A DNA stretch of 64,000 nt from contig NZ_CP063815.1 of assembly GCF_015277895.1 (NCBI RefSeq), positions 496,001-560,000 on the forward strand, given 5' to 3'. The notes below the pieces were generated by a model, which worked only from the letters and a program-made list of their open reading frames with translations, searched no databases and had not been told where the DNA came from. The stretch's first letter is position 1. The number at the start of each line of letters is the position of its first letter. Source of the stretch: Microbacterium abyssi (GTDB lineage Bacteria > Actinomycetota > Actinomycetes > Actinomycetales > Microbacteriaceae). This document shows, piece by piece, positions 1 through 64,000 of this stretch. Made by a program: the position numbers and the translations under genes.

Positions 1-19
1 TCGCACCGAGGAGGCCTGA
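1..19 (+). CDS. Tail of an upstream gene, probably folB (partial)
   Basis: In the second forward frame the first bases read R-T-E-E-A followed by TGA at 17-19, so an upstream gene ends here and its stop overlaps the ATG of folK by one base (TGATG). In actinobacterial folate loci dihydroneopterin aldolase (folB) usually precedes folK. The identity is inferred from gene order only; five residues carry no family information. Confidence 0.35.
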
Positions 20-540
20 TGGTCCGGATGCCTCCGATGCCGGCACCCGACCCGCGGCCGGGCCGCGATGCGGTCGAGGCGGTCATCGCCCTCGGAGCGA
101 ACCTCGGAGATCGCACCGAGACCATCCGGCGGGCGGCCGCGCGCATCGCCCGCCTGCCCCTCGTCGACGACCTGCGCCTGTCCGATCTGCACGAGACGGT
201 CGCCGTCCGCCTGGACGGTCCGGATCCCGACGCGCCGAGCTACGTGAACGCCGTGGCGCTGATGACCACCCGGCTCGCGCCGCAGGTGCTGCTCGGGCTG
301 CTGCACGCCATCGAGGAGGAACACGGCCGCGAGCGCCGCGAGCGCTGGGGTGACCGTACGCTCGACCTCGACCTCATCGCTTACGGCGGGCTGCGATCCG
401 ACGATCCGCACGTGCTGCTCCCGCACCCGCGCGCAGCCGAGCGGCTGTTCGTGCTCGAGCCGTGGCTGAGCCTCGACCCCGATGCCGCGATCCCCGGCCG
501 CGGGCGCGTCGCCGATCTGATCGAGGCCCTGCGCCGATGA
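19..540 (+). CDS. folK: 6-hydroxymethyl-7,8-dihydropterin pyrophosphokinase
   Basis: FolK transfers pyrophosphate from ATP to 6-hydroxymethyl-7,8-dihydropterin in the cytoplasm, the step before dihydropteroate synthase in folate synthesis. The 173 residues show the family signatures in order: IALGANLGDR (23-32), YVNAVA (75-80), and RWGDRTLDLDLI (109-120), where Asp116 and Asp118 are the expected Mg2+-ATP ligands, then an HPR pterin motif near 136. The ATG at 19 follows GAGGAGG and overlaps the preceding stop. Its own stop overlaps the next ATG (ATGA at 537-540), so it is translationally coupled to the DUF3180 gene. Confidence 0.93.
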   Translation: MVRMPPMPAPDPRPGRDAVEAVIALGANLGDRTETIRRAAARIARLPLVDDLRLSDLHETVAVRLDGPDPDAPSYVNAVALMTTRLAPQVLLGLLHAIEEEHGRERRERWGDRTLDLDLIAYGGLRSDDPHVLLPHPRAAERLFVLEPWLSLDPDAAIPGRGRVADLIEALRR

Positions 541-1019
541 AGCGCACCTCGGCGCTCGCCCTCATCCTCCTGGCCCTGGCCGGAGGAGGGATCGGCTATC
601 TCATCGACCACCTGCTCACAGTCGGCGGACGGGCGACGTTCTCACCGTCAGGGTTCCTGCCGCTGCTTCTGCTCGTGCTCGCGGCATCCGTGATCACCCT
701 TGCGTGGCCTGTGCGGCGAAGTGTGCGCGGGCCGTCGCGCGCGCGTATCGACCCGTTCCGCGCGATGCGTGTGGCGACCCTGGCACGTGCATCCAGCCTG
801 CTCGGCGCGATCATGACGGGATTCGGATCCGGACTGCTGGCGTTCCTCCTGTCGCGTCCCGTCGCACCCCAGGTAGGGTCGGTTGTGGCGATGGCGGCGC
901 TCGTGGCGAGTTCGCTCGCACTCGTTGTCGCAGCCCTCGTCGCCGAACAGTTCTGCACCCTGCCGAAGGATCCTGATGACAGACAGCCAGATGACCCCGC
1001 CGGAGCCGACGGGAGCTGA
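537..1019 (+). CDS. DUF3180 membrane protein
   Basis: A 160-residue membrane protein with four predicted hydrophobic segments (about 5-25, 38-57, 85-107 and 112-137) and an acidic cytoplasmic tail. Size, topology and position directly after folK match the actinobacterial DUF3180 family, whose function is unknown. The ATG at 537 overlaps the folK stop. A longer in-frame start at 462 would lie inside folK and gives a non-hydrophobic, arginine-rich leader, so it is rejected. Its end overlaps the next gene by about 44 bases. Confidence 0.85.
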   Translation: MKRTSALALILLALAGGGIGYLIDHLLTVGGRATFSPSGFLPLLLLVLAASVITLAWPVRRSVRGPSRARIDPFRAMRVATLARASSLLGAIMTGFGSGLLAFLLSRPVAPQVGSVVAMAALVASSLALVVAALVAEQFCTLPKDPDDRQPDDPAGADGS

Positions 1020-1569
1020 TCGGCCGCAGCCCGCTGCCGCCCCCGTTCTCGACGAGGGCACCTATGAGCAGCTGCGCGAGCCGCGAGGCGCCGGACGTCT
1101 CGCACTCGATGGCCGATGGCACCAGATCTCGCCGCGCTACGTCACCTCGCAGTTCCTGCAGAACGGCCTCGTTCTCGCGCTCCTGGTCATCGTGGTGCTG
1201 GTGCTGACGCTCGTGCTGGACCAGACCTGGGCGTGGATCCCCGGGGGCATCCTCGCTGCGGTCATCCTCGTGACGCTGGCGATCCTGCCGCGCCAGGCGA
1301 GGGCGATCGGCTACATGCTGCGTGAGGACGACATCGTGTTCCGCAAGGGCATCCTCTGGCAGCGCATCATCGCCGTCCCCTACGGCAGGATGCAGCTCGT
1401 CGATATCACGCACGGGCCGCTCGATCGCGCATTCGGCGTCGCCCAGCTGAAGATGGTCACCGCGGCCGCGACCACCGGCGTGCAGATCCCCGGACTCACG
1501 CAGGCCGCGGCCGAGTCGCTGCGCGACACGCTGATCGACGTCGCCGAGACGCGCCGGACGGGCCTGTGA
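976..1569 (+). CDS. PH domain-containing membrane protein (YdbS-like)
   Basis: A 197-residue protein with a polar N-terminal stretch rich in Pro and Ala, two adjacent membrane segments (about 63-82 and 87-104), and one bacterial PH (bPH2) domain from about 112. The bPH2 hallmark is the run REDDIVFRKGILWQRIIAVPY. The ATG at 976 follows GAAGGA and lies inside the end of the DUF3180 gene. The next PH protein starts at a GTG that overlaps this stop. Pairs of YdbS/YdbT-type proteins are common in Gram-positive bacteria and are envelope-associated; the molecular role is not established. Confidence 0.85.
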   Translation: MTDSQMTPPEPTGADRPQPAAAPVLDEGTYEQLREPRGAGRLALDGRWHQISPRYVTSQFLQNGLVLALLVIVVLVLTLVLDQTWAWIPGGILAAVILVTLAILPRQARAIGYMLREDDIVFRKGILWQRIIAVPYGRMQLVDITHGPLDRAFGVAQLKMVTAAATTGVQIPGLTQAAAESLRDTLIDVAETRRTGL

Positions 1570-3362
1570 GCACGCCCGAGCAGCCGGAGCAGTTCGCGGG
1601 ACAGGCGCCCGCACAACCGCCGCTGCCGCCCGTCCCCGAGCCGCCCGCCGACGTCGACTCGCTCGCGGACGGCGAATGGCATCGCCTGCACCCGCTGACA
1701 CCGCTGTTCAAGGGCGGACTGGTGCTGATCATCGTGGCGGGCATCGTGCTCAACAGCTTCCGCGATCGCATCATCTACTGGATGGTCAACGCATTCGCGC
1801 CGCAGGCGCACGTCGAGGACTACTCGGCCGGAGACCCGGTCGACTGGGTGCTGTCGAACAATTTCATCCTGATCGCACTGCTCATCGTGCTCGGCGTGCT
1901 GATCGTGCTGATCGCGGCGTTCTGGATGGTGTGGCGGTTCCAGCAGTTCCGCATCTCGGAGGAGCACGTCGAGGTGCGCAAGGGCATCATCTTCCGGTCG
2001 CAGCGGCGTGCGCCCCTCGACCGCGTGCAGGGCGTGAACCTCACGAGACCGTTCCCCGCCCGCCTGATCGGCATGGCCAAGCTCGAGGTGGTCGGCGCAG
2101 GCACCGACGCGAACGTCCCGCTGGAGTACCTGTCGACCCCCAAGGCCGAGAGCGTGCGCGCGGACATCCTGCGCCTGGCATCCGGCGCTCGTGCGGCCCG
2201 CGCCGCCCGGCAGCGCGGAACGCAGGACGCTCCGGCCGGCACCCGCCGCTCCCAGCTCGTCGGTTCGATGAACACCGGCGTGAGCGGACTCATCGAAGGT
2301 GTCGACCTCGCCGACGTCGCGCCTGAGAGCGTCGTCAAGATCCCCACAGGGCGCCTCGTCGGATCGCAGCTGCTGGCGGGCCTGCTGTGGCTGGTGTTCT
2401 TCCTGGTGCTGTTCGGCATCACGATGGCGTTCACCGTGCCGGCGATCCTGGCCGACGGCGGCCCCGATGCCGGGTTCGGGATCCTCGGTGTCGCGCTCGG
2501 CATCGGCATCCCGTTCGTTATCGCCGCCGTGGCGATCACCTGGGCGCAGATCTCGAAGTCGCTGCGCTACTCGATCGCGCCGACGCCGGACGGTGTGCGC
2601 ATCACCTATGGGCTGTTCACGACGATCACCGAGACCATCCCGCCGGGGCGCATCTTCGCCGTCGAGGTCACGCAGTCGATGCTGTGGCGCCCGTTCGGGT
2701 GGTGGGCGATCAAGATCAACCGCATGAGCGGCAAGAGCCTCGCGCAGCAGCAGTCGAGCACCGCGCAGCAGTTCAACATCGTGCTGCCGGTCGGCGTCGC
2801 CGCCGACGTGCAGCGGGTGCTCGGGCTGATCCTGCCCGATCTGCCGGAGGCCGACCTGCCACTGGTGTGGGAGCACGGAATCCAGGGCCCGCAGAAGCAG
2901 GGCGAGGATCCGTACCGGACCATGGCCCGACGCGCCTGGTGGCGCCGGCCCTTCTCCTGGAAGCGGCACGGCCTCGCCGTCACCGATTTCGGAATGCTGC
3001 TGCGCCGAGGCAACCTGTGGCGCAAGCTGGCGGTGTTCCCGCTGGTCCGGCTGCAGGGCATCTCCGCGGAGCAGGGTCCGATCGACCGGCTGCAGAAGGT
3101 GGCGGCGCTGAAGGCGCACAGTGTCACGGGGCCCGTGCTCGGCGAGATCGTCGGCATCGAGAGCGTCGAGGTCAATGCCGCTGTGAACGACATCGCGCAT
3201 CGTGCCTCGGTCGCCGTACAGCGCGACCACAGCCACCGGTGGGCGATGGAGATCGAGGCGGAGGCGCCCGGTGCCGCGGAACCAGGAACGCAGGCGCCCG
3301 AGACCGTGGCGCCCGTCGAGATGGAGGCGCAGGTCCGGACCGAGGAGCCGCGTGAGTCGTGA
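1566..3362 (+). CDS. Multi-PH-domain membrane protein (YdbT-like)
   Basis: A 598-residue partner of the preceding gene. Three bPH2 units are visible, each beginning with a REGI-type strand: SEEHVEVRKGIIFRSQRRAP near 135, APTPDGVRITYGLFTTITE near 340, and a third near 470 (AVTDFGMLLRRGNLWRK). Membrane segments lie between them, two near 50-115 and two near 265-320. The GTG at 1566 overlaps the preceding stop (GTGA), so the two are translationally coupled and probably form one envelope complex. Its 3' end overlaps the start of the next gene by 11 bases. Confidence 0.85.
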   Translation: MSTPEQPEQFAGQAPAQPPLPPVPEPPADVDSLADGEWHRLHPLTPLFKGGLVLIIVAGIVLNSFRDRIIYWMVNAFAPQAHVEDYSAGDPVDWVLSNNFILIALLIVLGVLIVLIAAFWMVWRFQQFRISEEHVEVRKGIIFRSQRRAPLDRVQGVNLTRPFPARLIGMAKLEVVGAGTDANVPLEYLSTPKAESVRADILRLASGARAARAARQRGTQDAPAGTRRSQLVGSMNTGVSGLIEGVDLADVAPESVVKIPTGRLVGSQLLAGLLWLVFFLVLFGITMAFTVPAILADGGPDAGFGILGVALGIGIPFVIAAVAITWAQISKSLRYSIAPTPDGVRITYGLFTTITETIPPGRIFAVEVTQSMLWRPFGWWAIKINRMSGKSLAQQQSSTAQQFNIVLPVGVAADVQRVLGLILPDLPEADLPLVWEHGIQGPQKQGEDPYRTMARRAWWRRPFSWKRHGLAVTDFGMLLRRGNLWRKLAVFPLVRLQGISAEQGPIDRLQKVAALKAHSVTGPVLGEIVGIESVEVNAAVNDIAHRASVAVQRDHSHRWAMEIEAEAPGAAEPGTQAPETVAPVEMEAQVRTEEPRES

Positions 3363-4041
3363 CGGCCGTCTCGGCGTCGGCATCGTCGGCGCCGGCCGCG
3401 TCGGACCTGTGATCGGTGCAGCGCTCGGCGGGGCCGGACACGCGATCACCGGCATCACCAGCGGATCGGACGACGACCGGGTCGCGGGGATCCTCCCCGG
3501 CGTGCCGGTGCTCGACGCCCCGGAAGTGCTGCGCCGAAGTGAACTGGTGATCCTGGCAGTCCCGCACGATGAGCTTCCGGGACTTGTGAGCGGACTCGCC
3601 GATCTGGGCGCGTGGCAGCCCGGGCAGCTCGTGCTGCACACCGATCCGGCCTACGGCATCGCGGTGCTGGAGCCCGCGCAGCGGTCGGGCGCGATCCCGC
3701 TCGCCGTGCATCCCGCGATCTCGTTCACCGGCACCTCGATCGACCTCCGCCAGCTGCAGGCCGGGTTCGCCGCGGTCACGGCACCCGCGCCGGTGCTGCC
3801 GATCGCGCAGGCGCTCGCGGTCGAGCTCGGCTGCGAGCCGGTCGTCATCGACGAGGAGGACCGTGCGGCGTACGCGGAGGCGATCGCGACGGCATCCGAG
3901 TTCTCCCGCGCCATCATCGGCCAGTCGACGTCGCTGCTGCGCGGCATCGGGATCGAGAACCCGGGCGGGTACCTGTCGGCACTCGTGCAGTCGACCGTCG
4001 AGACCGCTTTGCGCGAGGCATCCGACCCGCCCGCGATCTGA
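3352..4041 (+). CDS. Rossmann-like / DUF2520 oxidoreductase
   Basis: A 229-residue protein that opens with a dinucleotide-binding strand-turn-helix, VGIVGAGRVGPVIGAALG (GxGxxG), followed by an NADP-reductase-like fold. The C-terminal helical half corresponds to DUF2520. GTG at 3352 is chosen because the Rossmann motif starts only eight residues in and the start overlaps the PH gene. In related genomes this gene is usually followed by panC; here panC is missing and a repeat element follows instead. The substrate is unknown. Confidence 0.8.
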   Translation: MSRDGRLGVGIVGAGRVGPVIGAALGGAGHAITGITSGSDDDRVAGILPGVPVLDAPEVLRRSELVILAVPHDELPGLVSGLADLGAWQPGQLVLHTDPAYGIAVLEPAQRSGAIPLAVHPAISFTGTSIDLRQLQAGFAAVTAPAPVLPIAQALAVELGCEPVVIDEEDRAAYAEAIATASEFSRAIIGQSTSLLRGIGIENPGGYLSALVQSTVETALREASDPPAI

Positions 4042-4060
4042 CGCGCGTCGGCTGTGAACA

Positions 4061-4232
4061 TTTCGACTCGCTGCGCTCGCTCAAGGCGTTTCGTCTGCGG
4101 CGGCTGGGCCGCCTCCGCTCAACGACCCGCGGGGCCGAAGCCTGTTCAGCAGCAGCGCCCCGCGGGTTGTTGAGCGAGTCGAAGGCGAGACGAAACGGGC
4201 TGAGCGACCGGAGGGAGCCGAAGCCTTCTCGG
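4061..4232. repeat. Microbacteriaceae intergenic palindromic repeat, likely bidirectional terminator
   Basis: Between two convergent genes lies a nested inverted repeat. The inner arms 4118-4135 and 4157-4174 match in 17 of 18 positions (core ACCCGCGGGGC) around a 21-base loop. Outside them are modules of the type TTCGACTCGCTGCGCTCGCT and GAGACGAAACGGG. The same modules recur at 25810-25890. Placement between converging genes fits a terminator; the conserved flanks fit a REP-like repeat family. Confidence 0.75.
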
Positions 4233-4240
4233 CAACGCGC

Positions 4241-6031
4241 TCAGCGTCCGCCCGAGAACCCGCCGCCGCCCCCGCCCCCGGAGAAGCCGCCCCCGGCGGA
4301 GCCGCCGAAACCCGACGAACTGCCGCTGCTGGGCGAGGAGTAGGTCGACGATGCGCGGGTGGCCGAGGCGATCAGTGCGACGCGCAGGGCGATGCCGTAG
4401 CTCGTGCCGTCGATCCAGCCCGGCTCCTGCTGCGCCGCGCCGTACGCGTGCTCGAGCACGGTGCCCCACTCGCGCTCCTGCCCGAACAGGATCGCGTAGG
4501 GCAGCAGCCGCTCGTACACGTGGATGATGTCGACGCCGCCGTCGCTGCGCCGCTCCGCGCCGCTGTACGACTGCAGCATCCGCAGTCGGTCCTCCTCCGC
4601 GACGCGGATGAACTCGCGCACTCCCTCGAGGTACTCCAGCTGCAGTGCGCCCTCGGGCGTGAGCACGGTGTGCTTCGAGAACGCCACGATGCTCGAGATC
4701 AGCACCAGCGCGCCGCACAGCAGCGTCACGAAGAACACCGGGCCAGCCGAGTCGCGGCCCATCGCGATGCTCCACACCAACAGTGCCACCATGACGGCGA
4801 ACGCGAGCAGCGCGCCGGCCTGGACGATGCGCGCCGCCGTGCTCCGTGCCTTGGTCGTGAAACCGCGCTTCTCCGCCTCGCGCGCGGCCGATCTCAACAG
4901 CTTCTGCACGCGTCCTGCGAAGGACTTGCTGTTCTTCGGCATCTTCATCACGATGCCGATCTCGTCGCTGCCGAACAGCGCTTTGAGAGAGCGCTCGTCG
5001 ATCGGGTCGGGGATCGGCGCATCCAGCCGGCGGAGTCGCGGGCGGCGCTTCTTCTCACCCTCGTCCGGGATGTCCTCCAGGCGCAGCATCCCGCGCACGG
5101 CGAGATGGATGATCTGCGCCGTGAGCGGGTTCTTCGCACCGGGGATGAGGCTGCTCGCCACTAGGGGCGGCATGGCATCCGGCACGTCGTACTGCGCGAC
5201 GACGATCCCAGTGCCGCGCCGGCGGCGGCGGATCATCATGCTCGTCGCGAGCCAGCCGCAGACGGACAGGAGCGCAGCCCCGCCGCCGACGGCGTAGGGC
5301 AGCACATCGGTCGCCGGGCTCGGCAGGCGCGCCGGCGGCTGCGTCACGGTGCCGGGCTCGAGCGCGATAGCCAAGGTGACACCCTCACCGGCGGTGAGTG
5401 CCTCGGCCGAGACGGTGAACGTGCCGCCGGAGGCATCCAGTTCGCACGTGTCGACCGCGCCCTGACGCCCCTGATAGCAGGACGCGTCGCCGGTCAGGTG
5501 CTGGGCGAGGCCCTCGTCGAAGCGGACCTCCGCCTGGAACGATCCGATGTCCTGCGTGCTGTCGAGCGGGAGCAGATCCCAGTAGAACTCGTCGACCTCG
5601 GTGCCCGACGCGGCGATGACGACGTCGCGCATCTCGTACTCGATGACGTACGTCGTCGAGCCGTGCACGTAGTCGTCGTTCCCGGTGAGGACGTACAGCA
5701 CGCCGTCGTCGTCCTCGGTCTCGTACGGCACGTCCTCGCCGTTCTCGTCGCGCACGGAGAGGATCGTGGTCTCGAGGCTTGCGCCCTGGTAGCGCTCCGG
5801 ATAGCCGGCGACGATGCCGCGATTCTGGTCGGACTCGGGAAACTCGGCGACCCGCGTCTCCACGACGTGCAGTGTGGAGCGGCCGTCGTCGTCGATCCCG
5901 ACGTCGAACGTCGCCTCCCACGAGGAGAAGTCGAAGTCGTCGACGTCGCCCGCAGCGGATGCCGAGGCGACGGTTCCGGCGAACAGCGCGGACGCTGCGA
6001 CGGCCGCAAGCGAAAGGGAGCGGAGGAGCAT
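4241..6031 (-). CDS. DUF2207 membrane protein with Gly-rich tail
   Basis: A 596-residue protein with an N-terminal signal peptide (LLRSLSLAAVAASALFAG, cleavage after an ASA-type site near 27). A large extracytoplasmic DUF2207 domain follows (about 35-240), then a membrane segment near 245-265, a cytoplasmic part, two more membrane segments near 410-450, and a glycine-serine-rich end (FSGGGGGGGFSGG). This order is standard for DUF2207/YciQ-like envelope proteins of unknown function. The ATG at 6031 follows GAG-rich sequence and sets the signal peptide at residue 1. The gene is divergent from lysS. Confidence 0.85.
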   Translation of the reverse strand: MLLRSLSLAAVAASALFAGTVASASAAGDVDDFDFSSWEATFDVGIDDDGRSTLHVVETRVAEFPESDQNRGIVAGYPERYQGASLETTILSVRDENGEDVPYETEDDDGVLYVLTGNDDYVHGSTTYVIEYEMRDVVIAASGTEVDEFYWDLLPLDSTQDIGSFQAEVRFDEGLAQHLTGDASCYQGRQGAVDTCELDASGGTFTVSAEALTAGEGVTLAIALEPGTVTQPPARLPSPATDVLPYAVGGGAALLSVCGWLATSMMIRRRRRGTGIVVAQYDVPDAMPPLVASSLIPGAKNPLTAQIIHLAVRGMLRLEDIPDEGEKKRRPRLRRLDAPIPDPIDERSLKALFGSDEIGIVMKMPKNSKSFAGRVQKLLRSAAREAEKRGFTTKARSTAARIVQAGALLAFAVMVALLVWSIAMGRDSAGPVFFVTLLCGALVLISSIVAFSKHTVLTPEGALQLEYLEGVREFIRVAEEDRLRMLQSYSGAERRSDGGVDIIHVYERLLPYAILFGQEREWGTVLEHAYGAAQQEPGWIDGTSYGIALRVALIASATRASSTYSSPSSGSSSGFGGSAGGGFSGGGGGGGFSGGR

Positions 6032-6168
6032 GCTTCGAGGGTACTTGGCAGTGAACTCAGGCTCAGGGAACGTCTCTGAGGGCCGACGCTGCGGCGCCTC
6101 TGGCCGCAGGGGACGGGAGGCGCTCAGCCCCGCCCGGTAAACTCGGAGGCGACTTCCGAGGAGCCGCT

Positions 6169-7698
<1,530 letters not shown>

Positions 7699-7699
7699 C

Positions 7700-8824
7700 T
7701 CAGCCGGCGTCCAGGCCGCTGCCGCGGCGGAACGTCCACTCGGGAAGCACGGCGGCGTCGATCAGGGCGCACAGCAGGCGCGCCAGCGGGTAGTCGGGGT
7801 CGATCTCGCCGGCCGCTTCGAGGTAGCGCGCCGCATGGGTCGAGCGCCCGAGCGCCCAGGACAGCCACGCGGCCGCGGTCAGCGGCGCCGTGCGCGACGC
7901 GCGCGGCGCGCGGGCCGCGACGTTGCGCACCAGCGAGAGGGCCACGCGCAGCCGGTCGGGATCCGGCGCGTCGCCCTGGCCGACGAACAGCCGCCCCAGC
8001 TCCGGCGGCACGGTCATGCCCTCGTGCGTGAAGGCGAGCTGTGCGTCGAGAGCGCGGATTCCGGTGGGCAGGTCCGTCGCCCACTGCAGCAGCGCGGCAT
8101 CGCGGAAGGCCGGGCGGTTCAGGCACCACAGCAGCGCGGCCGACATGAACGGCGGCAGGTTCTCCGGACGCTCCAGCGCCGTCTCGAAGAACAGCGGGAT
8201 GTCGTCGAGCAGGAGTGTCGCGGCCAGCGCCTGCGGATTCTCGCGCTCGGCGTGCGGCGACCCGTCGTGCGCGAGCACGTCCGACAGGTCGCGCAGAGCC
8301 CGTCCCACACGCTCCTTCTCCGCGAAGTCGACGGACGGCAGATCGGCACCGGCATCCTGGTCGCCCGAGACGTCGGCGATGCCGGGGAGCGCCGGCGTCT
8401 CGGGGATCTCGTCGAGCGGGTACAGCTCGGGCTCGTCCCCGACGTAGCTCGACCAGCCGCACGGCATGACGCACAGGGCGTCCACGATGCGCAGCCCGGA
8501 GTCCGCGGCGAGCGACAGCAGGTCCTCGACGACGACGGTCTCGGGAAGGACCATGCCGTCACGGGTGTGCTGCGGCAGCTCATCCGTGTAGACGATCACG
8601 GCGACGGCATCCGTCCCGCTGACGCGGGAGAGCAATCCGATCGCGGTGTCCACGTACTCGTCGAAGTCGGCGTCGTCGTGGGGGAGATCGATGCGCATCG
8701 CGCCGTGCGCGCGCGATCGCTGGAACGGCAGCAGCACGACGCTCTGCCGTGGCGTGAATCCGGCCAGGGCCGGGACGAGGCCGAGGAAATCGGCGGAATC
8801 TGTGGCTTTCAGGACTGTGCTCAT
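7700..8824 (-). CDS. DUF4192 protein
   Basis: A 374-residue soluble protein. It begins MSTVLKATDSADFLGLVPAL and carries the DUF4192 hallmark FTPRQSVVLLPF near 25-36; C-terminal helices resemble those of other actinobacterial members that count or sum residues over multiple Trp/Leu positions. Function unknown. The frame stays open for 103 codons upstream, but ATG 8824 is chosen because similarity to the family starts there and the extension is Arg/His-rich and would run into the divergent small gene. Confidence 0.8.
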   Translation of the reverse strand: MSTVLKATDSADFLGLVPALAGFTPRQSVVLLPFQRSRAHGAMRIDLPHDDADFDEYVDTAIGLLSRVSGTDAVAVIVYTDELPQHTRDGMVLPETVVVEDLLSLAADSGLRIVDALCVMPCGWSSYVGDEPELYPLDEIPETPALPGIADVSGDQDAGADLPSVDFAEKERVGRALRDLSDVLAHDGSPHAERENPQALAATLLLDDIPLFFETALERPENLPPFMSAALLWCLNRPAFRDAALLQWATDLPTGIRALDAQLAFTHEGMTVPPELGRLFVGQGDAPDPDRLRVALSLVRNVAARAPRASRTAPLTAAAWLSWALGRSTHAARYLEAAGEIDPDYPLARLLCALIDAAVLPEWTFRRGSGLDAG

Positions 8825-8941
8825 GCCGCGAGTGTGGCCGAGCAGGCACCTCGAGAACCGGTACTCACAGGCCGGGTCCCGCATCCGCCGCTGTGCAGGA
8901 GGAGTGGGCTGAGCCACAGGATGACCGCGTACGATGGAGGC

Positions 8942-9115
8942 ATGGACAACTTCTGGCTGGCGGTGGCGTGGTCGATCCTGCCGACCCTGGGAGTGAGCGT
9001 CGTCTTCTTCTTCGTGCTGCGCGGAATCATCCGCTTCGACCGCACCGAGCGCAAGGTCCACGCGCAGATCGAGGCCGAGGAGCGCGCGGCGCGCGGACTG
9101 CCTCCCCGCATCTGA
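8942..9115 (+). CDS. Small single-span membrane protein, probably leaderless mRNA
   Basis: A 57-residue protein with one membrane helix (about 4-26), then a charged amphipathic tail (FDRTERKVHAQIEAEERAAR). Lysyl-tRNA synthetase-like or actinobacterial small envelope proteins of this shape are usually annotated as hypothetical. A -10-like box TACGAT at 8930-8935 is only six bases from the ATG, and GGAGG touches the start, too close for a normal Shine-Dalgarno; the transcript may be leaderless. Confidence 0.7.
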   Translation: MDNFWLAVAWSILPTLGVSVVFFFVLRGIIRFDRTERKVHAQIEAEERAARGLPPRI

Positions 9116-9195
9116 CGGCGAGGTCTGCAGCACCGGCTACGCTGAGTCCAGCGCCGGACCCGGCGTCTGATGCCGGATGCCCGGGGGTGAAGCGC

Positions 9196-10650
9196 ATGGA
9201 ACGGTGGCCGTTGTGGGTGCTGATCTTCGCCCTCGTGATCGACATCGCCATCCGCATCACCGCGATCATCATCATCCCGCGCAACCGTCGCCCGACCGCG
9301 GCGATGGCCTGGTTGCTCGCCGTCTTCTTCATCCCCTACGTCGGCGTCCTGCTGTTCCTTCTCATCGGGAACCCCCGATTGCCGCGCGCGCGTCGGCGCA
9401 AACAGGACCAGATCAACCGGTACATAGCCGAGACCAGCCACCAGCTGCACTTCGGTACCCTGCGCCCGAATGCGCCGGAGTGGCTCCGGTCAGTGGTGCA
9501 CATGAACGAGAAGATGGGGGCGCTGCCGATCTCGGGTGACAACGGCGCTCACCTGATCAGCGGCTATCAGGAGTCACTGGACGCCATGGCGGAGGCGATC
9601 CGGGCGGCCGAAGAGTACGTCCATGTCGAGTTCTACATCCTGCAGTCGGATGCCTCGACCGACAACTTCTTCCGCGCGCTCGAGGAGGTCGCCGCCCGCG
9701 GCATCCCGGTGCGCGTACTTCTCGACCACTGGGCGAACCGGTGGAAGCCGCGGTACCGCGACACGATCCGTCGCCTGGACGCGATGGGAGCCGCGTGGCA
9801 TCTGATGCTGCCCATGCAGCCGCTGAAGGGGCGGATGCAGCGTCCCGACCTGCGCAACCATCGCAAGCTCCTCGTGGTCGACGGCAAGGTCGGCTACCTC
9901 GGTTCGCAGAACATCACGGATTCCACCTACAACCTGCCGAAGAACATCAAGCGCGGCCTGCACTGGGTCGACCTGATGGTTCGTGTGGACGGGCCCATCG
10001 TGCTCGCGCTGAACGCGGTGTTCCTCAGCGACTGGTACAGCGAGACGGACGAGATCCTCGGCGAGATCGAGCTCACTCGCGCCGAGATCGGCACCGGCGA
10101 CCTCGACTGCCAGATCGTGCCGTCCGGTCCCGGCTTCGTGGTGGAGAACAACCTGCGCCTCTTCCTCGCGCTGCTGTACGGCGCGCAGAGCAAGGCCATG
10201 ATCATCAGCCCGTACTTCGTTCCCGACGAAGCGCTCCTGCTCGCGGTGAGCGCGGCGTGCGACCGAGGGGTGAAGGTCGAGCTGTTCGTATCAGAGGAGG
10301 GCGACCAGGCCGTCGTCTACCACGCCCAGCGCAGCTACTACGAAGCGCTGCTGCGGGCGGGCGTTCGTATCTGGATGTATCGCAAGCCCTACATCCTGCA
10401 CACCAAGAGCCTGACGATCGACGACGATGTCGCGGTGATCGGCTCGAGCAACATGGACATGCGCTCCTTCGGCCTCAATCTCGAGATCTCGATGCTGGTC
10501 AGGGGCGAAGAGTTCGTCGCCGAGATGCGCGCCCTCGAGGACGAGTACCGCGCGCTCAGCCGCGAGCTCACCCTCGAGGAGTGGATGCAGCAGCCGCTGC
10601 GCTCGCGGGTGCTGGACAATCTCGCGCGCCTCACTTCCGCGCTCCAGTAA
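9196..10650 (+). CDS. cls: Cardiolipin synthase (phospholipase D family)
   Basis: Cls condenses phosphatidyl groups to cardiolipin at the membrane. The 484 residues open with two membrane helices (about 4-24 and 36-58). Two PLD catalytic motifs follow: HRKLLVVDGKVGYLGSQN near 222-239 and HTKSLTIDDDVAVIGSSN near 400-417, each an HxKxxxxD with a following G-S-x-N. Length is normal for bacterial Cls. ATG 9196 is preferred over an in-frame GTG at 9187 because it places the first helix right after the start; neither has a strong ribosome-binding site. Confidence 0.93.
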   Translation: MERWPLWVLIFALVIDIAIRITAIIIIPRNRRPTAAMAWLLAVFFIPYVGVLLFLLIGNPRLPRARRRKQDQINRYIAETSHQLHFGTLRPNAPEWLRSVVHMNEKMGALPISGDNGAHLISGYQESLDAMAEAIRAAEEYVHVEFYILQSDASTDNFFRALEEVAARGIPVRVLLDHWANRWKPRYRDTIRRLDAMGAAWHLMLPMQPLKGRMQRPDLRNHRKLLVVDGKVGYLGSQNITDSTYNLPKNIKRGLHWVDLMVRVDGPIVLALNAVFLSDWYSETDEILGEIELTRAEIGTGDLDCQIVPSGPGFVVENNLRLFLALLYGAQSKAMIISPYFVPDEALLLAVSAACDRGVKVELFVSEEGDQAVVYHAQRSYYEALLRAGVRIWMYRKPYILHTKSLTIDDDVAVIGSSNMDMRSFGLNLEISMLVRGEEFVAEMRALEDEYRALSRELTLEEWMQQPLRSRVLDNLARLTSALQ

Positions 10651-10670
10651 CTGGCGCCGAGAGGGCGGTT

Positions 10671-10701
10671 CGGCACGGTCGAACGGCTCGTCACCGTGCC
10701 G
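10671..10701 (+). terminator. Hairpin after cardiolipin synthase
   Basis: Perfect 9-bp arms CGGCACGGT (10671-10679) and ACCGTGCCG (10693-10701) enclose a 13-base loop 20 bases after the cls stop. There is no T-run behind it, as is usual in this GC-rich DNA, so terminator function is inferred from position. Confidence 0.5.
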
Positions 10702-10756
10702 GAATGCCCTTTCGAGACAGCCTGCGGCGTCCGCCGCGCCGGAGTAACCTGAACGC

Positions 10757-11518
10757 ATGGTCACCTCGCGTCTGGCGCTCTCTGCTGCCGCTGCGCTCGC
10801 CGCGGCTCTCCTTCTCACCGGTTGCGCCTGGTCCCCGGGCGGGCAATCGCCGGAGAGCAGTGCGACGCCCGATGACGGCGGCACCACGGCGCCCGTCTCG
10901 AGCGACGACGTCGAAGCCGCCTGGCTCGACGACGGACGCATGTTCGCGATCGTCACGTGGGGCTCCTCCACCTGCATCCCGGTCGTCGACGAGATCACCG
11001 CCGAAGGGCAGAACGTCGCGGTCTCTCTCATCGATGCGCCGAGCGCCGACGGCGCCGAGCAGGCCTGTACGGCCGACCTCGCACCGAGGGCGAGCGTCGG
11101 GGCGTTCCCGGAGGGCGTCGACCCCACCAAGGACGTCGAGTTCACGGTCACCATGGGCGATGTCACGGATGACGTGGACCTCGACGGCAACGCGGCGCTC
11201 ACGGGCGTCCCCGGCGACACCACCGAGTTCGCGCCGAGCGCCGGATGGTTCGACGACGAGGGCATCGTGCTCCTCACCTGGGGCTCGTCCACCTGCCCGC
11301 CGATGGTCGAGGGCGTGGAGGAGCAGGCCGGCGGCGCGACCGTGACGTTCACCACGCAGGACGGCGTGTGCACCATGGACATGGCCGGGCGCGCCACCGT
11401 CATCGGGCTCAGCGACGATGACGCCGCTGACGACGACGCCGATCGCGACGACGGCGAATTCACCCTCACGCTCGTCGGCGACAACCTCGACGGCACGGTG
11501 AGCGTCATCCGCGGCTGA
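10757..11518 (+). CDS. Lipoprotein with internal duplication
   Basis: A 253-residue predicted lipoprotein. The signal peptide ends in a lipobox LLTG-C (Cys23), followed by a Ser/Thr/Asp-rich linker. The mature part contains two related units of about 95 residues. Each has a TWGSSTC-x-P motif (about 72-79 and 175-182) and a second Cys about 35 residues later (QACTADL and VCTMDM), so each unit may be closed by one disulfide. The C-terminal third is rich in Asp. A -10-like TAACCT at 10745-10750 lies six bases before the ATG, suggesting a leaderless transcript. No function can be assigned. Confidence 0.8.
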   Translation: MVTSRLALSAAAALAAALLLTGCAWSPGGQSPESSATPDDGGTTAPVSSDDVEAAWLDDGRMFAIVTWGSSTCIPVVDEITAEGQNVAVSLIDAPSADGAEQACTADLAPRASVGAFPEGVDPTKDVEFTVTMGDVTDDVDLDGNAALTGVPGDTTEFAPSAGWFDDEGIVLLTWGSSTCPPMVEGVEEQAGGATVTFTTQDGVCTMDMAGRATVIGLSDDDAADDDADRDDGEFTLTLVGDNLDGTVSVIRG

Positions 11519-11522
11519 GGCA

Positions 11523-12521
11523 TCAGAGTCTCTCGACGGGATGCCCCTCCGGCAGCGCGAGCAGCAGCGCATCCGGCGCAACTCGGCAGCGGATGCGTAC
11601 GGCGAGACCGAACTCATCCCCGTCCAGTTCGATCGCCGTCGGCGCGATCGGCCCGACCTCGGCTGACTGCCCGCGCAGATAGCGCACCGAGGCGTCCCTG
11701 CCGCGCCGCTGCAGCACCAGGCGTCCGGCGCGGAACCGGCGCAGCACCGAGTTGTCCCACCAGATCTTGCGCCAGACGCCCAGCCAGCCGAGGGGACCGG
11801 TGGGCTGGATGAGCGCCACGTCCATGACGCCGTCGGCGATCGATGCGGAGGGGATGAGGGCGATGCCGGCGGGGAGCGTGCCGCAGTTGGCGAACAGGAC
11901 GCTGTGCACCTTGGTCGAGTGCAGCCGGGATTCGTCGACCTGGTAGACGATGCGAAACGGCTTCGCGCTCGGCAGCGAGCGTGCGGCACCGTCGACATAC
12001 GCGACCCAGCCGACGGACCTCTTCAGATCCGGCCGGGTGTTCGCGATCATGTCGGCATCCAGGCCCATGCCCGCGAGAACGACGAAGGCATGCTCGCTCG
12101 ACTCGCCGTCCTCCCTGGTGAGCTCTGCCCAACCGATGTCGATCGGATGCCGGAGATCACCGAGCGCCGCGCGGATCATCTTGTCGGGATCGAGGAGCGG
12201 AAGACCGAGGTTGCGGGCGAGCAGATTGCCCGTGCCGCTGGGGACGATCGCCAGCGGCACATCGGTGCCCGCCATCGCCTCGGCGACCGCGCGCACTGTG
12301 CCGTCGCCGCCGGCCACGAGCACGACGTCGACGCCTTCGGCGATCGCTTCGCGGGTCGCCTGCTGGCCGGCATCCTCGACCGTCGTCGGATAGAACAGCG
12401 GAGGCGCCCAGTCGGCTTCCCTGCACTGATGCCGCAGCGCGGCGCGCAGGCGCTTCTCATCGACCTTGATCGGGTTGTAGACGAGGGCCGCCTGGCGGTG
12501 CAGTGCCGTGCTCTTCGTCAT
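11523..12521 (-). CDS. Diacylglycerol/lipid kinase family protein
   Basis: A 332-residue member of the DagK/YegS/sphingosine-kinase-like family, which phosphorylates lipid hydroxyls with ATP at the membrane face. The nucleotide motif GGDGT is at 71-75, and PSGTGNLLARNL at about 94-105. A glycine-rich GMGLDADM segment follows near 157. The C-terminal beta domain is complete. ATG 12521 gives the usual N-terminus ALVYNPIK close to the start. It is convergent with the lipoprotein gene (4 bases apart) and divergent from serS. Confidence 0.88.
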   Translation of the reverse strand: MTKSTALHRQAALVYNPIKVDEKRLRAALRHQCREADWAPPLFYPTTVEDAGQQATREAIAEGVDVVLVAGGDGTVRAVAEAMAGTDVPLAIVPSGTGNLLARNLGLPLLDPDKMIRAALGDLRHPIDIGWAELTREDGESSEHAFVVLAGMGLDADMIANTRPDLKRSVGWVAYVDGAARSLPSAKPFRIVYQVDESRLHSTKVHSVLFANCGTLPAGIALIPSASIADGVMDVALIQPTGPLGWLGVWRKIWWDNSVLRRFRAGRLVLQRRGRDASVRYLRGQSAEVGPIAPTAIELDGDEFGLAVRIRCRVAPDALLLALPEGHPVERL

Positions 12522-12569
12522 GGCGATCACTCTACGGCGCGACGAAGTGGCACACCCTAAACTTGAGGA

Positions 12570-13877
12570 ATGATCGACCTCGCCCTCCTCCGCGACCAGC
12601 CCGAGATCGTCCGCCGCTCGCAGTCCGCGCGCGGCCACGATGCCTCCACCGTCGACGCAGCGATCGAGGCGGACCGATCGCGTCGCGCAGCGCTCACCGC
12701 CTTCGAGGACCTGCGCGCCGAGCAGAACGCCTTCGGAAAGCAGGTCGCCAAGGCGCCCAAAGAGGAGAAGGCCGCGCTCGTCGCGCAGGCCAAGGAGCTC
12801 GCCGACCGCGTCAAGCAGGCGCAGCAGGAGGCGAACCAGGCGGCGGATGCCGCGGCATCCGCTCTCGCGCGCATCGAGAACGTCGTGATCGACGGCGTGC
12901 CCGCCGGCGGAGAGGCCGACTTCATCGAGCTGCGCCGCGTCGGCGAGACCCCCGTGTTCTCCTTCGAACCGCGCGACCACCTCGAGCTCGGCGAGCTGCT
13001 CGGCGCGATCGACATGGAACGCGGGGCGAAGGTGTCCGGTGCACGGTTCTACTTCCTGAAGGGGATCGGCGCGCGGCTCGAGATCGCGCTGATGAACCTC
13101 GCCCTCGACAAGGCGCTGCAGAACGGCTTCGTGCCGATGATCACGCCCACGCTGGTGCGTCCGGAGATCATGCAGGGCACCGGGTTCCTCGGCGAGCACG
13201 CCGATGAGGTCTACCACCTCGACAAGGACGACGACCTGTACCTCGTCGGAACCAGCGAGGTCGCGCTCGCCGGGTACCACAAGGACGAGATCGTCGACCT
13301 GGCCGCCGGCGCCCTGCGCTACGCCGGCTGGTCGACCTGCTACCGCCGGGAGGCGGGTTCGTACGGCAAGGACACCCGCGGCATCATCCGCGTGCACCAG
13401 TTCAACAAGCTGGAGATGTTCGTCTACACCGATCCCGCGGATGCCGAGGCTGAGCACCTGCGCCTCGTCGCGCTGCAGGAGGAGATGCTGACCTCCCTCG
13501 GGCTGTCGTACCGTGTCATCGACGTCGCCGCGGGCGACCTCGGCTCGAGCGCCGCGCGCAAGTACGACATCGAGGCGTGGGTGCCGACGCAGAACGCCTT
13601 CCGCGAGCTGACCTCGACGTCGAACTGTACGACGTTCCAGGCGCGCCGGCTGGATGTGCGGCACCGTCCCGCGACGGACGGGGCCACGGGCAAGACGGAG
13701 CACGTCGCGACGCTGAACGGCACTCTCGCCACCACACGATGGATCGTCGCGCTGCTCGAGACCCACCAGCAGGAGGACGGATCCGTCCGCGTGCCGGAGG
13801 TGCTGCGGCCGTACCTGGGCGGGCTGGGAGTGCTCGAGCCGGTGGGCCGGAGCGCAACCGCGCAGGACGCGAAGTGA
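12570..13877 (+). CDS. serS: Seryl-tRNA synthetase
   Basis: SerRS charges tRNA-Ser. The 435 residues have the typical N-terminal coiled-coil arm (about 30-105, rich in Glu/Lys/Ala), then a class II core with motif 2 ([21 protein letters not shown], shown in part, about 258-278) and motif 3 ([15 protein letters not shown], about 382-396). A -10-like TAAACT at 12558-12563 is six bases before the ATG, so the mRNA may be leaderless. Its stop overlaps the GTG of the HAD gene. A tRNA-Ser gene lies 870 bp downstream. Confidence 0.97.
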
Positions 13878-14704
13878 GCTCTCCCTGGCTCGTCGGGCTC
13901 GACGTCGACGGCACGATCATCCTGCAGGACGAGACGATGAGCCCCGGAGTGCCGGAGGCCGTCGCACGCGTGCGCGACGCCGGCCATGTGGTCACGATCG
14001 CGACCGGGCGCAGCTGGGCGGCGACCGAGCGCTGGGTCGATGAGCTCGAGATCGCCGCCGACTACGTCGTCTGCTCGAACGGCGCGGTCACGATGCGCCG
14101 CGTCACCGACGGCTGGGAGCGCTGGCACGTCGAGACGTTCGACCCCCGTCAGGTGCTGGAGCTGCTCACCGAACGCCTTCCCGAGGCCCACTACATGGTC
14201 GAGCTCGGCGATGGCACGCGGCTGTTCACGGGCGAGGTCGGCGACTGGACGCTCGAGGGCGGTCGCCAGGTGGAGATCGACGAGCTCGGCGCACTGCCGG
14301 TCTCGCGCGTCGTCGTGGTCTCGCCGGGGCACGATGAGGAGGACTTCCACCGCATCGTGACCGAGACCGGCCTCAACGAGGTCTCCTACGCGATCGGCTG
14401 GACCGCCTGGCTCGACATCGCGCCGCAGGGCGTCGACAAGGGCAGCGCGCTGGCGCGCGTGCACGCCGAACTCGGCATCGACGGCGGCAAGACGCTCGTC
14501 GTCGGCGACGGACGCAACGACGTCGGCATGTTCGAGTGGGCGCGTGGGCTCGGAGGACGCGCAGTCGCCATGGGGCAGGCGCCCGATGAGGTGAAGGATG
14601 CCGCCGGCGAGGTCACCGGAATCGTCGAGGACGGCGGCCTCGCGGACGCCCTCGACTCGCTGCTCGGGTATCCAGGGCTCGCCCAGGTCAGGGCGGGAGA
14701 ATGA
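13874..14704 (+). CDS. HAD-superfamily hydrolase (Cof type)
   Basis: A 276-residue Cof-like phosphatase. HAD motif I is [10 protein letters not shown] (DxDGT near 10-14), motif II is the Thr in ATGRS (about 44), the motif III Lys sits near GVDKGSAL (about 194), and motif IV is [12 protein letters not shown] (about 212-223). A C2-type cap lies between II and III. Substrates in this family are small phosphorylated metabolites and cannot be read from sequence. GTG 13874 overlaps the serS stop (GTGA), so the two genes are coupled. Confidence 0.9.
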
Positions 14705-14747
14705 AAGCGGCTAGACTCGACCACTGATCGGCGGATTCATCCGTCGA

Positions 14748-14832
14748 GGAGGGTTGTCCGAGCGGCCGATGGAGCTGGTCTTGAAAACCAGTGGGCAGAG
14801 ATGTCTCGTGGGTTCGAATCCCACACCCTCCG
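14748..14832 (+). tRNA. tRNA-Ser (anticodon UGA)
   Basis: The 85-nt sequence folds with acceptor arms GGAGGGT and ACCCTCC, discriminator G, an anticodon loop CTTGAAA (anticodon TGA, reads UCA) closed by CTGGT/ACCAG, a long variable arm typical of serine tRNAs, and a T-arm GTGGGTTCGAATCCCAC. CCA is not encoded. A -10-like TAGACT lies about 35 bases upstream. Confidence 0.97.
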
Positions 14833-14873
14833 CAGAAGTGCTGGAGGCACCCTCCGCGTTTGAAAGGCACTGA

Positions 14874-16160
14874 GTGAGCGAGAAGATCCGTCGCCGTAGG
14901 ACCGTGGCGCGCCACGGTCAGCTGCGGACCCCGGGCCCGATCAGCCAGCTGCTGAAGATCCTCGGCGTCGCGCTCGCCGTCGTGCTGGTGAGCGGCATCA
15001 GCGTCGGCGCATTCGTCGTCAGCGACCTGTACGGCACGGCCACGGCGGATGCCGTTGAACTCGACGGGCAGAAGTCGGTCCCGCCGGACATCAGCGAGTA
15101 CGAGGGCGGCTTCGACCTTCTGCTGGTCGGCACCGACAGCTGCGAGGAGGAGTACGCCCACCTGTTCGGCAACCGCTGCTCCGGATCGGATGCCGGGGGC
15201 ACTCTCAATGACGTGAACATCCTCATGCACGTCTCGGAGGAGCCCCGCCGGATCACTGCGGTGAGCTTCCCGCGCGATCTGATGCTGCCGATCCCCGAGT
15301 GCACTCGCGAAGACGGCAGCACGACCTCCGCGATGAGCAAGCAGCCGCTCAACACCGCATACAGCTATGGCGGGCTGAACTGCGTCGCCACGACCGTCTC
15401 CGCGCTGACCGGCCAGGACATCGAGTTCGCGGGAGCAGTCACCTTCGGCGGGGTGATCGAGATCACCGATGCGATCGGCGGCGTGGATGTCTGCCTCGCC
15501 AGCCCGATCCAGGATTACCACACCGGCCTCAACATGGATGCCGGCACCCACACCGTTTCCGGTCTGAAAGCTCTGCAGTTCCTGCGGACCCGTCACGGCG
15601 TCGGTGACGGCAGCGACCTCGGACGCATCGGCAACCAGCAGCAGTACATGTCGAGCCTCGCCCGCAAGCTCATCAGCGGCGAGGTGCTCGGCAACGTGCC
15701 GGTCATGCTGCGACTCGCTCACACCGCGCTGAGCAACCTCGAGGCCAGCACGTCGCTGACCAACCCGATGACGATCGTGCAGGTCGGCCTCGCGGTGAAG
15801 GATGTGCCGTTCGAGGACATCGTGTTCCTGCAGTATCCGACGTTCACAGACCCTGACAACGCCAACAAGGTCGTGCCGGATTCGGCGTCGGCCCTGGCGA
15901 TGTGGGATGCGATCAACGCGAACCAGCAGCTGCAGGTCACGCATGAGAACACGGCGAACGACGGTGTCGTCGTGAAGGACGAGGCCTCCACCGAACCCCC
16001 GGAGGAGACCACGGAACCCGCCGCGCCGACCGAGGGCACTGAGGGCACTGAGGGCACCGAGACCCCTGCGCCGACCGAGGGCGTCACGCAACTCCCCGAC
16101 TCGATCAGGGGAAACTCCGCGGCGCAGCAGACCTGCTCCAACGGCAACGTCCGCCAGTAG
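14874..16160 (+). CDS. LCP (LytR-CpsA-Psr) family protein
   Basis: LCP enzymes transfer glycopolymers from lipid carriers to peptidoglycan outside the membrane. The 428 residues start with a short basic cytoplasmic tail and one membrane helix (about 26-48). The LCP domain (about 75-290) shows DLLLVGTDS, the arginine-bearing ITAVSFPRDLMLPIP, and the later LQFLRTRHGVGDGSDLGRI segment. The tail is a low-complexity Glu/Thr/Pro stretch with three GTE repeats. GTG 14874 follows GAAAGG seven bases upstream. Four Cys in the extracytoplasmic part may form disulfides. Confidence 0.9.
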   Translation: MSEKIRRRRTVARHGQLRTPGPISQLLKILGVALAVVLVSGISVGAFVVSDLYGTATADAVELDGQKSVPPDISEYEGGFDLLLVGTDSCEEEYAHLFGNRCSGSDAGGTLNDVNILMHVSEEPRRITAVSFPRDLMLPIPECTREDGSTTSAMSKQPLNTAYSYGGLNCVATTVSALTGQDIEFAGAVTFGGVIEITDAIGGVDVCLASPIQDYHTGLNMDAGTHTVSGLKALQFLRTRHGVGDGSDLGRIGNQQQYMSSLARKLISGEVLGNVPVMLRLAHTALSNLEASTSLTNPMTIVQVGLAVKDVPFEDIVFLQYPTFTDPDNANKVVPDSASALAMWDAINANQQLQVTHENTANDGVVVKDEASTEPPEETTEPAAPTEGTEGTEGTETPAPTEGVTQLPDSIRGNSAAQQTCSNGNVRQ

Positions 16161-16192
16161 CGCGGACGGCGGCTCCCGCTCGGAGACGCCGG

Positions 16193-18124
16193 TCACGCAG
16201 GTGAGGTGAACTCGATCTCGGCGTTCTCGTCGTTCAGGACGATCACCGGCGTGAGAGGCGAGAGCCCGGCGGCGATGATCTTCGCCGTGTCGAAGCGTAG
16301 CAGGGGTGTGCCCGCGGTGACGTGAGCGTCCTTCTCGACCAGGGTCTCGAAGCCGTCGCCATCCATCTTCACCGTGTCGACGCCGACGTGGATGAGCAGC
16401 TCCGTGCCATCATCGAGCCGCAGCGCGACCGCATGGCTGGTCGGGAACACGCCCTCCACGACGCCATCCGCCGGGGCGATCACGAGGTCGCCGCTCGGGC
16501 GGATCGCGATCCCCGGGCCCATGATGCCCTCGGAGAACGTGGCATCCGGAACGTCGGCGAGAGGGACGATCGCGCCCTGAAGCGGTTGACGCACCCTGAT
16601 CCTTCGACCGGTGGCGGGGGTTGGCGGCGCCTCGGTGAGCACCGCGGCGGCGGGTCCGGCGGGCGGGCCGGGGACGGGCTCGGCCGTGCCGGAGATCAGC
16701 CGTTCCATGGCATCCTTCACGAACTGCACGTTCAGGCCGTAGACGACCTGAACCGCGCGGCCGCCCGACTTCATCGTGCCCGCCGCTCCCGCGCGCTTGA
16801 GGGCTGCGGCATCCACCTTGTTGACGTCGGCGACCTCAAGACGCAGGCGCGTCGCGCAGTTCTCCAGCTCGGTGATGTTCTCCTTGCCTCCGAGCGCATC
16901 CAGGAAACGGCTGGCGGTCGCGAGGTAGGCGTCGTCGGGGCCCGAGGACGCGGCATCCATCGCATCGATCTCGTCGTCCTCGCGACCCGGCGTCTTCAGG
17001 TTGAAGCGCTTGATCACGAAGTAGAAGACGACGAAGTAGATGACGAACCAGAACGCGCCCAGCACGAGGATGAGCCAGGGATTCTGGGCCATCGGATTCG
17101 CCCAGCCCAGTACGAGGTCGATGAAGCCGCCGGAGAAGCCGAAGCCCATCCGCACGGGGAGGATCGCGGCGATCGCCATCGAGATGCCCATGAAGATCGC
17201 GTGGATGAGGTAGAGCAGCGGTGCGAGGAACATGAAGGCGAACTCGAGCGGCTCGGTCACGCCGACGAAGAACGACGAGATCGCGCCGGAGAGCAGGATG
17301 CCGTAGGCGATCTTCTTGCGCTTGGTCTTCGCCGTCAGATACATCGCGAGAGCCGCTCCCGGCAGGCCGAACATCATGACGGGGAAGAAGCCGGTCATGT
17401 ACTGGCCGGTCACCCCGTAGGTCCCCTCGCCGGCCAGGAAATTGTTCAGGTCGTTGATGCCGGCGACGTCGAACCAGAACACCGAGTTCAGGGCATGGTG
17501 CAGGCCGACCGGGATCAGGAGCCGGTTGAGGAAGCCGTAGATGCCGGTGCCGACGGGGCCGAGGGTGACGATCCACTCACCGAAGGTGACCAGCCCGCCG
17601 TAGACGAACGGCCAGAGGAAGAAGAGCACGATCGCCAGGACGAGCGAGATGCCCGCCGTGACGATCGCGACGGAGCGCTTCCCGGAGAAGAACGACAGCG
17701 CGTCGGGCAGCTTGGTGTCCTTGAACCGGTCGTAGCACCACGCGCCGATCAGACCGCAGACGATGCCGACGAAGACGTTCTGCACCTTCAGGAACGCGGG
17801 ATCGACCTCGTTGACGTCTCCAGCTCCGGTCAGCAGAGCCACGGTTTCGGGCTTCAGCAGCGTCGTCACCGTCAGCCAGGAGACGAGCCCTGCGAGGGCC
17901 GCGGTGCCGTCGGACTTGGTCGCCATGCCGAACGCGATGCCGACGGCGAACAGCAGCGCCATGTTGTCGAGCAGCGCGCCACCGGCCGCGCTCAGGAACG
18001 CCGAGGCGATGTTGTCGCCGGCGGCGGATTGGATCCAGTAGCCGATGCCGGACAGGATCGCCGCCACGGGGAGGACGGCGACCGGCAGCATGATCGACCG
18101 GCCCAGTCTCTGCAAGAACTTCAT
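16193..18124 (-). CDS. nagE: PTS permease EIICBA, N-acetylglucosamine type
   Basis: A 643-residue phosphotransferase permease in C-B-A order. The EIIC part (about 1-375) has ten or so membrane segments and the GlcNAc/glucose-type run GFFPVMMFGLPGAALAMY. The EIIB phospho-cysteine is Cys423 in ENCATRLRLEV. The EIIA phospho-histidine is His579 in LLIHVGVDTV. Similarity of the GLHHALNSVFWFDVAG region to NagE favours GlcNAc over glucose, but specificity is inferred. ATG 18124 follows GGAGATG. Divergent from the LacI gene, with a perfect 16-bp palindrome between them. Confidence 0.85.
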   Translation of the reverse strand: MKFLQRLGRSIMLPVAVLPVAAILSGIGYWIQSAAGDNIASAFLSAAGGALLDNMALLFAVGIAFGMATKSDGTAALAGLVSWLTVTTLLKPETVALLTGAGDVNEVDPAFLKVQNVFVGIVCGLIGAWCYDRFKDTKLPDALSFFSGKRSVAIVTAGISLVLAIVLFFLWPFVYGGLVTFGEWIVTLGPVGTGIYGFLNRLLIPVGLHHALNSVFWFDVAGINDLNNFLAGEGTYGVTGQYMTGFFPVMMFGLPGAALAMYLTAKTKRKKIAYGILLSGAISSFFVGVTEPLEFAFMFLAPLLYLIHAIFMGISMAIAAILPVRMGFGFSGGFIDLVLGWANPMAQNPWLILVLGAFWFVIYFVVFYFVIKRFNLKTPGREDDEIDAMDAASSGPDDAYLATASRFLDALGGKENITELENCATRLRLEVADVNKVDAAALKRAGAAGTMKSGGRAVQVVYGLNVQFVKDAMERLISGTAEPVPGPPAGPAAAVLTEAPPTPATGRRIRVRQPLQGAIVPLADVPDATFSEGIMGPGIAIRPSGDLVIAPADGVVEGVFPTSHAVALRLDDGTELLIHVGVDTVKMDGDGFETLVEKDAHVTAGTPLLRFDTAKIIAAGLSPLTPVIVLNDENAEIEFTSPA

Positions 18125-18223
18125 CTGACATCTCCTCGTCGAGAGCGGATTCCGTCGGGTCACGATACTCCCCGGCGGGCGCGAACGGGTGCTGCGCTCC
18201 GGATCTGTGGATGAATCGGGCGT

Positions 18224-18239
18224 TTGCGTGATCACGCAA
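18224..18239. promoter_or_regulatory. Operator palindrome between PTS and LacI genes
   Basis: TTGCGTGATCACGCAA is a perfect 16-bp palindrome. A -10-like TACACT (18249-18254) lies six bases before the LacI ATG, and the left palindrome arm coincides with where its -35 would be. This suggests autorepression and probably control of the divergent PTS gene. Extra half-sites CTTGCGT lie at about 18243-18249 and in the leader of the downstream glucosidase gene (about 19354-19360). Confidence 0.65.
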
Positions 18240-18260
18240 GTTCTTGCGTACACTTGCCCC

Positions 18261-19265
18261 ATGTCGAAGCGACTGGCAGAGGTGGCGCGCAAGGTCGGGG
18301 TGAGCGAGGCGACCGTGAGCCGCGTGCTGAATGAGAAGCCCGGCGTCTCCGAGGGGACGCGGCAGGCGGTCCTGACCGCACTCGACATCCTCGGCTATGA
18401 GCGGCCCACCAAGCTGCGCGGGGAGCGCGCCAGGCTCGTCGGCCTCGTGCTGCCCGAGCTGCAGAACCCGATCTTCCCCGCGCTCGCCGAGATCGTCGGA
18501 GGAGCGCTCACCCAGAACGGCTACACGCCTCTGCTGTGCACCCAGAACGCGGGCGGCGTGACCGAGGCCGACTACGTCGACCTTCTGCTGGCCCAGCAGG
18601 TGTCCGGCGTGATCTTCCTCGGCGGCAACTATACCCAGGCCGAAGCGCCGCACGCGCACTATGAACGGTTGCGCCAGGTGAAGCTGCCCACCGTGCTGGT
18701 CAACGCCCGCATCCCCGGGCTCGCGTTCCCCACGGTCTCGACGGACGACGCCGCAGCGGCGGAGCAGGCGGTGCTGCACGTGCACCAGCTGGGGCATCGC
18801 AGGATCGGGATGCTCCTCGGACCCACCGATCACCTCCCTTCGCAGCGCAAGCTGGACGCTGCGCGGCCGCTGCTGAAGAAGCTCGGTTCACCGCTCGAGG
18901 ACGACATGGTCGTGCGCGGACTGTACTCGCTCGAGTCGGGGCAAGCCGGAGCGTCTCGCCTGATCGCCGCCGGGGCGACGGCGATCGTCTGCGCGAGCGA
19001 CCCGATCGCGCTCGGGGCTGTGCGCGCGGCGCGCCGCGCGGGCCTGCGCGTTCCGGAGGACATCAGCGTCGTCGGCTTCGACGACTCCGCGCTGATGAGC
19101 TGCACCGAGCCACCGCTCACGACCGTGCGGCAGCCGATCGAGTCGATGGGCCGCACGGTCATCGAACTGCTGCTGTCGCAGATCGCCGGCACCAGCGAGA
19201 GCGGCGACGAGCTGCTGTTCGAGCCCGAGCTGGTGTTGCGCGCGTCCACGGCTCCGGTCGTCTGA
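18261..19265 (+). CDS. LacI-family sugar repressor
   Basis: A 334-residue regulator. The N-terminal HTH (about 3-25: RLAEVARKVGVSEATVSRVL) and hinge helix are followed by a periplasmic-binding-like effector domain (about 55-330) ending in the usual VRQPIESMGRTVIELLL segment. It stands between the PTS permease and the alpha-glucosidase/ABC genes, so an alpha-glucoside or amino sugar is the likely inducer. ATG 18261 is favoured over an in-frame start at 18189 because the latter would put the palindrome and the -10 box inside coding sequence; the transcript is probably leaderless. Confidence 0.9.
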   Translation: MSKRLAEVARKVGVSEATVSRVLNEKPGVSEGTRQAVLTALDILGYERPTKLRGERARLVGLVLPELQNPIFPALAEIVGGALTQNGYTPLLCTQNAGGVTEADYVDLLLAQQVSGVIFLGGNYTQAEAPHAHYERLRQVKLPTVLVNARIPGLAFPTVSTDDAAAAEQAVLHVHQLGHRRIGMLLGPTDHLPSQRKLDAARPLLKKLGSPLEDDMVVRGLYSLESGQAGASRLIAAGATAIVCASDPIALGAVRAARRAGLRVPEDISVVGFDDSALMSCTEPPLTTVRQPIESMGRTVIELLLSQIAGTSESGDELLFEPELVLRASTAPVV

Positions 19266-19418
19266 CGCCCTCACCACCACGCGGCGCGCCTTTCGGCGGG
19301 TCGCCGTTCGTGTGCCGTGGGCAGATCCAAAAATTGCAGCAAATAATAAAGATCTTGCGTTAGACCATTCGAGAAGCTACATTTCAAATCACCGAACGCA
19401 CCGACGCTGAGGAGAGAT

Positions 19419-21071
19419 GTGGACACCGAGGTCCTGACGAGCACGAGCGCTCGAACCGTTGTCATGCCGACCGACGCCGGATGGTGGCGGGACGCCGTCA
19501 TCTATCAGCTCTACGTCCGCAGCTTCGCGGACGGCGACGGCGACGGCACGGGCGACCTCGCCGGTGTGCGCACCCGCCTCGGCTACCTCAAGGATCTCGG
19601 CGTCGACGCGATCTGGTTCAACCCCTGGTATCCGAGCCCGCTCGCCGACGGGGGCTATGACGTGCAGGACTACCGCGACATCGATCCGCGCTTCGGCACC
19701 CTCGCGCAGGCGGAGCACCTCATCGAAGAGGCCCTCGCCCTCGGCATCCGCTCGATCATCGACATCGTCCCGAACCACGTCTCCGACCGGCACGAGTGGT
19801 TCCAGCAGGCGCTGGCCGCCGGTCCCGGCAGCCCGGAACGGGAGCGGTTCTGGTTCCACCCGGGCCGGGGCGCGAACGGCGACGTGATCCCGACGGACTG
19901 GGTCTCCAGCTTCCAGGGCGAGACCTGGACCCGCACGACCGAGCCCGACGGGACGCCGGGGGAGTGGTATCTGCACCTGTTCACACCCGAGCAGCCGGAC
20001 CTCAACTGGAACCACCCCGATGTCCGGCGTGAGCACGAGGACATCCTGCGATTCTGGTTCGACCGCGGCGTCGCGGGCGTCCGGATCGACTCCGCCGCGC
20101 TGCCCGTGAAGGATCCGGCGCTCCCCTTGCTTCCGGCCGCGCCGGCCGCGCCCGGCGAGCACCCCCACCTCGACCGCGACGGGCTGCACGACATCTACCG
20201 CGGCTGGCGCGCGGTGGCCGACGAGTACGAAGGCGAACGCGTGCTGGTCGGGGAGGTCTGGCTCGACGACGCCGAGCGCTTCGCCCGCTACCTCCGCCCT
20301 GACGAGATGCACACCGCGTTCAACTTCGACTTCATGACCCAGCCGTGGAGTGCGGCGGCGATGCGCGCATCGATCACCCGTACGCTTGCCGAGCACGCGC
20401 CGGTCGGAGCACCGGCGACCTGGGTGCTCTCCAACCACGACATCACGCGACCGGTCACGCGGTACGGACGCGCCGACTCCGGCTTCGCGTTCGATCGCAA
20501 GCGCTTCGGCACGCCGAGCGATCTGGAGCGCGGTACGCGGCGCGCTCGGGCGGCGGCGCTGCTCGTGGCGGCGCTGCCGGGAAGCCTCTACATCTATCAG
20601 GGCGACGAGCTCGGGCTCCCCGAGGTCGAGGTTCCGCGCGACGCCATCGAGGACCCGATGCACTTCCGTTCAGGCGGTGTCGATCCAGGGCGCGAAGGAT
20701 GCCGCGTGCCCCTGCCATGGTCGGGAGACGCCTCGCCGTACGGATTCGGCGGCACGCCGTGGCTGCCCCAGCCGGCGGACTGGGCGAGCCTCAGCGCCGA
20801 GGCGCAGTCGGCGGATCCGGCATCCATGCTGAACCTCTACCGCGATGCCCTGCGCATCCGGCGGGAGCGTGACGATCTGCGCGGCGGAATGGCGTGGCTC
20901 GACCTCGGCGCCGATGTTCTGGCGTTCCGCCGCGGGGAGGCGACGATCAGCATGACGAACCTCGGCGCCGTCGCCGTGCCGCTGCCAGCGCACCGCTCCG
21001 TGATCCTCTCCAGCAGCGCGCTCGACGGCGCGACGCTGCCACCGGACTCCACGATCTGGCTCGCCCTCTGA
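19419..21071 (+). CDS. GH13 alpha-glucosidase
   Basis: A 550-residue cytoplasmic glycoside hydrolase that would cleave imported alpha-glucosides. GH13 regions appear in order: DIVPNHVSDRH near 115-125, the nucleophile Asp224 in GVRIDS, acid/base Glu279 in VLVGEVW, and the transition-state Asp341 in SNHD. A (beta/alpha)8 barrel start (WWRDAVIYQLYVRSF) and a short C-terminal beta domain are present. There is no signal peptide. GTG 19419 has GAGGAGA upstream; the ATG two bases earlier hits a stop after six codons. The leader is unusually AT-rich (about 19328-19350). Confidence 0.88.
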   Translation: MDTEVLTSTSARTVVMPTDAGWWRDAVIYQLYVRSFADGDGDGTGDLAGVRTRLGYLKDLGVDAIWFNPWYPSPLADGGYDVQDYRDIDPRFGTLAQAEHLIEEALALGIRSIIDIVPNHVSDRHEWFQQALAAGPGSPERERFWFHPGRGANGDVIPTDWVSSFQGETWTRTTEPDGTPGEWYLHLFTPEQPDLNWNHPDVRREHEDILRFWFDRGVAGVRIDSAALPVKDPALPLLPAAPAAPGEHPHLDRDGLHDIYRGWRAVADEYEGERVLVGEVWLDDAERFARYLRPDEMHTAFNFDFMTQPWSAAAMRASITRTLAEHAPVGAPATWVLSNHDITRPVTRYGRADSGFAFDRKRFGTPSDLERGTRRARAAALLVAALPGSLYIYQGDELGLPEVEVPRDAIEDPMHFRSGGVDPGREGCRVPLPWSGDASPYGFGGTPWLPQPADWASLSAEAQSADPASMLNLYRDALRIRRERDDLRGGMAWLDLGADVLAFRRGEATISMTNLGAVAVPLPAHRSVILSSSALDGATLPPDSTIWLAL

Positions 21072-21136
21072 GCCGGACGACGCAAGGAGAGCGTCCGCGC
21101 CGCGGTCGCCGACACACAGCACGAAAGGACCAGACA

Positions 21137-22507
21137 ATGACGTTCATGATCCGACGGACCGCCCTCGGTGCGGTCGCGATGACATCGGCCGTGGCGCTGC
21201 TCGCCGGCTGCGCGGGCGCGGCCGACGATCCCGCCGAGGCCGATGGTCCGGTGACGATCCAGGTCGCGATCGATGCCGGCCTCGAGCCGGAGGCCAGGGA
21301 GACGTTCGACGCGCGCGTGGCCGAGTTCGAGGACGCGAACCCCGACGTCACCGTCGAGGCGCAGGAGTACACCTGGACCGGGACCACGTTCGCGGCCGAG
21401 CTCGCGGGCGGCACGCTGCCCGACGTGTTCCCGATCCCCTTCACGGACGGACGCGGGCTCATCGAGCGCGAGCAGATCGCCGACATCAGCGGCCTCGTCG
21501 CGGAGCTGCCCTACGCCGACCAGTTCAACCCGAACGTCGCCCAGGCGGGCGAGGACGCCGACGGCGACATGTGGGCCGTGCCGATCGCCGCGTACGGGCA
21601 GGGACTGCATTACAACCGCACGCTGTTCGAGGAGGCGGGCCTGGACCCCGACCAGCCGCCGACCAGCTGGGACGAGGTGCGCGAGTACGCGAAGAAGATC
21701 GCGGATGCCACCGGTCAGGCCGGCTACGCGACGATGACCTCCGGCAACACCGGCGGGTGGATCCTCACGACGACCGTGAACGCCTTCGGCGGGCGCACCG
21801 AGGACGCGGAGGGATCCGCGCCCGTGATCGACTCGGACGAGGTGGCGGAGGTGCTCGAGTATCTGCACGGGCTGCGCTGGGAAGACAACGCGATGGGGTC
21901 GAACTTCCTCTACGACTGGGGCACCATTAACCAGGACTTCGCGGCCGGACGGATCGGCATGTACATCTCCGGTGGCGGCAACTACCCGAACCTCGTGACC
22001 CAGAACGCGCTGAACCCGGACGACTACGGCCTGACGGTCCTGCCGCTGGAAGGCGCCGACCCCGGCGTGCTCGGCGGGGGAACGCTCGCGGCGGTCAATC
22101 CCAAGGCGACGGATGCCGAGCAGGCCGCCGCGGTCAGCTGGATCGATTTCTACTACATGGGCAAGATCACGAACGAGGAGGCCGCGAAGACCTCGGCGGA
22201 GCTGTCCGCGTCGCTGGATCAGCCTGTGGGGGCGCCGGAGCTGCCGGTGTTCGACCAGGAGCTGTTCGACCAGAACCGCGAGTGGATCTCTGAGTTCATC
22301 AACGTGCCGGTCGAGCAGATGGCGCCGTACACGGACCAGATCTTCGACCAGGCGATCCTGCCGGAGCCGCGCACGGCGACGCAGGAGGTGTACGCCGTGC
22401 TCGACATGGTCGTGCAGGCCGTGCTCACCGATGAGAACGCCGACATCGCCGCGCTCCTCGCCGACGCCCAGGCGCAGGCCGAGGGCATCTACGCCCAGGC
22501 CGAGTGA
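21137..22507 (+). CDS. ABC sugar-binding lipoprotein
   Basis: A 456-residue extracellular solute-binding protein (family 1, maltose-binding-like). The signal peptide carries a lipobox LLAG-C (about Cys25), after which a family 1 binding fold follows with the typical IPIAAYGQGLHYNRTLFEEAGL segment (in part) near 150. ATG 21137 follows GAAAGGA with normal spacing. It heads a binding protein-permease-permease unit behind the glucosidase gene. No ATPase gene is present here, as is common for actinobacterial sugar importers that share MsiK. The exact ligand is unknown. Confidence 0.88.
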   Translation: MTFMIRRTALGAVAMTSAVALLAGCAGAADDPAEADGPVTIQVAIDAGLEPEARETFDARVAEFEDANPDVTVEAQEYTWTGTTFAAELAGGTLPDVFPIPFTDGRGLIEREQIADISGLVAELPYADQFNPNVAQAGEDADGDMWAVPIAAYGQGLHYNRTLFEEAGLDPDQPPTSWDEVREYAKKIADATGQAGYATMTSGNTGGWILTTTVNAFGGRTEDAEGSAPVIDSDEVAEVLEYLHGLRWEDNAMGSNFLYDWGTINQDFAAGRIGMYISGGGNYPNLVTQNALNPDDYGLTVLPLEGADPGVLGGGTLAAVNPKATDAEQAAAVSWIDFYYMGKITNEEAAKTSAELSASLDQPVGAPELPVFDQELFDQNREWISEFINVPVEQMAPYTDQIFDQAILPEPRTATQEVYAVLDMVVQAVLTDENADIAALLADAQAQAEGIYAQAE

Positions 22508-22514
22508 TCGCTCG

Positions 22515-23501
22515 ATGACGCAGATATCGCCCGTGTCGACGCCGCCGCGCGCCCCCGCGGCGGCGTCGACGATCGAGCAGTCCGCCGCGCCGAGTCCGAG
22601 GACCGCGCGGCGGACTCGGAAGTGGCTCGGCGGGGGCGGCGTGAGCACATTCGTCTTCCTGCTTCCGCTGCTGTTCAGCTTCGTGCTCTTCTCCTGGAAG
22701 CCGATCGTGGACTCCGCGGTGATGGCCTTCCAGAAGACGAACCTCATCACCGAGCCGGAGTGGGTGTGGTTCGACAACTTCGGTCGTGTGCTGGCCGACC
22801 CGCTGCTCGGCACCGCCGTGGTCAACACGCTGTACTTCGCCCTGCTCGCGCTGCTGCTCGGCTACCCCATCCCGCTCGCGGTCGCCGTGCTGATGAGCGA
22901 GGTGCGCAAGCGCCGCGGGCTCTACAGCGCGCTGGCGTACCTTCCAGTCGTCGTGCCGCCGGTGGTGTCGGCGCTGCTGTGGAAGTTCTTCTACGACGCA
23001 TCTCCCACCGGGGTCTTCAACACGATCCTCGGATGGTTCGGTGCGGGTCCGCTGCCGTGGCTGCAGGACCAGGCGAGTGCGATGCCGTCGCTCGTGCTGT
23101 TCGCCACCTGGTCGGCGGCCGGAGGAACGATCATCATCTACCTGGCCGCCCTCGTCGGGGTTGCGCCGGAGCTCTACGACGCGGCCGAGGTCGACGGGGC
23201 AGGGGTGTGGCGGAAGGTGTGGCACGTCACGATGCCGCAGCTGCGCGGCGTGCTGCTCGTCACGTTCATCCTGCAGATCATCGGGACCGCGCAGGTGTTC
23301 CTGGAGCCGTTCCTGTTCACGGGCGGAGGACCGGCGAACTCGACCATGACCGTGCTGCTGCTCATCTACAAGTATGCGTTCCAGAACAGCCTCGGCGGCG
23401 ACTACGGCGCCGCCACAGCGCTCAGCATCATGCTCGCGATCGTGCTGGCGATCTTCTCGGTGATCTACTTCCGTCTCACGCGCAGCTGGAGCACGTCATG
23501 A
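22515..23501 (+). CDS. ABC sugar permease, MalF-like
   Basis: A 328-residue inner-membrane permease. After a polar Pro/Ala/Ser-rich tail come six membrane segments. The EAA loop contacting the ATPase is at about 225-245 (AAEVDGAGVWRKVWHVTMP). ATG 22515 lies seven bases after the binding-protein stop. Its own stop overlaps the ATG of the next permease (ATGA), so the two permeases are made together. Confidence 0.9.
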   Translation: MTQISPVSTPPRAPAAASTIEQSAAPSPRTARRTRKWLGGGGVSTFVFLLPLLFSFVLFSWKPIVDSAVMAFQKTNLITEPEWVWFDNFGRVLADPLLGTAVVNTLYFALLALLLGYPIPLAVAVLMSEVRKRRGLYSALAYLPVVVPPVVSALLWKFFYDASPTGVFNTILGWFGAGPLPWLQDQASAMPSLVLFATWSAAGGTIIIYLAALVGVAPELYDAAEVDGAGVWRKVWHVTMPQLRGVLLVTFILQIIGTAQVFLEPFLFTGGGPANSTMTVLLLIYKYAFQNSLGGDYGAATALSIMLAIVLAIFSVIYFRLTRSWSTS

Positions 23502-24379
23502 GTGCGGATCGCGGCATCCTGTCGTCCGCCGACTGGCGGCGTCCTCGTGTCCGTGCGGCGACGCGGGCGAGCCATGTCATCCTCCTCGTCTCGCTCTTCG
23601 TCGTGGGGTTGGGGCCGATCCTGTGGCTGGCGAAGTCGGCGATCACGCCGACGCAGGACACCCTGCGCACGCCGCTGGCGCTGTGGCCGAACGGGATGGA
23701 CTGGGAGAACCTCATCACCGCCTGGTCGCGGGTGGAGATCGACCGGTTCTTCCTCAATACGGTCATCATCGCCGCCGGCGTGTGGGCAGTGCAGGTGCTC
23801 GTCGCGACGACCGCCGGTTACGCGCTCTCGGTGCTCCGGCCGCGCTACGGGAAGATCGTCGTCGCGCTGGTTCTGGCGACGCTGTTCGTGCCGAGCATCG
23901 TGCTGCTGGTGCCGCTGTACCTCACCATCGTCGATCCGCCGCTGCTCGGCGAGTCGATGATCAACACGTTCTGGGCGGTCTGGCTGCCGGCTGGCGCGAA
24001 CGCGTTCAACGTGCTGCTGGTCATGCGATTCTTCGACTCGCTGCCGCGCGAGGTGTTCGAAGCCGCACGGATGGACGGTGCCGGCAACTACCGGATGTTC
24101 TGGTCCATCGTGCTGCCGATGTCGAAGCCGATCATCGGTGTGGTGTCGGTCTTCGCGGTGATCGGGGCGTGGAAGGACTTCCTCTGGCCGATGCTCGTCC
24201 TGCCCGACCCCGCGATCCAGCCGCTGTCGGTGCGGCTGCCCGCGCTGCAGCAGTTCATCGAGCTCGACGTGTTCCTCGCCGCTCTCGCGATCTCGACCGT
24301 GATCCCGATCGCGCTGTTCCTGGTCTTCCAGCGGCTTTTCCTCAACGGCGCCGGGATGGGTGGCGCGGTGAAGGGGTGA
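23498..24379 (+). CDS. ABC sugar permease, MalG-like
   Basis: A 293-residue second permease of the importer, with six membrane segments and an EAA loop (EAARMDGAGNYRMFWSIVLP) at about 188-207. It starts by overlapping the preceding stop and ends 15 bases before the convergent rhaB gene. Partner of the MalF-like gene and the binding lipoprotein; an MsiK-type ATPase elsewhere in the genome would be needed. Confidence 0.9.
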   Translation: MSADRGILSSADWRRPRVRAATRASHVILLVSLFVVGLGPILWLAKSAITPTQDTLRTPLALWPNGMDWENLITAWSRVEIDRFFLNTVIIAAGVWAVQVLVATTAGYALSVLRPRYGKIVVALVLATLFVPSIVLLVPLYLTIVDPPLLGESMINTFWAVWLPAGANAFNVLLVMRFFDSLPREVFEAARMDGAGNYRMFWSIVLPMSKPIIGVVSVFAVIGAWKDFLWPMLVLPDPAIQPLSVRLPALQQFIELDVFLAALAISTVIPIALFLVFQRLFLNGAGMGGAVKG

Positions 24380-24394
24380 GTGGCGGTACTCCGC

Positions 24395-25906
24395 TCAGCG
24401 CGGGTCGAAGCGCACCGGCTCGTGCGTGCGGGCGACGAGGTTCCGCAGCTCCTCGAGGGTTGCGGGAGCGGCGCCGAGCGCACGCGCCTGCACGAGCACG
24501 TTGCCGAGCGCCGTCGCCTCGACGGGGCCGGCGAGCACCGGGAGCCCTGTGCGGTCGGCGGTCGCCTGGCAGAGCAGGCGGTTCAGAGACCCGCCCCCGA
24601 CGAGGTGGATGCTGTCGAGCTCGCGCTCCGAGAGCTCAGCGGCCGTCTGCACGGCATCCGCGAACGCGACGGCGATGCTCTCCACGATTGTGCGGGCGAA
24701 TGCGGGTCTGCCCTGCGGCACGGAGGATCCCTGCGCGCTCAGCACCGCCGCGATGCGCGCCGGCATGTCGCCCGGAGCGCTCAGCGACCGGTCGTTCGCG
24801 TCGAACAGCGCGATCTCACCCGTGACGGATGCCGCCGCATCCAGCAGCTCGGGCAGGTCGATCGTCACGCCATCCTCCGCCTCCCAGGCCCGAACCGTCT
24901 CACTGAGGAGCCAGAGACCGGTGACATTGTGCAGGAAACGGTAGCGGCCGTCGACGCCCAGTTCATGCGTGAAGTTCGCCTCGCGCGCGGCATCCGTCAG
25001 CACTGGCTCGGTGAGCTCCACGCCCACCAGGCCCCACGTCCCGCACGAGATGTAAGCCGAATCCGGCGAGGAGAGCGGCACGGCGACGACGGCGGATGCC
25101 GTGTCGTGCGAGCCGACCGCGATCACGGGAAGGTCCCTGCCGATCTGTGCAGCCAGCTCGGGGCGCAGCGTTCCGATCACCGTTCCGGGGTCGGCGAGCT
25201 CGGGCAGCAGGGCCGTATCGATGCCGAGGCGTTCGGCGAGTGCGAAATCCCACTCGCCGGTCTCGACCCCGAGCAGCCCCGTCGTCGACGCGTTCGTGCG
25301 CTCGGCGACGCTCGCACCGGTGAGGAGGTAGGCGATCAGGTCCGGAATGAGGAGGGCGGTGTCGGCATCCTTCATGCGCTCGTCGACGCGGTACTGGTAC
25401 AGGGTGTTGAACGGCAGGAACTGCAGTCCGTTGCGCTGGTAGAGCTCTTCGAAGGGGGCGATCTCGTGCACCTCGGCGACGCTTGGCGCCGTGCGCTCGT
25501 CACGGTAGTGGAACGGCTGGACGAGCAGCTCTCCGCCCCGCAGCAGGCCGTAGTCGACGGCCCAGGAGTCGATGCCGATGCTCTCGATCGCCGGCTCCCG
25601 GCGCACGGCCTCAGCGAGGCCTTCGACGATGTGCCCGTAGAGGGCATCGAAGTCCCAGTGGAGACCGTCCTCGCGCTCCACCGGTCCGTTCGGGAACCGC
25701 GAGACGAGCTCGAGGTCGAGTGTGTCCGGGCCGACGCGGCCGATCATGACGCGGCCACTGGTGGCGCCGAGGTCGACGGCCGCGACGGCGCGGGGGGATT
25801 CGCCGTGTGATGCGGTTTCGACTCGTCGCTGCGCTCCTCGCTCAACCCGTTTCGTCTCGCTTCGCTCGCTCAACGACCCGTGGGGGGAAGACGCGTCATT
25901 CGTCAT
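24395..25906 (-). CDS. rhaB: Rhamnulokinase with repeat-encoded N-terminus
   Basis: RhaB phosphorylates L-rhamnulose to L-rhamnulose 1-phosphate. The 503 residues show FGGY-kinase features: VAAVDLGATSGRVMIG at about 41-56, SIGIDSWAVDYGLL near 110, and YISCGTWGLVGVE near 290. The first 38 or so residues are odd: codons 8-31 (SLSERSETKRVERGAQ and flanks) are the intergenic palindromic repeat seen at 4061-4232 read as protein. The ATG at 25906 overlaps the upstream stop (ATGA). Either the repeat became an N-terminal extension or translation begins later, just before VAAVDLG. Confidence 0.9.
   Translation of the reverse strand: MTNDASSPHGSLSERSETKRVERGAQRRVETASHGESPRAVAAVDLGATSGRVMIGRVGPDTLDLELVSRFPNGPVEREDGLHWDFDALYGHIVEGLAEAVRREPAIESIGIDSWAVDYGLLRGGELLVQPFHYRDERTAPSVAEVHEIAPFEELYQRNGLQFLPFNTLYQYRVDERMKDADTALLIPDLIAYLLTGASVAERTNASTTGLLGVETGEWDFALAERLGIDTALLPELADPGTVIGTLRPELAAQIGRDLPVIAVGSHDTASAVVAVPLSSPDSAYISCGTWGLVGVELTEPVLTDAAREANFTHELGVDGRYRFLHNVTGLWLLSETVRAWEAEDGVTIDLPELLDAAASVTGEIALFDANDRSLSAPGDMPARIAAVLSAQGSSVPQGRPAFARTIVESIAVAFADAVQTAAELSERELDSIHLVGGGSLNRLLCQATADRTGLPVLAGPVEATALGNVLVQARALGAAPATLEELRNLVARTHEPVRFDPR
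25810..25890. repeat. Second copy of the palindromic repeat, inside rhaB
   Basis: Modules TTTCGACTCG, GCTCAACCCGTTTCGTCTCG, CTTCGCTCGCTCAACGACCC and a G-run recur here in the same order as at 4061-4232. This copy lies within the first codons of rhaB and keeps the frame open. Confidence 0.75.
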
Positions 25907-27939
25907 CGCAGGAACGCGGCGGCGACGCCAGAATCGACCGGGATGTGCAGTCCGGTCGTGCGGGACAGCTCGGGTCCGGTCAGCACGTACACGGCATCCG
26001 CGACGTTCTCGGGCACGACCTCGCGCTTGAGGATCGTGCGGTTCGCGTAGAACTGTCCGAGGTCCTCTTCGGCGACGCCGTAGGTGGCGGCGCGGTTCGC
26101 GCCCCAGCCGGAGGCGAAGATGCCCGAGCCGCGCACGACGCCGTCGGGGTTGATGCCGTTGACGCGGATGCCGTGCTCGCCGAGCTCGACGGCCAGCAGT
26201 CGCACCTGGTGCGCCTGGTCGGCCTTGGTCGCCGAGTAGGCGATGTTGTTCGGGCCGGCGAAGACGGAGTTCTTCGACGAGATGTAGATGATGTCGCCGC
26301 CGAGCTTCTGGTCGATGAGCACCCGTGCGGCGGCCTTGGAGACGAAGAAGGAACCCTTCGCCATGACGTCGTGCTGCAGGTCCCAGTCCTTCTCGGTGGT
26401 CTCGAGCAGCGGCTTCGACAGCGAGAGGCCGGCGTTGTTGACGACGAGGTCGACGCCGCCGAAGGCGAGGACGGCCTCGTTCAGCGCGGCTTGCACGGCG
26501 CCGGCATCCGCGACGTTCGCGGCGACGCCGATCGCGACGTCCGTGCTGCCGAGTTCGGCGGCTGCGGCCTGCGCCTTCTCCAGGTCGAGGTCGGCGACGA
26601 CGACGCAGGCGCCCTCGGCGGCGAGGCGGGTGGCGATGGCCTTGCCGATGCCGGAGGCGGCACCAGTGACGAACGCGATGCGCCCCTGGTGTGACTTGGG
26701 CTTCGGCATCCGCTGCAGCTTCGCCTCCTCGAGCGCCCAGTACTCGATGTTGAACTTCTCGGCATCCGAGATGGGGGAGTAGGTCGACAGCGCCTCGGCG
26801 CTGCGCATGACGTTGATCGCGTTGACGTAGAACTCGCCTGCCACGCGAGCGGTCTGCTTGTTCGCGCCGTAGGAGTACATGCCCACGCCCGGCACCAGCA
26901 CGATCAGCGGGTCCGCGCCGCGGATCGCGGGGGACTCGTCGGTCGCGTGCGCGTCGTAGTAGGCCTGGTAGTCGGCGCGGTACTCGGTGTGCAGCTCATG
27001 CAGGCGCGCGATCTGCTCGTCCAGCGTCGCCGTGGCCGGCAGATCGAGGATCAGCGGCTTGACCTTGGTGCGCAGAAAGTGGTCGGGGCAGCTCGTGCCG
27101 AGGGCTGCGAGGCCGGGGGCCTTCTCGGATGCCAGGAAGTCGAGGACGACGTCGGAGTCGGTGAAGTGGCCGACCATGGGCTTGTCGGTGGAGGCGATTC
27201 CGCGGATCGTGCCGGCCAGCGCTGCCGCACGCTCACGACGCTCGGCCTCGGGCAGGGCTTCGAAACCGGCGCGGATGCCGCCGAACGGGTCTGCCTTGCC
27301 GTTCTCGGCGATGTAGGCGGCTGCCGTGTCGATGATCCACAGCGAGTTCGCCTCGGCCTTCTCCGAGGTGTCGCCCCAGGCGGTGATGCCGTGGCCGCCG
27401 AGGATGCATCCGATCGCCTGCGGGTTCTTCGCCTTGATCGCGGCGATGTCGAGGCCCAGCTGGAAGCCGGGGCGGCGCCACGGCACCCACACGACCTTGT
27501 CGCCGAAGATCTTCGCGGTCAGCTCCTCGCCATCGGCCGCCGTCGCGATCGCGATGCCGGAGTCGGGGTGCAGGTGGTCGACGTGCGCGGCATCCACCAG
27601 CCCGTGCATGGCGGTGTCGATCGAGGGCGCGGCCCCGCCCTTGCCATGCAGGCAGTAATCGAACGCGGCGACCATCTCGTCTTCGCGCTCGATGCCCGGG
27701 TAGACGTCGACGAGCGCGCGCATGCGGTCCAGGCGCAGAACCGCGAGGCCCTGCTCCTTCAGCGTGCCGAGGTCTCCGCCGGAGCCCTTGACCCACATCA
27801 GCTCGACCGGCTGACCGGTGACCGGATCGATCTCCGTACCTTTGGCGGAGGTGTTGCCGCCGGCGTAGTTCGTGTTCTTGGGGTCGGAGCCCAGGCGGTT
27901 CGAGCGCTCGATGAGGGCTGCAGCGGTGTGGTTGGTCAT
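25903..27939 (-). CDS. rhaD: Bifunctional rhamnulose-1-P aldolase / lactaldehyde dehydrogenase
   Basis: A 678-residue fusion. The N-terminal class II aldolase half (about 1-400) would split rhamnulose 1-phosphate into DHAP and L-lactaldehyde; it has HVDHLHPDSG and a later GHGITAWG metal-site segment. The C-terminal SDR half (about 415-678) has the NAD motif TGAASGIG near 422 and a YSATK catalytic pair near 567, and would oxidise or reduce lactaldehyde. Fusions of this build occur in actinobacterial and Bacillus rhamnose operons. ATG 27939 follows AAGACGACTGAG. It is the fourth gene of the rha operon. Confidence 0.92.
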   Translation of the reverse strand: MTNHTAAALIERSNRLGSDPKNTNYAGGNTSAKGTEIDPVTGQPVELMWVKGSGGDLGTLKEQGLAVLRLDRMRALVDVYPGIEREDEMVAAFDYCLHGKGGAAPSIDTAMHGLVDAAHVDHLHPDSGIAIATAADGEELTAKIFGDKVVWVPWRRPGFQLGLDIAAIKAKNPQAIGCILGGHGITAWGDTSEKAEANSLWIIDTAAAYIAENGKADPFGGIRAGFEALPEAERRERAAALAGTIRGIASTDKPMVGHFTDSDVVLDFLASEKAPGLAALGTSCPDHFLRTKVKPLILDLPATATLDEQIARLHELHTEYRADYQAYYDAHATDESPAIRGADPLIVLVPGVGMYSYGANKQTARVAGEFYVNAINVMRSAEALSTYSPISDAEKFNIEYWALEEAKLQRMPKPKSHQGRIAFVTGAASGIGKAIATRLAAEGACVVVADLDLEKAQAAAAELGSTDVAIGVAANVADAGAVQAALNEAVLAFGGVDLVVNNAGLSLSKPLLETTEKDWDLQHDVMAKGSFFVSKAAARVLIDQKLGGDIIYISSKNSVFAGPNNIAYSATKADQAHQVRLLAVELGEHGIRVNGINPDGVVRGSGIFASGWGANRAATYGVAEEDLGQFYANRTILKREVVPENVADAVYVLTGPELSRTTGLHIPVDSGVAAAFLR

Positions 27940-27965
27940 CTCAGTCGTCTTTCGTGTATGGAAGG

Positions 27966-29273
27966 TCACGCAACGGTGGTGGTCTCGGCAGAAGCGCCGT
28001 AGCGCTCCTGCTCGATCTGCTCGAGGGTCTTGCCCTCGGTCTTGGGCGCCCAGATCGTGCCGATCAGCAGTGCGGCCACGAGCAGGCCGATGATCAGCAT
28101 CCCGAGCGGGGCGAGGCCCCAGCTGGTCAGCAGCACGGGGAAGACGAGACTCAGCAGCCCCACCATCACGCGGGCGAGCATGAACAGCATCCCCTGGGCG
28201 CTGGCGCGGTACTTCGTCGCGAACAGCTCGGCGGTCCACAGCCCATAGAACGCCTGCGCGCCGAGACCGGCGGAGATGCCCCATGCGACGGCGAAGAACA
28301 GCAGCGAGCCGAGTCCGGGAGGGGCGAAGACGAGCACGACCCAGGCGATGACGCCCAGCAGGGCACCGCCGAAGTACAGCCAGCGCCGGCTGACGCGGTC
28401 GCCGTAGCGCATGAATCCGAAGTAGGTCGCGGCGGCGGTGAGGGTCCACACCAGCACCTGGAGCAGGTTCTGCTGCATCGGGTCGTGGAGGCCGGCAGCG
28501 TCGTAGACGCGCGGCTGGAAGATGCCGGCCTGTCCCGCGACGGTGTTCCACAGACCGTAGACGCCGAGCAGGAAGAGGAGCGCGCCGAGGTTGCGGCGAT
28601 CGGACAGTAGCCCGCGCATCCCGGAGAACATCGAGACCTTGACGCCGTTGGCTCGATCCGATTCGCGCTGTTCCTTCCACCGCGTCGACTCCGGAAGGCC
28701 GCGTCGCACCCACCAGGTGACGGCTGCGATGACGAAGAGATGGAAGAAGATGATGCGGGATCCGACGATGCCGAGCGGGCCGAGCACCACGGCGAGAAGG
28801 AAGCCTATGGCCGGGCCGATCGACCAGGCCAGCTGAGCGGTGCCGACGTGCGCTGCGCGCTGCTCGCTGGGCGCCTCCTCGGCGATGTAGGTCCAGGATG
28901 CCGGGACGCCGGCACCGACCGCGATGCCCATGAGGATGACGCCGATGAGCAGCACAGCGAAGTTCGGCGAGAACGTCACCATCAACGCCCCGATCATGAA
29001 CAGGATCAGGTCGTACGTGTAGATGAACTTGCGGCCGAGGCGGTCGCAGAGCGGGCCGCCGATCGCCGCGCCGATCGCGGCGCCGAAAGCGTTCGCGCTC
29101 AGGGCGGCGACGAGGCCGACGGCGGCGTCGTCGAACCCGAACTCCCCCTGCCACAGAGTCAGGCTCGTGGCGAGGGCGATGATCGCGCCGGCTTCGATGT
29201 AGTTCGACATCGCGACGGCGATGGTGGCCTTCCAGGCCGTCAGCGGACGCTTGCTTGTTGTGGTGTTGCTCAT
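27966..29273 (-). CDS. MFS sugar porter of the rhamnose operon
   Basis: A 435-residue major-facilitator transporter with twelve predicted membrane helices. Sugar-porter motifs include GGPLCDRLGRKFIYTYDL (about 72-89, the loop 2-3 signature) and a PESTRWKEQ motif after helix 6 (about 190-198). A C-terminal TEGKTLEQIEQERYG resembles sugar porter tails. Lying between rhaI and rhaD, it very likely imports L-rhamnose; it is not related to the E. coli RhaT family. Confidence 0.88.
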   Translation of the reverse strand: MSNTTTSKRPLTAWKATIAVAMSNYIEAGAIIALATSLTLWQGEFGFDDAAVGLVAALSANAFGAAIGAAIGGPLCDRLGRKFIYTYDLILFMIGALMVTFSPNFAVLLIGVILMGIAVGAGVPASWTYIAEEAPSEQRAAHVGTAQLAWSIGPAIGFLLAVVLGPLGIVGSRIIFFHLFVIAAVTWWVRRGLPESTRWKEQRESDRANGVKVSMFSGMRGLLSDRRNLGALLFLLGVYGLWNTVAGQAGIFQPRVYDAAGLHDPMQQNLLQVLVWTLTAAATYFGFMRYGDRVSRRWLYFGGALLGVIAWVVLVFAPPGLGSLLFFAVAWGISAGLGAQAFYGLWTAELFATKYRASAQGMLFMLARVMVGLLSLVFPVLLTSWGLAPLGMLIIGLLVAALLIGTIWAPKTEGKTLEQIEQERYGASAETTTVA

Positions 29274-29307
29274 GGCTCTTCCTCGAATCCGTTCGCTCGT
29301 TCGGCGC

Positions 29308-30477
29308 TTATGCGCCCCAGCCGGCCTGGACGCCGCCGACCCGCTCCGCGGCGATCATCTGCTGGTATCCGGATGCCGCGTACGCGGCCATCGGGTCTGC
29401 AGCGAGGCCGCGCGACTCGCGCCACTCGGCCAGTGCCGGGCGCACGTCGGTGTAGAAGGCGTCCATGAACACGGCGTTGGCCGCGAGAACGTCGCCCGAG
29501 CGCTGGGCTGCGGTGAGAGCATCCTTGTCGACCAGCAGCGCACGCGCGGTCATCTCCTGGACGTTCAGCACCGAGCGGATCTGGCCGGGGATCTTGTCCT
29601 CGACGTTGTGGCACTGGTCGAGCATGAACGCCACGTCGGGGTTGTTGAGGCCGCCGCCGCGGACGACCTCGAACAGGATGCGGAACAGCTGGAACGGGTC
29701 AGCGGCGCCCACGATCAGGTCGTCGTCGGCGTAGAAGCGCGAGTTGAAGTCGAACGAGCCGAGCTTGCCCAGGCGCAGCAGCTGCATGACGATGAACTCG
29801 ATGTTCGTGCCGGGGGCGTGGTGGCCGGTGTCCAGGCACACCATCGCCTTGTCGCCGAGTGCGCTGACCTGGGCGTAGGAGGTTCCCCAGTCCGGAACGT
29901 CGGTGTGGTAGAACGCCGGCTCGAAGAACTTGTACTCGAGCACGAGGCGCTGGTCGTCGCCGAGGCGCGCATAGATCTTCTGCAGCGACTCCTGCAGACG
30001 GTCCTGACGGCCGCGCAGATCGGCCTGGCCGGGGTAGTTGGAGCCCTCGGCGAGCCAGATCTTCAGGTCGCGCGAGCCTGTGGCATCCATCACGTCGATG
30101 CAGGCGAGGTGGTGGTCGATCGCCTTCTGGCGGATCGCGGCGTCCTCGTGGGTGAGGGCGCCGAACTTGTAGTCGTCGTCCTGGAAAGTGTTGGAGTTGA
30201 CGGTGCCGAGCGAGACGCCGTGATCCTCGGCGTGCTTGCGCAGGTCGTCGAAGTCGGCCATGTCCCACGGGATGTGGAGCGCCACGACCGGTGCCAGGGC
30301 GGTGTGCTTGTGCACCTGCGCGGCATCCGCGATCTTCTCGAACGGGTCGCGCGGCGTGCCGGGCGTGCCGAACACCTTGAAACGGGTGCCCGAGTTCCCG
30401 AATGCCCAGGAGGGGAGCTCGATGGACTGCTTCTCGAGTTCCGCGAGGATTTCGGGGGTGAGAATGCTCATGGTCAT
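29308..30477 (-). CDS. rhaI: L-rhamnose isomerase
   Basis: RhaI interconverts L-rhamnose and L-rhamnulose in the cytoplasm. The 389 residues match the actinobacterial/Pseudomonas RhaI class of TIM-barrel isomerases: metal-ligand candidates appear in LEYKFFEPAFYHTD (Glu near 177), CLDTGHHAPGTN (Asp/His near 214), and FDFNSRFYADDD (Asp near 244). Two possible starts are only two codons apart (MTM). The start overlaps the rhaM stop (ATGA). Confidence 0.92.
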   Translation of the reverse strand: MTMSILTPEILAELEKQSIELPSWAFGNSGTRFKVFGTPGTPRDPFEKIADAAQVHKHTALAPVVALHIPWDMADFDDLRKHAEDHGVSLGTVNSNTFQDDDYKFGALTHEDAAIRQKAIDHHLACIDVMDATGSRDLKIWLAEGSNYPGQADLRGRQDRLQESLQKIYARLGDDQRLVLEYKFFEPAFYHTDVPDWGTSYAQVSALGDKAMVCLDTGHHAPGTNIEFIVMQLLRLGKLGSFDFNSRFYADDDLIVGAADPFQLFRILFEVVRGGGLNNPDVAFMLDQCHNVEDKIPGQIRSVLNVQEMTARALLVDKDALTAAQRSGDVLAANAVFMDAFYTDVRPALAEWRESRGLAADPMAAYAASGYQQMIAAERVGGVQAGWGA

Positions 30478-30839
30478 TCGCTTTCGTCGTCGGATGCGGT
30501 GGCGGAGAGCTGCTCCGCGAGGTTGAAGACTTCGTTGAGAGGGGTGGCTGCCTGGTCGGGGCGACCGTCGAGGCCGACGAAGAAGCGGCTCATCTCGGCT
30601 TCCCAGCGCGTGGCTATCTCGGACTGCGCGAGGTACGCCTGAGCGGCCTCGTCGTCATCGGTCTCGTAGTAACCGATCAGGGTGCCGCCCTCTCCGAGGA
30701 AGAGGGAGTAGTTGCGTCGGCCGGCGGTAGCGATCTCGGCGAGCATCTCGGGCCAGACGGGGGAGTGCCACTCCAGGTACTCGTCCAGCAGGTCTGGTCG
30801 AACCTGCAGTTGGAAGCAGACGCGATGCGGTGTGGTCAT
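30474..30839 (-). CDS. rhaM: L-rhamnose mutarotase
   Basis: RhaM interconverts rhamnose anomers. The 121-residue protein has the short ferredoxin-like fold of the family with conserved HRVCFQLQVRPDLLDEYLEWH at the start and later YYETDDDEAAQAYLA; the His and Trp residues (HSPVWPEM, TRWEAEM) line the active site. ATG 30839 is chosen over a 21-codon upstream extension because family similarity begins at once and an operator lies 51 bp upstream. It is the first gene of the operon rhaM-rhaI-MFS-rhaD-rhaB. Confidence 0.9.
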   Translation of the reverse strand: MTTPHRVCFQLQVRPDLLDEYLEWHSPVWPEMLAEIATAGRRNYSLFLGEGGTLIGYYETDDDEAAQAYLAQSEIATRWEAEMSRFFVGLDGRPDQAATPLNEVFNLAEQLSATASDDESE

Positions 30840-30889
30840 CTTTGACGGACTCCTTGGCCGACGCGGATGCTGTGTGGCGGCATCCCTGG

Positions 30890-30901
30890 TGAATCGTTTC
30901 A
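30890..30901. promoter_or_regulatory. Probable operator of the rhamnose operon
   Basis: TGAATCGTTTCA is an imperfect inverted repeat with a CG centre, the form recognised by many LacI-family proteins. It lies 51 bp upstream of rhaM and about 100 bp upstream of the divergent LacI-type gene, the natural place for a shared operator. Confidence 0.6.
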
Positions 30902-31002
30902 AGGGTAGGCCGGGTCACGATCGCGCGCAAGTCGCGCCGGAGGCGTGAGCGGCGCGGTGGATGCCGTACACTCACGGTCAGCATGCAGTTGAGGAGGCCG
31001 CA

Positions 31003-32052
31003 GTGGCAGTGAGTGTGCGGGATGTCGCCGCCGCGGCATCCGTGTCTGTCGGCACGGTCTCGAACGTCCTGAACCAGCCCGACAAGGTCGCCGCGGTCAC
31101 CGTCGCGCGGGTGCAGGCCGCGATCGAGGAACTCGGGTTCGTCCGCAACGACGCTGCTCGCCAGCTCCGCGCCGGTAGGAGTCGCAGCATCGGCATGGTC
31201 GTGCTCGACGCGGGCAACCCGTTCTTCGCGGCTGTCGCGCGCGGAGCGGAGGCGCGGGCAGAGCAGGACGGGCTGTCGGTGCTGCTCGGCAACAGCGATG
31301 AGAACGCGGCTCGGGAGGGCACCTATCTGGACCTGTTTCGCGAACAGCGGGTCAACGGCGTGCTCCTCACGCCGGCGGCACTCGTCGAGGAGCCCTTGCT
31401 GCGGCTGAGGCGGGCCGGAATTCCGGTGGTGCTCGTCGACCATGAGAGCGAGGACGCCATCACCTGCTCGGTAGCCGTCGATGACGTCGAGGGCGGGTAC
31501 CTCGCGGCCGCGCATCTGCTGGAGCAGGGCCGGCGGAGGCTGCTGTTCCTCGGGGGCCCATCGTCGCTCGCGCAAGTCGCCCATCGCCTGGAGGGCGCAC
31601 GTCGCGCGGTGACCGACGTGCCGGATGCCGTGCTCGAAGTGGTCGAGATGCCCGCGCTGACCGTGCTGAACGGTCGCGCCGCGGGTGAGGCCATCGCCGA
31701 GCGGGCGCCGGAGACGCGGCCGGATGCGATCTTCGCGGCGAACGATCTGCTGGCGGTGGGCCTGCTGCAGGGGCTCTCGATCTTCGGTTCCGTCCGCGTC
31801 CCGGAGGACATCGCCCTGATCGGCTACGACGACATCGACTTCGCGGCCTCCACGGTGGTGCCGCTCAGCTCGATCCGTCAGCCCGCCGAGCTCATCGGGC
31901 GCACCGCAGTGGAGCTGCTGCTCAAATCGATCGATGACCCGGCTGGCGCGTACGAGCGCCGAGTGCGCTTCCGGCCGGAGCTCGTCGTGCGCGAATCCAC
32001 CGCCGGTTCCGGTGATTCGTTCGCAGCTGGCGCGAGCGGTTATGATGGCTGA
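31003..32052 (+). CDS. LacI-family regulator of rhamnose genes
   Basis: A 349-residue regulator with an N-terminal HTH (VRDVAAAASVSVGTVSNVLN, about 5-24) and a sugar-binding effector domain ending IRQPAELIGRTAVELLL. It is divergent from rhaM, so L-rhamnose or rhamnulose is the expected inducer. GTG 31003 is chosen because GAGGAGG lies five to twelve bases upstream; an ATG 14 codons earlier would place that ribosome-binding site in coding sequence. A -10-like TACACT is at 30967-30972. Confidence 0.9.
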   Translation: MAVSVRDVAAAASVSVGTVSNVLNQPDKVAAVTVARVQAAIEELGFVRNDAARQLRAGRSRSIGMVVLDAGNPFFAAVARGAEARAEQDGLSVLLGNSDENAAREGTYLDLFREQRVNGVLLTPAALVEEPLLRLRRAGIPVVLVDHESEDAITCSVAVDDVEGGYLAAAHLLEQGRRRLLFLGGPSSLAQVAHRLEGARRAVTDVPDAVLEVVEMPALTVLNGRAAGEAIAERAPETRPDAIFAANDLLAVGLLQGLSIFGSVRVPEDIALIGYDDIDFAASTVVPLSSIRQPAELIGRTAVELLLKSIDDPAGAYERRVRFRPELVVRESTAGSGDSFAAGASGYDG

Positions 32053-32082
32053 GTGCATCCGCGCGCATTGCGCCGGATGCCT

Positions 32083-32171
32083 GGAGACGTCGCATAGTCA
32101 GGCCTAGTGCACCACCCTGCTAAGGTGGAGTCCCCTCACGGGGACCGAGGGTTCAAATCCCTCCGTCTCCG
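32083..32171 (+). tRNA. tRNA-Ser (anticodon GCU), integration site
   Basis: The 89-nt sequence has acceptor arms GGAGACG and CGTCTCC, discriminator G, anticodon loop CTGCTAA (GCT, reads AGC/AGU) closed by CCACC/GGTGG, a long variable arm, and T-arm GAGGGTTCAAATCCCTC. CCA is not encoded. An integrase gene ends 22 bp downstream, the arrangement of an element integrated at the 3' end of a tRNA gene. A 14-bp near-copy of the T-arm (AGGGTTCAGATCCC, 13 of 14) lies at 32188-32201. Confidence 0.97.
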
Positions 32172-32192
32172 CAAAAAATCCCTGTTCAGGGT

Positions 32193-33344
32193 TCAGATCC
32201 CAAATCCTGGTGGATCGCTCGGGTCGCTCGGCGGGGCCGATTCTGGGCCCCAAGTGTACGTGGAGTGTACGCGATTTTGAGATTTGCTCTCCGCGGCCGC
32301 GAGCCGGTCCACGAAATCGCGGCGCTGCCCCTCGCCCAGTACGTGCGCGTATGTGGTGAGAACTGTCCTAGCCTCGTCGCCGAGATACTCTGCGACCTCG
32401 TTGATCGGCGTGCCCAGTCTCAGCCATGTTGAAGCGGCGAAGTGCCGAAGCGCGTGCCGGCGGAACCCGAGCGGAAACTTGCGTACCAGGTTGGCGGAGA
32501 ACTGTCCGCCGAGCTGGTTAGTGAAGACATAGCTGCTAGTTGATTTTCCGGCGGCGTGAGCGTGGAAGATCTCGATCGCTCGCGGGGATAACGGGATCGA
32601 TCGAGTGCCGCGCCAGGACTTTGGGGCCTTTTCCGCATACCCATCCGAGTGGGAACGTCCAACGTTGAGCTGTGTCAGCCCGTGCTCGCTGAGCCAGCTC
32701 ACGCGCGCGGCTCGTGCTTCACCCCACCGGATACCGGTGAGGGACATGAACTCGAAGACGTCGGCGATATCAGACCGTCGCTCGCGGAGCAGGGCCAGTG
32801 TGGACGCGACCTGCTGCGGCGTAGGGATCTCGCCGAGACTGAGCGTTCGCTGCGCGGCCGTGCCGAGCTCCGGGATCTTCTTCATCGTCCGGACAGGATG
32901 AGGCTGGCGAAGCAAATCATGTTCAGCGGCGTACGTGAACAGGGCGCTGAGCGTCGTCCGCGCTCGCGCGACTGTTGCCGGGGCCTTTCCTGATTGCAGC
33001 TCGGCAACCAGATGCTCACGGACGTCTTCCGACTGGATCGACGACACCGGTCGGACTAAGAGTCGCTTCGACAGCGCGGCGAGGTTGTGGTTGTCCGTGT
33101 CGATCGTGTGCGGATTGCCGCTCGCGCGTGCGCGCTGGAACATCGCCACCAGTTCGCCCAAGCTGATCGACTTCGTCGGCGGCAGCGGGCGACCGGTGGT
33201 AAGCAAGTGCTTCTGCTCTCGTTCCCATGCCTCGGCTTCGCTCTTTCGATGGAAGGTCTTGGTGACGACTTGGACATTTCCGACCTTGACCCGGGCGAGG
33301 TATCTCGTCTTGCCCGCACTCGTCTTTCGCGTTTCGACACTCAT
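32193..33344 (-). CDS. int: Tyrosine-type phage/ICE integrase
   Basis: A 383-residue site-specific recombinase. An N-terminal arm-binding domain (about 1-55) is followed by a SAM-like core-binding domain (about 60-150) and a catalytic domain. Catalytic residues are Arg206 (TGIRWGE), His297-x-x-Arg300 (RRHALRH) and Tyr332 (LTTYAHVLGE), so the enzyme looks intact. Its stop lies 22 bp from tRNA-Ser(GCU), its likely attachment gene. The start overlaps the excisionase-like gene (ATGA), so both are expressed together. Confidence 0.93.
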   Translation of the reverse strand: MSVETRKTSAGKTRYLARVKVGNVQVVTKTFHRKSEAEAWEREQKHLLTTGRPLPPTKSISLGELVAMFQRARASGNPHTIDTDNHNLAALSKRLLVRPVSSIQSEDVREHLVAELQSGKAPATVARARTTLSALFTYAAEHDLLRQPHPVRTMKKIPELGTAAQRTLSLGEIPTPQQVASTLALLRERRSDIADVFEFMSLTGIRWGEARAARVSWLSEHGLTQLNVGRSHSDGYAEKAPKSWRGTRSIPLSPRAIEIFHAHAAGKSTSSYVFTNQLGGQFSANLVRKFPLGFRRHALRHFAASTWLRLGTPINEVAEYLGDEARTVLTTYAHVLGEGQRRDFVDRLAAAESKSQNRVHSTYTWGPESAPPSDPSDPPGFGI

Positions 33345-33565
33345 GTCACGATGCCGGCGAGGCGCTCGACGTCGATCCGGCGATAGATGCGCTTGTGCTC
33401 AGTGATGTGCACTGGTGGCACGGGAGCTTTGCCATCGACGGCGAGGTGACGCAGCGTCGTGCGGTGGATGCCGAGGAGCAGTGCCGCTTCCTCTTCGGAA
33501 TAGAACAGCGGGGCGAGCGCCGTGGTAGGTGTGGCGTCTGTCTCGGTGAGTTGGGTGTTATCCAT
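33341..33565 (-). CDS. Excisionase-like helix-turn-helix protein
   Basis: A 74-residue protein with a MerR/AlpA-type winged-helix region: YSEEEAALLLGIHRTTLRHLA (in part, about 22-42) followed by a basic wing (HITEHKRIYRRIDVERL). Such small proteins next to integrases direct excision. It overlaps the integrase start and its own start overlaps the end of the upstream hypothetical gene by eight bases, forming a three-gene unit. Confidence 0.82.
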   Translation of the reverse strand: MDNTQLTETDATPTTALAPLFYSEEEAALLLGIHRTTLRHLAVDGKAPVPPVHITEHKRIYRRIDVERLAGIVT

Positions 33566-34148
33566 CTGCCTGGCGGCCGACGTTGTACGTCATGCCCTCC
33601 AGGCGTCCCGCGTCGCGGGCCTTCCTGATCCAGTCGGATGCCGTGCGGTGCGGGATATCGAGCTCGACCTGTACGGCACGAACGGGTGGTGTGCCAGAAA
33701 GTGCGGCGGCGCCGTAGAGGATCTCGATGACCTCCATGCGCTCGTCCTTCGTCCCGCGCTTCACTGCTGCGGCTGCCATCCAGGGCGGGATGATCCTGCC
33801 TTCCGTAGAGGTGAGATCCGCGATCGAGGTCCAGCCCGCGTCGGGCTCGTCAGTGATCCGTACGGCGATGCAGTGCGGGATCGCGGCCTGGAGGATCGCG
33901 ACGGACGCGGTGCGTCGCAGTGCCTGCTGATCGAAGTCGTCACGTGTCGCGCGGTTGATGATCGCGGTGACGATGTAACGGCCCTCGTTCGCGTTGTAAT
34001 GCGCCTCGATTGTTGTCTCCACGCCGGCGTCGTCGTCGGTGGTTGTAGCGACGAATGCGGGGGCTATGCGCAGCGCGGACCCGACGGGCTGCGTTGCGGA
34101 GTGCCACGTCATCGTCTTGCCCTCGAGATTGTTCACGTCGACCTTCAC
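33558..34148 (-). CDS. Hypothetical protein with C-terminal HTH-like region
   Basis: A 196-residue protein not recognised as a named family. The N-terminal two thirds is a mixed alpha/beta region without signature motifs. Residues about 140-190 (VIEILYGAAALSG, then VQVELDIPHRTASDWIRKAR) read like a sensory helix plus a DNA-binding helix-turn-helix. As first gene of the unit leading to excisionase and integrase it may control excision. ATG 34148 follows GGGGGTG. Confidence 0.65.
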   Translation of the reverse strand: MKVDVNNLEGKTMTWHSATQPVGSALRIAPAFVATTTDDDAGVETTIEAHYNANEGRYIVTAIINRATRDDFDQQALRRTASVAILQAAIPHCIAVRITDEPDAGWTSIADLTSTEGRIIPPWMAAAAVKRGTKDERMEVIEILYGAAALSGTPPVRAVQVELDIPHRTASDWIRKARDAGRLEGMTYNVGRQADG

Positions 34149-34214
34149 CCCCTTAGTTTGTCTTACCGCGCCGGAGATTCGCAGATCCTTCTTGCCAAGT
34201 GTACGACTAAGGCG

Positions 34215-34243
34215 TTTACTTGTGTCAATACCCAGTTTCTATT
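34215..34243 (+). promoter_or_regulatory. Candidate promoter of the parA operon
   Basis: TTTACT (34215-34220) and TCTATT (34238-34243) are each 4/6 matches to the -35 and -10 consensus with a 17-bp spacer, 20 bases before the parA ATG in the only AT-richer stretch of the intergenic region. Confidence 0.35.
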
Positions 34244-34263
34244 CGCAAGATGGGGCGGCAATC

Positions 34264-34932
34264 ATGACGGAACTGAGGATCATCTCTGCGGTGAACCAAA
34301 AGGGCGGGATGGGAAAGACAACGGTCACGATGCAACTTGCAGCTGCTCTGTCGCGCCGGCGCCGCGTACTCGTCGTCGACGTCGACCCCCAGCAGTCGAC
34401 GGTGTGGTGGGCGGAGAACGCCGACCGCCGCCTTCCGTTCGACTTCGCCGGCAGGCAACATCCGAATGTGTTGGCGCGGCTGGAGCATCTCTCTGGCGAC
34501 TACGACTTCGTGATCGTGGACACGCCCGGGAGCCTGGACGATCCGCGCACGCTCGATGTCGTCGTCGATGCGTCGCACCTCGTGATCGTGCCACTTGCGC
34601 CGGAACCACTCGCCGTCGAGCCGACGATGCGAACGATTGAGCGCGTGATCGAGCCCCGCGCTACCCGCTTCGAGGTGCTGCTCAATCGCATCGATCCTCG
34701 CGTGCGCGGCCAGCTGCACACGTGGACCCACCTGCTGGACGTCACGCTCGGCGTGCCCCGCTTCGACGCGTATCTCCGCCAGTACAAGACCCAGGCGGAT
34801 GCACCGGTGCTCGGCAGCCTCGTGACGACGGTTCGGGACAACCGAAGAACGCAGGGAGCGATCTGGGACGTGACCCGTCTCGGGTACGAGGTTACGGAGC
34901 GGCTCAGTCCGCAACTTCAAGGGGCGTGGTGA
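34264..34932 (+). CDS. parA: ParA-family partition ATPase
   Basis: A 222-residue Walker-type ATPase of the short ParA/Soj-like class used by plasmids and integrative elements. The deviant Walker A KGGMGKTT is at about 12-19, Walker A' (VDVDPQQST) near 39-47, and Walker B (FVIVDTPGS) near 82-90. There is no N-terminal HTH. ATG 34264 is chosen because the Walker A lies at the usual distance; longer starts add an unrelated leader. The small gene three bases downstream is in the expected place for its centromere-binding partner. Confidence 0.88.
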   Translation: MTELRIISAVNQKGGMGKTTVTMQLAAALSRRRRVLVVDVDPQQSTVWWAENADRRLPFDFAGRQHPNVLARLEHLSGDYDFVIVDTPGSLDDPRTLDVVVDASHLVIVPLAPEPLAVEPTMRTIERVIEPRATRFEVLLNRIDPRVRGQLHTWTHLLDVTLGVPRFDAYLRQYKTQADAPVLGSLVTTVRDNRRTQGAIWDVTRLGYEVTERLSPQLQGAW

Positions 34933-34935
34933 GCC

Positions 34936-35418
34936 ATGGCGCACGTGGACCTGGGTGCGAGGCTCACTGAGACGCGCGAGCGATTGCGACGTCAGGAGGG
35001 CGGACGGGAAGAGCCGACCGCGAAGTTCGCGCGTCTCACGCGGAAGGAGACGCGCGTTCGTGAGGACCAGTACGTCGATCTCTCACATCTGGCACGAGCC
35101 CTCATGCGAGACCGCGTCTCGCGCCGGGAACGGATCACCGAGAACACGCTGATCCGCGTCGCCATCGACCTGCTCCTCGCGCACCGTGATCAGCTTCGCG
35201 GCTCTGACGAGGGCGAGCTCCGCCGTTCGATGATGCCCGAAGTTCCGGAATTCCGGAGTTCGGCGGTTGCGGAGACTGGAACATCCGGCGTCCCGGACTC
35301 TCGAACGACGGATGCCCCAAACTCTCGACGTTCGGGCATCACAAACTCGCCGACTTTCGGACCTCGGAACTACGAGCCTCCGGAACCTGCCGGGTCCCGA
35401 TACGGGAGGCGATTATGA
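34936..35418 (+). CDS. Small ParA partner, probable DNA-binding protein
   Basis: A 160-residue basic protein. Residues about 25-90 (RLTRKETRVREDQYVDLSHL, then RITENTLIRVAIDLLLAHRD) have a basic segment and a helix-helix unit like a ribbon-helix-helix or ParB-like partner protein. The C-terminal 60 residues are a Ser/Thr/Pro/Arg-rich repeat-like tail. It begins three bases after parA and overlaps the next gene (ATGA), giving a three-gene operon. The partner role is inferred from position. Confidence 0.7.
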   Translation: MAHVDLGARLTETRERLRRQEGGREEPTAKFARLTRKETRVREDQYVDLSHLARALMRDRVSRRERITENTLIRVAIDLLLAHRDQLRGSDEGELRRSMMPEVPEFRSSAVAETGTSGVPDSRTTDAPNSRRSGITNSPTFGPRNYEPPEPAGSRYGRRL

Positions 35419-35669
35419 CGCAGGTCACCGTGTACTCGACCGGGCCCACGTGCCAGCGCTGCCGGCTCACGTGCCAGCGGCTCGACGCGCTCGGCATCCG
35501 GTACGACCTCGTGGACATCCACGATGAGCACAACGCCGCAGTCCGCAGGTTCCTGGTGGACGAGCTCGGATATCGTGAAGCGCCGATCGTCCAGGCGGGG
35601 GACTCGCGATGGGCCGGCTTCCGGCCGGATCTCATCGACGGCGTCGCTCGCGGGCTGGGCATCTCGTAG
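35415..35669 (+). CDS. Glutaredoxin-like (NrdH-type) protein
   Basis: An 84-residue thioredoxin-fold protein. The redox motif is Cys13-Gln-Arg-Cys16 in GPTCQRC, followed by REAPIVQAGDSRWAGFRPD (about 54-72), which holds the cis-Pro and the substrate loop typical of NrdH. Canonical NrdH has CVQC or CMQC, so this is a divergent member. It overlaps the ParA partner gene. NrdH supplies electrons to ribonucleotide reductase; no reductase gene is present here, so its use in the element is unclear. Confidence 0.82.
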   Translation: MTQVTVYSTGPTCQRCRLTCQRLDALGIRYDLVDIHDEHNAAVRRFLVDELGYREAPIVQAGDSRWAGFRPDLIDGVARGLGIS

Positions 35670-35724
35670 GTCCGAGACGAGAGTGAGAGGTGGGCAGCCC
35701 TGCCGGCTGCAAGAGGGTAGCGGA

Positions 35725-35756
35725 CGGCACCCCGCTCCGTGCCGCGCTTTCGCGGC
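35725..35756 (+). terminator. Overlapping alternative hairpins after the par operon
   Basis: CGGCAC (35725-35730) can pair with GTGCCG (35739-35744), while GCCGCG (35741-35746) can pair with CGCGGC (35751-35756) around a CTTT loop. The two hairpins share bases 35741-35744, so only one can form at a time. Position after the last gene fits a terminator. Confidence 0.45.
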
Positions 35757-35864
35757 ATATCCTCCCTCGCAGCGCTCAGTCCGGTATTCCACGACGCGGC
35801 ACTGCGCGGCGCACCGTCCACTAGGAGTCGGCAGCTATCCGGCCGGGGCAGGAGTGCGGTCAGC

Positions 35865-36860
35865 TCAGCGCGAGATCGATGTCCCCGGCGTAGATGGGGT
35901 GACGACCGGCGCTGCGACATCAGGCGAGTCGTGACGGTCAGCGCGCTGCCTGAGCGCTGCGAGGCTCGATCGCAGGGAGGCCAGCTGGATGGGCACGACC
36001 TCGGATTCCGGCGGCACTGGAAGGTCGGGCACGACCTCCCGGATTGCGATCTCGTGGAGCTCGATGAGCGATTCGAGAGCAGCATCGGGAAGCGTGTGGA
36101 GCGATCGGGCGTAGTCGGTCATGTGGCGCAACTCGCTCAGCCATTGCGTCGCCTCGAGAGCGGTCATTTTCTCAGAACTCGCGGTGCGGAACGCGGCGGA
36201 AGCGTTTGGCATCGCGGATGCGTCTGCGCGGTCGGCGTCGAGTATCGTCTGTCCTCGACGACCGATCACCGTGAGGCGGTCAACGGCCGAGCCAGCTGCG
36301 GATGCTGCAACAAGCGCGTCGACATCGGCTATGTGCCGATCGTGCTCCGCCGGCGTGACGATATGAGATGCCTGGCGTCGCTGCATTCGTCGCAAGCCTC
36401 GCGAGCTGGTTGAGAGCAGGCTCTCGTCTCGACGCGTCGCAACGACGACGAAGTGCACCTGATAGCCGGAGTCGGTGAACCGCTGCGCAACGGCAAGTGC
36501 AGTCTCCGGTGAGCGAAAGGCGCCGTCGAGCAGCAGTGAGTATCGGCTGGTTCGCGCGTGGGCAATGCATGCCTGTAACCACAAGGCTGTGGCCTGCGAC
36601 AGATCCTGCTGACCGACGGCAGAAGTGCGGAAGCCCGGGTCGAGGTAGCGCGGATGGAACGCTTGAAGCTCCTCACTCGAGACAGGGACGAGCTCACCAC
36701 GGTGCGCGCGGCGTAACTGCGCGATTGCTCGTCCGGCGCCCGCCCCCGGAGCTCCCGCGAGCATGACAAGCGTTGGATGTGGGCTGGGCTGGATGCCGCC
36801 GAACACCGATCCCAGAACGAGCGACTCGCGGGCGGCCATCGGCTCTTGCGCGTCAGTCAT
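35865..36860 (-). CDS. Zeta-toxin-like protein with altered P-loop
   Basis: A 331-residue protein with the zeta-toxin/PezT fold plan. Zeta toxins phosphorylate UDP-N-acetyl sugars and poison wall synthesis. The segments after the P-loop match: an EELQAFHPRY region (about 64-73), LLLDGAFRSPETALAVAQRF (about 110-129, usual IDGTFR type), and GYQVHFVVVATRRDESL. The P-loop reads LAGAPGAGAGR: at residues 42-43 the usual Lys-Ser/Thr is Ala-Gly, so ATP binding may be lost or rebuilt with Arg44. Its start overlaps the upstream small gene by eight bases, as in toxin-antitoxin pairs. Confidence 0.78.
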   Translation of the reverse strand: MTDAQEPMAARESLVLGSVFGGIQPSPHPTLVMLAGAPGAGAGRAIAQLRRAHRGELVPVSSEELQAFHPRYLDPGFRTSAVGQQDLSQATALWLQACIAHARTSRYSLLLDGAFRSPETALAVAQRFTDSGYQVHFVVVATRRDESLLSTSSRGLRRMQRRQASHIVTPAEHDRHIADVDALVAASAAGSAVDRLTVIGRRGQTILDADRADASAMPNASAAFRTASSEKMTALEATQWLSELRHMTDYARSLHTLPDAALESLIELHEIAIREVVPDLPVPPESEVVPIQLASLRSSLAALRQRADRHDSPDVAAPVVTPSTPGTSISR

Positions 36861-37092
36861 GCGAAGGCCCTGCTTCCTCGCGCAACTCAGCTAGTTTCAT
36901 GGCGACTTCGCCGCGATCGAAACCGTCGACATCGTTCAGCTCGGAGCGAAGCTGTGCGATCCGGTCGGCGATCTGCTCATCCTGACCGTCATCGGACGCG
37001 AGCAGATCCGCGACGGCAAGACGCGCCTCGTCGCGTAGGGCGTCGTAGAGCGCCGCATCATTCGCTCGCCAGAGCGAGGGGCGCTGGGGCAT
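36853..37092 (-). CDS. Putative antitoxin of the zeta-like toxin
   Basis: A 79-residue acidic, helical protein (many Asp/Glu/Leu/Arg heptad-like positions from 12 to 75). It is the upstream, overlapping gene of the zeta-like toxin, which is the place of an epsilon-type antitoxin. ATG 37092 follows GAGACGAGGAG. A longer in-frame extension to 37371 is Arg/Cys-rich and unlike protein-coding sequence, so it is rejected. Identity is by context; no antitoxin signature is recognised. Confidence 0.65.
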   Translation of the reverse strand: MPQRPSLWRANDAALYDALRDEARLAVADLLASDDGQDEQIADRIAQLRSELNDVDGFDRGEVAMKLAELREEAGPSHD

Positions 37093-37487
37093 GTCGACTC
37101 CTCGTCTCGAGCTTACCAACGGTCCCGATGTCCGACGGACCTGCGGGAGCCAACGTGTCGCGTTGGCTCTCCACTGACTGGGGGCAATCGCTCTCGTTGA
37201 GTCGTTGTCACGGTTGTTTGAGCAGGTGTGCTCATCGTGCGAGCACGGTCTTCGATCGGTTTCCCTAATAGTGCCAGCGATGGCTCGTTCAGGAGTTGCG
37301 ATCCATGGGGCGAATGACGTAATCTGAAGGAGCTCCGCACCGCGGAGTGGGGTTCGACAAGTTCGAACCAAGGGTATCTAGTAGCGACGCGTGGCTACAA
37401 CCAGAGTCATTGGACCGTGAGCTCAACTCAAGTATTGCTCTGGCGCGCGACCCGTTTAGATATCGTTCGGTCCAACTAAATACTCAA
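37093..37487. other. Non-coding interval with three hairpins upstream of the toxin pair
   Basis: No convincing gene is seen in these 395 bases. They hold a 9-bp hairpin GAGCCAACG-TGTCG-CGTTGGCTC arms at 37147-37155 and 37161-37169, a CTCCGC/GCGGAG hairpin at about 37333-37347, and GGTTCGA/TTCGAACC arms at 37351-37369. The first lies 55 bases upstream of the antitoxin start and could be its operator. Confidence 0.5.
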
Positions 37488-37521
37488 AGTGTGCCCTAGG
37501 GACTTGCTCCTAGGGCACACT
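37488..37521 (-). terminator. Strong intrinsic terminator of the protease-STAND gene
   Basis: Perfect 13-bp arms AGTGTGCCCTAGG (37488-37500) and CCTAGGGCACACT (37509-37521) enclose an 8-base loop, 15 bases after the stop of the large minus-strand gene. Read on the minus strand it is followed by TTTGAGTATTT, a T-rich tract rare in this DNA. Confidence 0.85.
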
Positions 37522-37535
37522 CGTATTTTGGCTGG

Positions 37536-40500
37536 TCACTGCCGAGGTCGGCTCGCTCGCAGGATGCTGAGCGCGACAGAACGGCGGTTCTTGCTCAGAC
37601 CGCGAGAGTTTGTTGCCCGCAAGTAATTGCGCCGTGCGTTGCCGTTGGGCTGCGCGGCCAACCAGCGATAGATGCTCGGCCCAAATGCTTCGAGTTGACG
37701 ATGACTCACGTTGGACGAGCGCACGACGGCCAGGACGACGCGTGTGGACGTTCTGGCGGTCGGATTCTGTCCTAGCCAGGACTGGACCAAGGACAAGGCT
37801 GTTGCAACCCGATCTCCGCGGAGTCCAGCCCAATCGATGAGCTCCACATAGAGGTAAGCCGTCGTCCAGTGCTCATTCTGAGCCTGAAGCCAACGCTCGA
37901 CGTGATTCCAGAGGATTTCTTCGTGGACCCGGCTTGTCTCAACACGGAGCAGCGGTTGAAGAAGAAAAGTGGCATCTCGATGCTCACCGAACCGGTCTAG
38001 CCACCGTGAGACGCATGCCCAGAGCGTCGACAACTGCGCGTCATCAAGAATGTCCACCGAAGCGATTAGCCCGAGAAGGTGTCGCGAGTCGAGGCGAGCC
38101 GCGAGCGTTCCGAATCTCTCCGCAGCGAAAGGCCAGATGATCTTGAGCGCGATCGACGAGATTCGGGGGGAACTGAATGCTGCAAAAATCAGCTGTCTGA
38201 TCTTGGCGTCGTGCTGATGGGCACTCAGCCATTCTTGGATACGCTCCCAGAGTTCTGTGGTTTGTGAGTCGGTTAGGTGACGGTACTCGACAAGCGCTAT
38301 GAGCGAGTAGATGAGATGACGCTCACGAGTGAATCGCGTAAGCCAGGACGCGAGGTGCACCCAACCACTGTCGGGGATGCCCTCATCGGCGGCAGGGTTG
38401 CGTAAGACGGCTTGTAGGACGTATCCGCCGAATATGCCATTGTCCGTTGCCAGGAACTGCGAAGCCGCAGACCAGATCGCGCGTCGCATCGTCTCGGTTG
38501 TAGACCGATCGGCCAGTTCCTGAATCAGCTGGCCTGTTTCGTAGTCGGACGCAAGCTGCGGTGACTGTATGCAGTGCGTGAGCGCTGCCTCCGCGCGCCC
38601 AAGGGAGGCGGACGGGGTGGCGGGAAGCGCTGCGATCAACGTTCGCGCTAGACGGACGCTAGGTTGACCGTCGGGTGTCTGCTCGAGCCAAATGGTGGCA
38701 CGGCCAACTATCTCCTCAGCATGGTCCTCCAGGATTGTTGGAGACTGCAACATCTTGCGAAGAAGGTGAGCCGCCGCCCCCGAGGAGCTTGTAGGTCCGT
38801 CGAGCCAATCGATCGCACGATCCCAGATGGTGCTAGGCAGTGCCCTTCCCGTAGTGGTTACGTACTCGACCGAGGCTTGAAGTACATAAGGCACCGAATC
38901 AGCTACGGTTCCATGCTTAAGCCATTTGAAGATCAGGTCGAACAGACGAGTCGCCCGAGCTGCGTCAAGAGCCTCCCATCTGAGCGCTGCCTGGAAGAGA
39001 TGGCTGCCAGTGGAACCCGAGGCATGGAGAGGAAGCCATTTTTCGACGCACTCCCATAGGACTGCTGCAACACCTTCGCCGAGATAGCCCCATTTAAGGG
39101 CATCACTGAGCACGAGTCCGGCATCGAATCTATTTCCATGCTGCAGCAGCCACCTGCGGATGTGTGGCCAGATCCTTGGAGCGACGGGATCATCCTTTGG
39201 GCGGTCTCGCAGTGCCGCGCGTAGTACCCAACCCGAGTTCTCAGAATCCGTCGTTACAGCGAGCCAGGAGTCGACGAGATTCCAGATCCTCTCGGACCAC
39301 GTTCGATGCGCCTGCTCCCATGCAATGAGCGGTTTCAGTAGGAATGAGGTGGCCTTGCTCCCGAGGTTAGCGGCCACCCAGCTCTCGACCGAGACGATCA
39401 CAAACTCGTGGCGGTCTTGCTCAAGTCGCTTCGTCTTAAGCAGGCTCTCAAGTACGTATACGGCAGGAGGTTCCGTGCCGCGGGCTGACAACCAGTCAGC
39501 AACTAGCGGCCAGAGATCTGAGTCGAAGTCGCTGCTAGCGTTCTCGCTGCCGAGGAGCGACTCCAGTGCAAACGCTCCATCGATGTGGTGAGGGCGAGCC
39601 TGTATCCACGCGATGGTCAGACCCCAGGCATGGTCCCAGAGCTGCCGCGAGCGTTGCCGAAGCTCTGTCCGATCAACCACTGCGCTCAAGAGATGTATCG
39701 CGTGCTCGGTCTCCCCGAATGACTCTAGCCAACCTCGGATATAGTCACTGCACGTAGTCAGGTCCGAAGCTGAGAGCTCCGGGCGCCTGAGTAGGCGGCG
39801 CAAGGTGAAGTCGGCGGATACCTCGCCCCACCGCGGCTCTAGAGACTGAAGCGCTACGGACACTAGAGTCTCGCTGTCGACGGACGAGACGTCTTTCCGG
39901 GTGAGACACGCATTCATGACGAACTCGTCCACTGAACTACCCTGTTGGACGATCCATGCGACGGCTCGATCCGAGATGCTTGGAGAAACATCTTTCTCCA
40001 AGGATCTACACGCGACGAGCAAAGGCTCGGCTGCGAGCGGTGAATTCTCCACCGCTCCAAGCAACGAAGACCCAAGCGCGACCCAGCGACTCGTGAGGTC
40101 GTTCGACCAGAGCTCCGACTCCAGGATCTGCGCAGCAACTCGCGCGCTCCCAGCGGTATCCGCGCGAAGTGGCTCGGCGATTGCTTCGCTGGACTGCATA
40201 AGCCAGTGGGTCGCTCGAGATCGTAGCTCCACGATCGGCAGGTCCTGCGCGACGCGTTCGTCCAGGACGCGTTCGAGTGACGCAATCACGTTCGCGAACG
40301 GAGCGGGAGAGTTTAGGGCGGTTCTCAAGACCGTCGCGAGAGCCGACTCCCGAACGATCCCAGTGCTGTGGTGTAGCACGGCAGCTTCGAGGATCTTGTC
40401 CACGACAACGTCGTGTGCAGACGAGAGCTGGTGGTCCACGTCGATAAGCCAGCCAAGTTGACGTAGACGCTCGAGCGTGACTGCCACCAGTTCGCGGGAT

Positions 40501-41963
40501 GCTCCTTCAACTGCGCACAGAGCGGTCTCGAGTAGAGCATCGGCGCTGGCGGGTGCCGACGCGAGGCAGACAGCCGCGACGAGCATGTGTGAGGGCAGTT
40601 CTTCGCCTGCGCTCGCTTGAGTAGGAAGTATGTCGTCCTCGAGCAGGCGGTCATCGAGCCAGGAGGCGATGTCTTCGGACACGAGCGCCGCAGGGAGATC
40701 GCCAGTTGTGACTACTTGCGCTTCCACGACTTGGCCGAGAAGGACGGCAAGAATTGGCCGATGGCTGCCCGTCAGGTCGAGCACCGTAGCGGCTCCGAAC
40801 TTCGTCGTGGCCGACGGTGCAATCTCTCTAACGATCGCGAGGCAGACGTCTCTTGCGTCTTGCTCCGTGGGCGCCAGAAAGACCCTGCTGAAGCGGCTCA
40901 TCCCGGCGTCATGCCTGTGACGCAGTTCCCATCCGGTACGACTCGTTGCCAGCAGTCTGAGGCGCGGTGAGCTCGAAGCCGCGTTCGCGATCTCTGTCAA
41001 TGCGAGTAGGTCGAGCTCCCGCGCGAGATTGAGATAGTCGAGCAGTAGCAACACCGGCGCTGCTGCGGGGTCTCGCACGCGCTCGCTTATGGTGTCCGCG
41101 ACGCGGGCCGCGTTGCCGCCCCGGACGTGTATGACGTCCCACCCAGATTCTGCAGCAATATCTCCCACCTCGAGGAGCGTTCGCGTCTTGCCGACCCCTC
41201 CGTGCCCGACGAGCAGCACTGAGCCCGTGCCGCCCTCGCTCAGCGACGACCATAGCGAATCTGGGCTCCACGGGGTGCCCTGTGGCGGCCTAACAAACCG
41301 AAGGTCCTCTGATGTCAGCCGGGACCGATACCCGCGCAACGAGGCGATGACCTCGTCATGATAGAGAAGCGACGACGGTAGGGGGCCACGACGTGCAGGA
41401 ACTTCGATCTGCGCATGTACGCCTAATGCTTCGAGGGCGGTCGGAATTGCGATGGCATACAAGACATTCGCGAAGCCGGACGAACGTCCTCGCGCCGTTG
41501 CGGGTTGCTGTTCAACAAGGACGGCAACCGCCGAGTTGTCATCGTCGGCCGTGACGGCCGCGCCGGAGTATCCATGGAAGTCTTGGAGCGTTTGGTCCAC
41601 CCGGAGTTGAAGGGCTGGCACCGAACGCCCGTACGCGTTTCTACGACTCCGGCGTACGGACGTGATGGTTCCGGTCAGATCGGGCCGCGCATCGCCCGGG
41701 GTAGCTTCCAGATGCCAGAGCTCCGCGGGGGAAGGTCTCCTTACGGGCGATACATCGAAGTCGCCGTCGACGTGCAGGATCGCGACGTCCAGATCGGCAT
41801 CTCGTCGCGTGAAGATCACGGCGACGCGGGGTTCGTCGAGACCAAGTGAAACGCCGAGATCACCAGGCTGTGTATCGCCGACTACATGGCCTGCGGTGAG
41901 GAGGATGCGCGGAGCTACACAGATCGCCCGGCCGACCGGCCGTCCGCCGCGATAGACCTGCAC
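37536..41963 (-). CDS. Trypsin-like protease / STAND NTPase / Trp-repeat protein
   Basis: A 1475-residue three-part protein. (1) Residues 1-185 are a trypsin-like serine protease with a full triad: His26 (LLTAGH), Asp59 (LDVAIL), Ser133 (GYSGAA). (2) Residues about 195-540 are a STAND-type NTPase: Walker A GHGGVGKT (253-260), Walker B LLLLDY (305-310, Asp309), sensor-like LLATSR (337-342), and a winged-helix-like SSAHDVVVDKIL near 514-525. (3) Residues about 570-1450 hold about 22 repeats of about 38 residues with a pattern of aromatic/Trp, five residues, Trp-Leu, then a second helix. Such STAND proteins use the repeats as sensor and the N-terminal domain as effector in antiviral or conflict systems. 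GTG 41963 starts four bases after the Trypco1-like gene. Base composition is visibly less GC-rich than the chromosome. Confidence 0.88.
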   Translation of the reverse strand: MQVYRGGRPVGRAICVAPRILLTAGHVVGDTQPGDLGVSLGLDEPRVAVIFTRRDADLDVAILHVDGDFDVSPVRRPSPAELWHLEATPGDARPDLTGTITSVRRSRRNAYGRSVPALQLRVDQTLQDFHGYSGAAVTADDDNSAVAVLVEQQPATARGRSSGFANVLYAIAIPTALEALGVHAQIEVPARRGPLPSSLLYHDEVIASLRGYRSRLTSEDLRFVRPPQGTPWSPDSLWSSLSEGGTGSVLLVGHGGVGKTRTLLEVGDIAAESGWDVIHVRGGNAARVADTISERVRDPAAAPVLLLLDYLNLARELDLLALTEIANAASSSPRLRLLATSRTGWELRHRHDAGMSRFSRVFLAPTEQDARDVCLAIVREIAPSATTKFGAATVLDLTGSHRPILAVLLGQVVEAQVVTTGDLPAALVSEDIASWLDDRLLEDDILPTQASAGEELPSHMLVAAVCLASAPASADALLETALCAVEGASRELVAVTLERLRQLGWLIDVDHQLSSAHDVVVDKILEAAVLHHSTGIVRESALATVLRTALNSPAPFANVIASLERVLDERVAQDLPIVELRSRATHWLMQSSEAIAEPLRADTAGSARVAAQILESELWSNDLTSRWVALGSSLLGAVENSPLAAEPLLVACRSLEKDVSPSISDRAVAWIVQQGSSVDEFVMNACLTRKDVSSVDSETLVSVALQSLEPRWGEVSADFTLRRLLRRPELSASDLTTCSDYIRGWLESFGETEHAIHLLSAVVDRTELRQRSRQLWDHAWGLTIAWIQARPHHIDGAFALESLLGSENASSDFDSDLWPLVADWLSARGTEPPAVYVLESLLKTKRLEQDRHEFVIVSVESWVAANLGSKATSFLLKPLIAWEQAHRTWSERIWNLVDSWLAVTTDSENSGWVLRAALRDRPKDDPVAPRIWPHIRRWLLQHGNRFDAGLVLSDALKWGYLGEGVAAVLWECVEKWLPLHASGSTGSHLFQAALRWEALDAARATRLFDLIFKWLKHGTVADSVPYVLQASVEYVTTTGRALPSTIWDRAIDWLDGPTSSSGAAAHLLRKMLQSPTILEDHAEEIVGRATIWLEQTPDGQPSVRLARTLIAALPATPSASLGRAEAALTHCIQSPQLASDYETGQLIQELADRSTTETMRRAIWSAASQFLATDNGIFGGYVLQAVLRNPAADEGIPDSGWVHLASWLTRFTRERHLIYSLIALVEYRHLTDSQTTELWERIQEWLSAHQHDAKIRQLIFAAFSSPRISSIALKIIWPFAAERFGTLAARLDSRHLLGLIASVDILDDAQLSTLWACVSRWLDRFGEHRDATFLLQPLLRVETSRVHEEILWNHVERWLQAQNEHWTTAYLYVELIDWAGLRGDRVATALSLVQSWLGQNPTARTSTRVVLAVVRSSNVSHRQLEAFGPSIYRWLAAQPNGNARRNYLRATNSRGLSKNRRSVALSILRASRPRQ

Positions 41964-41967
41964 GTGG

Positions 41968-42303
41968 CTAGCTCGAGGGGAGCCGAGGGGAGAAAGTGAC
42001 GGATACTTCGAAGCTCGCTTCCGCGGCGATCGAGGAGATGATTACTGAACCCTCATAACCTAGCGATACTCCGAACGTTGCTTCGACCGACGCGAGATGC
42101 CATCCATCCGGGGTGGGAAGTTCGGGCAGGCTCTTCGCTAATGTGGCGACGCCAGCCTTAACTCCGCGTTGCACGTCGTCGATGCGCCCGGTAAGCCGCT
42201 CGATCGTGGAGTCCTCGGAGATGAGTCTTCCCTCCGCGTTGGTTGGGCGGACTTCGATGAGAACAGCTGTGTCCTCAGTGGCATTTTGGTTCTCTGCTCC
42301 CAT
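41968..42303 (-). CDS. Trypco1-like (trypsin-co-occurring domain) protein
   Basis: A 111-residue protein with an all-beta ending: WHLASVEATFGVSLGYEG, then VIISSIAAEASFEVSVTFSP. This matches the CU044_2847/Trypco1 family as I know it, a small domain found next to trypsin-like proteases in bacterial conflict systems. The N-terminal part (IEVRPTNAEGRLI) fits the same family. It ends four bases before the protease-STAND gene, on the same strand, so the two are one operon. ATG 42303. The role is unknown; a regulator or substrate of the protease is the main idea. Confidence 0.8.
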   Translation of the reverse strand: MGAENQNATEDTAVLIEVRPTNAEGRLISEDSTIERLTGRIDDVQRGVKAGVATLAKSLPELPTPDGWHLASVEATFGVSLGYEGSVIISSIAAEASFEVSVTFSPRLPSS

Positions 42304-42460
42304 TCGACTGACTCTAGCTCAAAGCCGAAATCACAGCCGCTCGCAAACGAACCGGTGAGCGGCGGCAACACTTCTGACTTGCAAGGGACACGAACAATGC
42401 ACGCAGGCACTTTCTGTGAATCATCTGGCGTGTTAGGCAAACTCGGCGTACTCTGATGGC

Positions 42461-45400
42461 GTGCGAGGAGGACTCGAGCGCTGGAAACGTGGCGTCGGCT
42501 CGCGAGGAGTCGGCCAGGCGATGGACTACGCCTTGCGTGGCTCATGCGATTCCCATCTCCGATCTGCGGGCGCGACGGCCCTCGACGCCTACAGCGGTGT
42601 CGGCGACGCCACTGTCACACGGTTCACTGCCGAGCCCGGAGCCATCGAGCGCGATGAGCTCAACGCCGAGCAGCTCGCTCAGTGGATCGACGGCTGCGAC
42701 CCAGCGTCGGGGGAGCGGCGCGGTCGTCAACTGGACTCCCCACACGCCGACCTGGTGCTAGACAGTACTGTCAATGCGCCGAAGTCGTTCAGCATTGCCG
42801 CGCTGATTCATCCGGAGCTCGCCGGCGAGTTCGAGGCGCTGCAGGATCGGCTTCGGGATCAGATCATTTCGACATGGCAGGTGGAGCTCAACGCGCGTCG
42901 GGGGGCCGGCGGGCGTGTCCGGGAGCAGCTCGCACGTATCGAAGTGGTGGAGCTGCAGCATCGCCGGTCGCGGGCGTTGGACCCACACATCCATCGTCAT
43001 CTTTGGCTGGGGGTGAAGGTCCGAGGCGTTGACGGGAAGTGGTCGAACGTCGACTCGCGGGTGGCGATGCGTGTGCAGAACCTCGTGAACGCGGAAGGGG
43101 ATCTCGCCGCGCGCACGGACCCGGCATGGGTGGCCGCGCTCGCTCGACACGGATACACGCTCGACGAGGATGGTGAGATCTCGCAGCTTGCGCATCTGGT
43201 GCGTCCGTTGTCGCGGCGGGCGAATCAGATCGAGGCGAACCGTGCCGTGGAGCTGGCGAAGTGGCGCGCCGCGCACCCGGGGGAGGAACCGAGTCACGAT
43301 GTGCTGCAAAGAATCGACCGGTACGCGTGGGCCACGGGCCGACCGGTGAAACCGCACGACCTTGACGAGGGCGAATGGTCCCGGATTGTCACTGACGAGC
43401 TCGTACGCCTCGACCCGCATGTGCTCGACCGTCGTGTCCCCGTGTTCGCGCCACACAAGAGTCCGGAGGCTGTCGACAGAGGGCTGCTCGCTCGACGTGC
43501 CGTGGCAGATGCGGACGAGCGCTCGAAATCGAGCAACGGCCGCTTCAGCCTCCTCGACATCCGGGCCGGCGCCACACGCGCAGTCGCAGCCTCAGGCGTG
43601 ACCGGTGACCGCGAGACTCTGCAGAGCCTCATTGATGACGTCGCATGGCGGGCGCTCGCGCACACCCGGGATCTGCTCCCCGATGCGTCAGGCAAGCCCG
43701 CTCACGTGAAGGCTTTCGTGACGAACCAGTTCGCGACGTTGAAGACCGAACTAGGCGAACGACTCTCGAGCCTCAGCATCGAAGGCGGGAGCGCGCCAGA
43801 CGATCCACGCCATAGGGGCCGCACCCATCCACTGCTGCAGGGGAGCGGACTGGACCCTACGCAGTCCGCCGCGGCGACGGCCGTCGCCAGCACCCGTCGA
43901 CTGGTCACGGTGACGGGACCGGCCGGCACCGGCAAGACGACTTTGCTGCGTGCGGCGCGCACCGTGCTGGAAGCAGAAGGCCGGCACATGCTGATCGTCG
44001 CCCCGACTCGGAAGGCGGCCGCGGTTGCCAGCCGCGAGGTCCGCACGGCCGGAACGAGCGTTCATGCGTTGCTCGCCGATCACGGATGGCGGTGGCGGAA
44101 AGACGATGCCGGGGCAGACGTCTGGTGGCGGCTGCACCCCGGTCAGCGCGACCCAGCGACCGGCGCGATCTTCCGAGGCCCACGACACCTGCCCCTGGAC
44201 CCCCACGTGCGCATCGTCGTGGACGAGGCCGGGATGCTCGATCTGCACGCCGCCAACGCGCTCACGACGCTCGCCCTCGAGACCGGTGCCGGCATCGCCC
44301 TTGTCGGAGATCCACATCAAGCGACCCCGGTCGGGCACGCCGGCGCGATGGCGCTGGCCGAGCGTCGCGCCGGCACGACGGTGGAACTCTCCGGCGTGCA
44401 CCGGTTCGAGGATCCCATGTACGCCGCATTGACGTTGTGCCTGCGGTCACCTCGGTCATCGGAGGATGCGGCGAACATCGCCGCCGAGCTGCAGCGGACA
44501 GGCCACGTTCGACGAGTCGATGATGCACTGGCCGCTCGCGACGCGCTCGTCGACGGATATTTGACGCGGCAGAGACACTCTCGAACGGTCGCGATTGTCA
44601 CCGCGACGAACGAGGAAGCAGCCGACGTCAACGAGGCGATCCAGGAACAACGACTCGCCCGTGGTGAGATCGGCCTCGACCGGATCGCGGTGGGAAGTGA
44701 CGAGCAGCGCATCCTCGAGGGGGACGTGGTCCAAACCCGCCGTAACGACCGCCTCGCCGGGATTGAGAACCGGGCCATTTGGATCGTCAGACGCATCGGT
44801 CCCGCTGCCCTTGAACTCCAGCGAGCGGACGACGCATCCGACATCCGCATGGTCACACGTGACTACGCCGCGGAACACGTTCACCTCGCCTATGCGACCA
44901 CGGTGCACGGCATCCAGGGCGAGACTACCGACGCCGCCCTTGTCGGGCCCGGCGTCGACGCATCCGGACTGTATGTGGGCCTGACTCGTGGGCGTCGCCA
45001 CAATGAAGCCATCGTGATCGCCTCAACGGACGCCGCAGCGCGGAAGATCGTCGCCGAGGAGATGCTGCGCGGCCTACCCGAACCGGATCTTGACGACGCC
45101 TCCCACGCTGCTCACCAGGACCTCGCCCGTGCGGCCCGCGACACCGACACCGACACGGACACCGCAGCAGACAACCACACGCACGCCCTGCGCGCGCCGA
45201 ACGGAGAGGCAGCGGGGGAGAGAAGCTATCGCCGGCTGATCGCGCAGGTGGCGGCCTGGATCCTCGCCGCGCGCACGGCCTTGCTCCAGGCAACTGTCGC
45301 GGCCGCCGCCAACGACGCGCTTCTTCACGCCCGGCCCGCGCGCGACGATATCCCTCGTCACATCGAGCTCCCGCCGCAATCGCGTGAGGAGCTGGAGGAG

Positions 45401-45544
45401 CGGCTGCACCAGTACGAGCGTCTCGCAGCGGATCTCGAGTACGGGCGTGCCGTGTCTCCGCTGGACCGCAGGCGTGACGAAAGAGGCGACCCACGACTCG
45501 CGCCCGCCGCCCCGTATGCGACATCGATCGAAAGAGGAATCTGA
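42461..45544 (+). CDS. MobF-family conjugative relaxase-helicase
   Basis: A 1027-residue relaxase that would nick oriT and unwind DNA for transfer. The N-terminal HUH domain holds His176, His178 and His180 in DPHIHRHLW. The C-terminal SF1 helicase has Walker A GPAGTGKTTLL near 487-497, Walker B VVDEAGM, HQATPVG, and a final LYVGLTRGRR motif. The start RGGLERWKRG differs from TrwC/TraI but resembles relaxases of actinobacterial elements; Tyr23 (MDYALRG) is the candidate nicking tyrosine. GTG 42461 has few alternatives. It is divergent from the Trypco1 operon and overlaps the next gene by one base. Confidence 0.9.
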   Translation: MRGGLERWKRGVGSRGVGQAMDYALRGSCDSHLRSAGATALDAYSGVGDATVTRFTAEPGAIERDELNAEQLAQWIDGCDPASGERRGRQLDSPHADLVLDSTVNAPKSFSIAALIHPELAGEFEALQDRLRDQIISTWQVELNARRGAGGRVREQLARIEVVELQHRRSRALDPHIHRHLWLGVKVRGVDGKWSNVDSRVAMRVQNLVNAEGDLAARTDPAWVAALARHGYTLDEDGEISQLAHLVRPLSRRANQIEANRAVELAKWRAAHPGEEPSHDVLQRIDRYAWATGRPVKPHDLDEGEWSRIVTDELVRLDPHVLDRRVPVFAPHKSPEAVDRGLLARRAVADADERSKSSNGRFSLLDIRAGATRAVAASGVTGDRETLQSLIDDVAWRALAHTRDLLPDASGKPAHVKAFVTNQFATLKTELGERLSSLSIEGGSAPDDPRHRGRTHPLLQGSGLDPTQSAAATAVASTRRLVTVTGPAGTGKTTLLRAARTVLEAEGRHMLIVAPTRKAAAVASREVRTAGTSVHALLADHGWRWRKDDAGADVWWRLHPGQRDPATGAIFRGPRHLPLDPHVRIVVDEAGMLDLHAANALTTLALETGAGIALVGDPHQATPVGHAGAMALAERRAGTTVELSGVHRFEDPMYAALTLCLRSPRSSEDAANIAAELQRTGHVRRVDDALAARDALVDGYLTRQRHSRTVAIVTATNEEAADVNEAIQEQRLARGEIGLDRIAVGSDEQRILEGDVVQTRRNDRLAGIENRAIWIVRRIGPAALELQRADDASDIRMVTRDYAAEHVHLAYATTVHGIQGETTDAALVGPGVDASGLYVGLTRGRRHNEAIVIASTDAAARKIVAEEMLRGLPEPDLDDASHAAHQDLARAARDTDTDTDTAADNHTHALRAPNGEAAGERSYRRLIAQVAAWILAARTALLQATVAAAANDALLHARPARDDIPRHIELPPQSREELEERLHQYERLAADLEYGRAVSPLDRRRDERGDPRLAPAAPYATSIERGI

Positions 45545-45804
45545 TGAAACTGGAAGACGCAGACCTGCTCCTACAGAGGGTCGCAACCATCGCGATCATG
45601 TACTACCCGGGGCTTCCCGCCGACGCCCCGGAGTACAAGCTCGACGATGACATCGACTGGTGCCTCGACGAGACTCCGCCCGGTGATGTATCCGCCGAGC
45701 TCCGCGATCTCATCGGGCGCACCGTCGTGGATCCAACGGCCCACCGCGAAGCCTTGACCGCGCTGGTCTACGGCAAGGTCCCCGACACGGATAACCCGGA
45801 CTGA
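45544..45804 (+). CDS. Small acidic hypothetical protein
   Basis: An 86-residue acidic protein (MKLEDADLLLQRVATIAIMYYPGLP at the start in part) not recognised as a named family. It starts on the last base of the relaxase stop (TGATG) and ends six bases before the following basic protein, so it belongs to the mobilization operon. Confidence 0.7.
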   Translation: MKLEDADLLLQRVATIAIMYYPGLPADAPEYKLDDDIDWCLDETPPGDVSAELRDLIGRTVVDPTAHREALTALVYGKVPDTDNPD

Positions 45805-45810
45805 TGTCCC

Positions 45811-47088
45811 ATGGCCGCGAAAAGCGAAGAAGCGATCGCTCGGGCGAGAGCCCGGGCGAAGGCGTGGCGAGAAGCCAATCCCGAGCGGGTGGCGGCGTGG
45901 GGCAAGCAATATCGCGAAGCACACTCCGAGAAGATCGATGAGCAGAGACGGGCATGGCGGGACGGCAACCGTGAACAGATCGCGAGCCAACGGAAGGCTG
46001 CACGAGAAGCGAATCCCGAACGCGATCGTGAGACACAGCGTCGTGCCCGAGAGCGCCGACGCTCCCGCGAGCTCCGGCGTCTCGCGCACAACGCGCACAG
46101 CCGGCTCATGCGCGAGAGGGATCCGGAGGCGGCTCGCGAGCGCAGTCGGCGTTTCCGGGAGGAGCATCCGGACAAAGTTCGTGAGTATCAGCGTCGATAC
46201 CGTGAACGACACCCAGAGCGCGCACGACAGAACCAAGCAATGGCCGCGCAACGGCATCGCGACGCGAACGCCGAAGCGATCCGGGAACGCCAACGATCCG
46301 CAGCAGCCGAGCGTCGGCAACAGCGGCCCGACGCATATCGCCAGTGGTATGAGCGCAACCTCGAGGAACAGCGCGCCCGCGGCCGAGAAGCATCCCGACT
46401 GCGCAGCCGACTAAAGAAAGCAGGGCTCCCCCCACGCAACATCCATCGCGCCTACGCGGCCGACCGGCGGGCCAACGACGCCGCGGCTGACAGGTACTTT
46501 CGGCGAGAACGCTCCGTTGAGGAGCTTGCGGTGATCGCTACGGAGCTCGAGCAGCGAGGAAACCTGCGCCTTCCGCGGTCAGTCAGGGAACTGCGACGCG
46601 ATCTGATGGACGGTCCGCTCCCGGCCGCGTACTACCTGCAACAGTCGGTGGAGAATCGAGATCCTCGAGATGAGTCCGGCGACTTCACGTCGCAGCGGTA
46701 TCTGACGGCATTGAAGCGGATGCGGAACCGGGAACTTGAGGCACTGCGAGAACAACACGAGCAAGGTCTCCAGAACATCCACGCCCAGCGTCCGCAGATC
46801 TACGAGCACCTGCAGCTACGGCGGCGCGCAGCGCTCAGAGAAGAGATCCAGATGGACTCGATTGCCCGAGTGGCCAGAGGGCTCAAACCGTATGACATCG
46901 ACCACGAACTGCGAGTGCGACTGGACAAGGAGGTCACGCCCGTCGTCAATGCAAAACTCACCGAAGTGAAGGAGCATACGCTGCAACGGGTCGACGAGAT
47001 ACTTGCACGCTACGGGGAGGTTTCCGACCCGGCGGCGCCTTACCGGGCGCCGGGGGCGACACCAACGTCGGGGCCTGGCCTGCGGTGA
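45811..47088 (+). CDS. Highly basic tandem-repeat protein of the mobilization operon
   Basis: A 425-residue protein whose first 190 residues are a chain of Arg/Glu-rich helical repeats of 12-14 residues with a recurring [WY]-R-E-x-[NH]-P-E-[RK] core (for example WREANPERV, YREAHSEKI, FREEHPDKV, YRERHPERA). Similar short repeats occur around phage and HNH nucleases and probably touch DNA. The rest is charged helix with a LKPYDIDHELRVRLDKEV segment near 350. No enzyme motif is visible. It follows the relaxase and small acidic gene; an accessory DNA-processing or oriT-binding role is inferred. Its last codons contain the first copy of a 39-bp direct repeat. Confidence 0.75.
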   Translation: MAAKSEEAIARARARAKAWREANPERVAAWGKQYREAHSEKIDEQRRAWRDGNREQIASQRKAAREANPERDRETQRRARERRRSRELRRLAHNAHSRLMRERDPEAARERSRRFREEHPDKVREYQRRYRERHPERARQNQAMAAQRHRDANAEAIRERQRSAAAERRQQRPDAYRQWYERNLEEQRARGREASRLRSRLKKAGLPPRNIHRAYAADRRANDAAADRYFRRERSVEELAVIATELEQRGNLRLPRSVRELRRDLMDGPLPAAYYLQQSVENRDPRDESGDFTSQRYLTALKRMRNRELEALREQHEQGLQNIHAQRPQIYEHLQLRRRAALREEIQMDSIARVARGLKPYDIDHELRVRLDKEVTPVVNAKLTEVKEHTLQRVDEILARYGEVSDPAAPYRAPGATPTSGPGLR

Positions 47089-47106
47089 CGCCGATAGGTC
47101 TCGACG
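47068..47106 (+). repeat. 39-bp direct repeat, left copy
   Basis: Matches 48365-48403 in 34 of 39 positions (core TCGGGGCCTGGC, TGACGCCGA, AGGT). It spans the end of the basic repeat gene. The two copies bracket the AI-2E transporter gene. Confidence 0.75.
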
Positions 47107-47162
47107 CGTGGTGCAGAAGGCTGCATCTCCCGTATGTCCTGAGGGTCGTTAGTCTGAAGCGC

Positions 47163-48317
47163 ATGGGACTGTTCCGAAACGACCCACAGCGAGTACGACT
47201 CGAGTCGCAGGATGTTGAACTGAAAGCAACTCGGGCGCCGTGGAGCCTGTGGACCGACAGTTTCGGCAAGCTCGCCATTCGCGCGATCCAGATCATCGTC
47301 GTGGTCATCGTCGCGGTCGCGATCATCTTTGCGTTTCAGCAGCTCACGCTCGTTACGATTCCGCTCATGATCGCGCTGATCTTGGCGTGCGCATTCAATC
47401 CCGTGATGAGTTGGATGCGACAGCGCGGGGTGCCGTCGCTCCTGGCGACGGTGATCACACTTCTCGGGATCCTCGTGATCTTGGGGGCACTTGGTTGGCT
47501 GATCGTGTGGGCGGTTCGGGATCAGTGGGACGAGCTGTACTCCCAGGCGGAGGAAGGCTTCCAGCATCTACTCGCATGGCTGCAGACTTTGCCGTTCGAT
47601 TTCCTCCAGCCCGATCAGATCGATGAGTGGGTCGACACGCTGGTCGGATTCCTGACCAGCGCCCAGTTCGGCTCAGGTGCCATCGCCGGCGTGAGCGCCG
47701 TCGCCAGCTTCGTCACCGGCCTCGTGCTGATGGTGACTGTCCTGTTCTTCTTTCTGAAGGACGGACCGCAGATGTGGGAGTTCTTGCTGCGCCCGTTCCA
47801 GGGTCAAAGCTACGTGCGAGCCCGCCGCGTCGGGGACAAGACCGTGAGCACCCTCGGCTCTTACGTGCGCGGCACCGCGACCGTCGCGGCCGTGGACGCT
47901 GTCGGGATCCTCATCGGCCTGCTCATCCTGCAGGTACCCCTCGCCATCCCTCTCGCTGTTCTGGTCTTCCTCCTCGCGTTCATCCCCATCGTCGGTGCGA
48001 CAGTCGCCGGAATTCTCGCCGCGCTCGTAGCGCTGGTGGCCAATGGATGGGTGAACGCCCTCATCGTGGTCGGCATCGTGGTACTCGTCAACCAGCTGGA
48101 GGGCAACTTCCTGCAGCCCTTCCTGATGGGACGATCGATGCGGCTGCACGCGTTCGTCATCCTCGTCGCGCTGACAGTCGGAACAGTGCTCGGCGGAATC
48201 GTAGGGGCCGTTCTCGCCGTGCCGATCACCGCCGCCCTGTGGGGCGTGATCAAGGTCTGGGACGGACCGCAGCTCCCCGCACGCTGGGCTCGGCCGAAAC
48301 AACCTGCAAACAGCTGA
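47163..48317 (+). CDS. AI-2E-family transporter
   Basis: A 384-residue membrane protein with about eight hydrophobic segments. The AI-2E/PerM family pattern is clear: two N-terminal helices, a long soluble loop (about 110-165), and a C-terminal bundle with the GxxLGxxGxxLAVP-like run GTVLGGIVGAVLAVPITAAL near 345-364. Family members export small molecules or act as Na+/H+ antiporters; the name comes from autoinducer-2 export by TqsA. It sits alone between 39-bp direct repeats inside an otherwise mobile region, so it may be a separately acquired segment. Confidence 0.88.
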   Translation: MGLFRNDPQRVRLESQDVELKATRAPWSLWTDSFGKLAIRAIQIIVVVIVAVAIIFAFQQLTLVTIPLMIALILACAFNPVMSWMRQRGVPSLLATVITLLGILVILGALGWLIVWAVRDQWDELYSQAEEGFQHLLAWLQTLPFDFLQPDQIDEWVDTLVGFLTSAQFGSGAIAGVSAVASFVTGLVLMVTVLFFFLKDGPQMWEFLLRPFQGQSYVRARRVGDKTVSTLGSYVRGTATVAAVDAVGILIGLLILQVPLAIPLAVLVFLLAFIPIVGATVAGILAALVALVANGWVNALIVVGIVVLVNQLEGNFLQPFLMGRSMRLHAFVILVALTVGTVLGGIVGAVLAVPITAALWGVIKVWDGPQLPARWARPKQPANS

Positions 48318-48364
48318 AGCGGAGACTGACCCCAACTTCTCGCCAGACTTGAGGTGGGAAGGCC

Positions 48365-48403
48365 TCGGGGCCTGGCATGCGCTGACGCCGACAGGTTTCG
48401 ATG
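48365..48403 (+). repeat. 39-bp direct repeat, right copy
   Basis: Partner of 47068-47106; 34 of 39 bases match. It lies 48 bases after the AI-2E transporter stop in non-coding DNA. Confidence 0.75.
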
Positions 48404-48597
48404 CTCGAAGGACCGAACCTGTGGCCTGAAGTCACGGCGTTGGCGGCGCGAGTACTTGTCACGTCTGCGAACGTGTCCCGGTGAGCCTACGGAGCGCGGA
48501 TCCACGTTGCCCATGACGCGATGCAGATCAAGAGCTCCCATTGCCAAGCCGTGGTCGATCTTGCCGACGAGGATCACGAATGCCGCCTTCAGGAATC

Positions 48598-49629
48598 TCA
48601 CGCTCGTACTCGTGCCAGCTCGGCCCAGTGCGTCGTCGCGCGCGGCGTCAGCATCCCCCGCTTCATCTGCCAGGACGGCCCGGGCCGGAACCCGCCGTAG
48701 CCGAGCCCCAGTGCATCCTTGCCGGCCTTCTTCTGCACGCCGTCGACGAGCGCCGCTATCCCGGCGTCCTCGTGTGGCTGTCGAAACGGCTCCAGCGGCA
48801 GATGCACGCCGGCCGGTAGGAGATCCGTGAGCATGAGTCCAGCGCGCGCGTAGCGCGTGCCGTCCTCGATCTGGTTGAGCAGTTGATGAGCTGCGCGCGT
48901 CAGCTCGACAGGATCGGCCGTGGGGAACGGGAGGCGGACCCGCACGCTCGGATAGTGCTTCTGCTCGGTCCAGTGGCTCGTGCCCGCGAAGGCGTCGACG
49001 CTGCGGGCGACCTGCGAGTGCCGTACCAGGCGCGCGGCGGCCTGCTGTGCATAGACCGATAGTGCCTGACGGATGCCGTCTCGTGTCGTGACTTTCTCCG
49101 AGAACGATCGCGACACGATGAGCTGATCCTTCTTGCCCGTTCGATCCTCTTCCGTGCCGATGCATGCGACTCCGCGCAGCTCCAGGGCCGTGCGCATCAC
49201 CACGACGTTGAACCATTTCCGCGCCTGTACCGGATCGACCGTCGCCAGGTCCCAGATCGAGCGGACCCCGTACCCGTTCAGCCGCCGCTCCAGGCGGCCG
49301 GCGATGCCCCAGACCCCCGAGACAGGCAACGCCTCCATGAGCCGCTGTCGCCAGTCCGGTCGGGTCGCCGGCCAGACGCACACGCCGTCGAACACATCGA
49401 TCTTCTTGGCCGTCCGATTCGCGAGCTTCGCCAGCGTGCGCGTCGGCGCGATCCCGACGCACACCGGTACGCCGATGAGGCGGCGCAGCGTGTCTCTGAT
49501 ATCGCGGCCGACGCGCGTCATGGCCTCCACGTCCGCCGCGGTGCGACGATCCACCGACAGGAATGCTTCGTCGATCGAGTACACGTCCAGCTCGTGCGTG
49601 AATCGGTCCAGGACCTCTACTGGTAGCAC
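48598..49629 (-). pseudogene. umuC: umuC-like Y-family polymerase, 5' end missing
   Basis: The 343 codons match UmuC, the catalytic part of error-prone polymerase V, from the palm-domain segment LDVYSIDEAFLSVDRR (catalytic Asp-Glu) to the C-terminus (LTPRATTHWAEL). The little-finger domain is complete. The first 85-95 residues of the family, with the first catalytic Asp and the YGDMS-type segment, are absent. The in-frame sequence upstream of 49629 (KAKQQSTSDEYATQQ) does not resemble them and reaches a stop at 49711. The matching umuD lies 8.3 kb away, so an insertion-deletion removed the start of umuC. Confidence 0.85.
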
Positions 49630-49720
49630 CGATTGTTGCTGAGTCGCGTATTCATCAGATGTCGACTGCTGTTTCGCCTTGTGGCGGAGGCTGATGCATC
49701 CGGCGATTGATCAGCCTGTG

Positions 49721-49729
49721 CTGTACAGT
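49721..49729 (+). promoter_or_regulatory. Promoter/operator of the cadmium operon
   Basis: CTGTACAG (49721-49728) is a perfect 8-bp palindrome overlapping a -10-like TACAGT (49724-49729) that ends seven bases before the cmtR ATG. A repressor bound here would block transcription directly, and the transcript is probably leaderless. Confidence 0.5.
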
Positions 49730-49736
49730 TCAGTGC

Positions 49737-50096
49737 ATGCTGACTATTGCTTCTCGACTCGACGTCATGAACCGGCTCGGCCGGGCCATGGCGGATCCGA
49801 CGCGTTCCCGGATCCTGATGACCCTGCTCGAGGGACCGAGCTACCCGGCGGTGCTCTCGCGTGAGCTGGAGCTGACTCGCTCGAACGTGTCGAACCACCT
49901 CACCTGCCTGCGCGACTGCGGCATCGTGGTCGCTGAGCCGGAGGGTCGCCAGACTAGGTATGAGATCGCTGATCCGCACCTCGCGGCCGCTCTCATCGCG
50001 CTGGTGGATGTGACTCTGGCTGTCGACGAGCACGCTCCGTGCGTGGACTCGTCGTGCACCTTTCCGGGTTGCTGCGGAGCGGGAGCAGACGCGTGA
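49737..50096 (+). CDS. cmtR: CmtR-like ArsR/SmtB metal sensor
   Basis: A 119-residue winged-helix repressor that would release DNA on binding Cd(II) or Pb(II). Cys57 and Cys61 lie in the recognition helix (NHLTCLRDCG) and Cys102 in the tail (HAPCV), the same three ligands and numbering as mycobacterial CmtR. Extra tail cysteines (SSCTFPGCC) are unusual. ATG 49737 is preferred over a 10-codon upstream extension because of the adjacent -10 box. The stop overlaps the GTG of the P-type ATPase (GTGA), so repressor and pump are coupled. Confidence 0.9.
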   Translation: MLTIASRLDVMNRLGRAMADPTRSRILMTLLEGPSYPAVLSRELELTRSNVSNHLTCLRDCGIVVAEPEGRQTRYEIADPHLAAALIALVDVTLAVDEHAPCVDSSCTFPGCCGAGADA

Positions 50097-52009
50097 GCGC
50101 GGCATGCGGCTGCGAGCACGAGCCGACGACCACGGCAGTCGATGAGAGCGAGGAGAAGGAGCGGCCCTGGTGGAGGGACCGCGGGATCATGGTGCCGGTC
50201 TTCTCCGGTGTCGCGTTCCTCGCTGGTCTGATCCTTGAGTGGTCCGGCATGGAGATCCCGGCACTGGTGCTGTTCTGGGTCGGCTTGCTGCTGGGCGCGT
50301 CGACGTTCACGCCGGGCGCGATCCGGAAGCTGTTCAAGGGCAAGCTGGGCATCGGGCTGCTGATGACGATCAGCGCGGTCGGCGCAGTCGTCCTCGGCTA
50401 CGTCGAAGAGGCTGCGGCGCTGGCGTTCCTCTACTCGATCGCAGAGGCGCTGGAGGACAAGGCGATGGACCGCGCCCGCGGCGGGCTGCGAGCGCTGCTG
50501 AAGCTGGTCCCCGACACCGCGACCGTGCGCCGCGACGGCGCTTCGGTGGAGATTGCGGCGAAGGACCTCGCGGTCGGGCAGGTCATGGTGGTTCGTCCCG
50601 GCGAGCGGATCGCGACCGACGGAGTCGTCCGTGCGGGGCGCTCCAGCCTGGACACCTCGGCGATCACGGGCGAGTCGATCCCGGTCGAGGTCGAGCCCGG
50701 CGACGCCGTGTCGGCCGGCGCGATCAACAGCGCCGGTGCGCTGGAGGTCGAGACGACGGCGGCGGGCACCGACAACTCGCTCACGACCATCGTGGAGCTG
50801 GTGGAGCAGGCGCAGGCGGAGAAGGGCGAGCGAGCGCGCCTCGCGGACCGGATCGCGCGCCCGCTGGTCCCGGGCGTGCTGGTCCTCGCGGCCCTGGTCG
50901 CCCTGGTCGGCTCGCTGTTCGGGGACCCGGAGCTGTGGATCACCCGAGCCCTCGTCGTCCTCGTCGCCGCCTCCCCGTGCGCGCTGGCGATCTCGGTGCC
51001 GCTGACGGTGGTCGCGGCGATCGGCGCGGCGAGCAAGTTCGGCGTGATCATCAAGTCCGGCGCGGTGTTCGAGCGCTTCGGCACGGTCCGCCACGTCGCC
51101 GTCGACAAGACCGGCACCCTCACCCGCAACGAGCCCGCCGTCACCGCGGTCCTCGCCGCGGACGGCGTGACCGACGCCCAGGCGCTGGCCTGGGCGGCCG
51201 CGCTGGAGCAGCACAGCACGCACCCGCTGGCCGCGGCGATCACCGCCGCAGCCCCCGGAGCCCAGGCTGCGGAGGGCGTGACCGAGCAGGCCGGGCACGG
51301 CATCGAGGGCAAGATCGACGGGACTCGGATCACCGTCGGCAGCCCCCGCTGGCTCGACGCCGGGGTGCTCGGCGACCAGGTCGCGGGCCTGGAGGAGCAG
51401 GGCATGACCGTTGTGATCGTGCACCGCGACGGGGCCCCTGTCGCCGCGATCGGCGTCCGCGACGAGCTGCGTCCCGAGGTCCCCGAAGTGGTGCGGACTC
51501 TCGCGGCGCAGGGCGTCGGGGTGACGATGCTCACCGGCGACAACGCCCGCACGGCACGGGCGCTGGCAGCGCAGGCCGGTATCAGCGACGTGCGCGCGGA
51601 ACTGCGTCCCGAAGACAAAGCGACCGCGATCGGGGAGCTGTCAAAGGCGGGGTCGGTTGCAATGATCGGCGACGGCATCAACGACGCCCCCGCTCTGGCC
51701 GCCGCGGACATCGGCATCGCGATGGGCGCGACCGGCTCGGACGCGGCGATCGAGTCCGCCGACGTCGCGTTCACCGGCCACGACCTCCGCCTCATCCCGC
51801 GCGCGTTCGACCACGCCCGCCGCGGACGCCGCATCATCAACCAGAACATCGTCCTGTCGCTGCTGATCATCACCGCGCTGCTGCCGCTCGCGCTGTTCGG
51901 CGTCCTCGGACTCGCCGCTGTGGTGCTGGTCCACGAGATCGCCGAGGTCGTCGTGATCCTCAACGGACTCCGCGCCGCCCGCACGCGTACCCCACGGCTG
52001 GAGAGCTGA
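50093..52009 (+). CDS. Heavy-metal P1B-type ATPase with SPC motif
   Basis: A 638-residue metal-exporting ATPase. TGES (192-195), phosphorylated Asp338 in DKTGTLT, TGDN near 499 and GDGINDAPALA near 523 are present. The membrane metal site is SPC (294-296), not CPC, and the last helices have HEIAEVVVILNGLR, as in the P1B-4 group of Co/Zn/Cd pumps. The N-terminus is short and has no full metal-binding domain, only Cys5 and Cys7. GTG 50093 overlaps the cmtR stop. The cmtR and cadD neighbours suggest cadmium; the SPC motif leaves cobalt open. Confidence 0.92.
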   Translation: MSAACGCEHEPTTTAVDESEEKERPWWRDRGIMVPVFSGVAFLAGLILEWSGMEIPALVLFWVGLLLGASTFTPGAIRKLFKGKLGIGLLMTISAVGAVVLGYVEEAAALAFLYSIAEALEDKAMDRARGGLRALLKLVPDTATVRRDGASVEIAAKDLAVGQVMVVRPGERIATDGVVRAGRSSLDTSAITGESIPVEVEPGDAVSAGAINSAGALEVETTAAGTDNSLTTIVELVEQAQAEKGERARLADRIARPLVPGVLVLAALVALVGSLFGDPELWITRALVVLVAASPCALAISVPLTVVAAIGAASKFGVIIKSGAVFERFGTVRHVAVDKTGTLTRNEPAVTAVLAADGVTDAQALAWAAALEQHSTHPLAAAITAAAPGAQAAEGVTEQAGHGIEGKIDGTRITVGSPRWLDAGVLGDQVAGLEEQGMTVVIVHRDGAPVAAIGVRDELRPEVPEVVRTLAAQGVGVTMLTGDNARTARALAAQAGISDVRAELRPEDKATAIGELSKAGSVAMIGDGINDAPALAAADIGIAMGATGSDAAIESADVAFTGHDLRLIPRAFDHARRGRRIINQNIVLSLLIITALLPLALFGVLGLAAVVLVHEIAEVVVILNGLRAARTRTPRLES

Positions 52010-52617
52010 TGCTTGCGACCATCGGCTCAGCGATCGGCTTGTTTGCTGCGACCAACATCGATGACATCGTCGTGCTGACCGTGCTGTTCCTGGCCTCCAG
52101 CCGAGGGAAGCCGCGACCGTGGCAGATCGTCGCAGGCCAGTACCTCGGGTTCATCACCCTCGTCGTGATCAGCGTGATCGCCGCGCTCGGCCTGACCATC
52201 GTCCCCGACGAATGGGTGGGCTTCCTCGGCCTGATCCCGCTCGGCATCGGCATCTGGACCCTCGTGCGGGGCCTGCGACGCAACGGTGACGACGATGACG
52301 ACGACGAGAAGATCACCGCGGTCGGGCTGTGGGGCGTCGCCGGGATCACGATCGCCAACGGGGCCGACAACATCTCCCTCTACACGCCGATCTTCCGCAC
52401 CAGTTCGCCCGGCGACGTCGTCGTCATGATCGCGGTGTTCCTCGTCCTCGTCGCCGTCTGGTGCGCTGCTGGACGCCTGATCGGAACCCACAAGGCCGTC
52501 ACCGAAACGCTTGAACGCGTCGAGCACTGGCTCGTACCCGTCGTGTTCATCGGCCTGGGCCTGTTCATCCTGATCGATTCCGGCGTCATCGTCCGCCTCG
52601 TCGAGGTCCTCGCATGA
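52009..52617 (+). CDS. cadD: CadD-family cadmium resistance transporter
   Basis: A 202-residue membrane protein with five or so hydrophobic segments. The CadD signature near the start (GLFAATNIDDIVVLTVLF, about 10-27) and the NGADNISLYTPIF segment near 118-130 are clear. A run of Asp residues (about 93-99) splits the two halves. It starts on the last base of the ATPase stop (TGATG) and overlaps lspA (ATGA), so the operon is tightly packed. Confidence 0.9.
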   Translation: MLATIGSAIGLFAATNIDDIVVLTVLFLASSRGKPRPWQIVAGQYLGFITLVVISVIAALGLTIVPDEWVGFLGLIPLGIGIWTLVRGLRRNGDDDDDDEKITAVGLWGVAGITIANGADNISLYTPIFRTSSPGDVVVMIAVFLVLVAVWCAAGRLIGTHKAVTETLERVEHWLVPVVFIGLGLFILIDSGVIVRLVEVLA

Positions 52618-53138
52618 CCCCGGACGCGGCTGCCGATGCTGAGCTGACGTCGGGAGAGCGGCAGCAGAGGGGGCGTTGGCGGCTCACGGCGGGGGCACTC
52701 GCGCTCGGCGGGCTCGTCCTCCTGATCGATCAGGGGACGAAGGCATGGGCGGAGGCCACGCTCACAGTAAGTGAGCGCCTCCCGCTGATCGGCGACCTGC
52801 TGGGCCTGCAACTCGCTTACAACCCCGGCGCGGCGTTCTCCTTCGGTGAGGGTTCCACCTGGGTGTTCGCGCTGGTGGCCGTCGCGGCCACCGTCACCGC
52901 GATCGTGTTCGCGTTCCGTGTCCGACACCCCGGGTGGGCGATCGTGATCGGCGCGCTTGGCGGGGCCGCCGCCTCCCACGCCGGCGACAGGCTTTTCCGT
53001 GCTCCAGGGTTCGCCCAGGGGCACGTCGTGGACTTCCTCGCCTACGGGAACTGGTTCATCGGGAACGTCGCCGACGTCGTGATCGTCACCGCCGCGATCG
53101 CCGGAGCGCTTCTGATGATCCGCGGCAACGAGAACTGA
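52614..53138 (+). CDS. lspA: Signal peptidase II of the metal-resistance operon
   Basis: LspA removes lipoprotein signal peptides in the membrane. The 174 residues have four membrane helices and the aspartic-protease pair Asp125 (SHAGDRLF) and Asp154 (NVADVV). The stretch LAYNPGAAFSFGEG near 68-81 is the family's N-P-G-A motif. Extra lspA copies are known passengers of heavy-metal resistance operons. It overlaps cadD and ends 10 bases before the thioredoxin-like gene. Confidence 0.9.
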   Translation: MTPDAAADAELTSGERQQRGRWRLTAGALALGGLVLLIDQGTKAWAEATLTVSERLPLIGDLLGLQLAYNPGAAFSFGEGSTWVFALVAVAATVTAIVFAFRVRHPGWAIVIGALGGAAASHAGDRLFRAPGFAQGHVVDFLAYGNWFIGNVADVVIVTAAIAGALLMIRGNEN

Positions 53139-53148
53139 GAGGACCATC

Positions 53149-53460
53149 ATGGAGATCATCCTGCAGTATTTCAACGGCTGCCCCAACTGGGAGGTGCTCG
53201 ACCAGCGGCTCGCTGAAGTAGTCAACGACCGATCCGATGTCAGGGTCATACGTCAGCTGGTCGAGACCCCCGAGGACGCCGTGCGCCTCGGGTTCCACGG
53301 CTCCCCAACCGTGCTCGTCGACGGCATCGACCCGTTCGCCGACGAGCGTACCCACGTCGGGCTCGCCTGCCGGATGTTCCGCACGCCAGCTGGGATCGCC
53401 GGGTCGCCGACCGTCGAGCAGTTGCGCGAAGCGATTTCCGGCCCGGGCGCTGACGTGTGA
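53149..53460 (+). CDS. Thioredoxin-fold protein of the metal operon
   Basis: A 103-residue protein with a beta-alpha-beta start (EIILQYFNGCPNWEVLDQRL, Cys at about 11) and GFHGSPTVLVDGIDPFAD (about 45-62), which has the cis-Pro loop of a thioredoxin fold. Only one Cys is in the redox position, and another follows at LACRMF. Similar short genes end mercury and cadmium operons and are often named alkylmercury-lyase-like. A metal-handling or thiol role is inferred. Confidence 0.8.
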   Translation: MEIILQYFNGCPNWEVLDQRLAEVVNDRSDVRVIRQLVETPEDAVRLGFHGSPTVLVDGIDPFADERTHVGLACRMFRTPAGIAGSPTVEQLREAISGPGADV

Positions 53461-53467
53461 TGCTCGT

Positions 53468-54217
53468 TCAGGCGTGGTCGGAACGGAGTGCCGGATAGTC
53501 GGACCAGTCACCGCCGGCGAGACGCGACCATGCGGCGGCGGACGAGGTCGTGATGCCGAGGAGATCCGAGACGATCCGGGGATGCATTTGCCGGGTGAGC
53601 TCGATGAGCGCTGTGGTGCGTGCGCTTCCCGCGAGCAGGCCTTCGGCGCGAAGACGACGGCTCAGCGGGCCCGGGGTGAGGTGATTGCCTGGGTTCCGGC
53701 CGGGGAACAGCCATCCTTCAGGATGGTGCTTCGCGGCGTCGGCGAGATCGCTGATGGCGTCGCCAAGGATCTCGGGGAGCCCGATCGGCTCGGCCCCGAC
53801 GGTCAGCGTGACGGGCCGCGAGCTCGTATCGATCTGTGTCCGGGTGATCGTGACGATGCGGGTCAGCTGGATGCCGTAGAGCAGTACGAGGAGCCCGGCT
53901 GCCCGGGTCTTCGGGTCCATGCCGGCATCCGACAGGAACTTGCGAGCCATCTGCCATCGGTGGTCGGAGGCGTAGCTTCGCCCTTCGAGGCGATGGGCTC
54001 GGAACTCGACTCGGAGGGTGCTCATCCGGTGCCGTCGTAGCCAGCGAGTGAATGGTGCCAGCGCGTCACGCTGGCTCGGTGAATCAGTCAGATATGCGTC
54101 GAGCCGGCGCTGCGGATAGGTTGCCAGCGTCTCTTGCTGTGACCGAATCTCTCGAAGAAGCGCGGCGCAGTACTTCAGCGCGGCCCGTTGCCTTTGGAAG
54201 CCAGCGGCTGGACTCGA
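53468..54217 (-). pseudogene. C-terminal part of an IS-interrupted recombinase-like gene
   Basis: From 54217 down to the stop at 53468 the frame encodes about 249 residues of a recombinase-like protein seen next to actinobacterial tyrosine recombinases. Typical pieces are FTRWLRRHR, WLFPGRNPGNHLTPGPLSRR, and IVSDLLGITTSSAAAWSRLA followed by GGDWSDYP. The frame continues into the IS up to 54340, but those codons are IS sequence. Joining 54217 to 55637 across one copy of the 8-bp duplication restores a single frame with the zinc-ribbon part, about 653 residues in all. Confidence 0.85.
54210..54217. repeat. Target-site duplication, left
   Basis: GGACTCGA, identical to 55629-55636 on the other side of the IS. 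Eight bases is the usual length for the IS256 family. Confidence 0.93.
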
Positions 54218-55628
54218 GGTGACGTCCCGTGGAGTGGTGGAGGTTCCGGCAGGGTCGCCCGCGTCGTAGACGTGGGTGAGCCATCGTGCGATGGTCAGTG
54301 AGAAGTACCGATCAAAGTTCTCTCTCACAGGAAGACACAAAGCACGATGGCTCTAGACCAGTCTGCCCTCCTCGAGCTGCTCGGGGAACTGAAACTCACC
54401 GATGTCACCGACCGGATCCGCGTCGCGACCGAAGCGCTCTACCAGGAGCTGATCGACGCGGAAGCGGCCGCGTTCATCGGCGCCGCCCCCTTCGAACGCA
54501 CCCCGGACCGTGTGACGCAACGCAACGGCACCCGTCCCCGCACGCTCACGACGACAGCGGGCGAGTTGGAATTGCGGATCCCGAAGCTGCGACAGGGATC
54601 GTTCTTCCCGTCGTTGTTGGAGCGGCGCCGTCGCGTTGATCAGGCGCTGTTCGCGGTCGTGATGGAGGCGTATGTTCACGGCGTCTCCACCCGCAAGGTC
54701 GATGATCTGGTGAAGGCGCTCGGCGCGGACACCGGGATCTCGAAGTCCGAGGTGTCGCGGATCTGCGCGAACCTGGACGAGGACGTTGCCGCGTTCCGCG
54801 ACCGGCCCCTCGCGGACACTTCCTACCCGTATGTGTTCCTCGACGCGACCTACTGCAAAGCCCGCGTCGGCCGGCGCGTGGTCTCCCAGGCGGTCGTCGT
54901 CGCGATCGGTGTCGCCGCCGACGGGCGCCGGGAAGTGCTCGGGTTCGAGGTCGGAGAAACAGAATCACAGCCGTTCTGGACGACGTTCCTGCGGTCATTG
55001 AAGGCTCGAGGGCTCGGCGGGGTCAAGCTGGTGATCTCCGACGCTCACACCGGCCTGATCTCCGCGATCGAGACGGTGTTCGCTGGCGCCAGCTGGCAAC
55101 GCTGCCGGGTCCATTTCATGCGCAACGTGCTCTCGAACGTCCCGAAAGCGTCCGGTCCGATGGTCGCGTCGATCATCCGCACGATCTTCGCCCAACCCGA
55201 CACCGAGCACGTGTTCGCACAGTTCCACGAGGTCGTGCGCATGCTGACCCGCTCACATCCGAAGATCGCGGACATGCTCGAAGACGCGAAGGACGACATC
55301 CTCGCGTTCTGCGGATTCCCACAGCAGCACTGGCGGCAGATCTGGTCCACGAACCCGCTCGAGCGGGTCAACAAGGAGATCAAACGACGCACCGACGTCG
55401 TCGGCACCTTCCCCAACCCCGCCGCGCTCCTGCGCCTCGCCGGGCACGTGCTGATCGAGCAGCACGACGAATGGGACGGCGCAGACCGCCGCTACTTCTC
55501 CGAACACTCCATGAAACTCCTCACCGCCATCGACGAGGAGGTGGCCATCCCAGAACTCAACGCGGCATAATCACAGAAGCTGATCCCGCACGGTGTCGAG
55601 AAACTCCACCATTCAGCGGGACGTCACC
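54218..55628 (+). mobile_element. IS256-family insertion sequence, complete
   Basis: A 1411-bp element. Its ends are inverted repeats that begin with the same 12 bases, GGTGACGTCCCG, and match in 25 of 29 positions. It is flanked by an exact 8-bp direct duplication GGACTCGA at 54210-54217 and 55629-55636. One transposase gene is present. All parts are intact, so the insertion looks recent. Confidence 0.95.
54347..55570 (+). CDS. IS256-family (MULE) transposase
   Basis: A 407-residue DDE transposase. Catalytic residues are Asp in YVFLDATYCK (about 162), Asp in LVISDAHTG (about 228), and Glu in STNPLERVNKEIKRR (about 339). The C/H motif region CRVHFMRNVL near 249-258 is typical of the family. 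Full length, with no frameshift. ATG 54347 follows ACAGGAAG with normal spacing. Confidence 0.96.
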   Translation: MALDQSALLELLGELKLTDVTDRIRVATEALYQELIDAEAAAFIGAAPFERTPDRVTQRNGTRPRTLTTTAGELELRIPKLRQGSFFPSLLERRRRVDQALFAVVMEAYVHGVSTRKVDDLVKALGADTGISKSEVSRICANLDEDVAAFRDRPLADTSYPYVFLDATYCKARVGRRVVSQAVVVAIGVAADGRREVLGFEVGETESQPFWTTFLRSLKARGLGGVKLVISDAHTGLISAIETVFAGASWQRCRVHFMRNVLSNVPKASGPMVASIIRTIFAQPDTEHVFAQFHEVVRMLTRSHPKIADMLEDAKDDILAFCGFPQQHWRQIWSTNPLERVNKEIKRRTDVVGTFPNPAALLRLAGHVLIEQHDEWDGADRRYFSEHSMKLLTAIDEEVAIPELNAA

Positions 55629-55636
55629 GGACTCGA
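55629..55636. repeat. Target-site duplication, right
   Basis: GGACTCGA, identical to 54210-54217. Confidence 0.93.
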
Positions 55637-56848
55637 TGTACTGCGGGGTACCGCTCGGAAAGCCCGGGTGGACCGGAGGAGCTCCCAGGTGCAGTACCGG
55701 CGCAGGACCAGCCGGTCCTCGGCATGTTCGATGCCCGCCAACCATCCATCGAGCCAGTGGTCGAAGCGCGTGCCTTCGACATCGATCTCCGGAAGCACTC
55801 CTGAGCGGACCAGAAGCGAGAGGAGGAACGCTACCGACTGTCCCGACCGGGCTCGGGTGATGATCGCCTCGGCGGTGAGTGGCAGGGTTCCGTCCGCGAT
55901 CTCGCGGAGCACCATCGCGCACTTGCTCTTGTGCATCCAGCGTTCGAGCGATGCGGCTTTGCTGTGGTGCGTGAGCAGATAGTCCGCAAGGGGGTGGAGG
56001 TCCGCGCGGATCTCTCCCGCGTCGTCGGCGAGCAACTGCTGGATCGCGACGGGCCGGCGGCACTCGACGCAGAGATGATGCTTGCGGATCTCCTCGATCG
56101 AGCCACACCCAGGGCAGGCCATCGTCACCGGAGCGCCCGCGCAGTCGGCGCAGACCTTCTGACCGTTCATGAAACCGGTCAAGAACACCCTGCGCCCGCA
56201 CTCGGGACAGGGCTGCGGTCTACGCATCGCGTAATAGCAGCGTGCGCATACCCGTCGCCCGTCAAGGTGGGAGGCGACCCGGCCAGGTTCTCCGCAGAGA
56301 CCGCAGGTCTTGATCGGTGCGGTATAACAGGCCAGGCAGACGAGTTCCGGGCGGCGGACGATGATGGTCGCGTGCTGCCTGCACCGCGAGCAGTCACCGA
56401 ACGATCGAGGGTCGGCTCGCCAGCATTCGCGGCAGAAGCGCTGTCCGTCGATCGTGCGCTGCACGGGTCGGACCCGGCCACAGGAAGCGCAGGAGACGGA
56501 CCTGGCGTTCCGCTCGCAACGAGAGCAGTGCCGACCACCGCTCGGCGTCTTGTGGGGCATTCTCACCGAGCGGCCGCAGGACTCGCACGTCGGCAGCACT
56601 ACCCGGTCTGCTCCTTCTTCTACCAGCGCGCGGGCCAGATCCTGGACGGTCACAGGCACATTCGCATGCCGCCCCTCGAGGACCCCAGGCTGCTTGATCA
56701 GCGCGAGCTCAAGAAGCCGCTGCGTGAGGGGCACTGGCGCAACCGAATGCACGATCTCAGCGAGACGCTCGGGCAAGATCTCGGGAACGAGGGGACGCAC
56801 GAGGTCGATAACTTCCGTGACTCTCGGCTGCTGCGGAGGCTTGGCCAC
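55637..56848 (-). pseudogene. N-terminal zinc-ribbon part of the IS-interrupted gene
   Basis: The 404 codons before the insertion encode a helical start followed by about a dozen CxxC pairs (for example CESCGR, CSRCER, CGLCGE, CPECGR, CADC, CPGC), i.e. a series of zinc ribbons, then a helical region with CTWELLRSTRAF. The frame ends at an IS-derived stop at 55613. Together with 53468-54217 it made one protein of about 653 residues, last gene of a recombinase / XRE / zinc-ribbon set. ATG 56848 lies five bases after the XRE gene. Likely inactive now. Confidence 0.85.
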
Positions 56849-56853
56849 CGTGG

Positions 56854-57189
56854 CTACTTCGTACGCGGACGGCGGATGGTTGCGCGGACAGGACGGAGAT
56901 CACCGATCGACCCGCGCGTCGCTTCCTCGCCCACGGCCACCGGGGTCGATGCCTCTCGGCGAGCGATTGTCACGAGATCGTCGAGTGAGCACTCCAGCGC
57001 ATCGCACAACGCCGCCAACACGTCGAGACGCACCCGCTGAGGCGGTTGCGTCACCAGCCGATACACCTGCTCCCTGGACAGGTCGATCCCGCGTTCCTCG
57101 AGCAGTGGCTTCAGCTTGGAGGTCTGGAAGATCCCGCGCGAAGCCATCACTCTGCGGAGATTCCATCCGGTGTCGAGCTCAACGGTCAT
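56854..57189 (-). CDS. XRE-type helix-turn-helix regulator
   Basis: A 111-residue DNA-binding protein. The HTH runs from about residue 10 to 70, with SREQVYRLVTQPPQRVRLDV as recognition region and LAALCDALECSLDDLVTI typical of the XRE family's last helix. The tail is Arg-rich. It overlaps the recombinase end by 11 bases and precedes the zinc-ribbon gene by five bases, so the three are one operon. Confidence 0.85.
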   Translation of the reverse strand: MTVELDTGWNLRRVMASRGIFQTSKLKPLLEERGIDLSREQVYRLVTQPPQRVRLDVLAALCDALECSLDDLVTIARREASTPVAVGEEATRGSIGDLRPVRATIRRPRTK

Positions 57190-57985
57190 CAGCTTCTCCT
57201 TCGATGAGGGCCTTCAGTGCTTCCGCGAGCACCCGGTTCTTGTAGTCCGAACTGACGGAGGCGTAGATCGAGGTCGTCGAGGCGTGCATGTGCCCGACCT
57301 GCTCCTGGACGAATCGATCGGCATAGCCGAACTCCAGCAAATGCGTGACGTAGGAATGCCGGAGGCTGTGCAGCGTCAGATCCTTCGACAGGCCAGCCTC
57401 GTCCCGCAGCTCCGCGAACCTCCGGTCGAGATACCCGGCGGACAGACGCGTGCGACGCTCGGTCACCCAGAGCGCGTCAAGGTCAACTCCGGGCGCGAAG
57501 CGTTCCCGGGCCTGCTCGAGCCATTGCTGCATGCCCGGCACCCACCAGTCGAACTCCGGCACCAGCAGCACCGTCCGCCGCCGCGGCGCACCACCTCCTG
57601 CAGCCTTCGCCCACCGCACGTGTATCGCGCCGTAACGCCCCCACTGGCGCATCTTTGCGTTGTGGTGCAGGTCGACGGTGTCGAGCATCACCGCCTCCGT
57701 GCGGCGCAACCCGAACGCGTAGACCGTCTTCAGCAGTTGTGCGTCACGCAACGCCCCGAGAGCGCCCTTCCGGCCCGACGCCACGAGCAGCTCGACGCGA
57801 GCGTCGGCGGTGTCGAACAGGCGCTCGATCTCGTCGTACGTGAACGGGCGGCGTTTCCCGTCCCCCTCGAACTCAAACCGGTGCGCGACCGTGTTCCACG
57901 GCAGACACACCTGGGACGGGACCTCACCGAACTCCCGGTCGCAGATCACCGCAGATGGTGGATGCAGTACGTCGCGACACCCCAC
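57179..57985 (-). CDS. Tyrosine recombinase, N-terminus replaced
   Basis: A 268-residue recombinase with a full catalytic domain: Arg94/95 (AFGLRRTEA), His206-x-x-Arg209 (HSLRHSY), His232 (VGHMH) and Tyr241 (SIYASVS). Family members are about 100 residues longer at the N-terminus with a core-binding domain; here similarity starts only near ICDREFGEVPSQVC (about 14). The first 13 codons are the 3' end of umuD read in another frame. The gene was therefore cut at the umuD junction and may be non-functional for site binding. Confidence 0.85.
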   Translation of the reverse strand: MGCRDVLHPPSAVICDREFGEVPSQVCLPWNTVAHRFEFEGDGKRRPFTYDEIERLFDTADARVELLVASGRKGALGALRDAQLLKTVYAFGLRRTEAVMLDTVDLHHNAKMRQWGRYGAIHVRWAKAAGGGAPRRRTVLLVPEFDWWVPGMQQWLEQARERFAPGVDLDALWVTERRTRLSAGYLDRRFAELRDEAGLSKDLTLHSLRHSYVTHLLEFGYADRFVQEQVGHMHASTTSIYASVSSDYKNRVLAEALKALIEGEADDR

Positions 57986-58398
57986 ACCTGGAGGTCGCTC
58001 AGCTCGGGCACAACGATGTCCGGGTGCTGCGCGTTTTCCGCCCGCAGGACCACGCCGGCCGGCGTGAGCTCCAAGCGCTTGACGGTCAGCTCCCCGTCAA
58101 GGACGGCCACGATAACGTCGCCGTGCTGCGGGAGCTTTGACCGGTCGACCAGCAGCTCATCCCCATCGCTGATGCCGGCACCGGTCATGGAATGCCCGGA
58201 CGCGCGGACGATGAACGTCGCCGCCTGATCGTCGACGAGCATGTTCGTGAGGTCTATCGGGCCGTCGTAGTAGTCCTGCGCGGGAGAGGGGAACCCACAC
58301 GCGACCGCGACCGGCGCGGCCATGATGGTCGCCACCGTGTCCGCATCGATCAGACGTGGCAGAGTCGCCAGCATCCCCGCCTCCCAAGCAATGAACAT
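57946..58398 (-). CDS. umuD: UmuD-like SOS mutagenesis protein
   Basis: UmuD, after RecA-stimulated self-cleavage, binds UmuC to form polymerase V. The 150 residues have the cleavage site Cys34-Gly35 in ACGFPSPAQDY, catalytic Ser70 (SGHSMTGAG) and Lys107 (GELTVKRL), all in place. ATG 58398 gives a normal N-terminal arm; Met9 is an alternative. An ATACT-CC-AGTAT inverted repeat lies at 58406-58417, but no clear LexA box is seen. The umuC partner lies 8.3 kb away and lacks its start, so this gene is orphaned. Confidence 0.9.
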   Translation of the reverse strand: MFIAWEAGMLATLPRLIDADTVATIMAAPVAVACGFPSPAQDYYDGPIDLTNMLVDDQAATFIVRASGHSMTGAGISDGDELLVDRSKLPQHGDVIVAVLDGELTVKRLELTPAGVVLRAENAQHPDIVVPELSDLQVWGVATYCIHHLR

Positions 58399-58478
58399 AC
58401 AACCGATACTCCAGTATGCGCATTCTGTTCTAGCTTCGAAGATTTACCTGATGAGTGGGCAGGGAGTCGGGCGCGTCG

Positions 58479-59437
58479 CTACCTCACATTCGTGACCTCA
58501 GCGACCGGCACTTCGGGCCGCGCGCGCAGGTATCGGACGGCGTGACGAAACGAGCTGCCGGTGATGGCGGTGTCGGCGGATATCTCGACCACGAGCGGCT
58601 GTACAAGCGTGAGCTGCACCGATTCCCCGCGGGCCCGACTGAACCGGTCGACCGCGACAGGCTTCACGGACGCCGGCCACGGGTGCGTACCCGTCGGAGC
58701 CTCCAGCAGCTTGCCGAGCGTCCCTGATGCCGCAGCCGAAAGCGATGTAGAGCGGCCGACGATCCGCAGCTCCCCATCGATAGGCAGGCCGAGGACCAGT
58801 TCTCGAGGGCGGCCGCGTGATCCGATGACCGCGCCGCAGATCACGTCCAGAGTGTCACGATGCTTCACCTTCACCCACACGCGATCGCCACCCCTATAGG
58901 GCTGCGCTGCGCCCTTCACGACGAGCCCTTCAACGCCGGAAGGTGTCAGCGCCTCGAACCACTGGGCGGCCTCGACGGCATCCGCCGTCACGGGGGAGAG
59001 GTTCAGCGGCGGCGACCAGCCCGTCGCTAACTCTTCAAGCAGCATCCGCCGATCATCCAACGCCAGATCCCGGGCCTCGCGATCCGCGATCGCGAGGACG
59101 TCGAAAGCGACATACGACGCCGGTTCCAGCCGAGCCAGCGTGGCCGCTCTCGCCGCCCCAGCGCTTGTGCGGCGCAGCAGCGCATCGAAATCGAGACGGC
59201 CGTCGATCCACACGACGGCCTCGCCGTCCAGGACGACACCGGCTGGTAGCTGCGCCGCCGCAGCTACCAGTTCCGGGAAACCGCGGGTGAGGTTTTCCCT
59301 TGCCTCGACCACAGGGTTACCGCGTCGTCATCGACGACGAGCAGCATGCGGAACCCGTCCCACTTCGGTTCATACCGGGCGCCGCCGGGAAGTGAGTCGG
59401 CCGCAGGTAGTGACATGGCCGGCCGAGCTAACGCCAC
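58479..59437 (-). pseudogene. ATP-dependent DNA ligase with a frameshift
   Basis: The 3' 277 codons encode a ligase adenylation domain from FPELVAAAAQLP onward (VVLDGEAVVW, EGLVVKG, VWVKVKHRD) and an OB-fold end. The 5' part, with catalytic Lys in YEPKWDGFR, is in another frame: from ATG 59416, or GTG 59437 if PPLGVALARP is included, the frame runs to LWSRQGK and leaves the ligase frame at GGGAAAA near 59304-59310. One missing base there would restore WSRQGxNLTRGF. Either a real pseudogene or a homopolymer error. Confidence 0.8.
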
Positions 59438-59466
59438 CCCCAGGGGCGGCCGCAGCTCGGCCGGCC
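59417..59466. repeat. Long hairpin at the ligase 5' end
   Basis: Perfect 13-bp arms GGCCGGCCGAGCT (59417-59429) and AGCTCGGCCGGCC (59454-59466) with an inner CCCCC/GGGG pairing. It touches the ATG at 59416 and leaves no room for a ribosome-binding site there. Confidence 0.6.
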
Positions 59467-59476
59467 CTGGGGCATA

Positions 59477-59704
59477 TCAGCCCTTCACGTCGCGAGGATC
59501 ATTGCCGTAGCTGTTGCGCTCGGCAATCTGCCCGCTCTCGTTCTTGATGATGTGCTCAACCTTGCGGCTTCGAGCGAGGTCGCGACCGGCGTCGATCGCC
59601 TCTTCCTTCGTGCGATGCGCGCCACCTTCGTTCGATGCAGCGCCGGTCACGCGGTTGTGCCACGCGCCGTCCTGGTGGAAGGTCTCAACGTCTCCAGTTG
59701 GCAT
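59477..59704 (-). CDS. DUF2188-like small protein
   Basis: A 75-residue protein that reads DGAWHNRVTGAASNEGGAHR near the start and later AIDAGRDLARSRKVEHIIKN, GQIAERNSYGNDP. This is the DUF2188 pattern, in which aromatic and basic residues form a small fold repeated in stress-linked proteins; the function is unknown. ATG 59704 follows GGAGGC with good spacing; the open frame upstream is Arg/Cys-rich and rejected. Confidence 0.8.
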   Translation of the reverse strand: MPTGDVETFHQDGAWHNRVTGAASNEGGAHRTKEEAIDAGRDLARSRKVEHIIKNESGQIAERNSYGNDPRDVKG

Positions 59705-59839
59705 GTTGCCTCCGATCGGTAATTGAGATCCCATCTTCACAACTGTGCACCTGCGCCAACAGCCCCTTGCCGAGTGGGTGCGCGCGCCGTTATCGGGGAC
59801 TACTCGGCAAAGGGCAGGATCACTTGGCCAGTCTGCCCG

Positions 59840-59960
59840 TCCGATCAATCTGCCGTAAACGATCGTTTTTGACCGCGTCGCGCGGAGTGCGTCAAAACGT
59901 CCGCCGGAAACGTGGATCAAAACCGTCTTGCGGCAGACGTTTTCGGCGTGTTTTCCGGCT
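59840..59960. other. Inverted-repeat-rich spacer
   Basis: This spacer between DUF2188 and MarR genes holds AACGATCGTT (59858-59867, perfect palindrome), TTTTGAC (59867-59873) mirrored by GTCAAAA (59891-59897), and AAAACGTC (59894-59901) mirrored by GACGTTTT (59936-59943). A binding site for a regulator or recombinase is possible. Confidence 0.45.
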
Positions 59961-59978
59961 GCTCGCGAGCGCGAATTT

Positions 59979-60527
59979 CTACCGAGGGTCTACGGAGTCG
60001 ATCGCATCTGTCATCGCGGCGAGGAAGCCGGTGATGTGCCGGTGTTGGCTTGGGGTGAGTTTCATCGCGGCGGCGTACATGCGGAGGTGCATGCCGTTCA
60101 GCGTGTCGCGGACCTCGGCATCGGCCGTCTCGGTGGCGCGGATCGATGCGCTGCGGTTGATCGCGAAGCCGGCGACGCGTTCGACGCGTCCGTCGCGCTG
60201 AAGCTTGTCCGCGAGTGCGTTCGTGTCGGCGGTCGTGATGCCGAGGTAGTGGGCGAGCTCGGCGGGTCGTGCGGTTCGATCCGCGCGGCGGAGGAGGAAG
60301 CGTAGAGCGAGCATCTCGTCTTCGGCCATCGACATCGCTTCTCGCGTGCGGCGGCGCATGGCGACCTCTGCGGCCCGGTAGGTGCGCAACGCTTCGAGGG
60401 TCTGGCGGGCGAGGGCTTTCGGCTCGGAGATCTCGTCTTGCCAGTAGGTGCGCGGTAGCGCGGGGGTCGGCGCCGCGGCGGGGAGTGGTTGCGTGGCCTC
60501 GGGGTCGAGGGGTCTGACGTCGGTCAT
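59979..60527 (-). CDS. MarR-family winged-helix regulator
   Basis: A 182-residue protein with a MarR plan: a helical N-terminal dimer arm (about 35-70), a winged helix (LRFLLRRADRTARPAELAHY, then LGITTADTNALADKLQRDGR) around 74-120, and a C-terminal helix pair (MHLRMYAAAMKLTPSQHRHI). No ligand can be inferred. Its ATG at 60527 overlaps the stop of the CstR-like gene (ATGA), so the two regulators are co-expressed. Confidence 0.85.
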   Translation of the reverse strand: MTDVRPLDPEATQPLPAAAPTPALPRTYWQDEISEPKALARQTLEALRTYRAAEVAMRRRTREAMSMAEDEMLALRFLLRRADRTARPAELAHYLGITTADTNALADKLQRDGRVERVAGFAINRSASIRATETADAEVRDTLNGMHLRMYAAAMKLTPSQHRHITGFLAAMTDAIDSVDPR

Positions 60528-60817
60528 GCCAGGGATAGGAAGAGCTTTTCGAGCTCGTCCGGGGTGCTGACGCCGTCGGCATCGGGATCAGTCATGCAGT
60601 CGCGAAGTGCCGTCGAGATGACGAGGAAGCCCGCCCGGTCGAGGGCTTTGGAGACGGCGGCGAGCTGCTGCACAACGTCACGGCAGTGCGCGTCGCTTTC
60701 CACGGCAGTGATGACCGCTGCGAGCTGGCCCTGAGCGCGCTTGAGACGGTTGACCACCTTCCGCTTGGCCTCGGCGTCGTGGGCAAACGGCTCAGTGGTG
60801 ATCTCGGTTGCGCTCAT
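60524..60817 (-). CDS. CstR/CsoR-family (DUF156) repressor, persulfide-type
   Basis: A 97-residue helical repressor. The family core VVNRLKRAQGQLAAVI (about 21-36) is present. Two Cys lie 29 residues apart, Cys45 (HCRDV) and Cys74 (LRDCM). The Cu-binding His of CsoR, four residues before the second Cys, is Ala70, which points to a CstR-like persulfide sensor. The downstream divergent operon carries a persulfide dioxygenase-rhodanese. ATG 60817 follows GGAACGAG. Two operators lie just upstream. Confidence 0.88.
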   Translation of the reverse strand: MSATEITTEPFAHDAEAKRKVVNRLKRAQGQLAAVITAVESDAHCRDVVQQLAAVSKALDRAGFLVISTALRDCMTDPDADGVSTPDELEKLFLSLA

Positions 60818-60848
60818 TCTCGTTCCTTCCGTGGAGTTGACAATCACG

Positions 60849-60864
60849 ATACCCCCTGGGGTAT
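60849..60864. promoter_or_regulatory. CsoR/CstR operator 1
   Basis: ATACCCCCTGGGGTAT, the G-rich palindrome recognised by DUF156 repressors. It lies 32 bases upstream of the repressor gene. Confidence 0.85.
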
Positions 60865-60884
60865 GCTGAGTCCACCCCGGACTG

Positions 60885-60900
60885 ATACCCCCAGGGGTAT
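60885..60900. promoter_or_regulatory. CsoR/CstR operator 2
   Basis: ATACCCCCAGGGGTAT, one base different from operator 1 and 36 bp from it (centre to centre). It lies 17 bases before the sulfur operon, so each divergent promoter has its own site. Confidence 0.85.
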
Positions 60901-60917
60901 TACAGATTGAGGATCAC

Positions 60918-61103
60918 ATGTGCAGAGCAACAAAGTGCCGGACCTGCGGGAAGACCACGTGGGCGGGATGCGGACAGCATGTCGCAGCCGTCCGCAAGAG
61001 CGTGCCCGCATCGGACTGGTGTAACGGCAACCACACCCGCGGCGAGGTCCAGGCCGCGCAGTCGCAGCGTGGTGGGTTCTTCTCCCGCCTGTTCGGGAAG
61101 TGA
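60918..61103 (+). CDS. Small Cys-rich protein, first copy
   Basis: A 61-residue protein with a Cys-rich head (MCRATKCRTCGKTTWAGCGQ) and a basic tail ending FFSRLFGK. The head is paralogous to the gene at 61490. Six Cys, including CxxC-G and WAGCGQH, could bind zinc or carry persulfide. ATG 60918 follows GAGGATC. It is the first gene of the CstR-controlled operon; function unknown. Confidence 0.75.
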   Translation: MCRATKCRTCGKTTWAGCGQHVAAVRKSVPASDWCNGNHTRGEVQAAQSQRGGFFSRLFGK

Positions 61104-61108
61104 CGGGC

Positions 61109-61477
61109 ATGGCCACGATCGATCTGACCGGCGAGACCTTCGGCGGCACGGTTGCGAGCGAAGGCATCGTCCTCGTCGACTTCTGGGCGGCTTGGTGCGG
61201 GCCCTGCCGGGCGTTCGCCCCCGTGTTCGAGGCCGCGTCAGAGCGCCACCCCGACGTCGTCTTTGCGAAGGTCGACACCGAAGCGGAGGTCGGGCTCGCC
61301 ACGGCGAACCGCATCACCTCCATTCCCACGCTCATGGTCATCCGTGACGGCGTCTTGGTTTACAAGCAGCCCGGCGCTCTCCCCGAACCTCAGCTCGAGC
61401 TCCTGATCAGCAAGGCCCGCGAGCTCGACATGGATGACGTGCGCCGGCAAATCGCCGAATCCCCCACCGCCGCCTGA
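61109..61477 (+). CDS. Thioredoxin
   Basis: A 122-residue thioredoxin with the WCGPC active site at about 28-32, preceded by IVLVDFWAA and followed by a TSIPTLMVIRDG cis-Pro segment near 70-81. ATG 61109 matches the family start; an in-frame GTG at 61100 overlaps the preceding stop and would add three residues. Sitting between two Cys-rich genes in a sulfide-stress operon, it probably reduces protein or low-weight persulfides. Confidence 0.93.
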   Translation: MATIDLTGETFGGTVASEGIVLVDFWAAWCGPCRAFAPVFEAASERHPDVVFAKVDTEAEVGLATANRITSIPTLMVIRDGVLVYKQPGALPEPQLELLISKARELDMDDVRRQIAESPTAA

Positions 61478-61489
61478 AAAGGACCCCCT

Positions 61490-61609
61490 ATGTGCGCACA
61501 GATCACCTGCTCAACCTGCGGTAAGCCCACCTGGGCCGGCTGCGGACAGCACATCGAACAAGCCCTCGCGGGCATCCCCAACGACGAGCGCTGCAGCTGC
61601 GCTCACTGA
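61490..61609 (+). CDS. Small Cys-rich protein, second copy (39 residues)
   Basis: ATG 61490 opens a 39-codon gene (MCAQITCSTCGKPTWAGCGQ, then HIEQALAG and a CSCAH end) that stops at 61609. Nineteen or so of the first 20-22 positions are the same or similar to the gene at 60918, so this is a paralogue without the basic tail. An A/G-rich AAAAGGA stretch precedes the start. The 39-residue size makes it easy to overlook. It lies 20 bases before the dioxygenase gene. Confidence 0.78.
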   Translation: MCAQITCSTCGKPTWAGCGQHIEQALAGIPNDERCSCAH

Positions 61610-61629
61610 CAGCGACCGAAAGCAGACCC

Positions 61630-63039
61630 ATGCTCCTCGAACGTCTCTATGACGACGACCTCGCCCACGCCAGCTACGTCATCGGATGCCAGCGCACCGG
61701 TGAAGCGATCGTCGTCGACCCGCGCCGTGATGTGCAGGTCTACCTCGACCTCGCCGCGAAGAACGGCATGACCATCACTGCGGTCACCGAAACCCATATC
61801 CACGCGGACTACCTCTCCGGCACCCGCGAGCTCGCGGCCCGCACCGGAGCGACGATGTACGTCTCCGGCGAAGGTGGCCCTGACTGGCAGTACGGCTCCG
61901 GGTTCCAGGACGCCACCCGGATGATGCACGGCCACCGCATCGCTATCGGGAACATCACCATCGAGGCGGTCCACACTCCCGGGCACACCCCCGAGCACCT
62001 GTCCTTCCTCATCACCGACGGCGCCGCCTCCTCGGAGCCGGGCTACGTCCTCACGGGAGACTTCGTATTCGTCGGTGACGTCGGACGTCCTGACCTGCTC
62101 GATGAGGCCGCCAGCGGTGTCGATAGCCGGTTCGACGGTGCGCGCGACCTGTTCGCCAGCCTCCGCGACCAGTTCCTCACCCTGCCCGACTATGTGCAGG
62201 TTCTCCCGGCTCACGGCTCAGGGTCTGCGTGCGGCAAAGCCCTCGGCGCGGTCCCCAGCTCGACGGTCGGCTACGAACGCCGCTTCGCGTGGTGGGCGCC
62301 CTACCTCGAGGCCGGCGACGAGCAGGGCTTCATCGACGCGCTGCTGAACGATCAACCTGACGCGCACGCGTACTTCGCGCGCATGAAGCGGCAGAATCGT
62401 GTCGGCCCGGCCCTGCGCGGCCAGCTCGCCCCGCTCACCGAGTACTCCGCGCCCGAGCTTCGCGCCGGCATCGAGGCGGACCGGGTGATCGTGGTCGACA
62501 CGCGCCACCACTCCCTTGTCCACGAGGGCACCGTGCCGGGCGCGCTGAACGTCCCCGGGGTCGCGAAGGCAGCCAGTTACGGCGCGTGGGTCTACAACCC
62601 CGAGGCCGAAACCCGCCCGCTTGTGCTGCTCATCGACTCAGCGAACACCGCAGCCCAGTTCCGGGACCACTTGCTGCGTGTCGGCATCGACCAGGTCGAC
62701 GGGTTCATCACCACCCTCGAAGGCCTGCCCACGGTGCAGCCCAAGATGATCGCCCCGACCGACCTTGACCAGGTCGACGCGGCGCTTCTCCTCGACGTCC
62801 GCAACCGCACCGAGTACAACGCCGGACACATCCCCGACGCCGTGCAGCTCTCCGGAGGCCGAGCACTCTGGCACGCCGACGAACTGCCGGCCGGGAAGAT
62901 TCTGACCTACTGCCAGAGCGGCGTCCGCAACAGCGTCGTCGCCAGCGCCCTCCGCCGCGCCGGGCACGACGTCATCGAAATCGAAGGCAGCTACAACGCC
63001 TGGGTCGCAGCCACCGCACCTCAGACCGCCCCGGCCTGA
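61630..63039 (+). CDS. Persulfide dioxygenase-rhodanese fusion
   Basis: A 469-residue protein. The N-terminal metallo-beta-lactamase domain (about 1-240) has His56-x-His58-x-Asp60 (THIHADYLSG), HTPGHTPEH near 118-126 and later LPAHGSGS, as in ETHE1/CstB iron dioxygenases that turn glutathione-type persulfide into sulfite. One inactive-looking rhodanese module (about 265-360) and one active module with Cys428 (TYCQSGVRNS) follow. Such fusions match CstB. In the same operon are a thioredoxin and a TauE exporter, giving sulfide to sulfite to export. Confidence 0.92.
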   Translation: MLLERLYDDDLAHASYVIGCQRTGEAIVVDPRRDVQVYLDLAAKNGMTITAVTETHIHADYLSGTRELAARTGATMYVSGEGGPDWQYGSGFQDATRMMHGHRIAIGNITIEAVHTPGHTPEHLSFLITDGAASSEPGYVLTGDFVFVGDVGRPDLLDEAASGVDSRFDGARDLFASLRDQFLTLPDYVQVLPAHGSGSACGKALGAVPSSTVGYERRFAWWAPYLEAGDEQGFIDALLNDQPDAHAYFARMKRQNRVGPALRGQLAPLTEYSAPELRAGIEADRVIVVDTRHHSLVHEGTVPGALNVPGVAKAASYGAWVYNPEAETRPLVLLIDSANTAAQFRDHLLRVGIDQVDGFITTLEGLPTVQPKMIAPTDLDQVDAALLLDVRNRTEYNAGHIPDAVQLSGGRALWHADELPAGKILTYCQSGVRNSVVASALRRAGHDVIEIEGSYNAWVAATAPQTAPA

Positions 63040-63057
63040 CCAAGCTCGGGAGCTCGA

Positions 63058-63828
63058 GTGGATACGTTCATCGTCATCGCCATGATCCTCGCGGTCCTGG
63101 TCGGTGTCGCACTCGGGCTCCTCGGTGGCGGGGGCTCCATCCTTACCGTCCCCATCTTCACCCTCGTCCTCGGCATCGGAACGAGAGAGGCGATCGTCTC
63201 CTCCCTCTTCGTTGTTGCCGTCACCAGCGTGGTTTCCACCGCATTCCGCGTCCGTAGACGCGAGGTGCTGTGGAGGGTCGCTGCGGTCTTCGCGGCGACC
63301 GGTCTGCTCGGGGGAGTGGCGGGCGGGATGGTCGGCCGGTTCTTTCCGGAACCTGTGCTCACCGGCCTGTTCGCGGCGATCATGATCGTCACCGCGATCG
63401 CCATGATGCGGCGCCGACGAGAGCCCACCGAACCTCGTCAGACGCGGCCGATCACGCGAGCGATTCGAACGGTCGCCACCGGACTTGGTGTGGGCGTGCT
63501 CACGGGAGCCCTGGGCGCAGGCGGCGGGTTCCTCATCGTCCCCGCGCTCACCTTCCTTGGCCTCCCCATTGCCGCGGCCGTAGGGACATCGCTCCTGGTC
63601 ATCGCCGTGAACTCTTCCGCTGGCTTCCTCACGCAGATCAGTGCCGTGGCCATCCAATGGCCCACCGTCGTCACCTTCACCGCCCTCGCCCTCGCCGGGT
63701 CATTCATCGGTCTAGCGCTCTCGCGCCGCCTCCCCTCCTCCGGCATCCGCACCGGGTTTGCGGTCCTCGTGCTGGCCGTGGGGCTGACCATGCTCACCAC
63801 CCTCATCGTCCAAACCCTCTCCTCCTGA
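63058..63828 (+). CDS. TauE/SafE-family sulfite or sulfur exporter
   Basis: A 256-residue membrane protein with about eight hydrophobic segments and the two family repeats, each with a Gly-rich start (LGLLGGGGSILTVPIFTLVL near 20-39, LTGALGAGGGFLIVPALTFL near 150-169). It would export sulfite made by the persulfide dioxygenase. GTG 63058 is 18 bases after the dioxygenase stop, preceded by GGGAGC. Confidence 0.9.
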   Translation: MDTFIVIAMILAVLVGVALGLLGGGGSILTVPIFTLVLGIGTREAIVSSLFVVAVTSVVSTAFRVRRREVLWRVAAVFAATGLLGGVAGGMVGRFFPEPVLTGLFAAIMIVTAIAMMRRRREPTEPRQTRPITRAIRTVATGLGVGVLTGALGAGGGFLIVPALTFLGLPIAAAVGTSLLVIAVNSSAGFLTQISAVAIQWPTVVTFTALALAGSFIGLALSRRLPSSGIRTGFAVLVLAVGLTMLTTLIVQTLSS

Positions 63829-63847
63829 CCGCCACAGAAAGCCCTCC

Positions 63848-64000
63848 ATGCCCAACGCGTCCGACGCCGCGCCCCGCACAGGGGAACACGTCGACGGATA
63901 CGAGGTGCCCGTCCTCAACGAGCACGCCATCCGTATCGCCGCCGGCATCCTCCTTGCCGCGGGCATCACCGCACTCACCATCACGCTCGCCTCGGACAAC
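63848..64000 (+). CDS. DUF4395-like membrane protein (partial, runs off the window)
   Basis: Fifty-one codons are visible. They read a short polar head (PRTGEHVDGYEVPVLNEHAI in part) and then a hydrophobic helix (RIAAGILLAAGITALTITLA). The VPVLNEHAIR junction is typical of small DUF4395 membrane proteins that travel with rhodanese genes. It follows the TauE gene by 19 bases, so it is probably the last visible member of the CstR operon. Confidence 0.6.
   Translation, partial: MPNASDAAPRTGEHVDGYEVPVLNEHAIRIAAGILLAAGITALTITLASDN

Follow-up and report, generated by a model that had tools for sequence, protein, structure and literature searches.

A Trypco1 gene paired with a protease-STAND-repeat gene in Microbacterium abyssi: a candidate NLR-like conflict receptor on an inferred integrative element

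What function might be served by two adjacent genes located close to the left boundary of an inferred tRNA-Ser element in Microbacterium abyssi? The window analyzed here is a stretch of 64,000 nucleotides (contig NZ_CP063815.1, positions 496,001 to 560,000), in which a first-pass annotation had recognized a small Trypco1-like gene next to a gene joining a trypsin-like protease to a STAND NTPase and a long repeat array, and had read the two as a candidate protease-armed defence system. The observation of this gene pair was confirmed as real, and we favor, with moderate confidence, the reading that it encodes an NLR-like intracellular conflict receptor, probably antiphage and AVAST type 1-like, that would travel as cargo on an integrative element. 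The pair and its domains are as follows:

41968..42303, minus strand: Trypco1 gene, 111 aa, first of the pair (PF19493 and NF041216 matches)
37536..41963, minus strand: second of the pair, the protease-STAND-repeat gene, 1475 aa from a GTG codon (relatives P0002-P0009; AF2 model of residues 1-1190)
41394..41963, minus strand: serine protease domain of the HtrA fold with triad H26/D59/S133, residues 1-190
40284..41255, minus strand: STAND-type NTPase together with the helical region after it, residues 237-560 (nSTAND_NTPase5, invariant motifs)
37710..39740, minus strand: C-terminal alpha-solenoid, residues 742-1418, built of Trp-Leu repeats of 38 residues (Trp period, profile, model helices)

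The Trypco1 gene is located upstream of the large gene on the same strand, with 4 bases between them, and the start of the 1475-residue protein falls in the same alignment column as the starts of P0002, P0003 and P0005, three of its eight close relatives (P0002-P0009, P0008 being from Microbacterium laevaniformans). No sigma-70-like promoter was found in positions 37300-42700 (0, against 1.0 in shuffles), and the GC content falls to 59% across 37-40 kb.

Taken alone, the large protein scores slightly below the Pfam cut-off for Trypsin_2 and, with 22 bits against 34, does not reach the Pfam cut-off for the STAND family nSTAND_NTPase5, and the domain calls of the first-pass annotation therefore needed further support. 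For the protease, the triad His26-Asp59-Ser133, which had been described as intact, is conserved in all eight family members that reach this part of the alignment (query included), and the domain combines this triad with the double beta-barrel of a trypsin-like/HtrA-fold enzyme. A structure search of the whole model (VIA) listed matches that cover residues 1-184, DegS-peptide complexes among them. An ordinary HtrA/Deg protease was considered and ruled out, since the protease is followed in the same chain by a P-loop NTPase, which is conserved, and by the repeats, and since the chain has no leader, its start being the first protease strand.

The Walker A and B motifs claimed for the NTPase are likewise intact: the motif residues, i.e., Walker A K259, Walker B D309, R342, R402-P403 and H517-D518, are invariant in ten of ten alignment members, five of which match nSTAND_NTPase5 at E<=0.01. 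R342 corresponds to the sensor arginine, and the GxP-like and WHD-His motifs of STAND NTPases are likewise present behind the P-loop core. The domain is probably of STAND type, judging from a below-cut-off Pfam score in combination with conserved motifs; residues 231-460 represent the weakest folded part of the AF2 model (block pLDDT 43-81), and the matches listed in a Foldseek search of the whole model are mostly solenoids, together with two Deg proteases. Domain matches, motifs and the AF2 model agree on the effector-NTPase-sensor layout that had been proposed for the large protein, the sensing role being predicted.

The long C-terminal repeat array is borne out by the spacing of its tryptophans, which in residues 561-1475 follow a period of 38, with 16 pairs at lag 38 against at most 7 pairs at any lag of 30-45 in 500 shuffles. 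A profile trained on the units of the query and its relatives, and thus circular, finds 16 units of positive score, and the AF2 model is helical through the repeat region up to residue 1188 (the model ends at 1190). A second profile, built from 19 units of P0010 and a plasmid protein, scores the query repeats at 27.8 bits and P0017 at 95.3 bits, with shuffles reaching at most 9.6 bits (347 of 500 shuffles scored); since the first profile had served to locate these units, the second is not fully independent of it. Pfam, in which the Trp-Leu repeat has no entry, returned no repeat match at E <= 0.1, on which ground a TPR or WD40 sensor was rejected, and no description of the repeat was found in the literature searched, the searches being aimed at the system rather than at the repeat. 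Pumilio-like RNA binding was also considered and rejected, the PUF profile matches (E 0.005-0.03) being weak and scattered across several registers. As these matches are weak and Foldseek ranks HEAT-like karyopherins first for the solenoid (E 4e-6, TM 0.2-0.3, rmsd over 20), the claim is limited to an alpha-solenoid.

The first-pass annotation had placed the pair on a mobilizable element beside a toxin pair, and the surroundings agree, with an integrase and a relaxase nearby and a zeta toxin adjoining:

32193..33344, minus strand: tyrosine integrase, inferred left end of the element (PF00589, 27.7 bits, cut-off 27.1)
35865..36860, minus strand: zeta toxin, a neighbor of the pair (PF06414, E 5.6e-25)
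36853..37371, minus strand: candidate antitoxin ORF, 172 aa, upstream of and overlapping the zeta toxin gene, no family match
37488..37521, no strand assigned: hairpin with a 14-bp stem that separates the toxin genes from the large gene, a possible terminator (terminator-like on the plus strand only)
42461..45544, plus strand: MobF/TraA-type relaxase, divergent from the pair (TIGR02768 E 2.3e-35, NF041492 E 2e-23, both under curated cut-offs)

The integrase gene abuts tRNA-Ser(GCT) (32083-32172), and the tRNA half is present a second time, as a 59-bp repeat, 84.5 kb to the right, at ~612.6 kb of the genome (612.59-612.65; L067, L068). This copy is probably the right end of an integrative element of ~84.5 kb, the left 32 kb of which fall within the window; the right copy is likewise called a tRNA-Ser by ARAGORN, with an anticodon oddly early at position 28, and it may be a second tRNA gene rather than the element end. 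A ParA gene is found near the gene pair. Possible metal-handling cargo is located at 47085-48317 and 50239-53138 on the plus strand, and comprises genes for an AI-2E family transporter and for signal peptidase II, as well as an ORF of 792 aa that has a Cad transporter domain at its C-terminus. Such a setting raises the prospect that the system serves the mobile element itself by monitoring competing elements or element loss, possibly together with the zeta toxin (e.g., by cutting the antitoxin), and the pair indeed lies between the relaxase and the zeta genes, the latter being on the same strand with 164 bases between the coding regions. The hairpin, as a putative terminator, nevertheless separates the pair from the zeta genes, although terminator-like sites show no excess in the region (3 vs 3.3 in shuffles), and we regard this reading as improbable.

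Pairing of homologues with Trypco1, on which the first-pass annotation had made its reading depend, is present in three of the eight close relatives: P0002, P0003 and P0005 are accompanied by a Trypco1 protein on contigs of equal size (39054, 5818 and 7543), and are taken to share these contigs with it on the basis of the identical sizes, and no Trypco1 partner was found for the other five among 17 candidates scored. In two relatives the protease is replaced. P0017 shares the NTPase and repeats but not the N-terminus, which contains a GRDGGIDA...IIIECKDN stretch; this we take to be a PD-(D/E)XK-type nuclease, a reading for which Pfam, PADLOC and PDB sequence searches of this N-terminus gave no match, while P0010 (Saccharothrix syringae) retains the NTPase and repeats with, instead of the protease, a short N-terminal motif that presumably resembles actinobacterial amyloid signalling motifs. 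A related protease is found on NB-ARC and TPR domains in P0018, and on an nSTAND5-like NTPase sited some 230 residues later in P0019 and P0020. By these sequences, the layout is modular, with the effector exchanged on a common NTPase-repeat scaffold. Five plasmid records were matched in the repeat region only; in the three examined, all Streptomyces plasmid loci (L072-L074), the Trp-Leu repeats (54-89 bits) are part of a protein annotated as SAV_2336-related or WD40, directly downstream of a gene annotated as AAA family or MoxR family ATPase, the place that vWA takes in ternary systems (architecture according to the available text of PMC7159879). By eye, the C-terminal region after the repeats reads like a nucleotide cyclase in L072 and L073.

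The family itself is very rare: among the matches listed, with no more than 2 candidates scored per genome, it occurs in 1 of 398 genomes of its own taxonomic family, i.e., the source genome, and a search of 296 genomes of the class with P0010 returned the source genome only, with no family match in phages or in pattern scans of IMG/VR and of genome contigs. STAND NTPases include regulators, and the protein could on this ground be a MalT/AfsR-like signalling protein outside any conflict system, its protease serving as the output during stress or development. We consider this very improbable, given that no DNA-binding domain was found with Pfam, that a nuclease-like domain sits at the effector position in P0017, and that the family is both rare in its taxonomic family and mobile in context.

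The small partner was correctly identified as Trypco1, matching PF19493 with 41.4 bits (cut-off 24.6) and NF041216 with 28.5 bits (cut-off 23); its AF2 model is poor (pLDDT 55.7), comprising one helix and a beta-hairpin. PF19493 was present in 5 of 398 genomes of the same family and in 19 of 396 genomes of the phylum (18 over the cut-off), these samples overlapping, and 31 Trypco1 loci outside the window were surveyed with ~7 kb on each side (locus G737, on a 3-kb contig, was left out). The trypsin profile was seeded with 13 survey loci and five P proteins, the other 11 positive loci being independent of the seeds, and Trypsin_2 is among the matches listed for 11 of the 13 seed loci, the exceptions being L053 and L059; the MoxR profile was built from a single seed, L060. 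In 24 of the 31 loci, the next gene downstream is a trypsin gene of the same strand. In 12 of these 24 a MoxR gene follows, in 11 (L038, L040, L041, L048, L050, L053, L058, L059, L062, L063 and L065) protease and P-loop are joined in one polypeptide without MoxR, and in one (L037) the protease is joined to CHAT; VMAP was confirmed only in L042. No trypsin gene was detected in L036, L039, L045, L049, L051, L052 and L066, among which L036 has CHAT only, the contig of L039 ends ~2 kb downstream, and L066 is weak and below the cut-off.

The neighborhood survey proposed by the first-pass annotation thus places 11 of 24 trypsin-paired loci in the same two-gene form. A Pfam NTPase is over the cut-off in six of these (five nSTAND1, one AAA_16) and under it in L062, with a P-loop motif alone in L038, L059 (among the matches listed), L063 and L065, while the C-terminal parts include WD40, TPR and, in L038, HD-RelA/SpoT-TGS. 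No Trp-Leu repeats were detected in the survey proteins at E <= 0.01. The two-gene form is therefore recurrent, and the present locus represents a new combination. No vWA or MoxR partner was seen among the 15 neighboring ORFs scanned, as had been stated, and because the two-gene form recurs elsewhere this lack is not special to the locus. Of note, L038 (G266, reverse strand 3076-6984) encodes Trypco1 and, behind it, a protein of 1302 aa in which a protease and a P-loop motif are joined to HD-RelA/SpoT-TGS domains, possibly a protease-controlled alarmone enzyme in a Trypco1 pair. In L062 (G500, reverse strand 2743-6981) and L037 (7272-9194), Trypco1 is followed by a fusion of trypsin and CHAT (caspase-like; the two matches score 57.5 and 24.1 bits, cut-off 24), i.e., two proteases in one polypeptide, with an additional P-loop and TPRs in L062.

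Distances among Trypco1 proteins correlate with those among their proteases: r is 0.87 for 28 pairs (at most 0.22 in 2000 permutations), 0.83 for the 24 survey pairs alone (best permutation 0.36) and 0.51 for those distance pairs, 262 of 276, in which the trypsin distance exceeds 0.5, all of these values including shared ancestry. By computation, Trypco1 is linked to, and diverges in step with, the protease. In the protease tree, the members of the present family group in a single clade (98/96), with P0011 and P0018-P0020 next to it; they are separate from the MoxR-linked and the survey P-loop-linked proteases, labels which require 3 and 4 changes on a tree whose deep forks are weak and in which four rows are long-branched.

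Allosteric control is common in HtrA-fold enzymes, and an activating partner is therefore plausible. Trypco1 would most likely be an adaptor or allosteric regulator that couples oligomerization to proteolysis, because it has no recognized enzyme motif and tracks trypsin effectors across unrelated architectures. It might instead be an antitoxin-like inhibitor that keeps the protease off until infection relieves the inhibition, as its upstream position and frequent pairing resemble those of toxin-antitoxin pairs and it accompanies the protease regardless of NTPase type; however, a STAND NTPase itself gives the off-state, and no inhibitor is among the four weak matches of Trypco1 to solved structures (E 0.36-1.3), which makes this role quite unlikely. 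A further alternative is that Trypco1 is the first substrate, or pro-effector, turned by protease cleavage into a killing agent. It occupies the gene position of the protease-activated pro-nuclease in Avs1 and HamMAB systems, directly upstream of an N-terminal protease fusion as in Avs, Hachiman, Lamassu and DRT (PMC12799240, available text), and both the frequency of the pairing and the correlated divergence would suit a substrate; yet Trypco1 has ~110 residues, its conserved positions are mostly hydrophobic or Gly, and by eye it shows no catalytic motif, and we regard this role as unlikely.

From the computed domains, intact motifs, effector exchange, Trypco1 linkage and integrase-bearing context, we infer the following activity for the preferred conflict receptor. 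The Trp-Leu solenoid would sense an invader component, and sensing would release the STAND NTPase, which, as in its family, would oligomerize with ATP. The oligomer may then bring HtrA-fold protease domains together and so render them active, by analogy with HamMAB, in which forced dimerization makes the protease toxic, and with Avs1b, for which infection-dependent partner cleavage is described (PMC12799240, available text). Trypco1, encoded just upstream, would be the dedicated protease partner at the place of the Avs1 pro-nuclease, and cleavage of a cellular or invader protein would cause the infected cell to arrest growth or die. More tentatively, and with some doubt, Trypco1 and protease-STAND fusions may constitute a broad, separate actinobacterial class of protease-armed NLR-like immunity, in which the Trp-Leu solenoid would be a portable sensor that also serves MoxR-vWA ternary systems and STANDs armed with a nuclease. 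Trypco1, at the Avs1 pro-nuclease place, would in this view be an obligate activator or first substrate. Two-gene systems are far simpler than MoxR ternary systems for asking what Trypco1 does to the protease, and the effector swap on one NTPase-repeat scaffold makes it possible to compare, in matched tests, receptors that carry a protease with receptors that carry a nuclease-like domain, the sensors of both being related.

Among known systems, trypsin has been reported as one of the exchangeable STAND effectors, protease fusions have been reported in Avs (PMC8195603, PMC7159879, PMC12799240), and Trypco1 has been reported beside trypsin-VMAP and DGR loci (PMC7159879, PMC10907252). The name Trypco1 dates from 2020 and reflects the position of the domain next to trypsin-VMAP genes (PMC7159879), PMC10907252 refers to it as an adapter, and the available portions of the two papers show no function for it; a pairing of Trypco1 with a protease-STAND protein was not described in the literature searched, supplements and many subscription papers lying outside its coverage. 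The Avs-like character claimed by the first-pass annotation holds for the tripartite effector-STAND-sensor layout, with the sensor role predicted, but not for membership in a known Avs type. AVAST type 1 consists of an Avs1a pro-nuclease and Avs1b (PMC12799240, available text), and in a PADLOC search of the gene pair and the two zeta ORFs only the protease part matched, weakly, the models of Avs1b (E 7e-4, residues 10-143) and LmuA (E 1.4e-3). The rest of the 1924-position Avs1b model is unmatched, with no homology to a known Avs type in PADLOC over the NTPase and sensor; here another solenoid would act as sensor, and the upstream partner is Trypco1 rather than an MBL-fold (pro-)nuclease.

In VMAP (MoxR-vWA) ternary systems, Trypco1 also adjoins a trypsin-like peptidase (Kaur et al. 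2020, PMC7159879, available text), and Trp-Leu repeats also occur beside AAA/MoxR genes, whereas the present locus lacks VMAP, MoxR and vWA among the 15 ORFs scanned and unites switch, sensor and protease in one polypeptide. In the STAND systems of Kaur et al. 2021 (PMC8195603), according to the available text, trypsin is one of the domains that replace bDLD3 before central NACHT, MNS or nSTAND1 NTPases, and REase is among the exchangeable effectors of another system; the present pair differs in its Trypco1 partner, in its nSTAND5-like NTPase with Trp-Leu repeats, and in that no EAD/Death-like adaptor was recognized. CARD-NLR/LypABC, in which the LypA peptidase serine is required for lysis (PMC13236601, available text), similarly combines a trypsin-like peptidase and an ATPase in one protein; here, by contrast, no CARD, second NLR-like protein or peptidase-nuclease LypC was seen, and the alignment and model show no N-terminal CARD-like domain, the protease beginning at residue 1. 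Finally, the surveyed pairs of Trypco1 with a trypsin-nSTAND1-beta-propeller protein (L040, L041, L048, L050 and L053) share with the present locus two genes in the same order, the protease-NTPase-sensor layout and a length of 1433-1475 aa, while differing in their nSTAND1 NTPase, their beta-propeller and a protease of another clade.
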